Part shown: one piece after another, positions 1 to 47,929 of the stretch
Position numbering within the stretch: position 1 is the stretch's first letter
Layout of the letters: each line of letters begins with the position of its first letter
Assembly: GCA_017474845.1 (NCBI GenBank)
Contig: JAFVGS010000039.1
Coordinates: forward strand, 1-47,929
DNA length: 47,929 nt
Direction of reading: 5' to 3'
Source of the DNA: Prevotella sp.
GTDB lineage: Bacteria > Bacteroidota > Bacteroidia > Bacteroidales > Bacteroidaceae
The notes under the pieces: generated by a model
Database searches by the model: none
The model's input: only the letters and a program-made list of their open reading frames with translations
Told to the model about the DNA's origin: nothing
Position numbers and translations under genes: made by a program

Positions 1-78
1 ATTATAATATATAATATTATAAATAAATATATAACCTCCCTACATCCATTCATCCCATTCCATAAAAACTAAAAATCC

Positions 79-175
79 AAATGGCACGATGGCACGTTGG
101 CACGTTTTGCTCTCGACTTTCCGCAAGACAGGTGTACAGATGCTGTAAACGTGCCATCGTGCCAACGTGCCATTT
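79..175. repeat. Inverted repeat built of 8-base tandem units
   Basis: Two 29-base arms (79-107 and 147-175) face each other across a 39-base loop. Each arm is three tandem copies of an 8-base unit (TGGCACGA/T on the left, its complement on the right), and 27 of 29 positions can pair. It lies in non-coding sequence downstream of the XRE gene on the minus strand. The stretch 1-78 is AT-rich and I see nothing recognisable in it. Confidence 0.7.
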
Positions 176-195
176 GCTTCTTTAGAACAGACATT

Positions 196-236
196 GTATT
201 TCCCCGCTTTTCTATGTTGGAAGAGCGGGGAAATAC
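196..236. terminator. Perfect 13-bp hairpin downstream of the XRE gene
   Basis: Arms 196-208 and 224-236 pair perfectly around a 15-base loop. The stem is GC-rich in the middle (CCCCGC) and AT-rich at its base. It lies about 40 bases past the stop codon of the XRE gene, so it may end that transcript, although neither side has a clear T-run. It directly abuts a TACCTTTG box on the other strand. Confidence 0.4.
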
Positions 237-237
237 G

Positions 238-245
238 TACCTTTG
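238..245 (+). promoter_or_regulatory. Orphan -7 promoter box TACCTTTG
   Basis: It matches the Bacteroidota -7 consensus TAnnTTTG on the plus strand. No plus-strand gene follows: transcription from here would run antisense into the XRE and DUF2975 genes. It may be a real antisense promoter or a relic carried with the hairpin just before it. Confidence 0.4.
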
Positions 246-275
246 CAGCAGATTTAAAACTATCAGCGGGGTCGT

Positions 276-482
276 TTAATCTTCTTTGTATTCCAGAATA
301 TCCCCAGGCTGGCAGTCTAAGGCCTTGCATATAGCCTCAAGCGTGGAGAAACGGATGGCCTTGGCCTTGCCGGTCTTGAGGATGGAGAGGTTTGCCTGGG
401 TGATGCCGATACGCTCTGCCAGTTCCTGTGACGACATCTTGCGACGCGCCATCATCACATCTACGTTCACAATGATACTCAT
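276..482 (-). CDS. XRE-family HTH regulator (YozG-like)
   Basis: A 68-residue DNA-binding protein that is almost entirely one helix-turn-helix domain (about residues 10-62). The HTH core is around residues 18-38 (SSQELAERIG...NLSILKTG), followed by the AIRFSTLEAICKALDCQPGDIL region typical of small XRE regulators that accompany DUF2975 membrane proteins. It starts 12 bases after the stop of the DUF2975 gene, so the two are probably co-transcribed from the promoter near 1240. The family is thought to control its own operon. The inverted repeat at 1212-1300 is a good candidate operator. The target of regulation beyond the pair is unknown. Confidence 0.85.
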   Translation of the reverse strand: MSIIVNVDVMMARRKMSSQELAERIGITQANLSILKTGKAKAIRFSTLEAICKALDCQPGDILEYKED

Positions 483-494
483 AGGCCGCGGCGT

Positions 495-1196
495 TTAGAT
501 GGTCAGTTCCTGTTCGTCTTTCAGATCCTTACCCATCAGGATGATCTGCGAGATGATCATCAGGGCGAGACCCGTAATAATGAACATGCTGTTGCACGTA
601 TTCTTGAACACGATATAATAGCCTGGGATGTTTACGTGTGCGATCATATATTGCGTAAAGCAGTATAAGACAACCACGTCAAACAGATACAGAAGGCAAA
701 GCAGGATGCCGGCCCTCTCCATATACTTGGATACTTTTGTCACAAACACCTGTCCTTTATAGATAGTCCAGACGAGCTTGCCAACCATCCAGAGTATCAG
801 GATGGCCACGATGGCGGAAAACACAGCGGCAGACACGATGAAAACCATCGGGAAAGAGCCTAACTTGTTTAAGCCAGGCATTTCCAGATTGATCTTTTGC
901 GGATTCAACCTGTAAATCTGGCCGTCCGATCTAGTGATGAGTACTTTCTGGTTGGGCAGATTCTTCGGCTCGATGTTGATAGAATAACCCACGTAAGGAT
1001 GTCTGTGTGTGACGATACCGCTATTATTAGGGAGTGTGTCGGTCGACATAAACTCAGGGGGACATTCCACAAACTCCAACTCTTCTTCATCCGTTGAGTA
1101 CGAGGTGTACGAACTGTAATGGAAGAAGTAGGTCAAGGAAAAAATGACGAGTGCCACAATGAGCAGCGTACTGTAAATCTTTAGTTTTTTGTTCAT
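495..1196 (-). CDS. DUF2975 integral membrane protein
   Basis: A 233-residue membrane protein with four predicted helices: about 7-26, 115-138, 161-181 and 202-222. An extracytoplasmic segment of roughly 85 residues lies between the first and second. The pattern YKGQVF...YMERAG after the second helix is typical of DUF2975. This family is regularly paired with a small YozG-like XRE regulator, as here (the regulator follows by 12 bases). The function is not established. The pairing suggests a membrane sensor or anti-regulator that tunes the HTH protein, but that is inference. Confidence 0.8.
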   Translation of the reverse strand: MNKKLKIYSTLLIVALVIFSLTYFFHYSSYTSYSTDEEELEFVECPPEFMSTDTLPNNSGIVTHRHPYVGYSINIEPKNLPNQKVLITRSDGQIYRLNPQKINLEMPGLNKLGSFPMVFIVSAAVFSAIVAILILWMVGKLVWTIYKGQVFVTKVSKYMERAGILLCLLYLFDVVVLYCFTQYMIAHVNIPGYYIVFKNTCNSMFIITGLALMIISQIILMGKDLKDEQELTI

Positions 1197-1211
1197 AATT
1201 GATATAATTTT

Positions 1212-1300
1212 ATTGTTAAACGATAATTATTTTCGGTGCAAAGGTAAATAGAATATTTCAATCTTGCAAGAAAAACGATGTTAAATTATCGTAAAACAAT
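1212..1300 (-). promoter_or_regulatory. DUF2975-XRE promoter inside an inverted repeat
   Basis: The minus-strand -7 box TACCTTTG lies at 1239-1246. It is flanked by two 17-base inverted arms: ATTGTTAAACGATAATT at 1212-1228, and AATTATCGTAAAACAAT at 1284-1300, which matches the complement of the first at 15 of 17 positions. Related ATCGT/CGAT cores occur at 1275-1285 and 1324-1330. The arrangement looks like operator sites for the XRE regulator. Confidence 0.5.
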
Positions 1301-1343
1301 AAATTTTTAGAAAATAAGGCGTTTTATCGTCTTAATAATAAAT

Positions 1344-1367
1344 AAGGTGGCAACGACGTGCCACCTT
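1344..1367 (-). terminator. Terminator-like hairpin after rubredoxin
   Basis: Arms AAGGTGGCA (1344-1352) and TGCCACCTT (1359-1367) pair perfectly around 6 bases, 13 bases past the rubredoxin stop. On the minus strand the stem is followed by an AT-rich ATTTATTATT stretch, which fits an intrinsic terminator for the DUF4254-heptosyltransferase-rubredoxin unit. Confidence 0.55.
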
Positions 1368-1379
1368 GTTTGGAGTGTG

Positions 1380-1535
1380 TTACTCGGGTTTGAAATCACT
1401 CTTGCCGACGCCGCAGAGGGGGCATACCCAGTCGTCGGGGATGTTCTCAAATGCTGTTCCTGCGGGGATGCCGCCATCGGGATCACCTACTGCGGGGTCG
1501 TAGACGTAACCGCAAATTTCACAAACGTACTTCAT
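1380..1535 (-). CDS. Rubredoxin
   Basis: A 51-residue iron protein read directly from the complement of this stretch. It begins [18 protein letters not shown] and contains the two CxxC knuckles: C5-x2-C8 (CEIC) and C38-x2-C41 (CPLC). The conserved [11 protein letters not shown] segment is also present. The four cysteines bind one iron for low-potential electron transfer, typically to oxygen- or peroxide-detoxifying enzymes in anaerobes. It starts 14 bases after the heptosyltransferase stop, so it is probably at the end of that transcript, and it is followed by a hairpin. The partner reductase or oxidase is not in the window. The length and motifs leave little doubt. Confidence 0.95.
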
Positions 1536-1549
1536 AAGCTTTTAAAAGA

Positions 1550-2602
1550 TTAGTTATTAATGAGGATTGATATTCTCTCAACAATCCGCTCAGGCGGAAT
1601 GTTATGTAAACAAGCATAGTCGCCGCGCCGGCAGGGCTTATTGCCGTAGATGCTGCATGGGCGGCAGTCGAGGTTCAGCTGGATGATGTTGTCTTCCGAC
1701 TGGTTGAATCCGAGGAATCCTGCCATCGGATGTGTGGCGCCCCAGACGCTGACGACGGGTGTGCCAGTGAGGGAGGCAAGATGCATGTTGGCGGAGTCCA
1801 TCGACAGCATCGCATCGAGGTGGCTCATAAGGATGAGTTCCTGATACATCGACTCACAGTACTGGGATACAGACAGGCACTGGGGATAGCGTTCCGTCCA
1901 CTGCTTGAAATAGCTGTCCTCCTGTTCGCCACGTCCAAAGAGGAAGATGCGTGCCTTGGGATATTTCTGAAGCAGCTGCTGGATGACCTCTTCCATCAGT
2001 CTCGGCGGATAGACTTTTCCCTCGTGGGCTGCGAAGGGGGCAATGCCGATCCACTGCTGGAAGCTCTTCTTGGGACCGATCTCCTTGGGCAGCATGTTCA
2101 GGTTGCCGCCTTCTGGCGGGAAGATGCTATGGAACTGCCTGACGTCGACAGGATAGCCTAAGCGCTCAAAGACTTCTGAATAGCTCTTGAAAGAAGAGGG
2201 TAGGGGGCGCATCACCTTCTTGTGGTCCTTCGTCAGCTGCCGACGCTGTTTGCGGTGCTTGCGGATATGCTCCACACGGTAACGGCCTACGTTGAACCGC
2301 ATGCGGAGGTATTCTGAGCGCAGCACGTCGTGGAGATCGGCAATCTTTGTGAACTGCTTGGCCACCAGACGGCGGTAGAGGGCGTTGAGGCCACGCATAC
2401 CTCGGTACTCATGCTTGAGGTCGGCCTCCATGAAGTTCACGTTGGGAGCGAGATCAGCGAACAGGGGTCTGGCGAAGGCGCGGCTGAGCACGGTAATCCG
2501 GATATCGGGATACTGTGTCCCTAATGCCCACACTACGGGGACGGCCATTGCCACATCGCCCAGGGCCGAAAACCGTATGACTAATATATGCTCCTTCTTC
2601 AT
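1550..2602 (-). CDS. Glycosyltransferase family 9 (heptosyltransferase)
   Basis: A 350-residue GT-B fold enzyme of the ADP-heptose:LPS heptosyltransferase family, expected to add a heptose-type sugar to the LPS core on the cytoplasmic face. The N-terminal IRFSALGDVAMAVPV (about 10-23) is the acceptor-side signature. The C-terminal SMDSANMHLASLTGTP (about 267-282) is the nucleotide-sugar site with conserved Asp269 and His274. A cysteine-rich tail (CRPCSIYGNKPCRRGDYAC) is often seen in this branch. It follows DUF4254 by 19 bases, a pairing usual in Bacteroidota, and precedes rubredoxin. The exact sugar and acceptor cannot be read from sequence. Confidence 0.88.
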   Translation of the reverse strand: MKKEHILVIRFSALGDVAMAVPVVWALGTQYPDIRITVLSRAFARPLFADLAPNVNFMEADLKHEYRGMRGLNALYRRLVAKQFTKIADLHDVLRSEYLRMRFNVGRYRVEHIRKHRKQRRQLTKDHKKVMRPLPSSFKSYSEVFERLGYPVDVRQFHSIFPPEGGNLNMLPKEIGPKKSFQQWIGIAPFAAHEGKVYPPRLMEEVIQQLLQKYPKARIFLFGRGEQEDSYFKQWTERYPQCLSVSQYCESMYQELILMSHLDAMLSMDSANMHLASLTGTPVVSVWGATHPMAGFLGFNQSEDNIIQLNLDCRPCSIYGNKPCRRGDYACLHNIPPERIVERISILINN

Positions 2603-2619
2603 CAGCGCGGTAGCAAATT

Positions 2620-2640
2620 ATTCACTTTTCACTATTTACT
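2620..2640. repeat. Heptamer tract at the DUF4254 stop
   Basis: Three heptamers (ATTCACT, TTTCACT, ATTTACT) span the last codons and stop of the DUF4254 gene. They belong to the same TTTCACT family found at 12843-12870 and 46595-46629. Confidence 0.6.
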
Positions 2641-3236
2641 TTATATAATACAGGATTAGTGCTGGGGTCGTTGTACATCTTCATCTGACGATATACCTTC
2701 ATATACTTGCGCCCGGCCTCTATATCCTCCAGCAACTGGTCGATGGCCAGCGAGAGGTCGCACTGCTGTTCCAACAGTACGTTGAGTTTCGCCTGACACC
2801 TGGCGATATGCTCTGGCGAGGCATCCTGGCGCTCCACCTGTTCTTGCATGTGGTAGATCTTCAGGGCGAGGATACTCAGACGGTCTACGGCCCAGGCAGG
2901 GCTCTCCGTGTTCATCCGTGCCTCTGGCAGCACCTTCACCTCGCTATAGTGCTGGCGGAACCAGGAATCGATCTCTTCCACCAAGTCTGTGCGGTCCTGA
3001 TTGCTCTTGTCGATACGGCGTTTCAGCGACAGGGCCTCGATGGGGTCGATGTGCGGGTCGCGGATCAAATCCTCAAAATGCCACTGTACGGTGTCGATCC
3101 AGCATTTCAGATAGAGACTGTGCTCAATGCTGTCTTTGGGGTACGGATTATGAATGGGCGCATCGACATGATCCGTCACGTGATAGTCGGCTATCGCACG
3201 GTTGAAAATCTCGTTGGCTTGTTCGGTAAATAGCAT
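2622..3236 (-). CDS. DUF4254 domain protein
   Basis: A 204-residue, charged, mostly helical cytoplasmic protein with no signal peptide or membrane segment. Its order of conserved blocks (IHNPYPKDSIEHSLYLKCWIDTVQWHFEDLIRDP, then ALSLKRRIDKSNQDRTDLVEEID) is that of DUF4254. In Bacteroidota this family usually lies beside a GT9 heptosyltransferase, as here (19 bases apart), which suggests a link to LPS core synthesis. The biochemical role is unknown. The C-terminal residues (VNSEK) and the stop codon lie within a heptamer repeat tract, so the end of the protein may vary between strains. Confidence 0.8.
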   Translation of the reverse strand: MLFTEQANEIFNRAIADYHVTDHVDAPIHNPYPKDSIEHSLYLKCWIDTVQWHFEDLIRDPHIDPIEALSLKRRIDKSNQDRTDLVEEIDSWFRQHYSEVKVLPEARMNTESPAWAVDRLSILALKIYHMQEQVERQDASPEHIARCQAKLNVLLEQQCDLSLAIDQLLEDIEAGRKYMKVYRQMKMYNDPSTNPVLYKVNSEK

Positions 3237-3408
3237 ACTCTTTTGTTTTTATTCCGCAAAACTACGGAAAGTTTTTCAAATAACCAACGAATTGTGAAGT
3301 TTTTCGTCGTTTTTTACTTTTTATTTGAAAATTGGGGTAAAAAAGGGGCCTATTTTTGCACAAACACCCCCCAAGTGTGCAATGAAGTGACAGTTTTTCT
3401 TAAAAAAA

Positions 3409-3440
3409 TTTGCGTAAGTGAAAGAAAATGTGTTACTTTG
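3409..3440 (+). promoter_or_regulatory. acpP promoter
   Basis: A -33 TTTG (3409-3412) and a -7 TTACTTTG (3433-3440, one base off TAnnTTTG) are separated by 20 bases, the usual Bacteroidota spacing. The acpP leader is about 70 bases. Confidence 0.65.
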
Positions 3441-3514
3441 CACCCGATTTCGGCGAAAAGCCGCAAAATTTTCAAGATAGCAAAATCATTATTAACGTTT
3501 TAAAGATTAAAATT

Positions 3515-3751
3515 ATGTCAGAAATTGAAAGCAAAGTAAAGGCAATTATTGTAGACAAACTGGGTGTTGACGAAGCAGAAGTGAAGGCAGAGGCCAGCTT
3601 CACCAATGATCTGGGTGCAGATTCACTGGATACCGTTGAGTTGATCATGGAGTTTGAGAAGGAGTTTGGTATCTCCATTCCCGACGATAAGGCTGAGAAG
3701 ATTGGTACCGTTGGTGACGCTATCGCTTACATCGAGGAGAACGCAAAATAA
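3515..3751 (+). CDS. acpP: Acyl carrier protein
   Basis: A 78-residue acidic four-helix carrier of growing acyl chains in fatty acid synthesis. The phosphopantetheine site is Ser37 in [16 protein letters not shown]. The start is the ATG at 3515, giving [18 protein letters not shown]. The longer upstream reading frame passes through the promoter and is not used. fabF follows after 60 bases that contain an intrinsic terminator, so acpP mRNA is probably more abundant than fabF mRNA, in keeping with the high amount of ACP cells need. Confidence 0.97.
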
Positions 3752-3765
3752 ATTATTGAATAGTG

Positions 3766-3805
3766 TATGGTTTGCTCCCACTCAGGGGCAAACCATATTT
3801 TTTTT
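3766..3805 (+). terminator. Intrinsic terminator between acpP and fabF
   Basis: Arms TATGGTTTGC (3766-3775) and GCAAACCATA (3788-3797) pair perfectly. An inner CCC/GGG pair surrounds a five-base loop, and eight T bases follow (3798-3805). It has all the parts of a Rho-independent terminator. Since fabF starts seven bases later and no other promoter is seen between, it most likely acts as a partial terminator. Confidence 0.85.
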
Positions 3806-3811
3806 GAATTT

Positions 3812-5074
3812 ATGGAATTAAAAAGAGTAGTCGTTACAGGCTTGGGTGCTGTGACTCCTGTCGGCAATACGCCTGAGGAGATGTGGGACAACCTGATCAA
3901 CGGTGTGAGTGGGGCCGCTCCCATCACCATTTTTGATACAAGCCTGTTTAAGACTAAGTTCGCTTGTGAGGTGAAGAACCTCAACATCAACGATTATCTG
4001 GATCGCAAGGAAGCCCGTAAGATGGACCGCTATACGCAGTTCGCCATGGTTGCTGCCATCCAGGCCGTGAAAGACTGCGGCTGGGACTTGGAGCAGGAGG
4101 ACAAGAACCGCATCGGCGTAGTCTTCGGCGTCGGTATCGGGGGTATTAAGACCTTTGAGGAAGAGGTGTCGTACTATGCATTAAATAAGGAGAACGGTCC
4201 TAAGTTCAACCCCTTCTTCATTCCCAAGATGATTGCCGACATCGCCGCCGGACAGATTTCCATCTTGTATGGTTTCCACGGACCCAACTATATCACCGCT
4301 TCCGCCTGTGCTTCTTCAAGCAACGCCCTGGCAGACGCCTTCAACCTGATTCGTCTGGGCAAGGCCAACGCCATCGTCGCAGGCGGTGCCGAGGCTGCCA
4401 TCTGTGCCACAGGTGTAGGTGGCTTCAATGCCATGCACGCCCTCTCCACCCGTAACGATGAGCCGGAGAAGGCCAGCCGTCCGTTCAGCGCCAGCCGCGA
4501 CGGATTCATCATGGCAGAGGGTGCCGGCTGTCTCATCCTGGAGGAGCTGGAGCACGCCAAGGCCCGTGGTGCGAAGATTTATGCCGAGATGGTCGGTGCC
4601 GGCATGAGTGCCGATGCCCATCACATCACCGCCTCCCATCCTGAGGGACTGGGTGCGAAGCTTGTGATGCAGAACGCCCTTGAGGATGCTGGCATGAAGC
4701 CTGAGGACATTGACTATATCAATGTGCATGGCACTTCAACGCACGTTGGTGACATCTCAGAGGCCAAGGCTATTAAGGAAGTCTTTGGCGACGCAGCCTA
4801 TAAGCTGAACATCTCGTCGACAAAGTCGATGACTGGTCATATGCTGGGAGCTGCCGGTGCCGTGGAGGCTATGGCCACCGTGCTCGCCGTGAAGAACGAC
4901 ATCGTTCCTCCGACCATCAACCACGACGAGGAGGACAAGGATCCTGAGATTGACTACGATCTGAACTTCACCTTCAACAAGGCACAGAAGCGCGTGGTGC
5001 GTGCCGGACTGAGCAACACGTTCGGTTTCGGTGGTCATAACGCCTGTGTCGTATTCAAGAAATATGAAGCTTAA
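3812..5074 (+). CDS. fabF: 3-oxoacyl-ACP synthase II
   Basis: A 420-residue beta-ketoacyl-ACP synthase II (KAS II), which extends acyl-ACP with malonyl-ACP. The Cys-His-His triad is clear: Cys166 (TASACASSS), His306 (NVHGTSTHVGD) and His343 (STKSMTGHMLGAAGA). The C-terminal glycine-rich NTFGFGGHNA is the family signature. The start at 3812 (MELKRVVVTGLG) is preferred over an upstream ATG because it gives the standard N-terminus and the extra 15 codons overlap the terminator stem. It overlaps the start of rnc by 11 bases, so acpP, fabF and rnc form one unit. Confidence 0.96.
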   Translation: MELKRVVVTGLGAVTPVGNTPEEMWDNLINGVSGAAPITIFDTSLFKTKFACEVKNLNINDYLDRKEARKMDRYTQFAMVAAIQAVKDCGWDLEQEDKNRIGVVFGVGIGGIKTFEEEVSYYALNKENGPKFNPFFIPKMIADIAAGQISILYGFHGPNYITASACASSSNALADAFNLIRLGKANAIVAGGAEAAICATGVGGFNAMHALSTRNDEPEKASRPFSASRDGFIMAEGAGCLILEELEHAKARGAKIYAEMVGAGMSADAHHITASHPEGLGAKLVMQNALEDAGMKPEDIDYINVHGTSTHVGDISEAKAIKEVFGDAAYKLNISSTKSMTGHMLGAAGAVEAMATVLAVKNDIVPPTINHDEEDKDPEIDYDLNFTFNKAQKRVVRAGLSNTFGFGGHNACVVFKKYEA

Positions 5075-6062
5075 CGACATTATTGATAGAATCAAGCTCC
5101 CTTTCCGCAAGGAGAAGGAGCTTTTTTCTTCTCTTTACGGCATATTGGGATTCTATCCCCGCAACATCGAGTATTACAAGCAGGCGTTGATGCACAAGAG
5201 CATCAAGAAGCGCAACGACAAGGGTAAGCCGCTGAACAACGAGCGGCTGGAGTTCCTTGGTGATGCCATACTCGATGCTGCGGTGGGATACATCGTCTAC
5301 CGTCACTATGAGGGTAAGCGCGAGGGATTCCTGACCAATACCCGCTCAAAGCTGGTGAGCCGCGAGACACTGGGCAAGCTGGCGAGTGAGATGGGACTGG
5401 GCAGCCTGTTGGTGTCGGCCACTCATAGTAACTCGCACAACAGCTATGTCGAGGGTAACGCCTTTGAGGCCCTCGTTGGCGCCATCTATCTCGACCGTGG
5501 TTATGAGGCCTGTCTGGCGTTCTTTGAGAAGCAGATTCTCGGCAAGTACATCGACATCGACAAGGTGGCCTTCAAGGAGGTGAACTTCAAGTCGAAGCTC
5601 CTGGAGTGGTCGCAGAAGAACCGTGTGCGGCTGGAGTTCAAGATGCTCAAGCAGAAGACCGATGAGAACGGCAGTCCTATCTTCAGCTTCCAGGTGATGC
5701 TTGAAGGCATGGAGGGCGAGAAAGGCTCCGGCTACTCAAAGAAGGAAGCCCAGCAGCGGGCGTCGAAGGATACGCTGCAGCGCCTGAAGCGTGAACCGCA
5801 GTTCATCGATTCTATTTTCGCCGCCAAGACCGAGCGCACAAAGATGGAGGAAGTGCCTGCTATGGCCGTCCCCGATACGGAGCAGGAGGAAAACTTTATC
5901 ATTGAGCAAGAGGAATCGAGGAAGGAGGATACTCCTGCCTCAGAATCAAAGGAGTCTCGTGAAGATGACTTCGACCTTTCCGACCTCTCCGTCAAGCCTA
6001 AGGAGAAGACCCGCGAGGACATCATCGCCGAGGCAGAAGCCGCCGCCTTTGCCGAAGGTTAA
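5064..6062 (+). CDS. rnc: Ribonuclease III with acidic C-terminal tail
   Basis: A 332-residue double-stranded RNA endonuclease used in rRNA processing. The signature NERLEFLGDAILD sits at 59-71 (Glu60, Glu63, Asp67), with the second active-site helix GNAFEALVGAIYLD around 131-144. A dsRNA-binding domain follows (about 170-252, ending GYSKKEAQQRASKDTLQRL). The last 75 or so residues are an acidic, low-complexity extension absent from the roughly 226-residue E. coli enzyme. The metal-binding Asp114 position of E. coli is Asn132 here, while the partner Glu117 is kept as Glu135. The start overlaps fabF by 11 bases, giving MKLNDIIDRIKLPF. Confidence 0.93.
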   Translation: MKLNDIIDRIKLPFRKEKELFSSLYGILGFYPRNIEYYKQALMHKSIKKRNDKGKPLNNERLEFLGDAILDAAVGYIVYRHYEGKREGFLTNTRSKLVSRETLGKLASEMGLGSLLVSATHSNSHNSYVEGNAFEALVGAIYLDRGYEACLAFFEKQILGKYIDIDKVAFKEVNFKSKLLEWSQKNRVRLEFKMLKQKTDENGSPIFSFQVMLEGMEGEKGSGYSKKEAQQRASKDTLQRLKREPQFIDSIFAAKTERTKMEEVPAMAVPDTEQEENFIIEQEESRKEDTPASESKESREDDFDLSDLSVKPKEKTREDIIAEAEAAAFAEG

Positions 6063-6084
6063 ATGATAATAAATCGTAATTTAT

Positions 6085-6115
6085 TTTGCGTTTCGCCCGA
6101 TTTACATTACCTTTG
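6085..6115 (+). promoter_or_regulatory. Promoter of the GH3-type adenylase gene
   Basis: A -33 TTTG (6085-6088) and a -7 TACCTTTG (6108-6115) are separated by 19 bases. The start codon follows about 31 bases later. Confidence 0.7.
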
Positions 6116-6146
6116 CAGCCAATAATGTAATTATTGCGCAAGTAAG

Positions 6147-7655
6147 ATGAGTCTGACTCAAATAGTAAGAAAGGTATTTGTATCCCGCCAGCGGGAGCTG
6201 GAGAAGCACCAGAACGGTGGCGAAACACTGCAGCGCGATGTACTCACACACCTGTTGCAGACAGCCAAGGATACGGAATATGGGCGTAAGCACGCCTTCA
6301 GCGCCATCAAGGGATATGACGACTTTGTCAGTCATGTGCCTGTGAACACTTATGAGGAACTGAAGGGCGATATCGACCGTATGCGACAAGGCGAGGCCGA
6401 CGTGCTGTGGCCTGGTCGTGTGAAGTGGTATGCGAAATCCTCAGGTACCACCAATGATAAGTCGAAGTTCATCCCCGTCAGTCAGGAGGGCCTGAAGAAG
6501 ATCCACTATGCCGGCGGCCGCGACTCGGTGGCCATCTACCTGAGGAACAATCCGCAGTCGAGGATGTTCGACGGCAAGGGCCTGATCCTCGGCGGCAGCC
6601 ACGCACCTAACTATAATCTGAAAGACTCGTTGGTGGGCGACCTGAGTGCCATCCTCATTGAGAACATCAGCCCGTTGGTGAACCTCGTCCGTGTGCCGAA
6701 GAAGCAGACGGCGCTGCTCTCCGACTTTGAAGTGAAGCGGGAGCGGATAGCCCGTGAGGCGATGAACAAGAATGTGACGAACCTCTCAGGCGTGCCTTCG
6801 TGGATGCTCTCCGTGCTGACCTGTATGATGGAGATGACGGGCAAGAAGCACTTGGAGGAGGTGTGGCCGAATATCGAGGTGTTCTTCCACGGCGGTGTGG
6901 CCTTCACGCCCTACCGCAAGCAGTATGAGCAGCTCATCACCTCGCCGCGGATGCACTATATGGAGACCTATAACGCCAGCGAAGGATTTTTCGGCATTCA
7001 GGACGATCCGTCGGACAAATCCATGCTGCTGATGCTCGACTATGGGGTGTTCTATGAGTTCATCCCGATGGATGGAGGCGACCCTGTGCCCCTTTGGGCC
7101 GTGGAGACGGGCAAGAACTACGCGATGGTCATCTCGACCTCGTGCGGCCTCTGGCGCTATGAGATAGGCGATACGATACAGTTTACCTCGACAAATCCCT
7201 ATAAGTTTATTATCTCAGGCCGCACCAAGCACTTTATCAATGCCTTCGGCGAGGAACTGATTGTGGATAATGCGGAGAAAGGTCTGGCATACGCCTGTGA
7301 GCAGACGGGAGCTGAGGTGTTAGAATATACGGCAGCCCCGGTATTTATGGATGCCAATGCGAAGTGCCGCCACCAGTGGCTCATCGAGTTCTCTAAGCCT
7401 CCGCAGGACCTGAAGCAGTTTGCTGGGCTCCTCGACAAACATCTTCAGGAGATCAACAGCGACTACGAGGCGAAGCGCTATAAGGACATTACGCTCCAGC
7501 CGCTGGAGATCATCGTAGCGCGACAGAGCCTTTTCAACGACTGGCTGAAGTTGCATGGCAAGTTAGGCGGCCAGCACAAGGTGCCCCGTCTCAGTAATTC
7601 ACGTGATACCATCGAGCAACTGCTCAAGATGAATGAGGTGAGTGGAGAGAGGTAA
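6147..7655 (+). CDS. GH3-type acyl-adenylating protein
   Basis: A 502-residue ANL-superfamily protein of the kind annotated as GH3 auxin-responsive promoter family, named after plant enzymes that couple carboxylic acids to amino acids through an acyl-adenylate. Visible motifs are the phosphate-binding KWYAKSSGTTNDKSKFIP (about 92-109), YMETYNASEGFFGIQDD (about 271-287) and the adenylate-binding LWRYEIGDTIQFTS region (about 334-347). It is cytoplasmic with no signal peptide. The bacterial substrate is unknown. It has its own promoter, and the lipoprotein gene starts at the base after its stop codon, so the next two genes are probably co-transcribed. Confidence 0.85.
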   Translation: MSLTQIVRKVFVSRQRELEKHQNGGETLQRDVLTHLLQTAKDTEYGRKHAFSAIKGYDDFVSHVPVNTYEELKGDIDRMRQGEADVLWPGRVKWYAKSSGTTNDKSKFIPVSQEGLKKIHYAGGRDSVAIYLRNNPQSRMFDGKGLILGGSHAPNYNLKDSLVGDLSAILIENISPLVNLVRVPKKQTALLSDFEVKRERIAREAMNKNVTNLSGVPSWMLSVLTCMMEMTGKKHLEEVWPNIEVFFHGGVAFTPYRKQYEQLITSPRMHYMETYNASEGFFGIQDDPSDKSMLLMLDYGVFYEFIPMDGGDPVPLWAVETGKNYAMVISTSCGLWRYEIGDTIQFTSTNPYKFIISGRTKHFINAFGEELIVDNAEKGLAYACEQTGAEVLEYTAAPVFMDANAKCRHQWLIEFSKPPQDLKQFAGLLDKHLQEINSDYEAKRYKDITLQPLEIIVARQSLFNDWLKLHGKLGGQHKVPRLSNSRDTIEQLLKMNEVSGER

Positions 7656-9689
7656 ATGCCAAGAGGTATGAAGAAAGGAAAAGATATAGGAAGACGTATG
7701 CGGATGCTGGTGGCGGTAGGAGTAATCTCTTACCTCTTGCCTCTTACCTCTTATCTCTTTTCCTCCTGTGCCAAGATGGGCAGTCCTGACGGTGGATGGT
7801 ATGACGACGATCCGCCAAAGGTGGTCAGGTGCGTCCCAGACGACCAGTCTGTGAACGTGAAGAGCAAGAAGGTGACCATCTACTTCGACGAATACATCAA
7901 ACTGGAGGATGCCACGAACAAGGTCATCATCTCGCCCCCACAGTTGGAGGCACCAGAGATCAAAGGCTCTGGCAAAAAGGTGGTCGTGGAGTTGCAGGAC
8001 ACCTTGAAGGAGAACACTACCTATACCATTGACTTCAGCGACGCCATCGTCGACAATAACGAGGGTAATCCGCTGGGATCGTATGCCTTCACTTTCTCTA
8101 CCGGCGAGCACGTTGACACCTTTGAGGTGTCTGGCTATGTGCTCGACGCCAGCAACCTTGAACCCATCAAAGGTATCATGGTGGGGCTTTACGACGACCT
8201 CGCCGACTCTGCCTTCAAGACCAAGCCGCTACAGCGCGTCTCGCGTACCGACAGTCGGGGCCACTTTGTGGTGAAGGGCATCGCCCCAGGCACCTATCGG
8301 GCCTATGCCCTGCAGGATATGGACAACGACTTCCATTTCACCCAGCGCGGTGAGATGCTGGCTTTCAACCATGAGACATTCTCGCCCAGTTCTAAGCCCG
8401 ATACTCGTGTCGATACCATCTGGCGTGACTCGCTGCATATCGATGCCCTGATACCTGTGCCCTACACCCACTTCCTGCCTGACGATATCACCTTGATGGC
8501 TTTTTCCCATATACAGACGGACCGCTATCTGCTCAAGACGGAACGTAAGGATGCGGAGAAGATCTCTTTGTTTTTCACCTACGGTCATCCGGAACTGCCC
8601 GTCATCAAAGGCATGAACTTCGAGGCCGACAGCGCCTTTGTCATTGAGACCAACGAGAAGCAGGACACCATCCACTACTGGCTGCGCGACACAGCTCTCG
8701 TGAATCAGGATACCCTCCGTTTGGAAATCTCCTACATGATGACGGACACACTTGGGAATCTCGTCAGCCAGACCGATACCCTCGATGTGCTGGCGAAGAC
8801 ACCATACGAGAAGCGGGTGAAGGACAAGGCCAAGGAGATTGAGAAATGGCAGAAGGAGCAGGAGAAGAAAAAGAAGCGCGACCAGCCCTACGACTCCATC
8901 TATCCTGTGCAGCCGCTGAAGCTCGACATCAAGATTCCTTCTGCGATGGTGCCCGACGAGAAGGTGCGCATAGAGGTGCCGAACCCGTTGGTGCGCTGTG
9001 ATACCTCCGCCATCCATCTCTATTCGCAGATTGACAGTCTGTGGTATGAGGCAGCGTTTGAGTTTAAGCCTGTGTCAGGCACCATCCGGCAGTTTGAGAT
9101 TACGGCAGACTGGCGACCCAATACGGAATACAGCCTGGAGATAGACTCTGCTGCCTTTGAGAATATCTACGGTCTGGTGTCGAACAAATTCAAGCAGGGC
9201 ATCAAAGTGAAGAACCTCGACGAGCTGGGTACGCTGACGCTCAACCTCAGCGGGGTGACAGATTCCGTGCCGTTAAGGGTACAGCTGTTGAACAGTTCCG
9301 GTAATGTCGTCAAGGAGATTGTGGCTAAAAACAATGTTGCCCACTTCGACTATATTATGCCAAACAAATACTATGTCAGCGCCTTCCTTGATGCCAACGG
9401 CAACGGCAAATGGGATACCGGCGACTATGACTTGGACCTGCAGCCGGAGGATGTGTTCTACTACAACCGCGAGATAGAGTGCAAGGAGAAGTGGGACATC
9501 ACCCAGTCGTGGAATCTCACTGGCACACCGCGCTTCCGGCAGAAACCAGGTGCCATCACAAAGCAAAAACCTGACGCAGACAAGAAGCAGAAGAACCGTA
9601 ATGCAGACCGCGCCAAAAAGCTCGGCATACCATATAATAAGGATAAGATTGTAAAAGTAAAAAGGAAAGACAATGAGAAAGACGAATAG
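7656..9689 (+). CDS. Ig-like domain lipoprotein
   Basis: A 677-residue surface or periplasmic lipoprotein. The N-terminus has basic residues, a hydrophobic stretch and the lipobox LFSSC (cysteine near residue 38). A bacterial Ig-like (SbsA/Big_5 type) domain follows (about 55-150, ending YTIDFSDAIVDNNEGNPLGSYAFTFSTG). Then comes a carboxypeptidase-regulatory-like beta domain (about 160-215). A long beta-rich body has a charged KEIEKWQKEQEKKKKRD linker near 395-410. The C-terminal part has FLDANGNGKWDTGDYD and a very basic tail. The first ATG abuts the GH3 stop; an ATG at 7668 is an equally good start. The hydrophobic part of the signal peptide is encoded by a heptamer tract. Such proteins occur in outer membrane assemblies of gliding or Por-type secretion relatives. 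The role here is unknown. Confidence 0.75.
   Translation: MPRGMKKGKDIGRRMRMLVAVGVISYLLPLTSYLFSSCAKMGSPDGGWYDDDPPKVVRCVPDDQSVNVKSKKVTIYFDEYIKLEDATNKVIISPPQLEAPEIKGSGKKVVVELQDTLKENTTYTIDFSDAIVDNNEGNPLGSYAFTFSTGEHVDTFEVSGYVLDASNLEPIKGIMVGLYDDLADSAFKTKPLQRVSRTDSRGHFVVKGIAPGTYRAYALQDMDNDFHFTQRGEMLAFNHETFSPSSKPDTRVDTIWRDSLHIDALIPVPYTHFLPDDITLMAFSHIQTDRYLLKTERKDAEKISLFFTYGHPELPVIKGMNFEADSAFVIETNEKQDTIHYWLRDTALVNQDTLRLEISYMMTDTLGNLVSQTDTLDVLAKTPYEKRVKDKAKEIEKWQKEQEKKKKRDQPYDSIYPVQPLKLDIKIPSAMVPDEKVRIEVPNPLVRCDTSAIHLYSQIDSLWYEAAFEFKPVSGTIRQFEITADWRPNTEYSLEIDSAAFENIYGLVSNKFKQGIKVKNLDELGTLTLNLSGVTDSVPLRVQLLNSSGNVVKEIVAKNNVAHFDYIMPNKYYVSAFLDANGNGKWDTGDYDLDLQPEDVFYYNREIECKEKWDITQSWNLTGTPRFRQKPGAITKQKPDADKKQKNRNADRAKKLGIPYNKDKIVKVKRKDNEKDE
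7727..7761 (+). repeat. Heptamer tract (CTCTTAC family) in a signal peptide
   Basis: Five heptamers, CTCTTAC, CTCTTGC, CTCTTAC, CTCTTAT and CTCTTTT, run without a break. They encode SYLLPLTSYLF, the hydrophobic core of the lipoprotein signal peptide of the Ig-like protein. Confidence 0.8.
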
Positions 9690-10521
9690 TATAGTGACAA
9701 GGTTAAGTGGGTGGGTAAAGAGTATTTTGCTTTTTTACCTTTTTACCTTTTTACCTTTAACCGCTTCGGCTCAGTGCGGTATAGAGAATATTGCTTTCAA
9801 GTCGGGTGAGGAACTCAATTATGACCTTTATTTCAACTGGAAGTTTATCTGGATGAAAGTGGGTACTGCCGAGATGGATACGAAGATGGAGAAGTTTGAG
9901 GGTAAGGACGCCTGGAAGTCGTACCTGATCACTCGTGGCAATGAGAAACTCGACAAGTTCTTTGTCATGCGGGATACATTGCTCTCCTATTGTAATCCAG
10001 ATCTCTCGCCGCTCTATTTCCGCAAGGGAGCACATGAGGGTGACCGTTATTACGTCGATGAGATATGGTACAGCTATCCCCACGGCAACTGCCAGCTGAA
10101 GAAGCACCGCATCGATGCTGACGGTGAGGAGCGTTGGCAGACAACCACCTACAGGTCTTGCATCTACGATATGATGTCGATTTTCCTCCGTGCCCGTAAC
10201 TTCGATCCCTCGAAGATGAAAAAGAACCAGACGATACCCATGCCCGTCAGCGATGCCAGTCGTCTGAACAACTCGTGGCTGGAGTTCCGTGGCAGGGAGA
10301 ACTATAAGATGAGCGACACGAAGGAGAAGTACCGTTGTGTGGTATTCTCGTTCTATGAGCGGGATAATGGCAAGAGCAAGGAACTGCTGCGCTTCTGGGT
10401 GACCGACGACGATAACCATATACCAGTACGCCTCGACATGTTCCTTTCATTCGGAAGTGCCAAGGCGTATCTGAGGTCGTATAAGGGTGTCCGTAGTCCG
10501 ATGGCCGCGAAGGTCAAGTGA
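9673..10521 (+). CDS. DUF3108 exported protein
   Basis: A 282-residue secreted protein with an N-terminal signal peptide (hydrophobic SILLFYLFTFLPLTASAQ, likely cut after SAQ or TASA). The body matches DUF3108: a single beta-rich domain beginning IAFKSGEELNYDLYFNWKFIWMKVGTAEM and including IYDMMSIFLRAR and PVRLDMFLSFGSAKAYL. The family is periplasmic and of unknown function; the fold resembles lipid-handling beta barrels, so an envelope role is possible. Its start overlaps the Ig-like lipoprotein by 17 bases, giving a GH3-lipoprotein-DUF3108 unit. Its stop codon directly abuts the stop of the convergent phosphatase gene. The signal peptide core is repeat-encoded. Confidence 0.8.
   Translation: MRKTNSIVTRLSGWVKSILLFYLFTFLPLTASAQCGIENIAFKSGEELNYDLYFNWKFIWMKVGTAEMDTKMEKFEGKDAWKSYLITRGNEKLDKFFVMRDTLLSYCNPDLSPLYFRKGAHEGDRYYVDEIWYSYPHGNCQLKKHRIDADGEERWQTTTYRSCIYDMMSIFLRARNFDPSKMKKNQTIPMPVSDASRLNNSWLEFRGRENYKMSDTKEKYRCVVFSFYERDNGKSKELLRFWVTDDDNHIPVRLDMFLSFGSAKAYLRSYKGVRSPMAAKVK
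9732..9762 (+). repeat. Octamer/heptamer tract (TTTTTACC family) in a signal peptide
   Basis: Three copies of TTTTTACC and one TTTAACC encode the FYLFTFLPL core of the DUF3108 signal peptide. A related tract occurs on the opposite coding strand at 41365-41400. Confidence 0.75.
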
Positions 10522-11850
10522 TTATTTCTCGAACTCCTTGATTTTATTCAGATAATACTGGCGCAGGTCCTGCCACTTGTAGTAGGGCCAGTTGTCAGTC
10601 TGTGCAGGCAGATAAGCCTCGCGCTCGTTCAGCAGGGCTTTCACGAGGATGTCGTCACCCGTTGTGGGGGATTGGTATTCCACGCCTTTCACTTTCTTCA
10701 CTTTCGGACGGTAGAACACCAGCTGGATGTTGCAGGCCATGGGGAAGATGCGGTAGTTGCGCCAATAAGTATCCAGCTCGTTGAGGTTCTCCACAGCCAT
10801 ACCGCAGTTGTCGAGCTCTAACAGACAGGCCAAGGGCATGACGCATACCTCGTGTCCGAAGCGCAGGGTGGCCTGTGTCTGGGTAACGGTATCTGCCGTC
10901 TGGATGATGTTCTTCAGCAGGTTCAGCTGGCTAAAAGGCATCTTTGTGCCAGAGACGGGTGAGGCTGCGTAGTCGAGATACCAGCCGATGTTGCGGATGC
11001 GCCACTGGTCGTACACCTCATCGTCGGTGAAGAGCGACAGCAGTTCGATGTCCGTATCGTGGCTCTGCATATTGGCAGCCACTTCAAAGAGACGACGCAT
11101 GAAGTCACCAGAAGCTACATTGTTATAGACCCATTGCTGATCGTTGAAGAGGGCTTTCATCAGGCGCTCTGGGTGGGTGTACTTCTGCCTGGCCTCTTCC
11201 GTCTCTTTGTCGCCGGTTGTATTTCCCTGTTTCTTGACGATGCCCTCCCAGGGCTGGTTCAGATAATATTGCAGCGACTCGCTCACGTCGTTGTGGATCT
11301 GTGCCGTGGGGTTGGCAGCAGCCAGTTCCTCACACTCGGCCACCATCGAGAGGATACAGCGGATGACGACGGTGCTGCGGGCATCAATCTTCACGCCAGG
11401 AGTCTTGAAGATCTCCGGGAAGTGCTGGACCATACGCTTACCGATGCCGTGATGCTGGCGCTCGCCGACGGTTGTCAGATCGCCTAAGCGCTTTTCCGTT
11501 GTGGGGTGGAAGGCCTCTAACTTCTGGAGCGTTTCTTCGCCTAATGGGGTCAGTTTCCCAGCCTCGTGGGCACTCCTCAGCGTGGTCATGGGCAGCCGGT
11601 AGTCGCCCTCCCAGATCAGCCAGCGCGAGCCATGACGGCCGTAGTGGGTCATGTAGAAAGGCTCATAGCCTTTGGGAGCAGGTGTCAGCGCCTTGTCCGT
11701 CAGCTGACGGTCGTAGTCCAGATAGTTACTCCCCGCCAGATAACGGTTGGCGGCAATCTCGTCTTTGGCAGAAGTCTCAAATACAGGCGCCTTCTGTGCC
11801 TGTGCAGCCATCACAAAGCCGATGGCCATCATCAACAGTTGTCTTTTCAT
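10522..11850 (-). CDS. Histidine acid phosphatase (MINPP/phytase-like)
   Basis: A 442-residue exported phosphatase of the branch-2 histidine phosphatase superfamily. A signal peptide (MKRQLLMMAIGFVMAAQAQ) is followed by the catalytic RHG motif at 72-74 (YMTHYGRHGSRW; His73 takes the phosphate). The C-terminal proton-donor motif is RFGHEVCVMPLACLLEL, with His333-Glu334. A glutamate rather than the usual HD pair recalls MINPP-type inositol polyphosphate phosphatases, where it is HAE, so phytate or inositol phosphates are plausible substrates. That specificity is inference. It is separated by 38 bases from the upstream GT8 gene on the same strand and may be read with it. Confidence 0.82.
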   Translation of the reverse strand: MKRQLLMMAIGFVMAAQAQKAPVFETSAKDEIAANRYLAGSNYLDYDRQLTDKALTPAPKGYEPFYMTHYGRHGSRWLIWEGDYRLPMTTLRSAHEAGKLTPLGEETLQKLEAFHPTTEKRLGDLTTVGERQHHGIGKRMVQHFPEIFKTPGVKIDARSTVVIRCILSMVAECEELAAANPTAQIHNDVSESLQYYLNQPWEGIVKKQGNTTGDKETEEARQKYTHPERLMKALFNDQQWVYNNVASGDFMRRLFEVAANMQSHDTDIELLSLFTDDEVYDQWRIRNIGWYLDYAASPVSGTKMPFSQLNLLKNIIQTADTVTQTQATLRFGHEVCVMPLACLLELDNCGMAVENLNELDTYWRNYRIFPMACNIQLVFYRPKVKKVKGVEYQSPTTGDDILVKALLNEREAYLPAQTDNWPYYKWQDLRQYYLNKIKEFEK

Positions 11851-11888
11851 TATTCTTGTTTGTTTGGTTATTATCAGGAGAAAGAATA

Positions 11889-12782
11889 TTACTTGCCAAA
11901 GCTGGCTTCAATCTGGCGGAGCCGATATTGCAGATAAGTCACGATTTTATACGACAGGGGGAAATATTTCCGTTCCTTGTAGCCGATGAAATCATACATG
12001 GTCGCATAACGTATGAAGTCGGGTTTCAAGGGATGGACACATTCCTTGAACCAGGGTTTCAGCCCGCGGCAGTAGTGTACGATGTAAGGATCTTTACGAT
12101 CTTCAAGGATACGGTCCCACTTGCTGAAATGTATCTGCCATTCACTAGTGGGATAGAACCAATCCTCCATGAAGTTGTATTTGAAATCGAGGTACAGCAC
12201 CTTGCCGCTCAGAGTCTTGTTGGCAGCGTCCTGATCAGGAAAGAGACAGGTGTCCGTATGCTCTTTCAGATAGGTCACCATCTTCTGGCCTATATCGTTT
12301 TGCCGCCAGTAGTCGAGGTTGATGAACAGCACGCCGGCGTTGAAATATGGTGTGGCGATCTTATTGCGGTTGTGTACAAAGATGTCATCGCCCCGCTGGT
12401 CTTCCACCACGCCGCAGGCATAGCCGTCAAGTGGTGTGTTCCACAAGTCGGATAGATCATGGCGAACGATGATGTCGCCGTCGAGATAGATCACCTTAGA
12501 GTCTTCTATCAGGTCGGCAATCATAAAGCGGTTATAGGTGGCGAAGGTATAGCGCTTGTAGAAGGGCAGGTTGTCGTAGAGTTCTTTGGGAATCTGTTTG
12601 ACGACTATCTGCTGTTTGTAAATATCGGCCAGACGGTCAAACTTGCTGACGTTTTCATCTGTCAGCCCATCAGTAAGCAGGTATATGCGACAGTCGTTCT
12701 GACGGTTGTTTTCGAAGATGGAAGTGATTAATGCCAGGCACGGCATCACATAGTTGTTGTCTAAGCTAATGGCGAAGTTCAT
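11889..12782 (-). CDS. Glycosyltransferase family 8
   Basis: A 297-residue GT-A fold enzyme like the LPS galactosyl/glucosyltransferases (RfaI/RfaJ and LgtC type), retaining and metal-dependent. It opens with the family N-terminus MNFAISLDNNYVMPCLALITSIFENN. The DxD metal/UDP-sugar motif is VIYLDGDIIVRHDLSDLW (Asp101, Asp103). The late HYCRGLKPW histidine also binds the nucleotide. It probably adds a hexose to LPS or another surface glycan at the cytoplasmic membrane. The sugar donor cannot be decided. A minus-strand -7 box TATCTTTG lies 14 bases upstream of the start. Confidence 0.87.
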   Translation of the reverse strand: MNFAISLDNNYVMPCLALITSIFENNRQNDCRIYLLTDGLTDENVSKFDRLADIYKQQIVVKQIPKELYDNLPFYKRYTFATYNRFMIADLIEDSKVIYLDGDIIVRHDLSDLWNTPLDGYACGVVEDQRGDDIFVHNRNKIATPYFNAGVLFINLDYWRQNDIGQKMVTYLKEHTDTCLFPDQDAANKTLSGKVLYLDFKYNFMEDWFYPTSEWQIHFSKWDRILEDRKDPYIVHYCRGLKPWFKECVHPLKPDFIRYATMYDFIGYKERKYFPLSYKIVTYLQYRLRQIEASFGK

Positions 12783-12796
12783 ATGCTTTTTGTTTG

Positions 12797-12804
12797 CAAA
12801 GATA
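12797..12804 (-). promoter_or_regulatory. -7 box of the GT8 gene
   Basis: The complement reads TATCTTTG, a perfect TAnnTTTG, 14 bases before the GT8 start codon. The leader must be very short. Confidence 0.6.
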
Positions 12805-12842
12805 CAAATAAAACCTTAATAATATCACGGCGGGAGCATTTT

Positions 12843-12886
12843 TTTCACTTTTCACTTTTCACTTTACACTTTTTTTACTACCTTTG
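12843..12886 (+). promoter_or_regulatory. yicC-gmk-nadD promoter with heptamer tract
   Basis: The -7 box TACCTTTG is at 12879-12886. The place where a -33 element should be is occupied by four heptamers (TTTCACT three times, then TTACACT; 12843-12870). Copy-number change here would shift sequence at the polymerase contact region, so the tract could tune this promoter. Confidence 0.6.
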
Positions 12887-12913
12887 CGGCTGATTATTAT
12901 AAAATAGGTATAT

Positions 12914-13789
12914 ATGATACAATCAATGACGGGCTACGGCAAGGCTGTCGTGGCCTATGAGGAGAAAAAAATCCATGTGGAGGTGAAGTCACTCAACTCG
13001 AAGCAGCTTGACCTGAACACCCGTATCGCACCGCTCTACCGCGAGAAGGAGATGGAGATGCGCCAGATGGTAGCCGAGGCCCTCATCAGGGGTAAGGTGG
13101 ACATGAGTGTGTGGATAGAAAAGGATATGGTCGTGGATCCGACGCCCATCAACGCGGCTCTTGTGGAGAACTATTACCAGCAGATAAAGACCATCTCGGA
13201 GAAGACGGGAATCGCTATGCCTGGGGACTGCTTCTACACGCTGTTGCGGATGCCTGACGTGCTGACGAAGACAGAGACGGATGTGCTCGACGAGGCAGAG
13301 TGGATGGTGGTGCGCGGCGCTGTGGCCGAGGCGCTGAAGAATCTGGTGGAATTCCGTAAGCAGGAGGGTGCCGCACTACAAAAGAAGTTTACGGAGAAGA
13401 TCGACAACATCGCCAGTCTGCTGGCATCCATTGAACCCTATGAGCAGAGCCGTGTTGAGAAGATCAAGGCCCGCATCGTGGACGGTCTGCAACAGATTCC
13501 TGGTGTGGAGTATGACCGTAACCGTCTGGAGCAGGAGCTGATCTATTACATTGAGAAGCTCGACATCAGTGAGGAGAAGCAGCGCCTGACGAACCATCTG
13601 AAGTATTTCCGCGACACGATGGCTGAGCCTGCTGGACAGGGTAAGAAGTTGGGCTTCATCGCACAGGAGATGGGCCGTGAGATCAACACCACGGGCTCGA
13701 AGTCGAACCAGGCAGAGATGCAGAACATCGTCGTCAAGATGAAAGACGAGTTGGAACAAATCAAGGAACAAGTTCTGAACGCACTTTGA
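12914..13789 (+). CDS. yicC: YicC family endoribonuclease
   Basis: A 291-residue protein of the YicC family, recently recognised as an endoribonuclease acting on small RNAs and mRNAs. The N-terminal half starts with the diagnostic MIQSMTGYGKA and continues VEVKSLNSKQLDLNTRI. The C-terminal DUF1732 part (about 205-291) contains RLEQELIYYIEKLDISEEKQRLTNHLKYF and the final EMGREINTTGSKSNQAEMQNIVVKMKDELEQIKEQVLN. It is cytoplasmic. The gmk start codon follows its stop by one base, a pairing that is conserved in many bacteria. Confidence 0.93.
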   Translation: MIQSMTGYGKAVVAYEEKKIHVEVKSLNSKQLDLNTRIAPLYREKEMEMRQMVAEALIRGKVDMSVWIEKDMVVDPTPINAALVENYYQQIKTISEKTGIAMPGDCFYTLLRMPDVLTKTETDVLDEAEWMVVRGAVAEALKNLVEFRKQEGAALQKKFTEKIDNIASLLASIEPYEQSRVEKIKARIVDGLQQIPGVEYDRNRLEQELIYYIEKLDISEEKQRLTNHLKYFRDTMAEPAGQGKKLGFIAQEMGREINTTGSKSNQAEMQNIVVKMKDELEQIKEQVLNAL

Positions 13790-13790
13790 T

Positions 13791-14369
13791 ATGAGAGGTA
13801 AATTAATTATTGTAAGTGCTCCAAGCGGGACAGGTAAAAGCACAATCATCTCGTGGTTGATGAAGGAGCATCCGGAGTTGAATCTGGCGTTCTCGATCTC
13901 TTGTACGTCGAGAGCACCGAGAGGTACAGAGCAGAACGGCGTGGAGTATTTCTTCCTGACCCCAGAGGAGTTCCGCCAAAAGATTGACAATGGCGAGTTC
14001 TTGGAGTATGAGGAGGTCTACGAAGGCCGTTTCTATGGCACCTTGAAGGCTCAGGTGGAGCGACAGTTGGAGGCAGGACAGAATGTGGTGTTCGACGTCG
14101 ATGTGAAGGGTGGCGTGAACATCAAGCAGTTCTATGGCGACGAGGCGCTGAGCCTCTTCATCCAGCCGCCGTCGATAAGAGAACTCCGTCGCAGGTTGGA
14201 GGGCCGTGGTACTGATGCCCCAGAGGTCATCGACCAGCGTATCGCCCGTGCAGAATTTGAGCTGACCTTTGCGGAGAAATTCGACAAGGTGGTCGTCAAC
14301 GACATCTTGGATTATGCCGAGGCCGATGCCTTGGCCGTCATTCAGGAGTTTTTGAACATTGAACGTTGA
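13791..14369 (+). CDS. gmk: Guanylate kinase
   Basis: A 192-residue kinase converting GMP and ATP to GDP and ADP. The P-loop is SAPSGTGKST (about 9-18). The GMP-binding region SISCTSRAPRGTEQNGVEYFFLTPEEF follows (about 36-62), with the DVDVKGG segment near 100-106 and a lid region rich in arginines (IRELRRRLEGRGTD). It sits between yicC (one base gap) and nadD. The last codons (NIER) and the stop codon fall inside a heptamer tract that continues to the base before the nadD start, so the C-terminus appears to have been rewritten by the repeat. Confidence 0.96.
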   Translation: MRGKLIIVSAPSGTGKSTIISWLMKEHPELNLAFSISCTSRAPRGTEQNGVEYFFLTPEEFRQKIDNGEFLEYEEVYEGRFYGTLKAQVERQLEAGQNVVFDVDVKGGVNIKQFYGDEALSLFIQPPSIRELRRRLEGRGTDAPEVIDQRIARAEFELTFAEKFDKVVVNDILDYAEADALAVIQEFLNIER

Positions 14370-14401
14370 GATGTTTATAGTTGATGGTTTATAATTTATA
14401 G
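14353..14401 (+). repeat. Seven heptamers filling the gmk-nadD junction
   Basis: A 49-base run divides into seven units: TGAACAT, TGAACGT, TGAGATG, TTTATAG, TTGATGG, TTTATAA and TTTATAG. It begins in the last codons of gmk, contains the gmk stop codon, and ends on the base before the nadD ATG. The first units match the family at 42101-42170. Confidence 0.75.
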
Positions 14402-14953
14402 ATGATTAGGACGGGGCTCTTCGGCGGATCTTTCAATCCCATCCACAACGGACATATCTCGCTGGCTCTGCAACTGAAGGAACAGGCGGGACTTGAAGAA
14501 GTGTGGCTAATGGTATCGCCGCAGAACCCCCTGAAACAGGCTGGCGACCTGCTCGACGATGAACAACGTTTGCAGATGGCTCGTCTGGCGGTGGAGCATG
14601 TGGCGGGCATCGTGGTCAGCGACTACGAGATGCACCTGCCGAAACCGTCATACACTTGGAATACGTTACAAGCACTCTCGAAAGACTATTCTGATCGTCA
14701 GTTCGTATTGATGATCGGCGGTGATAACTGGGAGCACTTCGACCGCTGGTATCGGGCTGAGGATATCAAGGCCAACTACGAGATTGTGGTCTATACTCGG
14801 ACGCCTGACGATCCAGGATTCATCGATATATCGAGTACCGAAATCCGCCGCAGGATCCGTGAGGGTAGGGGCATCCGCAGATTGGTGCCCAAAGCCGTGG
14901 CCGACTATATTAAGGCAAACAATCTCTACTCTGAAGTGATGAGTGAAAAATGA
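14402..14953 (+). CDS. nadD: Nicotinate-nucleotide adenylyltransferase
   Basis: A 183-residue enzyme that makes nicotinate adenine dinucleotide from NaMN and ATP in NAD synthesis. It has the nucleotidyltransferase signature GLFGGSFNPIHNGHISLA (about 5-22, with the HxGH motif) and the C-terminal DISSTEIRRRIREGRGIRRLVP (about 140-161) that binds ATP phosphates. Length is slightly under the usual 190-215 residues. It is preceded by the heptamer-filled spacer after gmk, with no recognisable ribosome site, which is normal in this phylum. Its stop overlaps the next gene by four bases (ATGA). Confidence 0.95.
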   Translation: MIRTGLFGGSFNPIHNGHISLALQLKEQAGLEEVWLMVSPQNPLKQAGDLLDDEQRLQMARLAVEHVAGIVVSDYEMHLPKPSYTWNTLQALSKDYSDRQFVLMIGGDNWEHFDRWYRAEDIKANYEIVVYTRTPDDPGFIDISSTEIRRRIREGRGIRRLVPKAVADYIKANNLYSEVMSEK

Positions 14954-16836
14954 AGAGGCACGGAACTATTAATCCTTTGAAATGGCTTGGATGGCTATGG
15001 ACTCCCATTGAGAAGAATGGTGCCTTCTTTGTGTTTATGTTCGCCCTGGGCTGGCTGTGTACGTGGCTGGAGCTGATGCCCTATTATTTGCGGGAACGCG
15101 GCGCCAAGCCTTACGAACTGACGCTGCCAGAGCTGTTCCTCGATATCTATATCCTCAGTGTCATCCTCACGCTTATCCCCCGCAAGATTCGCCTATGGCT
15201 GAAAGCGTTACTATATGTCATTTTATATGGTGTGGCCATCGTCGACGTGTTCTGCTATGTCCGCTTTGAGTCCACCCTGACGCCAACGATGCTGATGCTC
15301 GTTTCAGAGACCAGCAGCCAGGAGGCCCTTGAGTTTTTCTCCGGCTATCTGAATTGGGCCGTCCTTACGACTAACGTGGGCTGGATCCTGCTGCTGATGC
15401 TCATTCATATCTTCTGGACCTTTATGCGCCGCTGGCTGAACGAGATCTGCTTGCAGATGATTCTGCCGAAGAAGAATGAGAGCTTTGTGATGGGTTTACA
15501 GGCGGTATTAGGTTGCGTGGTTGCCTGGTGCCTGTATAGCAGTATCAGCCAGACGTGGGATAATAAGGTGGCCATGCGACGGCTCTTCTCCTGCGAGGTC
15601 CTCGGTGACGTGGAACGTGAACAGAACCGCAAGGATCATGCAAAACTATATCTGCCCGTCTATCGTCTGGCTTTCGGAATCTATGCCAACAGCCTGGCTG
15701 ACCAGCAGTTAGAACAGTTGAAGATTGCCGGCGGGGAAAAGATACAGGTGGACAGTTGCAGCTTTTGTGTGCCGGATATTGTGCTCGTCATCGGCGAGAG
15801 TTACAACAAGCATCACTCCCAGCTCTATGGCTACGACAAGCCTACGGCACCCCGTCAAGTGGCAATGGCTGAGGAGGGTTCACTCGTTCCGTTCTCAGAT
15901 GTCGTCTCGTCGTGGAATCTCACGAGTTTTGTCTTTAAGCACATGCTCTCGCTCTGGGCTGTTGGTGACAGTGGGGCGTGGTGCGACAAGCCGCTCTTCC
16001 CCGAGGTGTTCCGTCGGGCAGGCTATCACGTGACGTTTATCACCAACCAGTTCCTGCCTAATGCGAAAGAGGCCGTCTATGATTTCAGCGGAGGTTTCTT
16101 CCTCAGCGACTCAGCCCTCAGCCGCCGTCTCTTCGATGAGCGCAACACGATGCTGTACCGTTACGACGACGGGCTTTTGAAGGAATTGCAACATAGAAGG
16201 GACGGTTCTTTTGTTACGTCGGCCGACGTAACAAAAGAACCGTCCCTCTATTATAAGGGCCGTTTGACGATCCTCCATCTAATGGGATCGCATGTCGACT
16301 ACTCTGCCCGTTATCCGCAGACCTTCAGGAAGTTTACTGTCCAGCAATACGATCGTCCAGAGCTGACCCCCAAGCAGCTCCAGACGCTGGCCCACTACGA
16401 CAATTCGCTGCTCTATAACGACTCCATCCTGAAGGCTATTACCAGACATTTTGCCGATCGCGATGCCGTTGTCATCTATATGCCAGACCACGGTGAGGAA
16501 ATATTCGACGACCAACCCTATACATCCGGCCGTCTGCACAATGAAGACATCGACTATCGCCTGGCGCGCAACGAGATGGAGATACCGTTTTGGATCTGGG
16601 GTTCGCCGCTATATCGGGAGAATCATCCCTACGACTGGCTGGAGATACAGGCTGCGAAGGACCGTCCGCTGATGATTGACGCGCTGCCCCATCTGCTGCT
16701 TTATCTTGGTGGCATCTCGACACCCCTCTATCGCCCGGAGCTGAACGTCATCAGTCCCGACTATGACACGAATCGCCCCCGTATCCTCAAAGGCACAACC
16801 GACTATAATAGGTTGAACAGTAATCATAAAGAATAG
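14950..16836 (+). CDS. Phosphoethanolamine transferase (EptA-like)
   Basis: A 628-residue inner-membrane enzyme of the alkaline-phosphatase superfamily that moves phosphoethanolamine to lipid A or another glycolipid. Four to five membrane helices fill about residues 20-205. The catalytic domain starts at VLVIGESYNKHHSQLYGY, where the residue after Glu283 (Ser284) takes the place of the nucleophilic threonine. Metal ligands recur in HLMGSHVDYSARYP and YMPDHGEEIFDD (near 510-518). A perfect 50-bp palindrome (16198-16247) is read through in frame as RDGSFVTSADVTKEPS (from residue 417), apparently a surface-loop insertion. The rest of the reading frame is intact. Neighbours (nadD overlapping by 4 bases, acyltransferase after 9) suggest an envelope-modification operon. 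Confidence 0.85.
   Translation: MKRHGTINPLKWLGWLWTPIEKNGAFFVFMFALGWLCTWLELMPYYLRERGAKPYELTLPELFLDIYILSVILTLIPRKIRLWLKALLYVILYGVAIVDVFCYVRFESTLTPTMLMLVSETSSQEALEFFSGYLNWAVLTTNVGWILLLMLIHIFWTFMRRWLNEICLQMILPKKNESFVMGLQAVLGCVVAWCLYSSISQTWDNKVAMRRLFSCEVLGDVEREQNRKDHAKLYLPVYRLAFGIYANSLADQQLEQLKIAGGEKIQVDSCSFCVPDIVLVIGESYNKHHSQLYGYDKPTAPRQVAMAEEGSLVPFSDVVSSWNLTSFVFKHMLSLWAVGDSGAWCDKPLFPEVFRRAGYHVTFITNQFLPNAKEAVYDFSGGFFLSDSALSRRLFDERNTMLYRYDDGLLKELQHRRDGSFVTSADVTKEPSLYYKGRLTILHLMGSHVDYSARYPQTFRKFTVQQYDRPELTPKQLQTLAHYDNSLLYNDSILKAITRHFADRDAVVIYMPDHGEEIFDDQPYTSGRLHNEDIDYRLARNEMEIPFWIWGSPLYRENHPYDWLEIQAAKDRPLMIDALPHLLLYLGGISTPLYRPELNVISPDYDTNRPRILKGTTDYNRLNSNHKE
16198..16247. repeat. Perfect 50-bp REP/REPIN-like palindrome inside a gene
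   Basis: Each 25-base half begins AGGGACGGTTCTTTTGTTAC, and the two halves are exact reverse complements with no loop. The core GGGACGGTTCTTTTGT is shared with the element at 36822-36895. It starts exactly on a codon boundary of the EptA-like gene and keeps its frame. Confidence 0.9.
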
Positions 16837-16845
16837 ACTTTAAAA

Positions 16846-17961
16846 ATGGAAATCAAAGAACTAATGACACGAAAGGAATGTACGGCGATGCGCGGCATCG
16901 CTATTCTTGGTATTATGCTGCACAACTATTGCCACTGGCTGATTGAAAACGATTCAGAAGGGAATGAATTCCAGTTTCTCTCCTCTCGTTGTGACCATCT
17001 GTGGGAGGCCCTCACTAACATCGATGGGTTTCTGCCCATATATTTGCTTTCATACTTCGGCCACTATGGCGTGCCCGTGTTCCTTTTCCTGAGTGGCTAC
17101 GGACTGGTGAAGAAGTATGAGCGTGGCTCCCTGTCGGTGGGAAGCATTGGATTTCTCCGCTACCACTATCTGAAGCTTCTCCGCATGCTCATCGTCGGCT
17201 TCGTCCTCTTCATTATGGTTGATGCTGTCACACCAGGCCGCTACCCTTTCCATTGGGACAATGTCATTGCCCAGCTGCTCATGTACATCAACCTCCTGGC
17301 AAGTCCGGATAAGGTCATTTGGCCAGGTATCTATTGGTTCTTCGGACTGATGATGGAATTCTACATTGTCTATCGTCTGATACTCTATCGCCGCAGTTCG
17401 TGGTATGTGGTGGCACTGATTGCCGTCTGTTGGCTGTTGCAGGTGTACTGCGTTCCAGAGGGTGGGGCACTGACTCGCCTGCGCTACAATTTCGTCGGTG
17501 GCATGCTGCCATTTGGCTTGGGAATCTTTTTGGGAAGGAGTCAGGAGTCAGGAGTCTGGAGCCAGGAATCAGTAGTCAGTAGAATACTGTTGGGGCAGGA
17601 GCTCCCGTCAAAGGTATTTTATTGTCTCCTAACTCTTGTCTCCGTCGCACTCGTCTTAGCGATGTCCTTCAATTTCCATTCCTGGCTGTGGATACCCGTT
17701 GTGATCATCATCGGAACGTTAGCAATGGTGAGGGCGATGCCAGAATTCATCCTGAAGATCTTCGTCTTCTTCGGTACCTATTCTGCCGCGATGTTCGTGG
17801 CTCATCCCATTGCCCGCAAACTCTTCATCACCGTCGCCTGGCAACGTGATGCCCACGACGGCCTGATGCTCTATTTCGTCGCAGCCATTGGCCTCGCGTG
17901 GGCTGTCAAGCAGCTCATCGATCGTCTCCCATCCCCCAAGGAAGTGAAAAGTGAAGAGTGA
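16846..17961 (+). CDS. Acyltransferase family 3 membrane protein
   Basis: A 371-residue integral membrane protein of the acyltransferase-3 (O-acetyltransferase) type, probably acetylating a surface glycan or lipid. It begins with RKECTAMRGIAILGIMLHNYCHWL, including the conserved R-x10-H in the first helix, and has about ten hydrophobic segments, among them VPVFLFLSGYGLVKKYE. A heptamer tract (17537-17578) is read in frame as a hydrophilic loop (SQESGVWSQESVVS) between two helices, and a second tract (17941-17968) supplies the last codons and the stop. Both are probably unimportant to the core fold. It follows the EptA-like gene by 9 bases. Confidence 0.82.
   Translation: MEIKELMTRKECTAMRGIAILGIMLHNYCHWLIENDSEGNEFQFLSSRCDHLWEALTNIDGFLPIYLLSYFGHYGVPVFLFLSGYGLVKKYERGSLSVGSIGFLRYHYLKLLRMLIVGFVLFIMVDAVTPGRYPFHWDNVIAQLLMYINLLASPDKVIWPGIYWFFGLMMEFYIVYRLILYRRSSWYVVALIAVCWLLQVYCVPEGGALTRLRYNFVGGMLPFGLGIFLGRSQESGVWSQESVVSRILLGQELPSKVFYCLLTLVSVALVLAMSFNFHSWLWIPVVIIIGTLAMVRAMPEFILKIFVFFGTYSAAMFVAHPIARKLFITVAWQRDAHDGLMLYFVAAIGLAWAVKQLIDRLPSPKEVKSEE
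17537..17578 (+). repeat. Six-unit heptamer tract (GGAGTCA family) in an acyltransferase
   Basis: Units are GGAGTCA, GGAGTCA, GGAGTCT, GGAGCCA, GGAATCA and GTAGTCA. Forty-two bases equal 14 codons, so the frame is kept. Three consecutive units match those at 22501-22521 in the same order. Confidence 0.85.
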
Positions 17962-17968
17962 AAAGTGA
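17941..17968 (+). repeat. Heptamer tract at the acyltransferase stop
   Basis: Units GAAGTGA, AAAGTGA, AGAGTGA and AAAGTGA, the complement of the TTTCACT family. The third unit carries the stop codon of the acyltransferase gene. Confidence 0.75.
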
Positions 17969-18005
17969 AAAATTTGTTGCCGCCCAGAATAATGTTCAAT
18001 CATCA

Positions 18006-18587
18006 ATGAAACAAGTCTTCGCTTTCGACTTCGACGGGACGCTGACCACGCGAGACACCCTGATAGCTTTCATCCGCGATGCCTGTGGTACGCCTCGTTT
18101 CCTCTTTGGATTTCTGCTTCATGCCCCTCTGTTGGTGTTGATGAAGCTGAAGCTCTACTCGAATGGGAAAACGAAGCAGCGCATCTTCTCCTGGTTCTTC
18201 AAGGGGATGCCTCTTGAGACCTTTGATGCCCTTTGTCAGGACTTTGCCCATGCTCATCGTCATCTGCTGAGATCAGACACCGTCCGCTTGTTGGAACAGG
18301 CATTGGCCGAAGGCTCTGAAGTGCTCATCGTCAGCGCCAGCATTGACAACTGGGTGCAGCCGTTTTTTCCCTCCGTCACCGTCTTAGGCACTCAGATAGA
18401 GGTCATCGGTGGTCGCCTCACGGGCCGCTTCCTCACCCCCAACTGCTATGGTCAGGCGAAGGTCCGTCGCATCCTCGCCCTCCATCCCGACCGTTACTCC
18501 TATCATCTTACCGCCTATGGTGACAGTCGTGGTGACCGTGAGCTCCTGGCCTTCGCCGACGAAGCACACATGGTTCGTAATTTATAA
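18006..18587 (+). CDS. HAD-IB family phosphatase
   Basis: A 193-residue cytoplasmic haloacid-dehalogenase-type phosphatase close to the phosphoserine phosphatase branch. Motif I is FAFDFDGTLTTRDT (nucleophile Asp8, then Asp10), motif II is VLIVSASIDNW, and motif IV is AYGDSRGDRELLAFADEA. A helical cap follows motif I. The start at 18006 (MKQVFAFDFDG) is chosen because the 16 codons before it are repeat-derived. The substrate is not known; relatives act on phosphoserine or on phosphatidylglycerophosphate-like lipids, and the envelope-gene neighbours leave a lipid substrate open. Confidence 0.82.
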   Translation: MKQVFAFDFDGTLTTRDTLIAFIRDACGTPRFLFGFLLHAPLLVLMKLKLYSNGKTKQRIFSWFFKGMPLETFDALCQDFAHAHRHLLRSDTVRLLEQALAEGSEVLIVSASIDNWVQPFFPSVTVLGTQIEVIGGRLTGRFLTPNCYGQAKVRRILALHPDRYSYHLTAYGDSRGDRELLAFADEAHMVRNL

Positions 18588-18598
18588 TATATCAAGGT

Positions 18599-19375
18599 AT
18601 GGGAAAGAATCCGACAGCCCAGGAAGTGATAGTCTATATGGAGTCGCTGCAGAATGAGGAGCAGCGGCAAGTGCTCATGCGTTTCTTTAAAACGGGGCCA
18701 GGAGAGTATGGCGAGGGCGATGAGTTCCTCGGACTGAAAGTGCCCCAGACGCGAGAGGTCGTCAAGAGTGTGGCGAAGGACTTTTCATTGAGCGAAGTTC
18801 CCGAACTGCTCATGAGCCGCTGGCACGAAGTCCGTCTCTGCGGGCTGCTCATCCTCGTGGCGAAGTTTGAGAAACTGGCCACCAAACGCCTCGAAAGCGA
18901 TGAGGCCGCCATCCGCAGTCGCGACGAAATCCTGACCATGTATCTCCAATACGCCGAACAGGTAAACAACTGGGATCTCGTCGACCTCTCCGTCCACAAG
19001 ATCCTCGGACATTGGCTTCTCCTGCCCACCCGTTTTGGGAATGGCTCAAAGGACTATAAGCTGAGCCTTCTCGACTCCCTCGCCCAGAGCGACAACCTCT
19101 GGAAGCAGCGCATGAGTATGGTCTGCTCGTGGAAGACCTCGCAGATGGGCGACCCTTCCTGGTGCCTGCGCTATGCCGAGATTCATCTTCACCATCCCCA
19201 CGACCTCATGCACAAGGCCGTCGGCTGGATGCTTCGCGAGATGGGCAAGCGCATCTCGATGGATCTCCTCCGTGACTTCCTCCGCCAGCATGCCCACGAG
19301 ATGCCTCGCACCGCCCTCCGTTATGCCATCGAGCAGATGTCAGAACAGGAGCGACAGTACTGGATGAGCCCGTAG
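18599..19375 (+). CDS. DNA alkylation repair protein (AlkD-like)
   Basis: A 258-residue all-helical HEAT-repeat protein of the AlkC/AlkD DNA glycosylase superfamily, which excises alkylated bases. It starts 11 bases after the HAD phosphatase stop. Diagnostic stretches are FFKTGPGEYGEGDEFLGLKVPQTREVVK (about 29-56), LLMSRWHEVRLCGLLILV, YAEQVNNWDLVDLSVHKILG (about 120-139) and DLMHKAVGWMLREMGKR (about 201-217), the last carrying the conserved tryptophan and arginine region. No lesion specificity can be assigned. About 245 bases of non-coding DNA follow, with a possible hairpin (TAAGCAAT at 19383 against ATTGCTTA near 19450). Confidence 0.88.
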   Translation: MGKNPTAQEVIVYMESLQNEEQRQVLMRFFKTGPGEYGEGDEFLGLKVPQTREVVKSVAKDFSLSEVPELLMSRWHEVRLCGLLILVAKFEKLATKRLESDEAAIRSRDEILTMYLQYAEQVNNWDLVDLSVHKILGHWLLLPTRFGNGSKDYKLSLLDSLAQSDNLWKQRMSMVCSWKTSQMGDPSWCLRYAEIHLHHPHDLMHKAVGWMLREMGKRISMDLLRDFLRQHAHEMPRTALRYAIEQMSEQERQYWMSP

Positions 19376-19586
19376 TCTCCGAATAAGCAATCGTGCTGAG
19401 GCCCGATTCAAACTCTCCCTTCTGCATCCGCATTCCCTCCTTCTGGGAATTGCTTAGGCATTGGGTTATAGCCGGATGCGTGAAAAGAATCTAAGCAGAA
19501 ATATTCAAAAAAATTGCTATTTCGTTCGGTTTGGACTACCTTTGACTTCGTCGAAGATATTCACGTTCGAGAAAACTCAAAAAAGT

Positions 19587-19618
19587 TTTGGTTTTCTTCT
19601 CACTTATTCGTACCTTTG
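19587..19618 (+). promoter_or_regulatory. Promoter of the cobalamin operon
   Basis: A -33 TTTG (19587-19590) and a -7 TACCTTTG (19611-19618) are separated by 20 bases, directly upstream of the riboswitch. A second TACCTTTG at 19537-19544 has no -33 partner at the right distance. Confidence 0.7.
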
Positions 19619-19621
19619 CAG

Positions 19622-19780
19622 CGGAATCGGTTCACCCTTGGGTGATGAAAAGGGAATCGGGTGAGAATCCCGGACAGTCCCGCTGCTGTAAGCCGTCCTT
19701 ATCGGAGCAGACACAGAGTCACTGAGATTATCGGGAAGACGTCTGCTACCGGACGGTAAGTCAGAAGACCTGCCGATATT
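19622..19780 (+). ncRNA. Cobalamin riboswitch
   Basis: The order of conserved blocks is that of an adenosylcobalamin-type riboswitch: GAAAAGGGAA, GGGTGAGAATCCCGG, GACAGTCCCGCTGCTGTAAG, and finally the B12 box GTCAGAAGACCTGCC at 19759-19773. A closing helix can form between ATCGG (19626-19630) and CCGAT (19773-19777). The receptor gene starts 57 bases downstream. It should shut down the operon when B12 is plentiful, as is known for this class. Confidence 0.95.
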
Positions 19781-19836
19781 TTTGATGCCGCCTATCGATC
19801 TCTGGGGTTAGACATTGACGGCCATTCTTAACAGCT

Positions 19837-21909
19837 ATGAACCGTATAGGCACATTGGCAATGACTTGTTGGCTGGCTCTGACAGGCACAGCACAAAACA
19901 AGTTGGACTCCGTACAGCATGTGCGAGAGATTGTGGTGGTGTCGAAGCCTGCCATGCGGGAGGTGGTACCCAGCCAGAAGCTAAACGGAGAACTGTTGGA
20001 ACGCCTCAACACCCATACCGTGGCCGATGCCCTGCGCTACTTCTCCGGCATCCAGCTGAAGGACTATGGTGGCGTGGGAGGCATCAAGACGGTGAACATC
20101 CGGTCTATGGGAACCCATCACCTTGGCATCAGTTACGATGGTGTGGCATTGGGCAACGCCCAGAACGGACAGATAGACCTCGGACAGTTCTCGCTCGACA
20201 ACGTGGAGGAGATTACGCTCTATAATGGTCAGAAGAGTGCTATCTTCCAGCCTGCCTCAGACTTCGGCAATGCGGGGTCGGTGTATATCAGGACAAAGGA
20301 ACCGGTGTTTTCAAGGGACAATGGACCGCTCGACCCGAAGGGGCGCTTGCTACCGAAAGGGACGCAAGAATGGACAATGGATAATTGTCATTTGCGGTTC
20401 AGGGTGCAGTATGGAAGCAGTGATATGTTAAGGCTGTCGGGGCTGTGGGAACAGAAGATCTCTGAGACGGTGAGCAGTAGCGTGAGTGCCGGATTCCTGA
20501 CGGCCAGCGGAAAGTATAAGTTCCACTATGAGCGTCGCTATCCTGACGGCACGACGGCCTGGGACACGACGGCCGTCCGTCAGAACGGCGATATCCACGC
20601 TGAGCGTATCGAGGCGAACCTCTATGGCCGTCTGTGGCAGGGCAGCTGGCAGGTGAAGGGTTATCTCTATAACTCTGCCCGTGGCATCCCTGGGGCCATT
20701 GTGAATAATGTGTGGAAACGAGGGGAACGACAACAGGATCTGAACACGTTCTTCCAGGCGGCCTACGACAAGAGTATCGGTAATAAGTTTGCCACCCGCT
20801 GGTTAGCAAAGTATGCCTATTACAACACCCACTACGTGAATCGTGACTCGACACAGTTGCCCGTTGACAACCGCTATAAGCAGCAGGAGGTTTATTTTTC
20901 CACAGCCAACGTGCTGGAGCTGCTGCCCAACTGGAGTGCCTCGCTGAGTTACGACTTCAAATGGAACAAGCTCGATGCCGACATCTGGAACTTCGCTTAT
21001 CCGACGCGTATCTCAAACCTCGTGAGCCTCGCCACGGCCATCGACTACAAGCACCTGAAGGCACAGGGGTCGGTGCTTGCGACGTTTATTAATGACTGGA
21101 CGAATAGAAGGGGAGAATTTGCCGGACAGGACTCCCACTCTTCCCTATCCAAGCTGACTCCTGCATTATTTGTGAACGTCTATCCTTTCCAAGGCACGTT
21201 CTTCTCATTGCGAGCTTATGTGAAGCAGAGTTTCCGTATGCCGACATTCAACGACCTCTATTATACCGATATGGGCAATGCGAACTTGGTGCCAGAACGG
21301 GCCACACAATATGATGTGGGCTTCGCGCTGAACAAACACTTCACTCGTGGTATCGTCCGTCACGCTGAGATGCACTTCGACGCCTATTATAATACGGTAC
21401 ACGATAAGATAGTCGCCTACCCCAAGGGACAGCAGTTCCGTTGGACGATGCTTAACTTAGGCAAAGTGCATATCAAGGGCATCGACGTGGAGGCAGAGGC
21501 AGACTTCCAGATCGGCAAGGACTGGGTGGCAACAACCCGTGTCCAGTACACCTATCAGGATGCCCGTGACGTGACGGATCCTTCTGATAGCTATTACAAC
21601 GACCAGATACCCTATATCCCCTGGCACTCGGGCTCCGCCATCCTCGGTCTGAAGTACAAGGGCTGGGACCTGAACTACTCGTTCATCTATGCCGGCGAGC
21701 GCTACGACGAACAGGAGAACATCATCTACAACCACATGGAGCCCTGGTACACCAGCGACCTGTCGCTGCGCTATCAGTTTATGTTACAACGCACAAAGTT
21801 CATCGCCCAGGCAGAAGTGAACAATCTCCTGGACCAGGACTATGAGGTCATCGTGAATTACCCCATGCCCGGCAGGAACTATGCTCTCTCTTTAACAGTA
21901 GAAATATGA
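19837..21909 (+). CDS. TonB-dependent cobalamin receptor (BtuB-like)
   Basis: A 690-residue outer-membrane beta-barrel for active uptake. A short signal peptide (MNRIGTLAMTCWLALTGTAQ) precedes a TonB-box-like REIVVVS. The plug domain runs about 30-150 and includes ADALRYFSGIQLKDYGGVGGIKTVNIRSMG and VEEITLYNGQKSAIFQPA. The barrel occupies the rest and ends in the aromatic-poor but regular LSLTVEI strand. It lies directly under a cobalamin riboswitch, which makes a corrinoid the likely ligand. The next gene encodes a beta-propeller lipoprotein, matching the BtuB-BtuG pairs described in Bacteroides, in which the lipoprotein caps the receptor. Confidence 0.9.
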   Translation: MNRIGTLAMTCWLALTGTAQNKLDSVQHVREIVVVSKPAMREVVPSQKLNGELLERLNTHTVADALRYFSGIQLKDYGGVGGIKTVNIRSMGTHHLGISYDGVALGNAQNGQIDLGQFSLDNVEEITLYNGQKSAIFQPASDFGNAGSVYIRTKEPVFSRDNGPLDPKGRLLPKGTQEWTMDNCHLRFRVQYGSSDMLRLSGLWEQKISETVSSSVSAGFLTASGKYKFHYERRYPDGTTAWDTTAVRQNGDIHAERIEANLYGRLWQGSWQVKGYLYNSARGIPGAIVNNVWKRGERQQDLNTFFQAAYDKSIGNKFATRWLAKYAYYNTHYVNRDSTQLPVDNRYKQQEVYFSTANVLELLPNWSASLSYDFKWNKLDADIWNFAYPTRISNLVSLATAIDYKHLKAQGSVLATFINDWTNRRGEFAGQDSHSSLSKLTPALFVNVYPFQGTFFSLRAYVKQSFRMPTFNDLYYTDMGNANLVPERATQYDVGFALNKHFTRGIVRHAEMHFDAYYNTVHDKIVAYPKGQQFRWTMLNLGKVHIKGIDVEAEADFQIGKDWVATTRVQYTYQDARDVTDPSDSYYNDQIPYIPWHSGSAILGLKYKGWDLNYSFIYAGERYDEQENIIYNHMEPWYTSDLSLRYQFMLQRTKFIAQAEVNNLLDQDYEVIVNYPMPGRNYALSLTVEI

Positions 21910-21930
21910 TAAGACAGAATAACTATTTAA

Positions 21931-22067
21931 AGACAGATTAACATACGAACAAAATGAGAAGACAGATTAACATAATAACAACAATTCCGAGCATAACAAT
22001 ATGTTCGTATGTTATTATGTCTATAAGTAAAGTTCGTATGTCTATCTGCTCGTATGTTATTATGTCT
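21931..22067 (+). repeat. Direct and inverted short repeats at the propeller-lipoprotein start
   Basis: TCGTATGTTATTATGTCT occurs at 22005-22022 and 22050-22067. Its near-complement AGACAGATTAACATACGA is at 21931-21948, and a partial copy is at 21960-21974. The repeats run through the leader and signal-peptide codons, producing the repeated peptide ICSYVIMS. Confidence 0.7.
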
Positions 22068-23234
22068 TTATCCGTTCTTCTGTCTGCATGCAGGAACGAC
22101 GTGATGGTGGTGCCGATGGAGGATATCAATACGGGCGGCAAGACAGTGAAGAATGAGATCATCGGCATGTATCTGCTCAACGAGGGGAACATGGGTTCCA
22201 ACAAGGCGACCCTCGACTACCTCGACCTATCAGGAAAGGACTCCACCGTACATTATTATCGGAATATCTACTCCGAGCGCAATCCCTCGACGGTGATGTC
22301 ATTAGGTGATGTAGGCAACGACTGTCAGATCTACGGTTCACGGCTCTGGCTGGTCATCAACTGCTCGAACAAGGTGGAGGTGGCCCGTGCCGCTGATGCC
22401 GTCAGAATCGGGAAGGTTAACATCCCTAACTGTCGCTACATCACCTTCAAGGATGGCTTTGCATACGTTTCGTCGTATGTCGGGTCTGTCTATGGAGTCG
22501 GGAGTCAGGAGTCTGGAGCCAGCAGAAGTCCTTTAGGCAGCGTCTACAAGGTGGACACCCTCACGCTGCAGAAGACGGACTCCGTCAGCGTGGGTTATCA
22601 GCCTGAGGAGATGGCCGTTCTGGGTAACCGGCTCTACGTGGCCAATAGTGGTGGTTATCAGGGTATGGCGGGGCAGGGCTATGAGAGTACGGTGAGCGTC
22701 GTTGACCTCTCGACGATGCAGGAGACAGACAAGATAGAGGTGGCTCCGAACCTGCACCACCTGAAAGCCGACCATCTGGGACAGCTCTGGGTGACCTCCC
22801 GTGGCAACTACATGAATGAGGCGTCCAGCATCTGGTGGCTGGAGCCCGATGGCAACGGCAACATGAAAGTAGGCGGCCATCTGGACCAGTCCGTCAGCGA
22901 CCTCTGCATCGTAGGCGACTCGCTCTATTTCTACGGCAGCCAGTGGAGTGAGGTGACGATGACGAACACCATCACCTACGGCATCATCAACGTGCGCAGC
23001 CATCAGGTGGTGACAAATACCCTCTCTACGGCGCCGGAGATCCAGAAGATCCGTATGCCTTACGGTATCATCGTGAATCCCTTGCAACGTGACTTCTATC
23101 TGATGGATGCCAAGAACTACGTGTCGAGCGGTGACCTGCTGCACTTCCATGCCGACGGCACCTTCGACTGGAAGGTTAAGACGGGTGACATCCCAGGCCA
23201 TGCGGCGTTTCTTAATAAAAACAACAATAAATGA
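21954..23234 (+). CDS. Beta-propeller surface lipoprotein (BtuG-like)
   Basis: A 426-residue lipoprotein with lipobox SLSVLLSAC (cysteine near residue 46), then a YncE/DUF5074-type beta-propeller: repeated blades such as IYGSRLWLVINCSNKVEVARAADAVRIGKVNIPNCRYITF, LGNRLYVANSGGYQGMAGQGYESTVSVVDLSTMQETDKIEV and KIRMPYGIIVNPLQRDFYLMDAKNYVSSG. BtuG proteins of Bacteroides are surface propellers that bind B12 very tightly and hand it to BtuB. The position after a BtuB-like receptor under a B12 riboswitch supports that role. The true start may be one of the ATG codons inside the repeat-encoded leader. A GGAGTCA heptamer tract adds a GSQESGAS loop. It overlaps the next gene by four bases. Confidence 0.78.
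   Translation: MRRQINIITTIPSITICSYVIMSISKVRMSICSYVIMSLSVLLSACRNDVMVVPMEDINTGGKTVKNEIIGMYLLNEGNMGSNKATLDYLDLSGKDSTVHYYRNIYSERNPSTVMSLGDVGNDCQIYGSRLWLVINCSNKVEVARAADAVRIGKVNIPNCRYITFKDGFAYVSSYVGSVYGVGSQESGASRSPLGSVYKVDTLTLQKTDSVSVGYQPEEMAVLGNRLYVANSGGYQGMAGQGYESTVSVVDLSTMQETDKIEVAPNLHHLKADHLGQLWVTSRGNYMNEASSIWWLEPDGNGNMKVGGHLDQSVSDLCIVGDSLYFYGSQWSEVTMTNTITYGIINVRSHQVVTNTLSTAPEIQKIRMPYGIIVNPLQRDFYLMDAKNYVSSGDLLHFHADGTFDWKVKTGDIPGHAAFLNKNNNK
22494..22521 (+). repeat. Four-unit heptamer tract (GGAGTCA family)
   Basis: Units GGAGTCG, GGAGTCA, GGAGTCT and GGAGCCA are read in frame in the propeller lipoprotein. The last three match part of the acyltransferase tract at 17537-17578 in sequence and order. 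Confidence 0.8.
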
Positions 23235-24394
23235 AAAGAATGTTATCTAAGTTCTTCGCAGAGCGAAGCGGCAAAGCCGAGCGGTCATGGTTGTCGTTAA
23301 TTTCCCTGCTATTGTCGTGGGGAAGCCCCGCGGAGGCGCAGTCCTATTCGAAGTACATCCAGGCGGTAGATGAATACCGTCCGGCACCGGGGCAATGGGT
23401 GAACGTCATCCCAGAATACGAGGATGGTGACACGGAGGCCGATATGGTGCGCAAATGTACGGAGAGCATTGCCGGTGACTATTCTAATACCCACCTTATT
23501 TCACTTGGCGGATGGGGCGGATATGTCACCTTCCACTTCGACCACCCAGTCGTCAATCTCCCCGGACAGCGCGATTTTGCCATCTGGGGCAATGCCTATC
23601 AGGAGATGACGAACCAGGTGTTCGGCGGGATGAACGAGGCAGGCATCGTGATGGTGTCGCAGGATGTCAACGGCAACGGCCTGCCCGACGACCCTTGGTA
23701 TGAACTCAGCGGCAGTTGCGATGTGGACAGCGTCGGCAAGGTGATCTACAATTACGAAGTGACCTACCGTCAGAATCCGATGGGCGATATCCCCTGGACA
23801 GACAACCAAGGCAATTTCGGCACCATAGACCGCCTCTACAGTTACGAGAATCATCTGCAGGAATACTATCCTTTGTGGCTCCCCGACGGACTGACTTTCA
23901 AGGGAACCCGTCTGCCAGACAATATGTTCAACCTCTCTGAGACGGTAGATAAGAGCTGGAGTCCGTACTATTTTGTGCTCATAGGTTTCCGTTATGGCTA
24001 TGCCGACAACCTCCCCAACTTCACGGTCAAGGCTGATTCCGATTCGTGGAACTATGAAGGCTGTGGCTTCGATATCGGATGGGCTGTCGATGAGAACAGA
24101 CAACCCGTCAGTCTTGATCATATCGACTTTGTGCGGGTCTATAGCGGTCTTAACCAGAAATGTCCTGCCCCTGACTGGTGGGGCGAGACATCCACGGAGA
24201 TCCAGGCAGCAGAGGATTTGCATCTCGAGGCTTCGATAGAAGCCGCTGGGATGGAAAGTTTACAGTTGACAGTTGACGGTTTACAGATGAATACTCCTGC
24301 CTATGACCTTCATGGCCGCAGGATTGCCGCTGATAAAATCGTAAATCGTAAATCTTTATATATCCAGAACGGCAAGAAATATTTATCCAAATAA
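23231..24394 (+). CDS. Secreted surface protein of the cobalamin locus
   Basis: A 387-residue exported protein of a family repeatedly annotated as cell surface protein in Bacteroidota B12 loci. The signal peptide is LSLISLLLSWGSPAEAQ (about 21-37). The body has the conserved LISLGGWGGYVTFHFDHPVVNLPGQRDFAIWGNAY and the EF-hand-like DVNGNGLPDDPWYE, which may bind calcium. The end, AYDLHGRRIAADKIVNRKSLYIQNGKKYLSK, resembles the C-terminal DLxGR...NGKK domain used for type 9 secretion or anchoring. Two heptamer tracts lie near the C-terminus. It may help capture corrinoid at the surface, judged only by context. Confidence 0.65.
   Translation: MKRMLSKFFAERSGKAERSWLSLISLLLSWGSPAEAQSYSKYIQAVDEYRPAPGQWVNVIPEYEDGDTEADMVRKCTESIAGDYSNTHLISLGGWGGYVTFHFDHPVVNLPGQRDFAIWGNAYQEMTNQVFGGMNEAGIVMVSQDVNGNGLPDDPWYELSGSCDVDSVGKVIYNYEVTYRQNPMGDIPWTDNQGNFGTIDRLYSYENHLQEYYPLWLPDGLTFKGTRLPDNMFNLSETVDKSWSPYYFVLIGFRYGYADNLPNFTVKADSDSWNYEGCGFDIGWAVDENRQPVSLDHIDFVRVYSGLNQKCPAPDWWGETSTEIQAAEDLHLEASIEAAGMESLQLTVDGLQMNTPAYDLHGRRIAADKIVNRKSLYIQNGKKYLSK
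24258..24285 (+). repeat. Four-unit heptamer tract (GTTTACA/GTTGACA family)
   Basis: Units GTTTACA, GTTGACA, GTTGACG and GTTTACA are read in frame as SLQLTVDGLQ in the linker before the C-terminal anchoring domain. Confidence 0.75.
24336..24356 (+). repeat. Three-unit heptamer tract (AAATCGT family)
   Basis: Two AAATCGT and one AAATCTT encode IVNRKSL. The same family in the same frame gives IVNRKS in the M24 peptidase (43194-43238). Confidence 0.7.
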
Positions 24395-24432
24395 CCATTT
24401 ACATTATTAACTTATTAAAAACAAAAGCAGTT

Positions 24433-25233
24433 ATGAAAACAAACAAATTTTTCGGACTTGCAGCCATCGCATGTGGCGTAGTCCTGGCAATGAGTTCTTG
24501 TACGGGTGTTGAAGACACCCCGGTGGTTCCCGATCCCCAACCACAGCCTCAGCCTGAAGTGGTCAATGCCACCATCGGTTTTGAAGACGCTCCCCTCAAT
24601 GCCGATGGCATCTGGTGCGGTGACGAGAACGGTGTGCCGTTCGAGAACTACGGATCTCCGGCCTATGCCTGCTCTTACCAAGAGGACATCGCAACCTTCC
24701 CCGTCAGTTGGACTCCCGCCTGGTCTACTTGGACTGGCTATGGTGTTTCCAGCCGCACAGAGACCACCTACAATGCAGAGACCATGTTTACCGACCAGTT
24801 CAACAACGTCACGGGTACAGCCCACAGCGGCAAGAACTTCATGGTGCTTTACACCTTCGGCGAGGAGATCACCTTCGACAAGCCTGTGACGGTGAAGGGC
24901 TTCTGGTACACCAACGACGCCTGGACGGTGGATGCCATCCTCAACGGCGACGGCATGAGCCCCGGTAAGTTCGAGGCCGAGGACTTCCTGAACCTCATCA
25001 TCTATCCTCACAGGAACGGCAGCTTAATCGGCGGTGCCCGTATGGAGGTTCCCCTCGCCAAGGACGGTGACTATGTGAAGACGTGGCAGTATTGTGACCT
25101 GGAAGGCATCGAGGTGTTCCAAAACATCACCAGTCTCGTCTTCAACTTCGAAGGAAGCAAGAAGAACGACTGGGGTCTGACTACGCCGACCTATGTCTGC
25201 ATCGATGATATCGATATCGAATACGAGAAGTAA
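24433..25233 (+). CDS. DUF4465 lipoprotein of the cobalamin locus
   Basis: A 266-residue lipoprotein with signal peptide and lipobox AMSSC (cysteine near residue 23), then a proline-rich linker (VVPDPQPQPQPEV). A DUF4465 beta-sandwich follows, ending DWGLTTPTYVCIDDIDIEYEK. The segment VTVKGFWYTNDAWTVDAILNG is typical of the family. Some DUF4465-type lipoproteins in Bacteroides B12 loci bind corrinoids at the cell surface (the BtuH group, from memory), so this may be a second or third capture protein. Context supports that, but specificity is inference. It is 38 bases after the preceding gene and 6 before the next. Confidence 0.72.
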   Translation: MKTNKFFGLAAIACGVVLAMSSCTGVEDTPVVPDPQPQPQPEVVNATIGFEDAPLNADGIWCGDENGVPFENYGSPAYACSYQEDIATFPVSWTPAWSTWTGYGVSSRTETTYNAETMFTDQFNNVTGTAHSGKNFMVLYTFGEEITFDKPVTVKGFWYTNDAWTVDAILNGDGMSPGKFEAEDFLNLIIYPHRNGSLIGGARMEVPLAKDGDYVKTWQYCDLEGIEVFQNITSLVFNFEGSKKNDWGLTTPTYVCIDDIDIEYEK

Positions 25234-25239
25234 TATCCG

Positions 25240-26376
25240 TTGAGACACGTTTTATTCATATTACTGACTGCGTTGCTTGTCTCCTGTGGAGGTCGCCAGA
25301 CGACTGCTTCACAGGAGGCAGGCGACACAGTCGTCTTCAAATACGCCACCCAGCTCAGCATCGTCCGCCACAAGGACTACACTGAGGTAGTGGTGAAGAA
25401 CCCGTGGAAGGAAGGCAAGATCCTCCACAGCTATATCCTGGTGCCTGATACTGCGGCGGAAGCAAATTCTTCACTCTTTACTCTTCACTCTTCACTTCCG
25501 AAGGGGGCCACCATCGTCCGCACCCCATTGCGCCGCTCCGTCATGTTCACCACCGTCCACTGTGCCATGCTGATGTCATTTGGTTGTGAACAGAGCATCG
25601 CCGGCGTGGCCGATCTGAAGTACATCAAGATTCCCTGGATTCACGAACAGGTGAAGGCAGGCCGCATCACCGACGTGGGTGAGGGAATGAGTCCTGTGGT
25701 GGAGAAGATCATCGACCAGCGTCCTGACGCCCTGTTCCTCTCGCCCTTTGAGAACAGCGGAGGCTATGGCCGTTTGGAGGAGATCGGCATCCCCATCATC
25801 GAGTGTGCCGAGTATATGGAGCCTTCGCCCTTGGCCCGTGCCGAGTGGCTGCGCTTCTATGGCATGCTCTTCGGCTGCGAGGCTCGTGCCGACAGTCTCT
25901 TCGCCGTCGTCGACAGCAGCTATAACGCCCTAAAAGACTTGTTTACAACTGTCAACAAAACCGTCCTCCTCGACAAAGTGACCGGCAGCGTCTGGTATGT
26001 CCCTGGCGGCCGCAGCACCATCGGTCAGATGATCCAGGATGCCGGTGGCAACTATCCTTGGGCCGACGATGACCACAGCGGCAGTGTGTCTCTCCCCTTC
26101 GAGGCCGTGTTGGAGAAGGCTGGCGAGGCCGACGTATGGCTCTTCCGTTACAGCAGCGACCACGACATCACCCCCGCCGAACTCCTCAGCGAGCATCACG
26201 GCTACGATCAGTTCAAGGCCTTCCGCACCGGTGAGATCTACGGCTGCGACGTGGAGCGTTCCCTCTTCTACGAGGAGTCGCCCTTCCGTCCCGACTGGCT
26301 GTTGGGTGACTACATCCACATCCTCCATCCCGACATCCCCGACCTTCCACCACTGAGATACTACAAGAAGCTATGA
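25240..26376 (+). CDS. Periplasmic corrinoid-binding lipoprotein (BtuF-like)
   Basis: A 378-residue ABC-transporter binding protein of the cluster that delivers iron complexes and B12. The start is a TTG at 25240, required to keep the signal peptide and lipobox MRHVLFILLTALLVSC intact. The body has two lobes joined by a long helix. Recognisable stretches are MLMSFGCEQSIAGVADLKYI, RPDALFLSPFENSGGYGRLEEIGIPIIECAEYMEPSPLARAEW and PGGRSTIGQMIQDAGGNYPW. It overlaps the permease gene by four bases. In frame near residue 76 a heptamer tract encodes SSLFTLHSSL. The ligand is inferred as cobalamin from the riboswitch; other metal complexes cannot be excluded. Confidence 0.8.
   Translation: MRHVLFILLTALLVSCGGRQTTASQEAGDTVVFKYATQLSIVRHKDYTEVVVKNPWKEGKILHSYILVPDTAAEANSSLFTLHSSLPKGATIVRTPLRRSVMFTTVHCAMLMSFGCEQSIAGVADLKYIKIPWIHEQVKAGRITDVGEGMSPVVEKIIDQRPDALFLSPFENSGGYGRLEEIGIPIIECAEYMEPSPLARAEWLRFYGMLFGCEARADSLFAVVDSSYNALKDLFTTVNKTVLLDKVTGSVWYVPGGRSTIGQMIQDAGGNYPWADDDHSGSVSLPFEAVLEKAGEADVWLFRYSSDHDITPAELLSEHHGYDQFKAFRTGEIYGCDVERSLFYEESPFRPDWLLGDYIHILHPDIPDLPPLRYYKKL
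25467..25494 (+). repeat. Four-unit heptamer tract (CTCTTCA family)
   Basis: Units TTCTTCA, CTCTTTA, CTCTTCA and CTCTTCA are read in frame as a loop in the BtuF-like protein. Confidence 0.7.
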
Positions 26377-27386
26377 AACAAAAAGGTTTTGTCTATTGTA
26401 TCTGTCTGGGGTTGCTCATTATCGTGCTCTTCGCCCTGAATCTGGTGATGGGATCCGTCAGCATCCCCATTGCCGACGTGTTCAGCATCCTCGCAGGCGA
26501 CAAGACCCTGAAACCCTCGTGGCAGTTCATCGTCCTCGAGTCCCGTCTGCCGCAGGCTATCACGGCGATGCTCTGCGGCGGAGCCCTCGCCGTCAGCGGA
26601 CTGATGCTTCAGACCGCCTTCCGCAATCCCCTCGCCGGCCCTTCCATCTTCGGCATCAACAGCGGTGCCGGCTTAGGTGTGGCGCTGGTGATGCTCCTGT
26701 TGGGCGGCGGCCTCTCCGTAGGCTCCCTCCAGATCGGTGGCTTTGCCGCCATCCTGATTGCCGCCTTCATCGGGGCGATGGCCGTCATGGCACTCATCTT
26801 CTTTTTCTCCACGCTGGTGCGTAACAACGTCATGCTGCTCATCGTCGGCATCATGATCGGCTACATCTCCAACTCCGCCATCTCGCTGCTCAACTTCTTC
26901 GCCACCGACGAGGGCGTGAAGTCGTATATGGTCTGGGGCATGGGCTCCTTCGGCGGCGTGTCGATGGCGAATATGCCCGTCTTCGCCGGTGTCACCCTCA
27001 TCGGACTCTTCGGAGCCCTGCTGCTCATCAAGCCCCTCAACGCCCTGCTCTTAGGCGACCGCTATGCCGAGAACTTGGGCGTCAACATCCTGAGGGTGCG
27101 CAACTGGCTGCTCATCGTCACCGGCCTGCTCACGGCTGTCACCACCGCCTTCTGCGGTCCCGTGGCGTTCATCGGCCTCGCCGTGCCCCATATCGCCCGG
27201 CTGTTGCTCACCACCGACAACCACCGCGTGCTGCTGCCCGCCACCATCCTCTGTGGCGCCGTCGTGGCCCTCGTCTGCAACCTCATCTGTTTCCTCCCCG
27301 GCGAGAGTGGCGTCATCCCCCTCAACGCCGTCACGCCGCTCATCGGCGCACCCGTCATCATCTACGTCATCGCCCGCAAGCGATAG
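26373..27386 (+). CDS. FecCD/BtuC-type ABC permease
   Basis: A 337-residue inner-membrane permease with about ten helices, of the FecCD/BtuC family. Family stretches include SRLPQAITAMLCGGALAVSGLMLQTAFRNPLAGPSIFGINSGAGLGVAL (about 52-100), ARNLGV-like YAENLGV before the cytoplasmic loop, and TAFCGPVAFIGLAVPHIARLLLTTDNHRVLLP (about 250-281), which contacts the ATPase. It is the last gene of the riboswitch operon; the expected BtuD-type ATPase does not follow and is nowhere in the window, so it must be supplied from elsewhere or shared. GC content is visibly higher than in the neighbouring repeats, typical for a well-expressed membrane protein here. Confidence 0.9.
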   Translation: MKQKGFVYCICLGLLIIVLFALNLVMGSVSIPIADVFSILAGDKTLKPSWQFIVLESRLPQAITAMLCGGALAVSGLMLQTAFRNPLAGPSIFGINSGAGLGVALVMLLLGGGLSVGSLQIGGFAAILIAAFIGAMAVMALIFFFSTLVRNNVMLLIVGIMIGYISNSAISLLNFFATDEGVKSYMVWGMGSFGGVSMANMPVFAGVTLIGLFGALLLIKPLNALLLGDRYAENLGVNILRVRNWLLIVTGLLTAVTTAFCGPVAFIGLAVPHIARLLLTTDNHRVLLPATILCGAVVALVCNLICFLPGESGVIPLNAVTPLIGAPVIIYVIARKR

Positions 27387-27470
27387 TACTCACTTGCCCA
27401 TTTCTGGCACTTTGCCTCTTGACGGCAGCAAATTTTCCGCTTTTCCCTTTTTCCTTTTCCCTTTTTTTCG

Positions 27471-27478
27471 TACCTTTG
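27471..27478 (+). promoter_or_regulatory. -7 box of the alpha-galactosidase gene
   Basis: TACCTTTG lies 30 bases before the start codon. The 35 bases upstream (27433-27468) are a C/T-rich 7-8 base repeat tract (CTTTTCC-like units) that replaces any -33 element. Confidence 0.6.
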
Positions 27479-27508
27479 CAACGACAAAACTCTAAAAATA
27501 CTGACGAG

Positions 27509-29692
27509 ATGAAGTTTTCATTATTAAATCTTTTAATTTTTTCATTTTCCCTGGCTGCTCAGGCAGAACAGGTCACCATCGGGACGAAACACTCCACGAT
27601 GGTGCTCGAAGTAGAAAACGGCAAACAGCCACAGTATGTGTATTTCGGCCAGAAGCTGAGCGATTTCGACCTCAAGAACCTTCAAGCCCCCCGCAACGGC
27701 AGGATGAATGCCTATCCCGCCTACGGCATGGACTGCCCCGCTGAGGCCGCCATCGCCGTGACGCACGCCGACGGCAACATGTCCACCGAACTCTTTGTCA
27801 CGGGCATGGAGAAGCAGGACGGCATCCTCCGGATTATCCTGAAAGATCCTGTCTATCCCACCACCGTCGCCCTCTGCTACAAGGCCTACGAGGACGAAGA
27901 CATGATCGAGACCTGGACGGAGATCACCAACGGCGAGGCGAAGCCCGTCACGCTGACACAGTTCGCCTCCATCTGCCTGCCCATCCGTCGCGGCAACGTG
28001 TGGCTCTCCCACTTCTACGGCTCTTGGGCCAACGAGGCCCGTCTGGTCGAAGAACCCATCCTGCCTGGCGAGAAGGTCATCAAGAACAAGGACGGCACCC
28101 GTAACTCGCACACCGACCACGCCGAGGTGATGTTCTCCTTAGACGGTAAAGGCCGTGAGAATGCCGGTGACGTCATCGGCGCTGCCCTCTGCTATTCCGG
28201 CAACTTCCAGCTGAAGATCGACACCGATGATACGGAGTACCACTATTTCTTCGCCGGCATCAACCCCGACAACTCCGAGTATCACCTGAAGAAAGGCGAG
28301 ACCTTCACCACCCCGAAGGTCGCCCTCAGCTTCTCGCAGTGCGGACTCTCCGGCGTCTCCCGCAACTTCCACAAGTGGGGCCGCAAATACATGCTCGCCC
28401 ACGGCAACAAGGAGCGCAAGATCCTGCTCAACTCCTGGGAGGGCGTCTACTTCGACATCAACCAGCAGGGCATGGACCAGATGATGGGTGACATCGCCTC
28501 GATGGGCGGTGAGCTCTTCGTGATGGATGACGGCTGGTTCGGCGACAAATATCCCCGAAAGACCGACAACTGCGCCCTGGGCGACTGGGTGGTCGACAAG
28601 AACAAACTGCCCGAGGGCATCGAGGGCCTGCTGCGCGATGCCAAGAAGCACGGCATCAAGTTCGGCATCTGGATCGAGCCCGAGATGACCAACAGCGTCA
28701 GCGAGCTCTACGACGCCCACCCCGACTGGATTGTCAAGGCCCCGAAGCGCGCCCCCGTCCTCGGCCGTGGCGGCACCCAGCTCGTGCTCGATATGTCGAA
28801 TCCCAAGGTGCAGGACTTCGTCTTCTCCATCGTCGACAATCTCATGACGAAATATCCTGAGATCGACTACATCAAGTGGGACGCCAACATGCCCATCCTC
28901 AACCACGGTTCGCAATACCTGACGATGAACGACCAGAGTCACCTCAACATCGAGTACCACCGCGGCTTGCAGAAGACCTGTGAGCGCATCCGTGCCAAAT
29001 ACCCCGACCTCACCATCCAGGCCTGTGCCTCGGGCGGCGGACGTGCCAACTGGGGCGTGCTGCCTTGGTTCGACGAGTTCTGGGTCTCCGACAACACCGA
29101 TGCCCTCCAGCGCATCTATATGCAGTGGGGCACCAGCTACTTCTTCCCCGCCATCGCCATGGCTTCCCACATCTCCGCCACGCCTAATCACACCGTTTTC
29201 CGCACCACCGCCATGAAGTACCGCATCGACGTGGCCATGAGCGGACGCCTCGGCATGGAGATCCAGCCCAAGAACATGACCGACGACGAGAAGTCACTCT
29301 GCCGCAAGGCTATCGCCGAGTACAAGGGCATCCGGCCCATCGTGCAGTTCGGCGATCTCTACCGCCTTGTCTCGCCTTACGACAAGCTCGGCCTCGCCTC
29401 GCTGATGTACGTCAATGAGCAGAAGACGAAGTCCGTCTTCTTCTGGTGGAAGACCGAGTCGTTCCAGAACGAGCACCTGCCCCGCGTCCACATGGCCGGC
29501 CTCGATGCCAATAAGAAATATAAGGTACACGAGCTGAACCGCATCGACCTCCAACCCCTCGACGTCGAGGGCAAGACGTTCAGCGGTGCCTACCTCATGA
29601 ACCACGGCCTCGAAATGCCCTACCGCAACGAGCCCGAATGGTCGAAGAAGAACGACTGGAGCAGCCGAGTGCTCCTCTTAGAGGCAGAATAA
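27509..29692 (+). CDS. Alpha-galactosidase, GH36
   Basis: A 727-residue secreted glycoside hydrolase releasing terminal alpha-galactose, for example from raffinose-family oligosaccharides or galactomannan. A signal peptide (MKFSLLNLLIFSFSLAAQA) precedes an N-terminal beta-sandwich (about 22-290). A TIM barrel follows, with WEGVYFDINQQGM, DDGWFGDKYPRKTDNCALGDW, the nucleophile region DYIKWDANMP (Asp458) and the acid/base region WVSDNTDA (Asp528/Asp531). The start at 27509 is chosen over an upstream ATG because it opens the signal peptide and lies downstream of the -7 box. No transporter or SusC/D genes accompany it. It has its own promoter and is probably not part of the B12 operon. Confidence 0.93.
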   Translation: MKFSLLNLLIFSFSLAAQAEQVTIGTKHSTMVLEVENGKQPQYVYFGQKLSDFDLKNLQAPRNGRMNAYPAYGMDCPAEAAIAVTHADGNMSTELFVTGMEKQDGILRIILKDPVYPTTVALCYKAYEDEDMIETWTEITNGEAKPVTLTQFASICLPIRRGNVWLSHFYGSWANEARLVEEPILPGEKVIKNKDGTRNSHTDHAEVMFSLDGKGRENAGDVIGAALCYSGNFQLKIDTDDTEYHYFFAGINPDNSEYHLKKGETFTTPKVALSFSQCGLSGVSRNFHKWGRKYMLAHGNKERKILLNSWEGVYFDINQQGMDQMMGDIASMGGELFVMDDGWFGDKYPRKTDNCALGDWVVDKNKLPEGIEGLLRDAKKHGIKFGIWIEPEMTNSVSELYDAHPDWIVKAPKRAPVLGRGGTQLVLDMSNPKVQDFVFSIVDNLMTKYPEIDYIKWDANMPILNHGSQYLTMNDQSHLNIEYHRGLQKTCERIRAKYPDLTIQACASGGGRANWGVLPWFDEFWVSDNTDALQRIYMQWGTSYFFPAIAMASHISATPNHTVFRTTAMKYRIDVAMSGRLGMEIQPKNMTDDEKSLCRKAIAEYKGIRPIVQFGDLYRLVSPYDKLGLASLMYVNEQKTKSVFFWWKTESFQNEHLPRVHMAGLDANKKYKVHELNRIDLQPLDVEGKTFSGAYLMNHGLEMPYRNEPEWSKKNDWSSRVLLLEAE

Positions 29693-29720
29693 CCTTTCTT
29701 GGGTTTATAACGATACATAA

Positions 29721-29749
29721 GGGCGCAATGGTGACTGACCATTGCGCCC
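29721..29749. terminator. 12-bp hairpin after the alpha-galactosidase
   Basis: GGGCGCAATGGT (29721-29732) and ACCATTGCGCCC (29738-29749) pair perfectly around five bases, about 30 bases after the stop. There is no clean T-run, so it may stabilise the mRNA end or stop transcription with Rho. Confidence 0.5.
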
Positions 29750-29840
29750 ATAAAATACAGCCTGCATCCCGATACTCCTATTCTTGGAAACTGACACTAT
29801 TCCCAGAAGAAACCGATGTTTATAGCCGTGTAAAACGCTT

Positions 29841-29932
29841 GTCGACACGTGTCAGCAGATCTGTCGACTATATATCAGCAGACTTGCTGACTCTATGTCA
29901 GCCGATGTGCCGACCACGAGTCAGCAGGCGAC
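29841..29932. repeat. Four tandem 22-23-base degenerate repeats
   Basis: Units start at 29841, 29863, 29886 and 29909. Each has the plan GYYGAC, four to six variable bases, then TCAGCMGA or TCAGCAGG and a short spacer. The gene-free stretch 29693-30102 holds this array, the hairpin before it, a fragment of a dispersed repeat (29953-29972) and the promoter of the toxin-antitoxin pair. I see no open reading frame of known type in it. Confidence 0.65.
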
Positions 29933-29952
29933 ATAGCTGAGCGGGAGAGGCA

Positions 29953-29972
29953 AGGGGTGGTCTGATCCGCCT
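29953..29972 (+). repeat. Fragment of a dispersed repeat
   Basis: Twenty bases (AGGGGTGGTCTGATCCGCCT) are identical to 40240-40259 inside the glycyl radical enzyme gene. This is a non-coding partial copy of that element. Confidence 0.7.
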
Positions 29973-30051
29973 ACTATGTTCTTGTCTGTATTAGAAGCAG
30001 TGACACAACAATGAAAGAAACGCAGGATTCCGTAAGAATTCTGCTAAAAAG

Positions 30052-30083
30052 TTTGCAAGTCTCAATTATTATTCCTATCTTTG
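30052..30083 (+). promoter_or_regulatory. Promoter of the toxin-antitoxin pair
   Basis: A -33 TTTG (30052-30055) and a -7 TATCTTTG (30076-30083) are separated by 20 bases; the antitoxin start is 19 bases further on. Confidence 0.65.
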
Positions 30084-30102
30084 CCCCATAAAAGACAAAG
30101 TC

Positions 30103-30393
30103 ATGGAAGAAAAGAGATATTCTACAGTTGAAGAAGAAAGCTTCGGAGGTAAGGTCAGCGAGCCTATTGTTGCTCCTGTTCCTGATACTATGTCTGTCGA
30201 TGGCACGACAGAAGTTCACGACTGGATTGATGACCTTGACTGGGACAAGTTTCCCAGTTTCGGCCCTTTCTCTGACGAAGAAGCCATTGCGAGAATAGAA
30301 GAGGCTGAGAGAGACCTAAAGGATCCAAGCAAATGGGTCACATCAGAACAGATGTGGGAAAACCTATACAAAAAGTATCCATGGTTAAGATAA
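30103..30393 (+). CDS. Putative antitoxin
   Basis: A 96-residue acidic protein with no membrane segment or signal peptide. The first 45 residues look flexible (EEESFGGKVSEPIVAPVPDTMS). The C-terminal half is helical (FSDEEAIARIEEAERDLKDPSKWVTSEQMWENLYKKYPWLR) and could wrap a RelE/ParE toxin. Its end overlaps the toxin start by 13 bases, the usual sign of a type II pair with translational coupling. I do not recognise a DNA-binding fold, so the naming rests on the toxin next to it. Confidence 0.6.
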   Translation: MEEKRYSTVEEESFGGKVSEPIVAPVPDTMSVDGTTEVHDWIDDLDWDKFPSFGPFSDEEAIARIEEAERDLKDPSKWVTSEQMWENLYKKYPWLR

Positions 30394-30704
30394 TTTGGAA
30401 AAAGAAAGCAGAAAGCCTTTTTAATGCCTACATTGACAATGCCATCGTCGAGTATGGGAAGACTACTGCCCTGAAATGGGCAGAAGAAGTTGCGGACTTT
30501 GAGAATAGAATAAGGTCATTCCCAGACTCATATCCACCAGAGGAACTGCTTCAAGGCCGTACCATTCTTCATCGAAGATGCCACATTATGAATCGACGCC
30601 TTAAGATCATTTACCATTATGATGAGTCAGAAAATAAAGCATATGTTGATGACATCTGGGACACTAAGCGTAATCCCTCTGCCTTAATCCACAGAATCAA
30701 GTAA
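30381..30704 (+). CDS. RelE/ParE-type toxin
   Basis: A 107-residue basic protein with the small-toxin layout: N-terminal strand (MVKIIWKKKA), two helices (ESLFNAYIDNAIVEYGKTTALKWAEEVADFENRIRSFPDSYPP), then beta strands with conserved basic residues (HRRCHIMNRRLKIIYHYDESENKAYVDDIWDTKRNPSALIHRI). This is the plan of RelE/ParE proteins, which cut ribosome-bound mRNA or poison gyrase; which of these applies cannot be told. The ATG at 30381 is chosen over one at 30333 because the earlier region lies within the antitoxin frame. The gene converges on the HTCS gene, 18 bases away. Confidence 0.7.
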   Translation: MVKIIWKKKAESLFNAYIDNAIVEYGKTTALKWAEEVADFENRIRSFPDSYPPEELLQGRTILHRRCHIMNRRLKIIYHYDESENKAYVDDIWDTKRNPSALIHRIK

Positions 30705-30722
30705 ACTCATTCCGTTTTATAT

Positions 30723-33700
30723 CTACTCACGAGATTTCATATAGTCTGCCGGGCGGATGCCGAACTGCTTGAAGAAGCACTTCGAGAAGTAGGAGGGATT
30801 GGAGAATCCGACCATGTAGCCCACTTCGCTGACAGTATGGCCTCCCTCGTGGAGCAACTGGGCCGCACGCTTGAGACGGACTATCTGGATCATCTCGTTG
30901 GGGGTGACGTCGGCCAGGGTCTTGATCTTGGCAAAGAGTCCGCTGCGGCTGATGTTTAGCTGGGCTGCGAGGAAATCGACATTAAGGCCGGAGTTGGAGA
31001 AGTTGTCCTCGATGATGCGGTTCATACGGGTGAGGAAGTCATTGTCTGTGGGATTCTGCGCTATCTCCGTGACTGGCTCCAACGGCTGGGTGGAGAACTT
31101 CTCCATCAGCTGACGGCGTATCTGGAGAATGTTGCGGATGCAGGCCTCGAGATACTGCATGGAGAAGGGCTTCTCGATGTAACTGTCTGCCCCGACGTCC
31201 ATACCCTCGACCTTGGAGTCATCGTCGGTCTTGGCGGTGAGCATGACAAAGGGGATGTGGCTGGTGAGCTGGTTCTGGCGCACACGGCGGCAGAGCTCTG
31301 CGCCGTCCATGCGAGGCATCATCCAATCGCTGATGATGATGCTGACGTCGTGCTTCTGCAGGATATGAAGGGCCTCGATGCCATCGCCCGCGGTGATGAT
31401 GTCGTAGGTGGGGCTGAAGTTGGCGGAGAGGAAGTCGCGCATGTCCTCGGAGTCCTCGACGATGAGCATGGTGCTTTGTGGGGAAGTTAAAGGGCTTTGA
31501 AGGGAAGTTAAAGGGATGTTTAATGGACGTATGTCTGTGGCCTCTGTCTCCTCCTGACTCCTGACAACTGTTTCCTGACTCCTGACTATTGTCTCCTCCT
31601 GAACCACCGGCAGGACGACGGTGAAGGTGGAGCCACGGCCCACCTCGGAGACGACGGAGATATCGCCGTGGTGCTGGTCGACGATGCTCTTGACGATATT
31701 GAGGCCGATGCCAGTGCCGGGCTTGTTGCCCTCGGCCTGGAAGAAGGGCTGGAAGATGCGATGACGGTCTTCCTCGCGGATACCCACGCCATTGTCACTG
31801 ACGCTGATGCGGAAGTGGCCGGCGTCGGGTTCTTCGACGCAGGAGAGCCGGACGTCGTCCTTCGTGTATTTATTGGCATTGGTGAGCAGGTTGCTCACTA
31901 CCTTGATGACTGCCTCCTTGTCGACGATAGCCGTGAAATGCTTGTCGGGATAGTCTACCGTGAAGCGACGGCCGTTCTGCTCGAAAGTCGGGGCGAAGCG
32001 TTCACTCACCGACGCAATCAGGTCGTAGATGTTGTGGGGCGCAAAATGCATCACCAGACTCTGCTGCTCCACCTTGCGGAAGTCGAGCAGCTGGTTGACG
32101 AGTTCCAGGAGGCGGTGGGCGTTGCGGTCGATGACGTCGAGGGCTTGGAGGGAAGAGTCTTTCTTCAATTGTTCCAGGGGGCCGATGATGAGGGATACGG
32201 GGGTGCGGATCTCGTGGGCAATCATCGTGAAGAAGTTCAGGCGCGCCTCGCGTACCTCCTTCTCCTTCTGCTCGTTCAGCAGCTGCAGCTCCTTCTGGTG
32301 GCGGTGCTTCTCGCGCTTCAAGCGGAAATGCACATAGTAGGAGATGACCGCTCCTACCAACAACAGATAGAGCAGCTTGGCATACCAGCTCCACCAGAAC
32401 GGGGGGTGGACGATGATTTTGAGCGTGGCCTCGGTGGTGGACCAGAGGCCGTCGTTGTTCGTGGCCTTCACACGGAAGGTGTAGGTGCCGGCAGGGAGGT
32501 TGGTATAGGTGGCGTGGTTGTCGTTGCCCACATAGTTCCAGTCGCGGTCGAAACCTTCGAGCATATAGGCATATTGGATCTTCTCTGGCGAGCAGTAGCT
32601 GAGGGAGGCGAAGGAGAGGCTGACCATCTTCGAGTCGCCGTAGCCGATGGTGATCTCACGGGTGAGCGAGAGGTCGAGGGGCAGGCCGCAGGCATTGCGC
32701 TCTTCCTGATTCAGGATGCTCAGCGAGGTGACATATACGGGCGGCATCACGCTGTTGGGCTTGATCTGATAGGGGTAGAAGGTGTTGAAGCCGCCCGTCG
32801 TTCCCATATAGATGCGCCCGTCGCTGGCCATAAAGGCACTGTTCGGCTGGAACTGCTCGCTCACCAGGCCGTCGTGGCGCGTAAACCGCTGAGTGAGTGG
32901 CTGGGTCTGGGGGCGGTTCTCGGCGCCACCGGGCTCATACCTGACGATGCCCCTGTCTGTGGAGAGCCACAGGGCCCCGTGGTCTTCGATGATGCCCATG
33001 ATGTTGCGGCTGGGCACTTCGAGGGGGATGTGGTCGAAACGGTTGTGCTGGCTGTCGTAGCGGCAGAGCCCGTCGAGGGTGCCAAACCACAGGCGTCCGC
33101 CCTCGTCGACAAGGGCGCAGTTCACGTGGTCGCTGGGCAGGGACTGACTGTCATCGTCATCGTGAAGATAGCGTTTCAGCTGACGGTCGCTGATATGGTA
33201 CCGCCACAGTCCTTCGCCCTGCGTGGTAAGCCAGAGGTTGCCTTCCCGGTCCTCGTCGATATCGGTGGTCATCGCTCCCGTATGGCAGACACGCTCAAAC
33301 TGGTCGTCGGTGCGGTTGTAGAGGTTCAGTCCCTCCATGGTGGCCACCCATACCCGCCCGTGGCTGTCGCAGTAGATGGCATACGAGCTGGAACTGTCGA
33401 GGCTCCTGGGGTCGCTGCTGTTCACATATTGCCGCAGCTGGCCCGTCTCCAAGTTCATCACCAGCACGCCGTCGCTGTAAGTGCCTATCCACAGGTCGTT
33501 ATGGCCGTCGAGGCAGAGGGCATGCACATTGCGCTTGGAGAGTACATCCTGATGGGGATAGCCGACGAAGCGCTGTTCCTTGGGCGAGTAGCACATCAGG
33601 CCGCCGTCATCGCTGCCCACCCAGATGCGTCCCTGCCTGTCTTCGCAGAAACGGGAGATGACATTGCCGGCAAGTCCGTTATCCACGGAGAATCCGTCGA

Positions 33701-34640
33701 AGCGCTTGCCCACGGGAGAGATATACCTCACGCCGCCATAGAACGTGCCTATCCACAGGCCGCCCTCCGTGTCGTTGGTGATGGCATACACAAAGCGGTC
33801 GTCATACTTATCCCATTCCCCCGTCTTCGGATTCAGGCGCACTACGCCGTCGTCACAGCCGATGCAGATATGTCCGTCAGTCTGTTCGTAGAGCGTATGG
33901 ATATGCCATCCCACCTTCGCCTCCTTGGGACTGAGCACCGGTTCCAGACGGCCGTCGTCGTGCATGAGCAACAGCCCGTGCTCCCAGCTTCCCAGCCACA
34001 GCCGTCCGTCGCTCGTTTGGAGCATGCGGAGAGAACCGGGAGCAGCGTCGAAATGCAGCGTGACGGGCTCGAACTGGTCATGCAGACGGTTGAGTTTCTG
34101 CACGACGGGCTCTCCCCAGTTGGTGACAGACCAAATCTGATTGTTGCTGTCGACAAACACCTGGGCCACGGCACCGCCGGTGGCCTTGAAGTCGTAGTTC
34201 TTCGCCTGACGGGTCCTGACGACATAATACCATGCGCCCTGATCCATGGTCGACACCCACAGCCGGCCCTCCTTATCCATGGTGAGACTGGTCACCGTGG
34301 AATGTATGTCCATGGGGAGCCTGATGAAGGTCTGACGCTCAAAGTCGATGAAGAAGACGCCCTTGACCGTACCGACATAGATTCCCTCGTCGCCGACAAG
34401 CATGGCAGAGATGTACTGGTTAACACCCAGTTCGGCGATACGGAGCGGCAGCACCCGCCTGCCGTCATAGCGGCAGAGGCCGTTGTCTGTCCCGAACCAG
34501 ATGTAGCCGTTCTTGTCCTGGCCGATATTGCGCACGGCATTGGATGCCAGACCGTCGTTCATCGTCAGTGTCCTGCTATCCGCAGCCCGGAGGGATTGCA
34601 GCAGGAGGGTCGATATGATTACTAACAGGAGTCTTCGCAT
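30723..34640 (-). CDS. Hybrid two-component regulator (HTCS)
   Basis: A 1305-residue one-protein signalling system. A signal peptide is followed by two-component-regulator propeller repeats (about 25-640; blades like GNVISRFCEDRQGRIWVGSDDGGLMCY), a Y_Y_Y domain (about 645-750) and one membrane helix (about 755-775). Then come a histidine kinase with His809 (MIAHEIRTPVSLI), an ATPase domain (NLLTNANKYT, DNGVGI, GTGIGLNIVKSIV), a receiver with phosphate-accepting Asp1105 (SDWMMPRMDG) and an AraC-type DNA-binding domain at the end. HTCS proteins sense oligosaccharides and switch on nearby glycan-use genes. It starts three bases after the protease-GH43 gene, so it is read with the operon it likely controls. 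The kinase-receiver linker is largely heptamer-encoded. Confidence 0.95.
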   Translation of the reverse strand: MRRLLLVIISTLLLQSLRAADSRTLTMNDGLASNAVRNIGQDKNGYIWFGTDNGLCRYDGRRVLPLRIAELGVNQYISAMLVGDEGIYVGTVKGVFFIDFERQTFIRLPMDIHSTVTSLTMDKEGRLWVSTMDQGAWYYVVRTRQAKNYDFKATGGAVAQVFVDSNNQIWSVTNWGEPVVQKLNRLHDQFEPVTLHFDAAPGSLRMLQTSDGRLWLGSWEHGLLLMHDDGRLEPVLSPKEAKVGWHIHTLYEQTDGHICIGCDDGVVRLNPKTGEWDKYDDRFVYAITNDTEGGLWIGTFYGGVRYISPVGKRFDGFSVDNGLAGNVISRFCEDRQGRIWVGSDDGGLMCYSPKEQRFVGYPHQDVLSKRNVHALCLDGHNDLWIGTYSDGVLVMNLETGQLRQYVNSSDPRSLDSSSSYAIYCDSHGRVWVATMEGLNLYNRTDDQFERVCHTGAMTTDIDEDREGNLWLTTQGEGLWRYHISDRQLKRYLHDDDDSQSLPSDHVNCALVDEGGRLWFGTLDGLCRYDSQHNRFDHIPLEVPSRNIMGIIEDHGALWLSTDRGIVRYEPGGAENRPQTQPLTQRFTRHDGLVSEQFQPNSAFMASDGRIYMGTTGGFNTFYPYQIKPNSVMPPVYVTSLSILNQEERNACGLPLDLSLTREITIGYGDSKMVSLSFASLSYCSPEKIQYAYMLEGFDRDWNYVGNDNHATYTNLPAGTYTFRVKATNNDGLWSTTEATLKIIVHPPFWWSWYAKLLYLLLVGAVISYYVHFRLKREKHRHQKELQLLNEQKEKEVREARLNFFTMIAHEIRTPVSLIIGPLEQLKKDSSLQALDVIDRNAHRLLELVNQLLDFRKVEQQSLVMHFAPHNIYDLIASVSERFAPTFEQNGRRFTVDYPDKHFTAIVDKEAVIKVVSNLLTNANKYTKDDVRLSCVEEPDAGHFRISVSDNGVGIREEDRHRIFQPFFQAEGNKPGTGIGLNIVKSIVDQHHGDISVVSEVGRGSTFTVVLPVVQEETIVRSQETVVRSQEETEATDIRPLNIPLTSLQSPLTSPQSTMLIVEDSEDMRDFLSANFSPTYDIITAGDGIEALHILQKHDVSIIISDWMMPRMDGAELCRRVRQNQLTSHIPFVMLTAKTDDDSKVEGMDVGADSYIEKPFSMQYLEACIRNILQIRRQLMEKFSTQPLEPVTEIAQNPTDNDFLTRMNRIIEDNFSNSGLNVDFLAAQLNISRSGLFAKIKTLADVTPNEMIQIVRLKRAAQLLHEGGHTVSEVGYMVGFSNPSYFSKCFFKQFGIRPADYMKSRE
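31544..31599 (-). repeat. Eight-unit heptamer tract in the HTCS linker
   Basis: Eight units, on the plus strand CTGTCTC, CTCCTGA, CTCCTGA, CAACTGT, TTCCTGA, CTCCTGA, CTATTGT and CTCCTCC. With a 21-base higher-order period they encode ETIVRSQETVVRSQEE between the ATPase and receiver domains. About 45 bases further on, GGGAAGTTAAAGGG occurs twice with the same 21-base period (31480-31520). Confidence 0.85.
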
Positions 34641-34643
34641 AGT

Positions 34644-37600
34644 TTATTCATAGATGATGAAGTTGCTGAGCCTGACCCACGAGGGATTGTCAGAGTAGGT
34701 GGTCTGATAGGTGCCAATGCCTATTTTGCCTCCACTGAGGGAGACAGGCGAACCGGGCATGTTGCGCCAGGTCTTTCCGTCGCGGCTGGTACGGGCAAAG
34801 AGCAGATCGCCACGACGCTCGAATTGCAGGATAGGATCGGCATCATAGCCTTTGAAGTTGGGATATTGGGGCCTGCCATCCTTGCTGAGGATGGTGAAGA
34901 TGTTGCCGCAGTTGTAGAGGGGGAAGACGCCGAGCTGGTAGAACGAGCCGTCTGCATCGGCGATGAGCAGACCGCCGTCGTTGTAAGATTTGGCGCTGTG
35001 GTCGCGATAGCCCTCCATGTCGTCGAAACGGCACATCACCACAAAGTCGCCCTCCACCTGTTGACAGATGGTGCCTCCGTTGCTGAGCGGGGCATCGTTG
35101 AAGTTGGCGGTGGTGGCGGAGAGGGTGAAGGGTTCGCGCTTCTCTATGATGGGCTTCATCGAGGGTGAGAGCGTGAACTTGCTGTCAGGATCCGTCTCTT
35201 CGAAGTCGTCATCGCCAAGCGAGGGGGTATCCGACAGACGGGTGGCCTCATAGCGCCGTGACACCTCATCAGAACTGACGGAGCCCGGCTCGATGGAGAG
35301 CTGGCTGATATAGCCCTGGAACGTGTTTGTCCCCGTACCGTCGGCACCGATGGTGACGGGGCCTTCGGGACGTACCATGAAGAAGTTGTTCTGTTCATGA
35401 ATGAGTTGTCCGTTCAGATAGGCGCGCTCCTTCCATCCGTCGAAGGTGACAACCCAATATTGCCATTGGCCGATACCTGCCTTAATCGCCTCGGAGGCAC
35501 CAAAGCTCTCGAACGAGCCGTTGTGGTTCATCAGGCCTGCCGAGGGTTCTGTGCCTAAGCGCAGTTCCGTGGTGGCGAGGTCGGCGGGGGAGGGCGAGAG
35601 TGAGGCAATGGTGGATACAGGGCGTTCGTCGGTGCTGAGCACCCAGGCGGCGATGGTGTACGGAGCGTTATAGCGGAAGGTCTGTGGCAACGGCTCGCGC
35701 GTTTTCAGATGTTGGGTGCCGTTGAAGAAGAGCGCCCAGCGTCCGTCCTTGACTCTCGCACGGAGCGGTTTGTTCGCAGTGAATTCCGTCGTCTCGCTGA
35801 CATCAAAGGGAGCCTTCCTGCCCTGAGCCAGCTGCTCCACATCGAGGGTGATGGCAGAGGCTGTCCGCTGCTCGGGCCTTATGTCCATCTGGTGCATCCC
35901 GGGATAGCCGTCGTTTGTCTCCACATCGGTATTGGGAAGTTCGGGAGCCTTCTGCCACACCTTCACGTTCCAGATGGCAGGCATGTGTCCGTTCTTCTGG
36001 GTGTCACTGATGGTGATGCGGATGTAGCGGGCTTTTGTCTTTCCGCCGTCTATCATGGGTGAGCCTTGCAGGGTGTTGCTGCTGCGATCGGCGTAGAGCG
36101 TCCATTTCCTGGCATCCTTAGAGGTCTCAATCTTGTACTGATAGAAGAAGGTGGGATACTCGAACTGCGTCCAAATCTCGTTGAAGGACATGGTCTTGCC
36201 GAGGTCTATCTGCAACCACTCGTCGTGCTGCTGTCCGCCATCCCAATTGCAGCGGGCTGCCTTCCAGAGGGTGCCGTTGTTGTCGTCGACGGCGTACTCG
36301 GGCTTGAACCATTCGTCGTAATAGCTGCTGGTAGTGACCTTGGCGCCGAAAGCGAGGTCCTGGCCCCCGCCCACCACCCCGTCGTGGGTGGGGACGACGG
36401 GGAGGATATTCCCTTCGCCATCGAAACGCATCTCGTCGATGCAGATTTGGCGGTTGAAGCCGTGGACGGCGTGGGGATTGTTGTGGCGGTGATAGACGAT
36501 GTAGTAATGTCCGTTCTCCTCGATGATGCTGTGATGTCCCGGACCGTGGATGGTGCCGTCGGCATTGGTCTCCAAGATGCAGCCCTTGTATTCAAAGGGT
36601 CCCATGGGCCCGGCCTTCGAGACGGCATACTGCACGCGGTAGGTGTCGGTATGACAGGAACCGGAGGAATAGGTGAAGTAATACGTGTCACCACGTCTGA
36701 ACACAAAGGGTGCCTCGAAGATATCTTTCAGCTCCGTATTGGGAATCAGGCGCTTCTCTGAGAAGAACTCGTCGGCGGCAATGGGGAATGGCGCATCCTC
36801 GCGCCAGTTCCGTGCATCGCCATGTAACAGAGGGACGGTTCTTTTGTTACATCTCTCAGAGTCGGTGTCACAAAAGAACCGTCCCTCTGTTACATTTAAC
36901 TTCGCCACACCACAACCGAAACCTTTATAGATGCCCCAAGTGGTGAAATAGAGGTATTCTGAACCGTCGTCGTCGCGGAAGAGCTGGGGATCGAGAGTGA
37001 TGACATTGTGTACATAGCGGTCGGGCACCATCACGGCATCATCCTTGCCAAGGATATTGTGCCAGGGACCGATGGGCGTGGGACCCTCTCCGATGTTGAT
37101 GTTACAGGGTTCGCAATAGTAGTAACGGAAGGTGCTGTCCGTCTGCTGCACCACATCTGGGGCCCATACCACTTCGGTGGTGGGCCAGTTCATCACGATG
37201 TTCTTCCAGTTTCTGAAATCCTTCGATACCCACACCTGCGCCGGACCATAGCCGTTGCCAGTGCCGTCGGTGGTGGCATAGAGATACCAGGTATCGCCGA
37301 ACTTCCTGATGGTAGGGTCGGCGAAATAGCCTGGGATGAAGGGATTGCCCGCGCCTGGGGTGTTCCACGCTGCACCTTTCGTTTCCGTGCTGACACGGAA
37401 GGCATAGTCGAACGTTTTCAGTTCTGCCGGACCAGGCTCGGGGTTGGCTTCCGAGGGCATGGGAATCATATAGTGCTCTTCGGGAGCACCCATCACGATG
37501 AGATAGAGGTGGCGCAGGGTCTTCCCCTCAGGTACTGAAAAGGTCTTGGCATTGATGTCGCCATAGATCTCCTCGTCTTGGTCCGTGATGCCTACGAAAC

Positions 37601-38684
37601 CGTAGCGCAGGTGATTGCCTCGCATATCAAGATGGAACGTCCTGGCCCTGAGGTCTGTCTTGCTGTCGAGCAAGATGGCATTGAAGCCATATTCCTCTGG
37701 AACGTTCTTTGGGCGCAGCCAGTTCTCTTCGTCTCTCACCAGTTCGGTATCGAAGCTACAAGCATATTTCCGGGTTTCCTTCCTGGCGTGCTTGAAGTCG
37801 AAGTTCACCAGGTGCTGATAGCCTCGGAACATCTCGTCGCAGAACTGCTGCTGATTCAGACCGTACATCCGCTTATAGGTCATAACGGGATCCTCCCCGA
37901 TCTTACCCTGCCGGTAGAGTTCTGCTATCGACTTGCGTCCATGCAGGTCGCTCCACCACTGGATGACGTAGGGCGAGTGATAGATGTTCTCTAAATGCAG
38001 ATAGGCCTTGTGAGTGAGACCCTTGAAGGCCTCGAAGTGATAGTTCTCATCCGTCAGCCAGTCAGGATTCACCTGCCAGAGCATCCACTGCGAGGTCATC
38101 TCGAAGAACCCTGAGCCTCCCCAGGCATCACCCGCCTTGTCTGCCGGAATTTGAAGCTGGAACGAGTGTCCCAGCTCATGAGCCATGCAGTTCATCTTCT
38201 CATCCTGGATGCGGTTCGGTGCCACCCACAGGGCTCCGATGAAGTCGTCGTAGGTGCCGCCATAGGCCGTACCCTCGTTGGAGTACATCACCATCACCAT
38301 CATCTTATACTCATCGGCCTTTGATGATACCATTTCTCCCCCTGAGTAGGGGGAGCCAGAGGGGGTCTGAACAAACGCCAGTGTATCGCGGAAGAAATGA
38401 TAGAACGACTGTACCCTGTCTCGCAGGTTCGTCAGACTGAAACGCATAGGTTTGCCGTCAAGGTCTGGCCCTGATACGATTCCGTCCTTTGGCTCGGCAT
38501 CGAAACCCCGTTCCCACATGAAGATGAGGTCGTCGGTCTCCATGCTCCTCTTGAAGGACCATTTCGAGGTGTCGCTTTGGAGGTTCATTCCCTTCAAATC
38601 CTCTGGGATATAGATTTTCTTTATTTGTGCCGTAGCAGAGAGGGCTACTATTGTCAATACGGCAAAAAACTTCAATCGTCTCAT
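34644..38684 (-). CDS. Metalloprotease-GH43 multidomain secreted enzyme
   Basis: A 1346-residue exported protein (signal peptide MRRLKFFAVLTIVALSATAQ). Residues about 25-440 resemble DUF6055-type zinc proteases with MAHELGHSFQ (His169, Glu170, His173). Residues about 445-765 are a GH43 five-bladed propeller with base Asp456 (FADPTI), Asp565 (TLDPQLF) and acid Glu657 (IFEAPF), so an arabinofuranosidase or xylosidase-like activity. An F5/8-type C domain (about 775-925), a LamG-like domain (about 965-1165) and a DUF1349-like sandwich (about 1190-1346) follow, probably for glycan binding. A REPIN-like element is read in frame between Asp565 and Glu657, and a second element encodes TPSGSPYSGGE at 107-117. 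A protease and a glycosidase in one chain suggest a glycoprotein substrate. Confidence 0.88.
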   Translation of the reverse strand: MRRLKFFAVLTIVALSATAQIKKIYIPEDLKGMNLQSDTSKWSFKRSMETDDLIFMWERGFDAEPKDGIVSGPDLDGKPMRFSLTNLRDRVQSFYHFFRDTLAFVQTPSGSPYSGGEMVSSKADEYKMMVMVMYSNEGTAYGGTYDDFIGALWVAPNRIQDEKMNCMAHELGHSFQLQIPADKAGDAWGGSGFFEMTSQWMLWQVNPDWLTDENYHFEAFKGLTHKAYLHLENIYHSPYVIQWWSDLHGRKSIAELYRQGKIGEDPVMTYKRMYGLNQQQFCDEMFRGYQHLVNFDFKHARKETRKYACSFDTELVRDEENWLRPKNVPEEYGFNAILLDSKTDLRARTFHLDMRGNHLRYGFVGITDQDEEIYGDINAKTFSVPEGKTLRHLYLIVMGAPEEHYMIPMPSEANPEPGPAELKTFDYAFRVSTETKGAAWNTPGAGNPFIPGYFADPTIRKFGDTWYLYATTDGTGNGYGPAQVWVSKDFRNWKNIVMNWPTTEVVWAPDVVQQTDSTFRYYYCEPCNINIGEGPTPIGPWHNILGKDDAVMVPDRYVHNVITLDPQLFRDDDGSEYLYFTTWGIYKGFGCGVAKLNVTEGRFFCDTDSERCNKRTVPLLHGDARNWREDAPFPIAADEFFSEKRLIPNTELKDIFEAPFVFRRGDTYYFTYSSGSCHTDTYRVQYAVSKAGPMGPFEYKGCILETNADGTIHGPGHHSIIEENGHYYIVYHRHNNPHAVHGFNRQICIDEMRFDGEGNILPVVPTHDGVVGGGQDLAFGAKVTTSSYYDEWFKPEYAVDDNNGTLWKAARCNWDGGQQHDEWLQIDLGKTMSFNEIWTQFEYPTFFYQYKIETSKDARKWTLYADRSSNTLQGSPMIDGGKTKARYIRITISDTQKNGHMPAIWNVKVWQKAPELPNTDVETNDGYPGMHQMDIRPEQRTASAITLDVEQLAQGRKAPFDVSETTEFTANKPLRARVKDGRWALFFNGTQHLKTREPLPQTFRYNAPYTIAAWVLSTDERPVSTIASLSPSPADLATTELRLGTEPSAGLMNHNGSFESFGASEAIKAGIGQWQYWVVTFDGWKERAYLNGQLIHEQNNFFMVRPEGPVTIGADGTGTNTFQGYISQLSIEPGSVSSDEVSRRYEATRLSDTPSLGDDDFEETDPDSKFTLSPSMKPIIEKREPFTLSATTANFNDAPLSNGGTICQQVEGDFVVMCRFDDMEGYRDHSAKSYNDGGLLIADADGSFYQLGVFPLYNCGNIFTILSKDGRPQYPNFKGYDADPILQFERRGDLLFARTSRDGKTWRNMPGSPVSLSGGKIGIGTYQTTYSDNPSWVRLSNFIIYE
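36822..36895. repeat. REP/REPIN-like inverted repeat inside the GH43 domain
   Basis: Two perfect 26-base arms (36822-36847 and 36870-36895) around a 22-base loop. The core GGGACGGTTCTTTTGT matches the palindrome at 16198-16247. It is translated in frame as NVTEGRFFCD...NKRTVPLLH. Confidence 0.9.
38333..38370. repeat. In-frame dispersed element (SPYSGGE type), copy 1
   Basis: A purine-rich hairpin-forming stretch (CTCCCCCTGAGTAGGGGGAG core) is read in the metalloprotease domain as TPSGSPYSGGE. It is clearly related to 40215-40259. Confidence 0.75.
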
Positions 38685-38711
38685 TTGTCTGCGATTTGTT
38701 ATTGAATATGC

Positions 38712-39629
38712 TCAGCCTCCGATGATAACTTTCAGTCCGTAAGTTTCCAGTTGCCGGCTGCAACGGTCGAGAGTCTCATCTGTCGGCGATGACATAAGAT
38801 AGTTATGTGGATTATATACTGACGGGGGAAGCATGCGGCGATGCTTGTCCTTGCCCACATCGTGGTAAGGGAGGAGGTGGACGGTGACGGATGTTCGGAG
38901 CGATGCCAGGAACCTGCCCGTGGCATCCATGTTCTGTTCATCGGCATTGATACCCTCGATGAGGGGAATACGGATGAGGAAAGGATGGCCGCCGTCTGCC
39001 AGGTAACGGATGTTCTGAAAGATGAGGTCGTTGGGGACACCCGTATAGAGGCGATGGTTGTCTGGGTCCATGGTTTTCAGGTCGGCGAGAATCAGTTCGC
39101 ATTCCTTGGCCACCTCTGCCACCACCTCTTGTGATGCATAGAGCGAGGTATCAACCGTACGATGAAAACCGCGACGCCCCAGTTCCTTCAACAATTCAAG
39201 GGTATAGGCGTGATGCATTAGGGGCTCTCCACCACACAGGGTCACGCCCCCGCCGCTGTCCTCCATCACGGCACGCTCCTTTTCAATCTCAGCCATCAGG
39301 GCTTCCATCGTCCATGCCTTGCCGCACATCTCCAAGGCTGTCGTAGGACACTCCTCGGTGCAGAGATGGCAGACGGCGCAGGGATGCTCCATCACGATAC
39401 CGTCAGCCGTGAGACGAAGGAGCTGCTGCGGACACACGTTGACGCATGTCTGGCAGCCAATACACTTGGTCTTCTTATAAAGCACCTGAGCCTGCGGCGT
39501 CCAGCTCTCGGGATTGTGGCACCACACACAGCGCAGCGGACAGCCCTTCATGAAGATGGTTGTCCGTATGCCTGGCCCATCGTTGATGGCATACCTCTTA
39601 ATATCGAATATCAGCGCCTCAGTACTCAC
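38712..39629 (-). CDS. Glycyl-radical-enzyme activase (radical SAM)
   Basis: A 305-residue activating enzyme that places the glycyl radical on the partner encoded just upstream. The radical SAM motif is GCPLRCVWCHNPE (CxxxCxxC, about 30-42). Two ferredoxin-like cluster motifs lie between it and the barrel (CIGCQTCVNVCP and CAVCHLCTEECP, about 57-90), a feature of PFL2-type activases rather than pyruvate formate-lyase activase itself. SGGGVTLCGGEPLMH is the SAM-binding part. The start is a GTG at 39629, overlapping the end of the glycyl radical enzyme gene by 11 bases, so the two are translationally coupled. It is specific to that partner by context. Confidence 0.92.
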   Translation of the reverse strand: MSTEALIFDIKRYAINDGPGIRTTIFMKGCPLRCVWCHNPESWTPQAQVLYKKTKCIGCQTCVNVCPQQLLRLTADGIVMEHPCAVCHLCTEECPTTALEMCGKAWTMEALMAEIEKERAVMEDSGGGVTLCGGEPLMHHAYTLELLKELGRRGFHRTVDTSLYASQEVVAEVAKECELILADLKTMDPDNHRLYTGVPNDLIFQNIRYLADGGHPFLIRIPLIEGINADEQNMDATGRFLASLRTSVTVHLLPYHDVGKDKHRRMLPPSVYNPHNYLMSSPTDETLDRCSRQLETYGLKVIIGG

Positions 39630-42096
39630 TGTTTTCCGTTCTTGCGATGATCTCGTTCTGCAACTGCTCCGTCATATCGTTGAAGTAGTCGGAGTAGCCT
39701 GCCACACGCACCAGCAGGTCGCGGTATTCCTCGGGATGCACCTGTGCGTCGTGGAGCGTGGCGGTGTCGATGATGTTGAACTGGATATGATGGCCGCCCA
39801 TCTTGAAGTAGCTGCGAATCAGTGAGGCCAGTTTCTTCTGATCCTCCTCCCGTTTCAGCAGATTAGGGACGAAACGCACGTTCAACAGCGTACCGCCGCT
39901 CTTGGTCTGATCCAGTTTGCCAAGACTCTTGATGACGGCAGTAGGGCCGTGGGTATCCGATCCATGGGCAGGCGACGTACCGTCACTGATGGCGAAGTGG
40001 GCAAAACGCCCATTGGGGGTAGCCCCACACACCTGGCCGAAATAATTGTGGCAGGTCGTAGAGAGCATGTTCAGCTGCGTCTTGCCGCCACGGGTGTTGG
40101 GACGGCCTTCGATGGCCTTCACCAGATCGTCGTACACTCGCACGGCAATGCTGTCGGCATATTCGTCGTCGTTGCCGAAGAATGGCGTGTGGTTGCGGAT
40201 ATACTGGCGCATGATTTCCCCTCCTGAGTAGGAGGGGCTAGGGGTGGTCTGATCCGCCTCCCGTCCTGCGGTGGTACTTCCCCAGTTCGTAGCACAAGCC
40301 TCAAGGATCTGGTCCATCGTATAGCGCTTGTCCTCAAACACGTGCTTCTTCAAGGCCGCGAGACTGTCGGTGATGGTGCCGAGACCCGTACACTGGATAT
40401 AGGTGGTGTTATATCGTGCTCCGCCGCTATAATAGTCCCTACCCTTCTCGATGCAGTCGTCGATATAGAGACTCAGGAAGGTGGCAGGAGCGTAGAGCGA
40501 GAACATCCGCTCGATATAGTTGTTCACGGAGAGCTTCAAATTGACGAAGTACACCATCTGCCGATGCCAGGCGTCGTAAAGTTCCTCATACGTCTTGAAC
40601 CCTCGCGGATCCCCCGTCTCGATGCCTATCTTCTTCCCCGTCTCGGGGTCGACGCCATTGTTCAGCGTGATTTCCAATATCTTCGGCGTGTTCAGATAGC
40701 CCGTCAACAGGTAGGCCTCCTTGCCGAAGGCTCCCACCTCGATACAGCCTGAGCAACCACCCTCACGGGCATCCTCCAATGACTTGCCGGCTCGCACCAT
40801 CTCCTTCACATAGGTGTCGGGATTGAAGATAGAAGGATAGCCGTGCCCCTGACGGATCACCTTGATGCCTTCCAACAGGAACTCGTCGGGGGTGTTCTCT
40901 GCGATATGTATCGAGAGACCCGGCTGCAACTCATGCAGCTCCTCCTGGATTTCGAGAATGATATACGACAGCTCGTTGGCGGCACTCTTGCCGTTGCGGT
41001 CCACACCGCCGATATTGATATTGGTGAAGTCGTTATACGTGCCGCTTTCGAGGGCCGTCACGCCTACCTTCGGGGGTGCAGGCTGGTTGTTGAACTTGAT
41101 CCACAGGCACGAGAGGAGTTCCTTGGCCTGCTCGCGTGTCAGCGTCCCTTCCTCGATGCCTTTCTGATAGAAGGGCCACAGGTGCTGGTCGATATGTCCG
41201 GGATTCATCGAGTCCCAGCCGTTGAGCTCCGTCACCGTACCGAGATGCACGAACCAGTACATCTGTATCGCCTCCCACAGATCCCTGGGGGCATGGGCAG
41301 GCACCCACCGGCACACTTCGGCAATCTTCTCCAACTCCCGTATGCGCCGCTCGTCGGCCTCCGTCTTTACCTTTTTATCTTTTAACCTTTTTACCTTTTC
41401 CTCTGCGAGCTCTGCATGCCGTTCTGCAAACAGGATGGCCGCATCGCAGGAGATGGCCATCGCCTCCAGCTCCTGCTGCTTATCCGTAGCCTCGGGGTCG
41501 TAGATATAGTCGAGTTCCGCTATCTTCTTCTCAATACGGGCCTTCACGTCCAAAAGCCCCTCATGGTACATCTTGCCATCCATGGCCGTATGTCCTGCGG
41601 CACGCTGCTCCATAAACTCGGTGAACACGCCTGCATGATAGGCCTCTTCCCACGCCTTTGACACATGATTAAAGATGCGCTCCCGCTGGGTCTTGCCCTT
41701 CCAGTAGGGGATCACCTCACGCTCGTAGGTGTCGATATCGGCTTGCGAGATATGATAGCTTTGCAGCTCACGGGTATCGAGGGTGTGGAGATCTTCCACA
41801 GAGTGACAGGTCAGTTCGGGGAATGTCGGCACCGCCTTGGGCACAGGCCCGCGCTCAGCCACAATCAGCTCGTCATCGCCGATATAGAGTGTCTTCTTCT
41901 TGCAGATCTCATAGAAGTTCCTGGCCCGTAGCACTGCCGTGGGCATCGTACCGTAGTTCTGCTTATAAAACGCCGTCTCTATCAGGGCACGCTCTATCGA
42001 CAGCGTCGTCGGCGTGTCCATATTCTGCTGTCTCAGCCTTCTGATGCGGTCGTTCATGCCGCCCAGGTTCTCCGGATGTTTAATCGTATATGCCAT
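39619..42096 (-). CDS. Glycyl radical enzyme, probable trans-4-hydroxy-L-proline dehydratase
   Basis: An 825-residue PFL2-type glycyl radical enzyme. The radical site is RVAGYSDYF (Gly800), and the active-site loop is GCSGCIEVGAFGKEAYLLTGY (Cys451, Glu453, and Tyr467, 16 residues after the cysteine). That tyrosine spacing and the AFGKEAY run agree with what I recall of HypD (Cys434, Glu436, Tyr450), which dehydrates hydroxyproline to pyrroline-5-carboxylate. Lack of GCVEP argues against choline lyase or glycerol dehydratase. The ATG at 42096 is preferred to a TTG three codons earlier. In-frame inserts are a heptamer stretch (VKRLKDKKVK) and a dispersed element (about 614-628, before HTPFFGNDDEYAD). 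The activase follows with overlap. Confidence 0.72.
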   Translation of the reverse strand: MAYTIKHPENLGGMNDRIRRLRQQNMDTPTTLSIERALIETAFYKQNYGTMPTAVLRARNFYEICKKKTLYIGDDELIVAERGPVPKAVPTFPELTCHSVEDLHTLDTRELQSYHISQADIDTYEREVIPYWKGKTQRERIFNHVSKAWEEAYHAGVFTEFMEQRAAGHTAMDGKMYHEGLLDVKARIEKKIAELDYIYDPEATDKQQELEAMAISCDAAILFAERHAELAEEKVKRLKDKKVKTEADERRIRELEKIAEVCRWVPAHAPRDLWEAIQMYWFVHLGTVTELNGWDSMNPGHIDQHLWPFYQKGIEEGTLTREQAKELLSCLWIKFNNQPAPPKVGVTALESGTYNDFTNINIGGVDRNGKSAANELSYIILEIQEELHELQPGLSIHIAENTPDEFLLEGIKVIRQGHGYPSIFNPDTYVKEMVRAGKSLEDAREGGCSGCIEVGAFGKEAYLLTGYLNTPKILEITLNNGVDPETGKKIGIETGDPRGFKTYEELYDAWHRQMVYFVNLKLSVNNYIERMFSLYAPATFLSLYIDDCIEKGRDYYSGGARYNTTYIQCTGLGTITDSLAALKKHVFEDKRYTMDQILEACATNWGSTTAGREADQTTPSPSYSGGEIMRQYIRNHTPFFGNDDEYADSIAVRVYDDLVKAIEGRPNTRGGKTQLNMLSTTCHNYFGQVCGATPNGRFAHFAISDGTSPAHGSDTHGPTAVIKSLGKLDQTKSGGTLLNVRFVPNLLKREEDQKKLASLIRSYFKMGGHHIQFNIIDTATLHDAQVHPEEYRDLLVRVAGYSDYFNDMTEQLQNEIIARTENSEY
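40215..40259. repeat. In-frame dispersed element (SPSYSGGE type), copy 2
   Basis: The stretch with core CCCCTCCTGAGTAGGAGGGG can form a hairpin and continues into GGTGGTCTGATCCGCC. It is read in the glycyl radical enzyme as ADQTTPSPSYSGGE. It is related to 38333-38370; its end is identical over 20 bases to 29953-29972. Confidence 0.78.
41365..41400 (-). repeat. 7-8-base tract (CTTTTTACC family) in the glycyl radical enzyme
   Basis: Units such as CTTTACC, TTTTTAT, CTTTTAA and CTTTTTACC encode the lysine-rich KVKRLKDKKVK on the minus strand. This is the same sequence family that gives a Leu/Phe signal-peptide core at 9732-9762 when read from the other strand. Confidence 0.65.
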
Positions 42097-42100
42097 ATTG

Positions 42101-42170
42101 TTCAATCTTCAATGTTCAACGTTCAATGTTCAATCTTCAATGTTCAATGTTCAACGTTCAACGTTCAATG
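42101..42170. repeat. Ten-unit heptamer tract (TTCAATG family)
   Basis: Ten units with no slip: TTCAATC, TTCAATG, TTCAACG and variants. It contains the stop codon of the M24 peptidase (in the last unit) and fills the spacer up to five bases before the glycyl radical enzyme start at 42096. It is the longest tract in the window. Confidence 0.92.
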
Positions 42171-43574
42171 TCTCTTCGCCTCATACACTTCTTCGATCGT
42201 CATCGGTTTCTTAATGGTGCCGAGAAGTCGTGCCCCGCTGTCTGTCATCACATAGTTAAGCTCATTGCGCAGACCCGTAAAGTCGCGCCAGGGCCCCAGC
42301 TTGTCGTAGCAGATAAAGTCGCGGAACTGTCCCTCGGCCTCCCATTTGTCCATCAGTTCAGGGATGAAATAGATACCTGGCTCGACGGTGAATACGAAGC
42401 CTTTTTCCAACGGACGTGCCAGACGCAGCGACTTGAATCCGAACTGTGTCGATTTCACCTGCCCCTCGGCATAACCTACATACTGCTCGCCAAGATTCTC
42501 CATATTATGGACATCCAGACCCACCATATGTCCCAGTCCGCAAGGGAAGAACAGGGCGTATGCACCGCTTTCGGCGGCCTCGGCGGGATCCCCCTTCATC
42601 AGGCCCAGCTCCTTCATGCCCCGGGCTATCTCCGTGGCGGCGGCGATGTGGGCCTCACGGAAGGGAGTACCCAGGTGCAATTGATCCACTGCGGCCTTGA
42701 AACTGCGCAGATGGATGTTATAGACTTCCACCTGACGATCGGTGAACCGCTCACCCACAGGCATCGATGACGACAGGTCGCCAGCATAGTGGTTCTTCGT
42801 TTCTGCACCAGCATCGAGCAGGAAGATGTCACCCTCTTTCAGGTCATGGATAAACCCGTGGTTGTGGAGCACCTGTCCCTGTACGGTGGCGATGGTGGGG
42901 AATGCCAGGGCGTTGCCGTGGCGGCAGGCCACCTCCTCGACGGCCGCAGCCACCTCGCTCTCATGGATGCCAGGTCGCACCGTGCGATAGGCAGCGAGGT
43001 GCATCTCCGTGCTCAGGTCGACGCTCTCCTCTATCAGTCGTATCTCCTCCTCGTCCTTATAGTTGCGCTGCTTCACGATGGCCTTGATGAATTCCACAGA
43101 GGCTTTTGCTGTCTGGGCGGCAGGCTCCACACCCAGCAGTTCCCATAGCCATACCCGATGGTCTCCGCGATAGGGAGGCAGGAAGTGAATGGAGTTACGA
43201 TTTACAGATTTACGATTTACAGATTTACGATTTACGATTTTGGCCAGTTCACTCATGGGACGGACATCGGTGATGCCTACTGGCTCGCACCATTCTTTGA
43301 GCGAAGGCATAGCCCCCGTCCACACGATATCGTCAATCGTCAGGTCATTGCCAAAGACGATTTCACGGTCTTCATCGATATCGATAATCGCAGCAATGCC
43401 CGGAAAGTCGAGTCCGAAGAAATACAGCATCGTGGAGTCCTGACGGAACCGGTAGGTATTGTCGGCATAGTTCATACCCACCTCGTCATTGCCCAAGAAG
43501 AGCAACAGTCCGCTGCCCACGTCCTTCTTCAACTGCGCCCTGCGCCGTATATATGTTTCCTTACAGATTTTCAT
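42165..43574 (-). CDS. Xaa-Pro peptidase, M24 family
   Basis: A 469-residue cytoplasmic metallopeptidase of the aminopeptidase P/prolidase type, which splits the bond before proline (or hydroxyproline). An N-terminal creatinase-like domain is followed by the pita-bread domain. Its two-metal ligands are in LLDAGAETKNHYAGDLS (two Asp), FPCGLGHMVGLDVH (His), FTVEPGIYF (Glu) and GLRNELNYVMT (Glu). The ATG at 43574 is preferred to a TTG at 43580. It has no signal peptide. A heptamer tract is read in frame as IVNRKSVNRKSVNRNS in the linker between domains, and another tract supplies the stop. Its place before a probable hydroxyproline dehydratase suggests it feeds that enzyme. Confidence 0.92.
   Translation of the reverse strand: MKICKETYIRRRAQLKKDVGSGLLLFLGNDEVGMNYADNTYRFRQDSTMLYFFGLDFPGIAAIIDIDEDREIVFGNDLTIDDIVWTGAMPSLKEWCEPVGITDVRPMSELAKIVNRKSVNRKSVNRNSIHFLPPYRGDHRVWLWELLGVEPAAQTAKASVEFIKAIVKQRNYKDEEEIRLIEESVDLSTEMHLAAYRTVRPGIHESEVAAAVEEVACRHGNALAFPTIATVQGQVLHNHGFIHDLKEGDIFLLDAGAETKNHYAGDLSSSMPVGERFTDRQVEVYNIHLRSFKAAVDQLHLGTPFREAHIAAATEIARGMKELGLMKGDPAEAAESGAYALFFPCGLGHMVGLDVHNMENLGEQYVGYAEGQVKSTQFGFKSLRLARPLEKGFVFTVEPGIYFIPELMDKWEAEGQFRDFICYDKLGPWRDFTGLRNELNYVMTDSGARLLGTIKKPMTIEEVYEAKRH
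43194..43238 (-). repeat. Heptamer tract (AAATCGT family) in the M24 peptidase
   Basis: About six units of the ATTTACG/ATTTACA type on the plus strand. Read on the minus strand they give VNRKS repeats. Same family as 24336-24356. Confidence 0.85.
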
Positions 43575-43576
43575 TC

Positions 43577-44419
43577 TCAATATCTACTTATCTCGTTTAT
43601 TTTCTTGTGTTTGCTGATGTGCAGCGAGGTATTGGGGAAGAACTCTGCCAGCAGGTCGTAGAGGTCGGGATCGAAGTCCTTCAACTCTTCGCGAGTGTTG
43701 CACCAGTTGTGCTTCCCGTCCGTATGATCCATCTCGGCATTCACGTTGAACCAGTCCTGCACGGCTTCGGCGAAATACTCCTCCTTGTCCGTGATACGGT
43801 AGGTATTGTCAAGAATACCCTTTGCCTTCGCGTTCTCGTAGCATTGTTTCAGGCGATTGTCAAAATCAGGTACGGCGAGTGCCAGTCCGATAAGATGGAT
43901 AGAGTGTGCAAACTCGTGGATAAGGATATCCTCCGCATGATACTTATCGATCTGATAGGCGAGCACATTCTCTTCTGCACAACTCGTCAACGGCAGTTCG
44001 AGGTCACCGCCTAAGCCACGTGCCCTCAAATCCCAATTCAGGGCCGTATCGTTCACCAGATGATGGTGTTCGGGGATATCAGTGGTTCCCTCGTAGCGGG
44101 CCATGATGGCCACCCGCGTGCCATTGCTCACCATCGAGTCGAGCACCGCTTTGGGCAGCATCGAGGTCATGGCATACAGCGTGCGGTGGGCAGCCACGAA
44201 GGCAGAGTCCGGCACACGCCAGGAGGAGATGAGCGGCAGTCCGTTCACGTCAGTGTATTTCTTGTAGAAGGGGTCGAGGTTCAGGGAGTCCGGCGGGGTC
44301 GTCACCACACACGCTGGGATCTCCAACGTCTCCGTCTCCACGGCCACCTCCTGTTGCTGCCGTTGCTGACAGCCAGCCAACAGCAGGGTTGTAATACTCA
44401 AAAATAAAAGCTTCTTCAT
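43577..44419 (-). CDS. Zinc metallopeptidase lipoprotein
   Basis: A 280-residue lipoprotein with signal peptide and lipobox LLLAGC (cysteine near residue 17). The zinc motif is ILIHEFAHSIHLIG (HEFAH), followed about 50 residues later by EEYFAEAVQDWFNV, whose glutamate is a likely third ligand. This layout resembles gluzincin-type proteases, including lethal-factor-like domains, but I cannot name the family. It is the first gene of the six-gene unit and ends two bases before the M24 start codon, so it probably cuts peptides or proteins at the cell surface or in the periplasm. Its promoter carries the shared operator described at 44442-44509. Confidence 0.75.
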   Translation of the reverse strand: MKKLLFLSITTLLLAGCQQRQQQEVAVETETLEIPACVVTTPPDSLNLDPFYKKYTDVNGLPLISSWRVPDSAFVAAHRTLYAMTSMLPKAVLDSMVSNGTRVAIMARYEGTTDIPEHHHLVNDTALNWDLRARGLGGDLELPLTSCAEENVLAYQIDKYHAEDILIHEFAHSIHLIGLALAVPDFDNRLKQCYENAKAKGILDNTYRITDKEEYFAEAVQDWFNVNAEMDHTDGKHNWCNTREELKDFDPDLYDLLAEFFPNTSLHISKHKKINEISRY

Positions 44420-44441
44420 CGTTTCGTTAATTGTTTGGCTG

Positions 44442-44509
44442 CAAAGTTACGAATTTTTTCTTCATATCCACTGACACAATCGTCCAAAATGATGCAACTA
44501 TCGTCTAAA
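44442..44509 (-). promoter_or_regulatory. Operon promoter with two direct operator half-sites
   Basis: The minus-strand -7 box TAACTTTG is at 44442-44449. Beginning 20 bases upstream is a 28-base block (44470-44497) identical to 47416-47443. Within and beside it, read on the minus strand, are TTTAGACGAT (44500-44509) and TTTGGACGAT (44479-44488), direct repeats exactly 21 bp apart. There is no TTTG -33 element at the usual place, which fits a promoter needing an activator such as the HTCS. Confidence 0.7.
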
Positions 44510-44545
44510 CCACCGGAAAATAGCACGTATTTCATTTTTTTGTTG

Positions 44546-44553
44546 TATCTTTG
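44546..44553 (+). promoter_or_regulatory. -7 box of the DUF2461 gene
   Basis: A perfect TATCTTTG lies 22 bases before the start codon, pointing away from the operon promoter on the other strand. Confidence 0.6.
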
Positions 44554-44575
44554 CAACCACTAATAGAGGTTTATT

Positions 44576-45301
44576 ATGGATGCAAAACGAATTTTGAAGT
44601 ACCTGCGCCAGTTGGCGAAGAATAACAACCGCACGTGGTTCCAGGAACATCGACAAGAGTATGATGCCATTCGGGCAGACTTTGAGCAAGGTGTAGAGCA
44701 GGCTATTCGCCGCATCATCACCTTCGACCCGTCGGTCAGTCACCTGACGGTGAAAGACTGCACGTATCGGTTCTATCGCGACACGCGGTTCTCGAACGAC
44801 AAGTCGCCCTATAAAAACCACCTCGGTGCCTATATCGCGGCACATGGCAAGAAGGCACTGCATGGTGGCTATTACCTGCACCTGGAACCAGGTCACTGCA
44901 TGGTGGCCTGTGGCAACTACTGGTTGCCCACAAATATCCTGACCTCATGTCGCAACGAGATGATGGGCAATACCGAAGAGTGGCTGCGCTGCGTCCGTAG
45001 TCCTGAGTTCCTGAAATACTTTGGCAATCCCGCCCCCACCAGTTTCCCGTCGCCCACCGATGTCTCGAGCTGGGACCAGCCGCAGGGGTTCGGACTTGAA
45101 CGCCTGAAGACTTGTCCGTCTGGGTTTCCACGCGACTGGGAGTATGTGGAGTATTTGCGTATGAAGGACTACTGCTGTTGGCATCAGGTGCCTGATGACT
45201 TCTATCAGGGTGATGCCTGGCTCGACGCCATCGTCCCCATGTTCCGTGCCGCTAAACCCATGATGGACATGATGAACAATGTTATCGATGACTACGAGTA
45301 A
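44576..45301 (+). CDS. DUF2461 family protein
   Basis: A 241-residue cytoplasmic protein without signal peptide. It is a clear DUF2461 member: LKYLRQLAKNNNRTWFQEHRQEYDAIRADFE, then YRFYRDTRFSNDKSPYKNHLGAYIA (about 62-86), GGYYLHLEPGHCMVACGNYWLPT and a C-terminal LEYLRxKD-like VEYLRMKDYCCWHQVPD. The family is widespread and of unknown function. It is a single gene on the plus strand between two minus-strand units and shows no sign of belonging to either. The 123 bases after its stop hold no intact gene but include coding remnants on the minus strand. Confidence 0.88.
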   Translation: MDAKRILKYLRQLAKNNNRTWFQEHRQEYDAIRADFEQGVEQAIRRIITFDPSVSHLTVKDCTYRFYRDTRFSNDKSPYKNHLGAYIAAHGKKALHGGYYLHLEPGHCMVACGNYWLPTNILTSCRNEMMGNTEEWLRCVRSPEFLKYFGNPAPTSFPSPTDVSSWDQPQGFGLERLKTCPSGFPRDWEYVEYLRMKDYCCWHQVPDDFYQGDAWLDAIVPMFRAAKPMMDMMNNVIDDYE

Positions 45302-45424
45302 CCTGCTGACGCACAATGGGGCAGGAATGACTAAAAAAGAACGTTTTTAGCTTGCAAGTGAGCACGTCACCAGGGTTCACGGCATTGGTCTCTGCCTCGG
45401 GATCGGAGGGCAGGCGGCCGATGT

Positions 45425-45950
45425 TCAAAAAGATGCCATAAAAGAATAAGGAAACTCCTTTAAATCTGTCCTCGGCTCTGGATTTTCTTCCGAAGGCAAT
45501 GGTATCTGATCGTGCAATACTGGTGCTCCCATCACGATGAGGTACAGATGTATAAGCGTCTTGTCGTTAGGAACAGTAAAACTCGTGGCGTTGATATCAC
45601 CATAGATCTCCTCGTCCTCTGTGGTGATGCCTACGAAACCATATCTCAGTTGGTTCCCATTGATCTGAAGACTGAAGCTCCGTGCATTCAAATCCACCTT
45701 GTCATCGAGCTTGATGGCGTTGAAACCATATTCCTCAGGATAGTCCTTAGGACGCAACAGCCCATCCTTTTGCGTCGTCACCTCTGTATCGAAGGTGCAG
45801 GCATATTTTCTGGTTTCCTTCCTGGCATGCTTGAAGTCGAAGTTCACCAAATGCTGATAGCCTCGGAACATCTCGTCGCAGAACTGCTGCTGATTCAGCC
45901 GACACCCCGCAAAGGGCACCTATCACGCAAATTATCAACAGCTTTTTCAT
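45425..45950 (-). pseudogene. Broken paralogue of the DUF6055-type protease domain
   Basis: A start at 45950 gives a sound signal peptide (MKKLLIICVIGALCGVSAES). The following sequence is in another frame and reads LNQQQFCDEMFRGYQHLVNF onward, nearly identical to residues 276-430 of the protease-GH43 protein (DNA near-identity between 45830-45898 and 37790-37858, stopping exactly at the codons for LN). The zinc-site half is missing and the end is cut (FPYSFMASF). Downstream at about 45345-45420 another frame reads GIFLNIGRLPSDPEAETNAV, a further remnant. I infer an internal deletion in a second DUF6055-type gene that once followed the CotH gene. Confidence 0.75.
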
Positions 45951-45985
45951 ATCATCTATAAACTCAAAAACTTTCAACTCAAAAA

Positions 45986-47362
45986 CTAAATCGGATAATT
46001 CCCAACGATATTGTCCATAAATACAGCCCGTGCGTTGAGCCATTTCTCCATACGATTGATCTCTGTCTTGTATTGCTTGTCGATGGGCCACCGCTTGGCA
46101 TCGCGCTCCATCGCCTCGGCGGCAGCATCGGCATAGCGCTTGGCCTCTGGCCAGAACTCCGCCGTGACCCTCGGACGTATCTGCTTCCACCGTGCCTTCA
46201 CCTCACTGACAAACGTCTTGTCCTTCCACATGTCCGTAAAGAAACTCGGCACATAGTCGTAATTGCTGATATGTCGGGCTGGGTCTGTGCCGAGCACCGT
46301 CTCGCGATAGTCCGCGAAATAGCCGTGGCCGTCGTACATGTGTCCCCAGTCAAAGTCGAAGCCCGCATCGAAGTCCCACAGCGGGCCGAACGTCCAGAGG
46401 GCATCGTCGCCGCTGTCCTTATGGATAAAGATGCTGCGGGGTGCGGCCACCTCCACATTATATATATACTCCTGTATCAGCAGGTAGTCGATCATCACAG
46501 GCACGTTGCAGACCTGCTTCAACGCCTCGTAGTCGTGGCTGAGGATGATATTCTCCAGATCGCCCAATGCCTTCTTGGCATCGCCGATAAGAGACTTTTC
46601 ACTTTTCACTTCTATCTTTTCACTTATTTCAGGGCTCTTCACACATACCGGCATGCGATATACCTGCGACCAGAAGTTATCGTCGGCTCCTGGTGAGAGT
46701 TCCGGTCCATCATCAGAGTCGAACGACAGCAGCCAGCCCGCCTTCTTGTCGATGTTTACGCGGTTCTTGCCCTGCTCCACCTGTTCCGTCAACTGATATA
46801 GCCCCATATAGTCTCCATTGAGCGTCAGTTCTATCCAGCGTGTGTGGTTTGGGTAGGGAATGCCCAGCCTGTCGCCCATCTCGAAGACCAGCGTGTTCAT
46901 CAGTTTCGTCGGATCGCGGAAGTTGGCCAGCAGCACCCAGTCCTTTTCCTCGCAGAGGCCTAATATGGAGGCCTTCTCGTCGAGTTTGATGCGGTAGGGC
47001 TTCTTGTCGTACCACTCCCAGGTGGAGTTCCCACGGCCACGAATCCGGCCACGCCCCTCATAGTTCCACACCGCCGTATCTGATTCTATCTTAATGGTAC
47101 AGGCGCGATAGTCCTTCTTGTCCTTCGAGTCCACAGCCTGTCCACCATCTGTCGTGATGGTCATCTTCGCCACACGATACTTCGCCGCAAACTTCACAGT
47201 CTCGGGCTCCGTCTTCGCGGTATCCGTCTTCGCAGAGTCTGTCTTGGTGCCATCGGCAGTTGCTGGTGCTGGCGGCACTAGCGAAGGTTCAAGTCCGTCA
47301 TCACTCGACGAACAAGCCACCATCAGCAAGGCCATAAGTCCAAAAAGGATGATCTTCTTCAT
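45986..47362 (-). CDS. CotH-family lipoprotein
   Basis: A 458-residue lipoprotein (lipobox LLMVAC, cysteine near residue 17) with a low-complexity TKTDSAKTDTAKTEPE linker and a CotH kinase-like domain. Family marks are RGRGNSTWEWYDKKPYRIKLDEKASILGL, WVLLANFRDPTKLMNTLVFEMG, GLYQLTEQVEQGKNRVNI and TFGPLWDFDAGFDFDW. CotH proteins phosphorylate other proteins in spore formers; in Bacteroidota they are secreted and often near glycan or protein utilisation genes, with unproved activity. The start at 47362 is chosen for the signal peptide and because the longer frame runs over the promoter. A heptamer tract encodes SEKIEVKSEKS in frame. Its promoter shares the operator of the hydroxyproline-type operon, so the two should be co-regulated. 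Confidence 0.88.
   Translation of the reverse strand: MKKIILFGLMALLMVACSSSDDGLEPSLVPPAPATADGTKTDSAKTDTAKTEPETVKFAAKYRVAKMTITTDGGQAVDSKDKKDYRACTIKIESDTAVWNYEGRGRIRGRGNSTWEWYDKKPYRIKLDEKASILGLCEEKDWVLLANFRDPTKLMNTLVFEMGDRLGIPYPNHTRWIELTLNGDYMGLYQLTEQVEQGKNRVNIDKKAGWLLSFDSDDGPELSPGADDNFWSQVYRMPVCVKSPEISEKIEVKSEKSLIGDAKKALGDLENIILSHDYEALKQVCNVPVMIDYLLIQEYIYNVEVAAPRSIFIHKDSGDDALWTFGPLWDFDAGFDFDWGHMYDGHGYFADYRETVLGTDPARHISNYDYVPSFFTDMWKDKTFVSEVKARWKQIRPRVTAEFWPEAKRYADAAAEAMERDAKRWPIDKQYKTEINRMEKWLNARAVFMDNIVGNYPI
46595..46629 (-). repeat. Five-unit heptamer tract (CTTTTCA family) in the CotH gene
   Basis: Units CTTTTCA, CTTTTCA, CTTCTAT, CTTTTCA and CTTATTT are read in frame as a hydrophilic loop of EKIEVKSEK type. 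Confidence 0.8.
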
Positions 47363-47388
47363 TTTTGTTGTTAGTTGATTTTCTGCTG

Positions 47389-47455
47389 CAAAGGTACGGC
47401 TTTCCCCCCAAACCAACTGACACAATCGTCCAAAATGATGCAAATATAGTCCAAA
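47389..47455 (-). promoter_or_regulatory. CotH promoter with shared operator
   Basis: The minus-strand -7 box TACCTTTG is at 47389-47396. Nineteen bases upstream starts the 28-base block shared with the other operon (47416-47443). Half-sites on the minus strand are TTTGGACTAT (47446-47455) and TTTGGACGAT (47425-47434), again 21 bp apart. Confidence 0.7.
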
Positions 47456-47505
47456 ACCCATGAAAAATGCTTCCTTATAGCTGCTATTTTTGGTGCGACA
47501 ACGAC

Positions 47506-47616
47506 ATCCCTAACATAAAATTCGCGGAAACCTTGTGTTTATCGGACTTCCGCGAATTTTCAACCCTAACATATCCCTAACATATCGGTCACGTATCCCT
47601 CACGTGATCCCTCACT
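47506..47616. repeat. 11-base iterons around a 13-bp hairpin
   Basis: ATCCCTAACAT occurs at 47506-47516 and 47573-47583. Variants follow in tandem at 47562, 47584, 47595 and 47606 (core ATCCCTCACGT). Between them is a perfect hairpin with arms 47517-47529 and 47548-47560 (AAAATTCGCGGAA and its complement). The whole lies directly after the stop of the VapE-like gene; the hairpin may end that transcript. Confidence 0.7.
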
Positions 47617-47622
47617 TCAAGG

Positions 47623-47929
47623 TCATGCGGACTTCTTCATAGGAACCACCTGATAGAACGGAATGTTCGAATGCGACTTCGACTCATAGCCGAGAGCCTT
47701 CATCGCCCTGCCGAGCTTTACCTTCGTGCCTGCGGTGTTTGGCAACGTAGGGAACTCACCCAGAATGACAGAAATCAGCTGGTCACCATTCATCGACTTT
47801 GCAGCCTCGCCCTTGTCAGGAAGACGGAAGCAGGCGCAGATCATCTCTGAGATGTCCTTCTGTTCCATGAAGTTCTGGTTCAGCTGCTGGATGCGTGCCA
47901 CCTCGTCGTTGTTGAACCAGTAGGGTGCC
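47623..47929 (-). CDS. VapE/DUF3874-like protein, 3' end only
   Basis: An open frame that runs in from beyond the window edge; about 101 residues are visible (beginning APYWFNNDEVARIQQLNQNF). The YWFNNDE-x2-RIQxLNQ pattern and the C-terminal winged-helix-like part (LISVILGEFPTLPNT...LGRAMKALGYESK) resemble the end of the virulence-associated E (primase-helicase-like) proteins that carry DUF3874 in Bacteroidota, usually in integrated elements. The short ORF starting with GTG at 47901 is not the true start. Only the tail can be judged, so the family call is moderate. Confidence 0.55.
   Translation of the reverse strand, partial: APYWFNNDEVARIQQLNQNFMEQKDISEMICACFRLPDKGEAAKSMNGDQLISVILGEFPTLPNTAGTKVKLGRAMKALGYESKSHSNIPFYQVVPMKKSA

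Follow-up and report, generated by a model that had tools for sequence, protein, structure and literature searches.

Within the window, that is, the whole stretch of 47,929 nucleotides of DNA from a rumen-type Prevotella sp. that was analysed, six minus-strand genes occupy positions 30723–44419. Starting from the first gene of the operon, they encode a lipoprotein gluzincin, hereafter LPpep (43577–44419), an M24 Xaa-Pro peptidase (42165–43574), the predicted trans-4-hydroxy-L-proline dehydratase HypD (39619–42096), its putative activase, a radical SAM glycyl-radical activating enzyme (38712–39629), a secreted fusion of DUF6055, GH43, F5/8 type C and laminin-G-like domains (34644–38684) and, last, a hybrid two-component sensor/regulator, HTCS (30723–34640). 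All six genes were confirmed, and the originally stated intergenic gaps of 2, 68, −11, 27 and 3 nucleotides were reproduced with ATG starts at 42096 for HypD, whose longer TTG frame reaches 42105, and at 43574 for M24. A 985-aa plus-strand open reading frame (31668–34625) is antisense to the HTCS gene and was rejected as a gene.

The feature reaches upstream beyond the six genes. The minus strand also carries the remnant of a second, decayed DUF6055 gene (45443–45901; 74.7 bits with the DUF6055 profile at profile positions 244–407, and a DNA repeat with 37435–37859) and a gene for a lipoprotein with a CotH kinase domain (45986–47362; Pfam CotH, 145.9 bits). The 19 window proteins scanned contain no SusC/SusD pair, which is the criterion for a Sus-type PUL. 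A TonB receptor is located at 19837–21909, with no SusD among its scanned neighbours.

Predicted functions of the operon proteins

The glycyl radical enzyme comprises PFL-like and Gly_radical domains (Pfam). It scores 1104 bits with the NCBIfam equivalog model NF043068 (cut-off 1100), while the next model reaches 602 bits, under its own cut-off. The best PDB match is 6vxc with 890 bits, followed by a chain with 461 bits, and all ten catalytic or substrate residues of the set described in PMC7077986 are kept (H160, D278, S334, D339, F340, C434, E436, Y450, T645 and G765). By these three lines of evidence the enzyme is HypD, with the corresponding activity predicted, and the original assignment holds; no affinity to another PFL2 subgroup emerged. 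The suggested "Hyp reduction" was wrong, since HypD dehydrates Hyp to P5C. The best model for the neighbouring radical SAM protein is the HypD activase NF043069 (T4HPD_activ; 315 bits, under the cut-off of 425), and the general glycyl-radical activase model TIGR02494 is passed. The protein can thus be annotated as a glycyl-radical activase, as expected, and its position in the operon points to HypD as the partner. The AMP_N and Peptidase_M24 domains (Pfam) agree with the predicted X-Pro peptidase, which is presumably cytoplasmic.

LPpep carries an HExxH motif, and residues H168, E169, H172, Y207 and E214 are invariant in all 42 aligned sequences. Sequence searches of Pfam and PDB failed to place the family: there was no significant PDB match, and the similarity to Pfam ATLF (PF07737, M34) is below threshold (22.7 bits against a gathering value of 27.4; E = 9e-5). 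A Foldseek search of the PDB with the AF2 model returned PPEP structures at all of ranks 1–20 (best E = 1.2e-4), and clostridial collagenase domains at lower ranks (E ≥ 0.036). This fold evidence is moderate, with a pLDDT of 73.4 and TM values by query length of 0.35–0.41 for ranks 1–10. The active-site set of PPEP-2 is H137, E138, H141, Y174 and E181 (PMC9147577). The Tyr-to-Glu distance is 7 in both proteins (Tyr-x6-Glu), and the last His-to-Tyr distance is 35 in LPpep versus 33. The predicted zinc metallopeptidase lipoprotein is therefore best described as an HExxH protease with a Pro-Pro-endopeptidase-like predicted fold and putative specificity.

The originally predicted metalloprotease-GH43 fusion was upheld in its GH43 half (Pfam, 112 bits), with ADPT, WAPD and FEAP motifs in all six proteins aligned; the conserved Asp, Asp and Glu of GH43 are catalytic residues. 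The best PDB match of the fusion is the GH43 structure 5msx, which we take to be BT3662, reported active on RG-II. The "metalloprotease" half did not stand as named: it is Pfam DUF6055, a domain of no known function, with an HExxH kept in 35/35 relatives aligned (a putative peptidase), and a profile search of the PDB drew no hit at E ≤ 1. The HTCS has the complete domain set in one chain, as predicted (Reg_prop, Y_Y_Y, HisKA, HATPase_c, response regulator and the AraC-type HTH_18), with relatives in genomes G301, G302, G233 and G032. The operon is probably switched on by this putatively sugar-sensing and DNA-binding regulator.

Operator-like sites upstream of the operon

A tandem-repeat operator-like site precedes LPpep (44470–44508, minus strand), and a second copy precedes the CotH gene (47416–47454, minus strand). 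Two -7-like boxes were read from the sequence on the same strand, TAACTTTG upstream of LPpep (44442–44449) and TACCTTTG upstream of CotH (47389–47396), and were judged against what we take to be the Bacteroidota consensus. A search of eight genomes with up to three mismatches yielded six sites in four of them, compared to none for the reversed pattern. Two of them lie in front of HypD operons and three in front of CotH genes; the sixth, in the closest relative (G301), precedes a gene for a GH127 beta-L-arabinofuranosidase. No site was seen at the HypD operon of G302 or of P. communis. On account of the upstream element in common, the CotH gene is a probable member of the regulon. A GH36 gene (27419–29692) was considered as the alpha-galactosidase of the system and rejected, with no site found nearby and the opposite orientation.

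Conserved core and related loci

LPpep, M24, HypD and the activase are a conserved core according to gene neighbourhoods. Among the best 80 loci retrieved by LPpep alone, M24 occurs in 60 (≤120 nt after LPpep in 43), HypD in 48, the activase in 40 and a P5C dehydrogenase (>60% identical) in 33, with at least one of the four near LPpep in 70. The one P5C dehydrogenase tested scored 755 bits with TIGR01236 (cut-off 613.6). GH43 is found near LPpep in only two of these 80 loci, and the HTCS, at 60 bits, in none of 60 HypD loci of the family, which were stretches of ≤19 kb, some ending at contig ends. HTCS and GH43 within a HypD operon were found in two genomes only. By this distribution they are lineage-specific additions, common to the closest relative, where the order is LPpep-M24-HypD-activase-PutA-like-GH43-HTCS and the tight spacing is kept. 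GH43 and HTCS are missing from nearly all of the core loci examined.

Since the four-gene core is widespread without GH43 or HTCS, it cannot by itself separate plant from collagen use, and the core as a marker of plant protein use was rejected. The same distribution would suit an operon for growth on Hyp peptides, such as those of collagen or gelatin, with GH43 and HTCS as incidental neighbours. The HypD of C. difficile is tied to collagen-derived Hyp (PMC9044972), and collagenase domains are among the lower fold matches of LPpep. Nevertheless, we consider such a diet highly improbable: record titles name a ruminant host or rumen for 27 of the best 80 LPpep loci and no other host for any, the GH127 gene has the same upstream site as the operon and, in another genus (G032), an LPpep homologue lies inside a GH127/GH43/SusCD locus, fused to GH97.

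Orthologues of the HTCS stand beside GH127 and DUF6055 genes in three genomes. The loci read DUF4859, DUF6055, GH43, CotH, GH127, DPP-IV, GH127 in P. communis; GH127, GH97, GH127, SusC, SusD, DUF6055, CotH, DUF6055 in G302; and GH127, SusC, SusD, DUF6055, the GH97-LPpep fusion, GH43, GH127, DPP-IV in G032. CotH, GH43, DPP-IV, GH97 or SusCD are thus present in some of them, GH43 together with DPP-IV in two of the three. Beyond the HTCS of G302, pectin-type genes of families GH28, GH2 and GH88 follow; they make a plant glycoprotein substrate slightly less certain and raise the standing of another explanation, that GH43 and HTCS serve arabinan or pectin (RG-I/RG-II) and are chance neighbours of the hydroxyproline operon with no functional link. 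A second GH43-HTCS copy of G301, apart from HypD and adjoined by a GH106 rhamnosidase gene, and the GH43 orthologue of G155, which adjoins a GH2 gene, speak in the same direction. We judge this explanation quite unlikely in view of the tandem site, which precedes the HypD operon in two genomes as well as CotH and GH127 genes, and of the gene spacing kept in the closest relative.

The glycoprotein itself is a further question. The best PDB match of the GH127 from the P. communis locus is 6ex6 (1008 bits), which we take to be BT3674, linked to arabinogalactan protein (AGP). BT3675, a GH43_34 enzyme, acts on gum arabic AGP (PMC8939339), and BT3674 helps to degrade larch AG (PMC10850190). The same system might therefore have AGP, e.g., of the gum arabic type, rather than extensin as its main substrate. 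This is an unlikely variant: in the P. communis, G302 and G032 loci, the glycosidases scanned between the HTCS and the final GH127 or DPP-IV gene belong to GH127, GH43 and GH97, with no galactanase family, and DPP-IV and LPpep suggest a Pro-rich backbone.

Proposed function and comparison with known systems

Plant walls contain extensins and related Hyp-rich proteins as structural components. We interpret the operon as one branch, devoted to protein and hydroxyproline, of a regulon that targets hydroxyproline-rich glycoproteins (HRGPs) of plants, most likely of the extensin type, with a probability of roughly 0.63 on genomic evidence. The site before a GH127 gene, the HTCS orthologues beside GH127 and DUF6055 genes and the predicted LPpep fold all favour the plant glycoprotein substrate first proposed. 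Several observations count against this interpretation: the rarity of GH43 and HTCS in such operons, the pectin-type genes and the GH106 gene in relatives, the moderate LPpep model with its weak sequence matches, the lack of a PDB match for DUF6055 and the HypD operons of G302 and P. communis, where no site was seen. Moreover, AGP and RG-II are likewise substrates of GH127 and GH43 enzymes, and the source genome assembly, which is 58.86% complete, yielded no GH127 (E ≤ 1e-10; present in 4/4 relatives searched), no ProC (12 of 14 control genomes positive) and no PutA, the sole match for the latter being an aldehyde dehydrogenase that shares 25% identity with the tested P5C dehydrogenase. Three of the four relatives searched match ProC only under the curated cut-off.

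In the proposed extensin pathway, a glycan fragment set free from the substrate would be sensed in the periplasm by the HTCS, which would activate promoters with the tandem site. GH43, joined in relatives' loci by GH127 and a GH97 alpha-galactosidase-like enzyme, would free the Hyp residues of arabinose and the Ser residues of galactose, and the Pro/Hyp-rich backbone thereby exposed would be cut by DUF6055 and LPpep. The peptides would be imported, M24 would trim Xaa-Pro/Hyp bonds inside the cell, and HypD with its activase would convert Hyp to P5C. Where a P5C dehydrogenase or PutA gene is linked, its product would oxidise P5C to glutamate; alternatively, ProC may reduce P5C. Only tentatively, at slightly less than even odds, do we extend this to a scheme in which a single glycan-sensing HTCS acts through one tandem site on deglycosylation (GH127, GH43, CotH-DUF6055) as well as on the anaerobic radical catabolism of the freed Hyp by HypD, and in which Hyp/Pro-rich backbones are cut by Pro-Pro-endopeptidase-like lipoproteins that form a new branch in Bacteroidales.

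If true, glycan sensing and amino-acid catabolism would be joined in one system, which would amount to full use of extensin, from its sugars to the carbon of Hyp. A likely function would follow for DUF6055 and for the unnamed lipoprotein protease family, whose LPpep-type member would also serve the SusCD locus of another genus in fusion with GH97. The question could then be addressed in Prevotella communis E15-14, a rumen species available in culture. Titles and abstract openings on extensin/HRGP use (Bacteroides, Phocaeicola, Prevotella, rumen) and on Pro-Pro endopeptidases with hydroxyproline revealed no such locus, nor any description of backbone and hydroxyproline disposal by anaerobic gut or rumen bacteria. 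GH127, extensin and hydroxyproline do not occur in the portion of the rumen PUL transcriptome paper PMC11107044 that was covered. No earlier description of such a union of sugar and amino-acid use was found in these searches.

Parts of the system have counterparts elsewhere. The HypAA (GH43)-HypBA2 (GH121)-HypBA1 (GH127) cluster of Bifidobacterium longum, with its ABC importer, acts on Ara-Hyp of HRGPs (PMC7263609), and the relatives' loci resemble it in their GH43 and GH127 logic for Hyp-linked arabinosides; the portion of that source covered describes no protease or hydroxyproline catabolism, whereas the present operon unites HypD with peptidases and an HTCS. No GH121 turned up in the set of proteins scanned for the present system. 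The radical enzyme and activase are of the same type as HypD/HypD-AE of Clostridioides difficile, which act with P5C reductase (PMC7077986, PMC9044972). Unlike in C. difficile, the two genes here share an operon with those for peptidases, GH43 and a sensor of the glycan type, and relatives link a P5C dehydrogenase or PutA-like gene instead of ProC. LPpep is similar to the Pro-Pro endopeptidases PPEP-1/2/3 (MEROPS M34) in predicted fold, HExxH and Tyr-x6-Glu spacing, but is a Bacteroidales lipoprotein with similarity below the Pfam threshold and linkage to hydroxyproline catabolism. Finally, Bacteroidota HTCS PULs, those of B. thetaiotaomicron for AGP and RG-II among them, likewise combine an HTCS with secreted glycosidases, and SusC/SusD are present in the loci of two relatives (G302 and G032); the window operon differs from them in having no SusC/SusD and in ending in amino-acid catabolism.

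Operon organization and the HypD enzyme

The original prediction placed six closely spaced minus-strand genes at 30723–44419, and both the genes and their spacing were borne out. Domain searches identified a lipoprotein with an HExxH motif (LPpep, 43577–44419), followed in transcription order by an AMP_N/M24 peptidase, the glycyl radical enzyme HypD, its radical SAM family activase, a secreted fusion with the domain order DUF6055-GH43-F5/8C-laminin-G and an HTCS. The source genome (2,151,578 bases, 93 contigs, the window being one whole contig) is 58.86% complete, so that absences elsewhere in it mean little; no GH127, ProC or PutA was found there. A 97% palindrome with 30-nt arms (36822–36895) lies in frame within the GH43 catalytic domain and has no counterpart in the GH43 of P. 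communis and G032, a genome of another genus of the same family. An array of TTCAATGTTCAA type is located between HypD and M24 (42087–42169), and the M24 protein also contains a NRKSVNRKSVNRNS repeat.

The assignment of the radical enzyme to HypD is upheld by the equivalog, passed with 1104 bits against a cut-off of 1100. In the PDB, C. difficile HypD is the top match (890 bits, against 461 for the next). PMC7077986 names ten residues at which mutation abolished or reduced radical formation or activity; all ten are conserved in the window enzyme. They are also kept across 59 aligned HypD proteins, window included, bar gaps in 2/59 and 3/59 rows at two positions. Loci L059 and L074 were left out of this alignment because the ORF caller took the antisense frame there. 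A 36-nt repeat (40224–40259) lies in frame within HypD and reads PSPSYSGGE; its other copies are inside DUF6055 (38342–38377, a 64% copy) and between genes (29937–29972). After window residue ~607, a loop carries in-frame insertions, identified by eye, in 11 of the 59 proteins (window, L043, L044, L046, L047, L049, L051, L081, L082, L083 and L088). The inserts are of four or more unrelated kinds, some of them similar to intergenic repeats, and the loop is possibly an insertion hotspot.

Elsewhere in the window, genes for a TonB receptor, DUF5074, DUF4465, a periplasmic binding protein and an FecCD permease (19837–27386) form a metal-chelate or corrinoid uptake cluster, and 3767–9689 encodes a beta-ketoacyl synthase, a GH3-family (Pfam PF03321) protein and a Big_5 protein.

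HTCS relatives, a shared upstream site and the probable substrate

The closest relative, Prevotella sp. Tb.RUG.304 (G301), has an LPpep 93% identical to that of the window, and its gene order is LPpep-M24-HypD-activase-PutA-like-GH43-HTCS. Since the G301 GH43 keeps a nearly identical signal peptide without DUF6055, either the two parts were joined in the window lineage or G301 lost DUF6055. Among the matches listed for 301 genomes, with two candidates scored per genome, there was one other full-length fusion match (G038, 73%, stand-alone).

The HTCS sensor is 73% and 75% identical to the two G301 copies, 68% to that of G302, 61% to that of P. communis (G233) and 44% to that of G032. In P. communis, its neighbours are DUF4859, DUF6055, GH43, CotH, GH127, DPP-IV and GH127. 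The G302 stretch holds GH127, an alpha-galactosidase-like GH97, GH127, SusC, SusD, two DUF6055 genes and CotH; pectin-type GH28, GH2 and GH88 genes lie beyond the HTCS, as would be expected if HTCS and GH43 served arabinan or pectin use and were chance neighbours of the hydroxyproline operon. The second G301 copy (L238) accompanies GH43 and an adjoining GH106 rhamnosidase. G032 unites HTCS, GH127, SusC, SusD, DUF6055, a GH97-LPpep fusion, GH43, GH127 and DPP-IV; no HypD match at E ≤ 1e-180 came from this genome. Because of these HTCS loci, the window operon looks like a meeting of two modules, a hydroxyproline-rich glycoprotein locus and a hydroxyproline core.

In L273 (13674–16394), a GH97 enzyme bears an LPpep domain at its C-terminus inside a SusC/SusD locus. 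Two genomes of the same genus as G032 have related arrangements: G205 has a similar locus with DUF6055, a separate LPpep gene, GH43, GH127 and DPP-IV. In G177, visual inspection and hmmsearch put GH97 and LPpep in separate but overlapping frames, and a GH27-type alpha-galactosidase adjoins DUF6055.

A 58-bp repeat (83%) is shared by the regions preceding LPpep and the CotH lipoprotein gene (45986–47362, minus strand). Its core is a tandem repeat with a 21-bp spacing, judged by eye, at −51 to −89 relative to the ATG of LPpep and −54 to −92 relative to that of CotH. With up to three mismatches, a 39-mer of the site matched the whole source genome twice, solely at these positions. A 27-mer found six sites in four of eight genomes: before LPpep and CotH in the window genome, before the LPpep operon and a GH127 gene in G301, before CotH, which DUF6055 follows, in G302, and before CotH in P. 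communis. G038, G075, G150 and G246 had none, and the reversed 27-mer gave zero sites in all eight. A matrix built from five sites added one between the HTCS and DUF4859 genes of P. communis (29.4 bits, one-base shift) and two weaker matches (21–22 bits) between the GH127 and GH97 genes of G301; when 12 loci were mononucleotide-shuffled once, no match reached 8 bits. A TAnnTTTG box follows 24–25 nt after four of the five sites read, the GH127 site having TATTTTG instead. We infer that HTCS binds the tandem site. No such site was found near the GH36 alpha-galactosidase-like gene on the strand opposite to the operon (27419–29692).

A plant hydroxyproline-rich glycoprotein is the probable substrate. 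Extensin serine bears alpha-galactose, which GH97 would suit. Extensin Hyp carries three beta-linked arabinofuranoses, with a terminal alpha-linked one added in the four-sugar form, according to PMC7263609; this structure matches GH127 plus GH43. Relatives of both enzymes also act on arabinogalactan proteins and RG-II, which counts against a firm choice of extensin. Record titles of 27 of the best 80 LPpep loci, out of 201, name ruminants or rumen, and no other host. Searches of the literature, mostly of non-subscription papers, brought up no such locus, which is weak evidence of absence.

The predicted protease and the hydroxyproline core

A profile search of the PDB with LPpep gave no significant match, and Pfam gave solely a sub-threshold M34-type match in 3 of 13 members. 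An AlphaFold2 model (42 input sequences, pLDDT 73.4, pTM 0.72) retrieved Pro-Pro endopeptidases as Foldseek matches 1–20 (best E 1.2e-4, TM ~0.4 by query length), with lethal factor and clostridial collagenase domains below them. H168, E169, H172, Y207 and E214 are invariant in 42/42 sequences, and the Tyr-Glu distance of seven residues is like that of Y174/E181 in PPEP-2, as given in PMC9147577. Together, the fold matches, invariant residues and Tyr/Glu spacing lead us to predict an endopeptidase of Pro-rich sequence, its family membership not yet being proven. LPpep relatives occur in 4 of 395 genomes of a phylum-wide sample, window genome included. Tandem two-domain forms of ~545–550 aa (L077, 14850–16502; L078, 9194–10831; L036, 1699–3300) are preceded by CotH and followed by a 2Fe-2S/FAD protein of 1092–1124 aa, possibly an oxidoreductase of proline or hydroxyproline.

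The HypD-based sample covered 60 of 62 HypD stretches from 61 of 301 family genomes, the other two being that of the window and a G102 stretch. LPpep was present in ten of the 60, and a window-type HTCS in none at 60 bits. The reverse sample, with LPpep as the sole query, took the best 80 named loci of the 201 relatives found. M24 occurs in 60 of these 80, HypD in 48 (downstream on the same strand in 42), activase in 40 and a P5C dehydrogenase of >60% identity in 33; at least one of the four is present in 70. Among the ten loci lacking them, L152 has a PutA-like gene directly 3′ of LPpep. The single P5C dehydrogenase checked passes its equivalog, and the best model for the PutA-like protein is PutA, below cut-off (379 of 747 bits). 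On the basis of these counts and the P5C dehydrogenase match, the core reads as lipoprotein protease, X-Pro peptidase, HypD and activase, and then conversion of P5C to glutamate. In C. difficile, by contrast, the HypD partner described in PMC9044972 is ProC.
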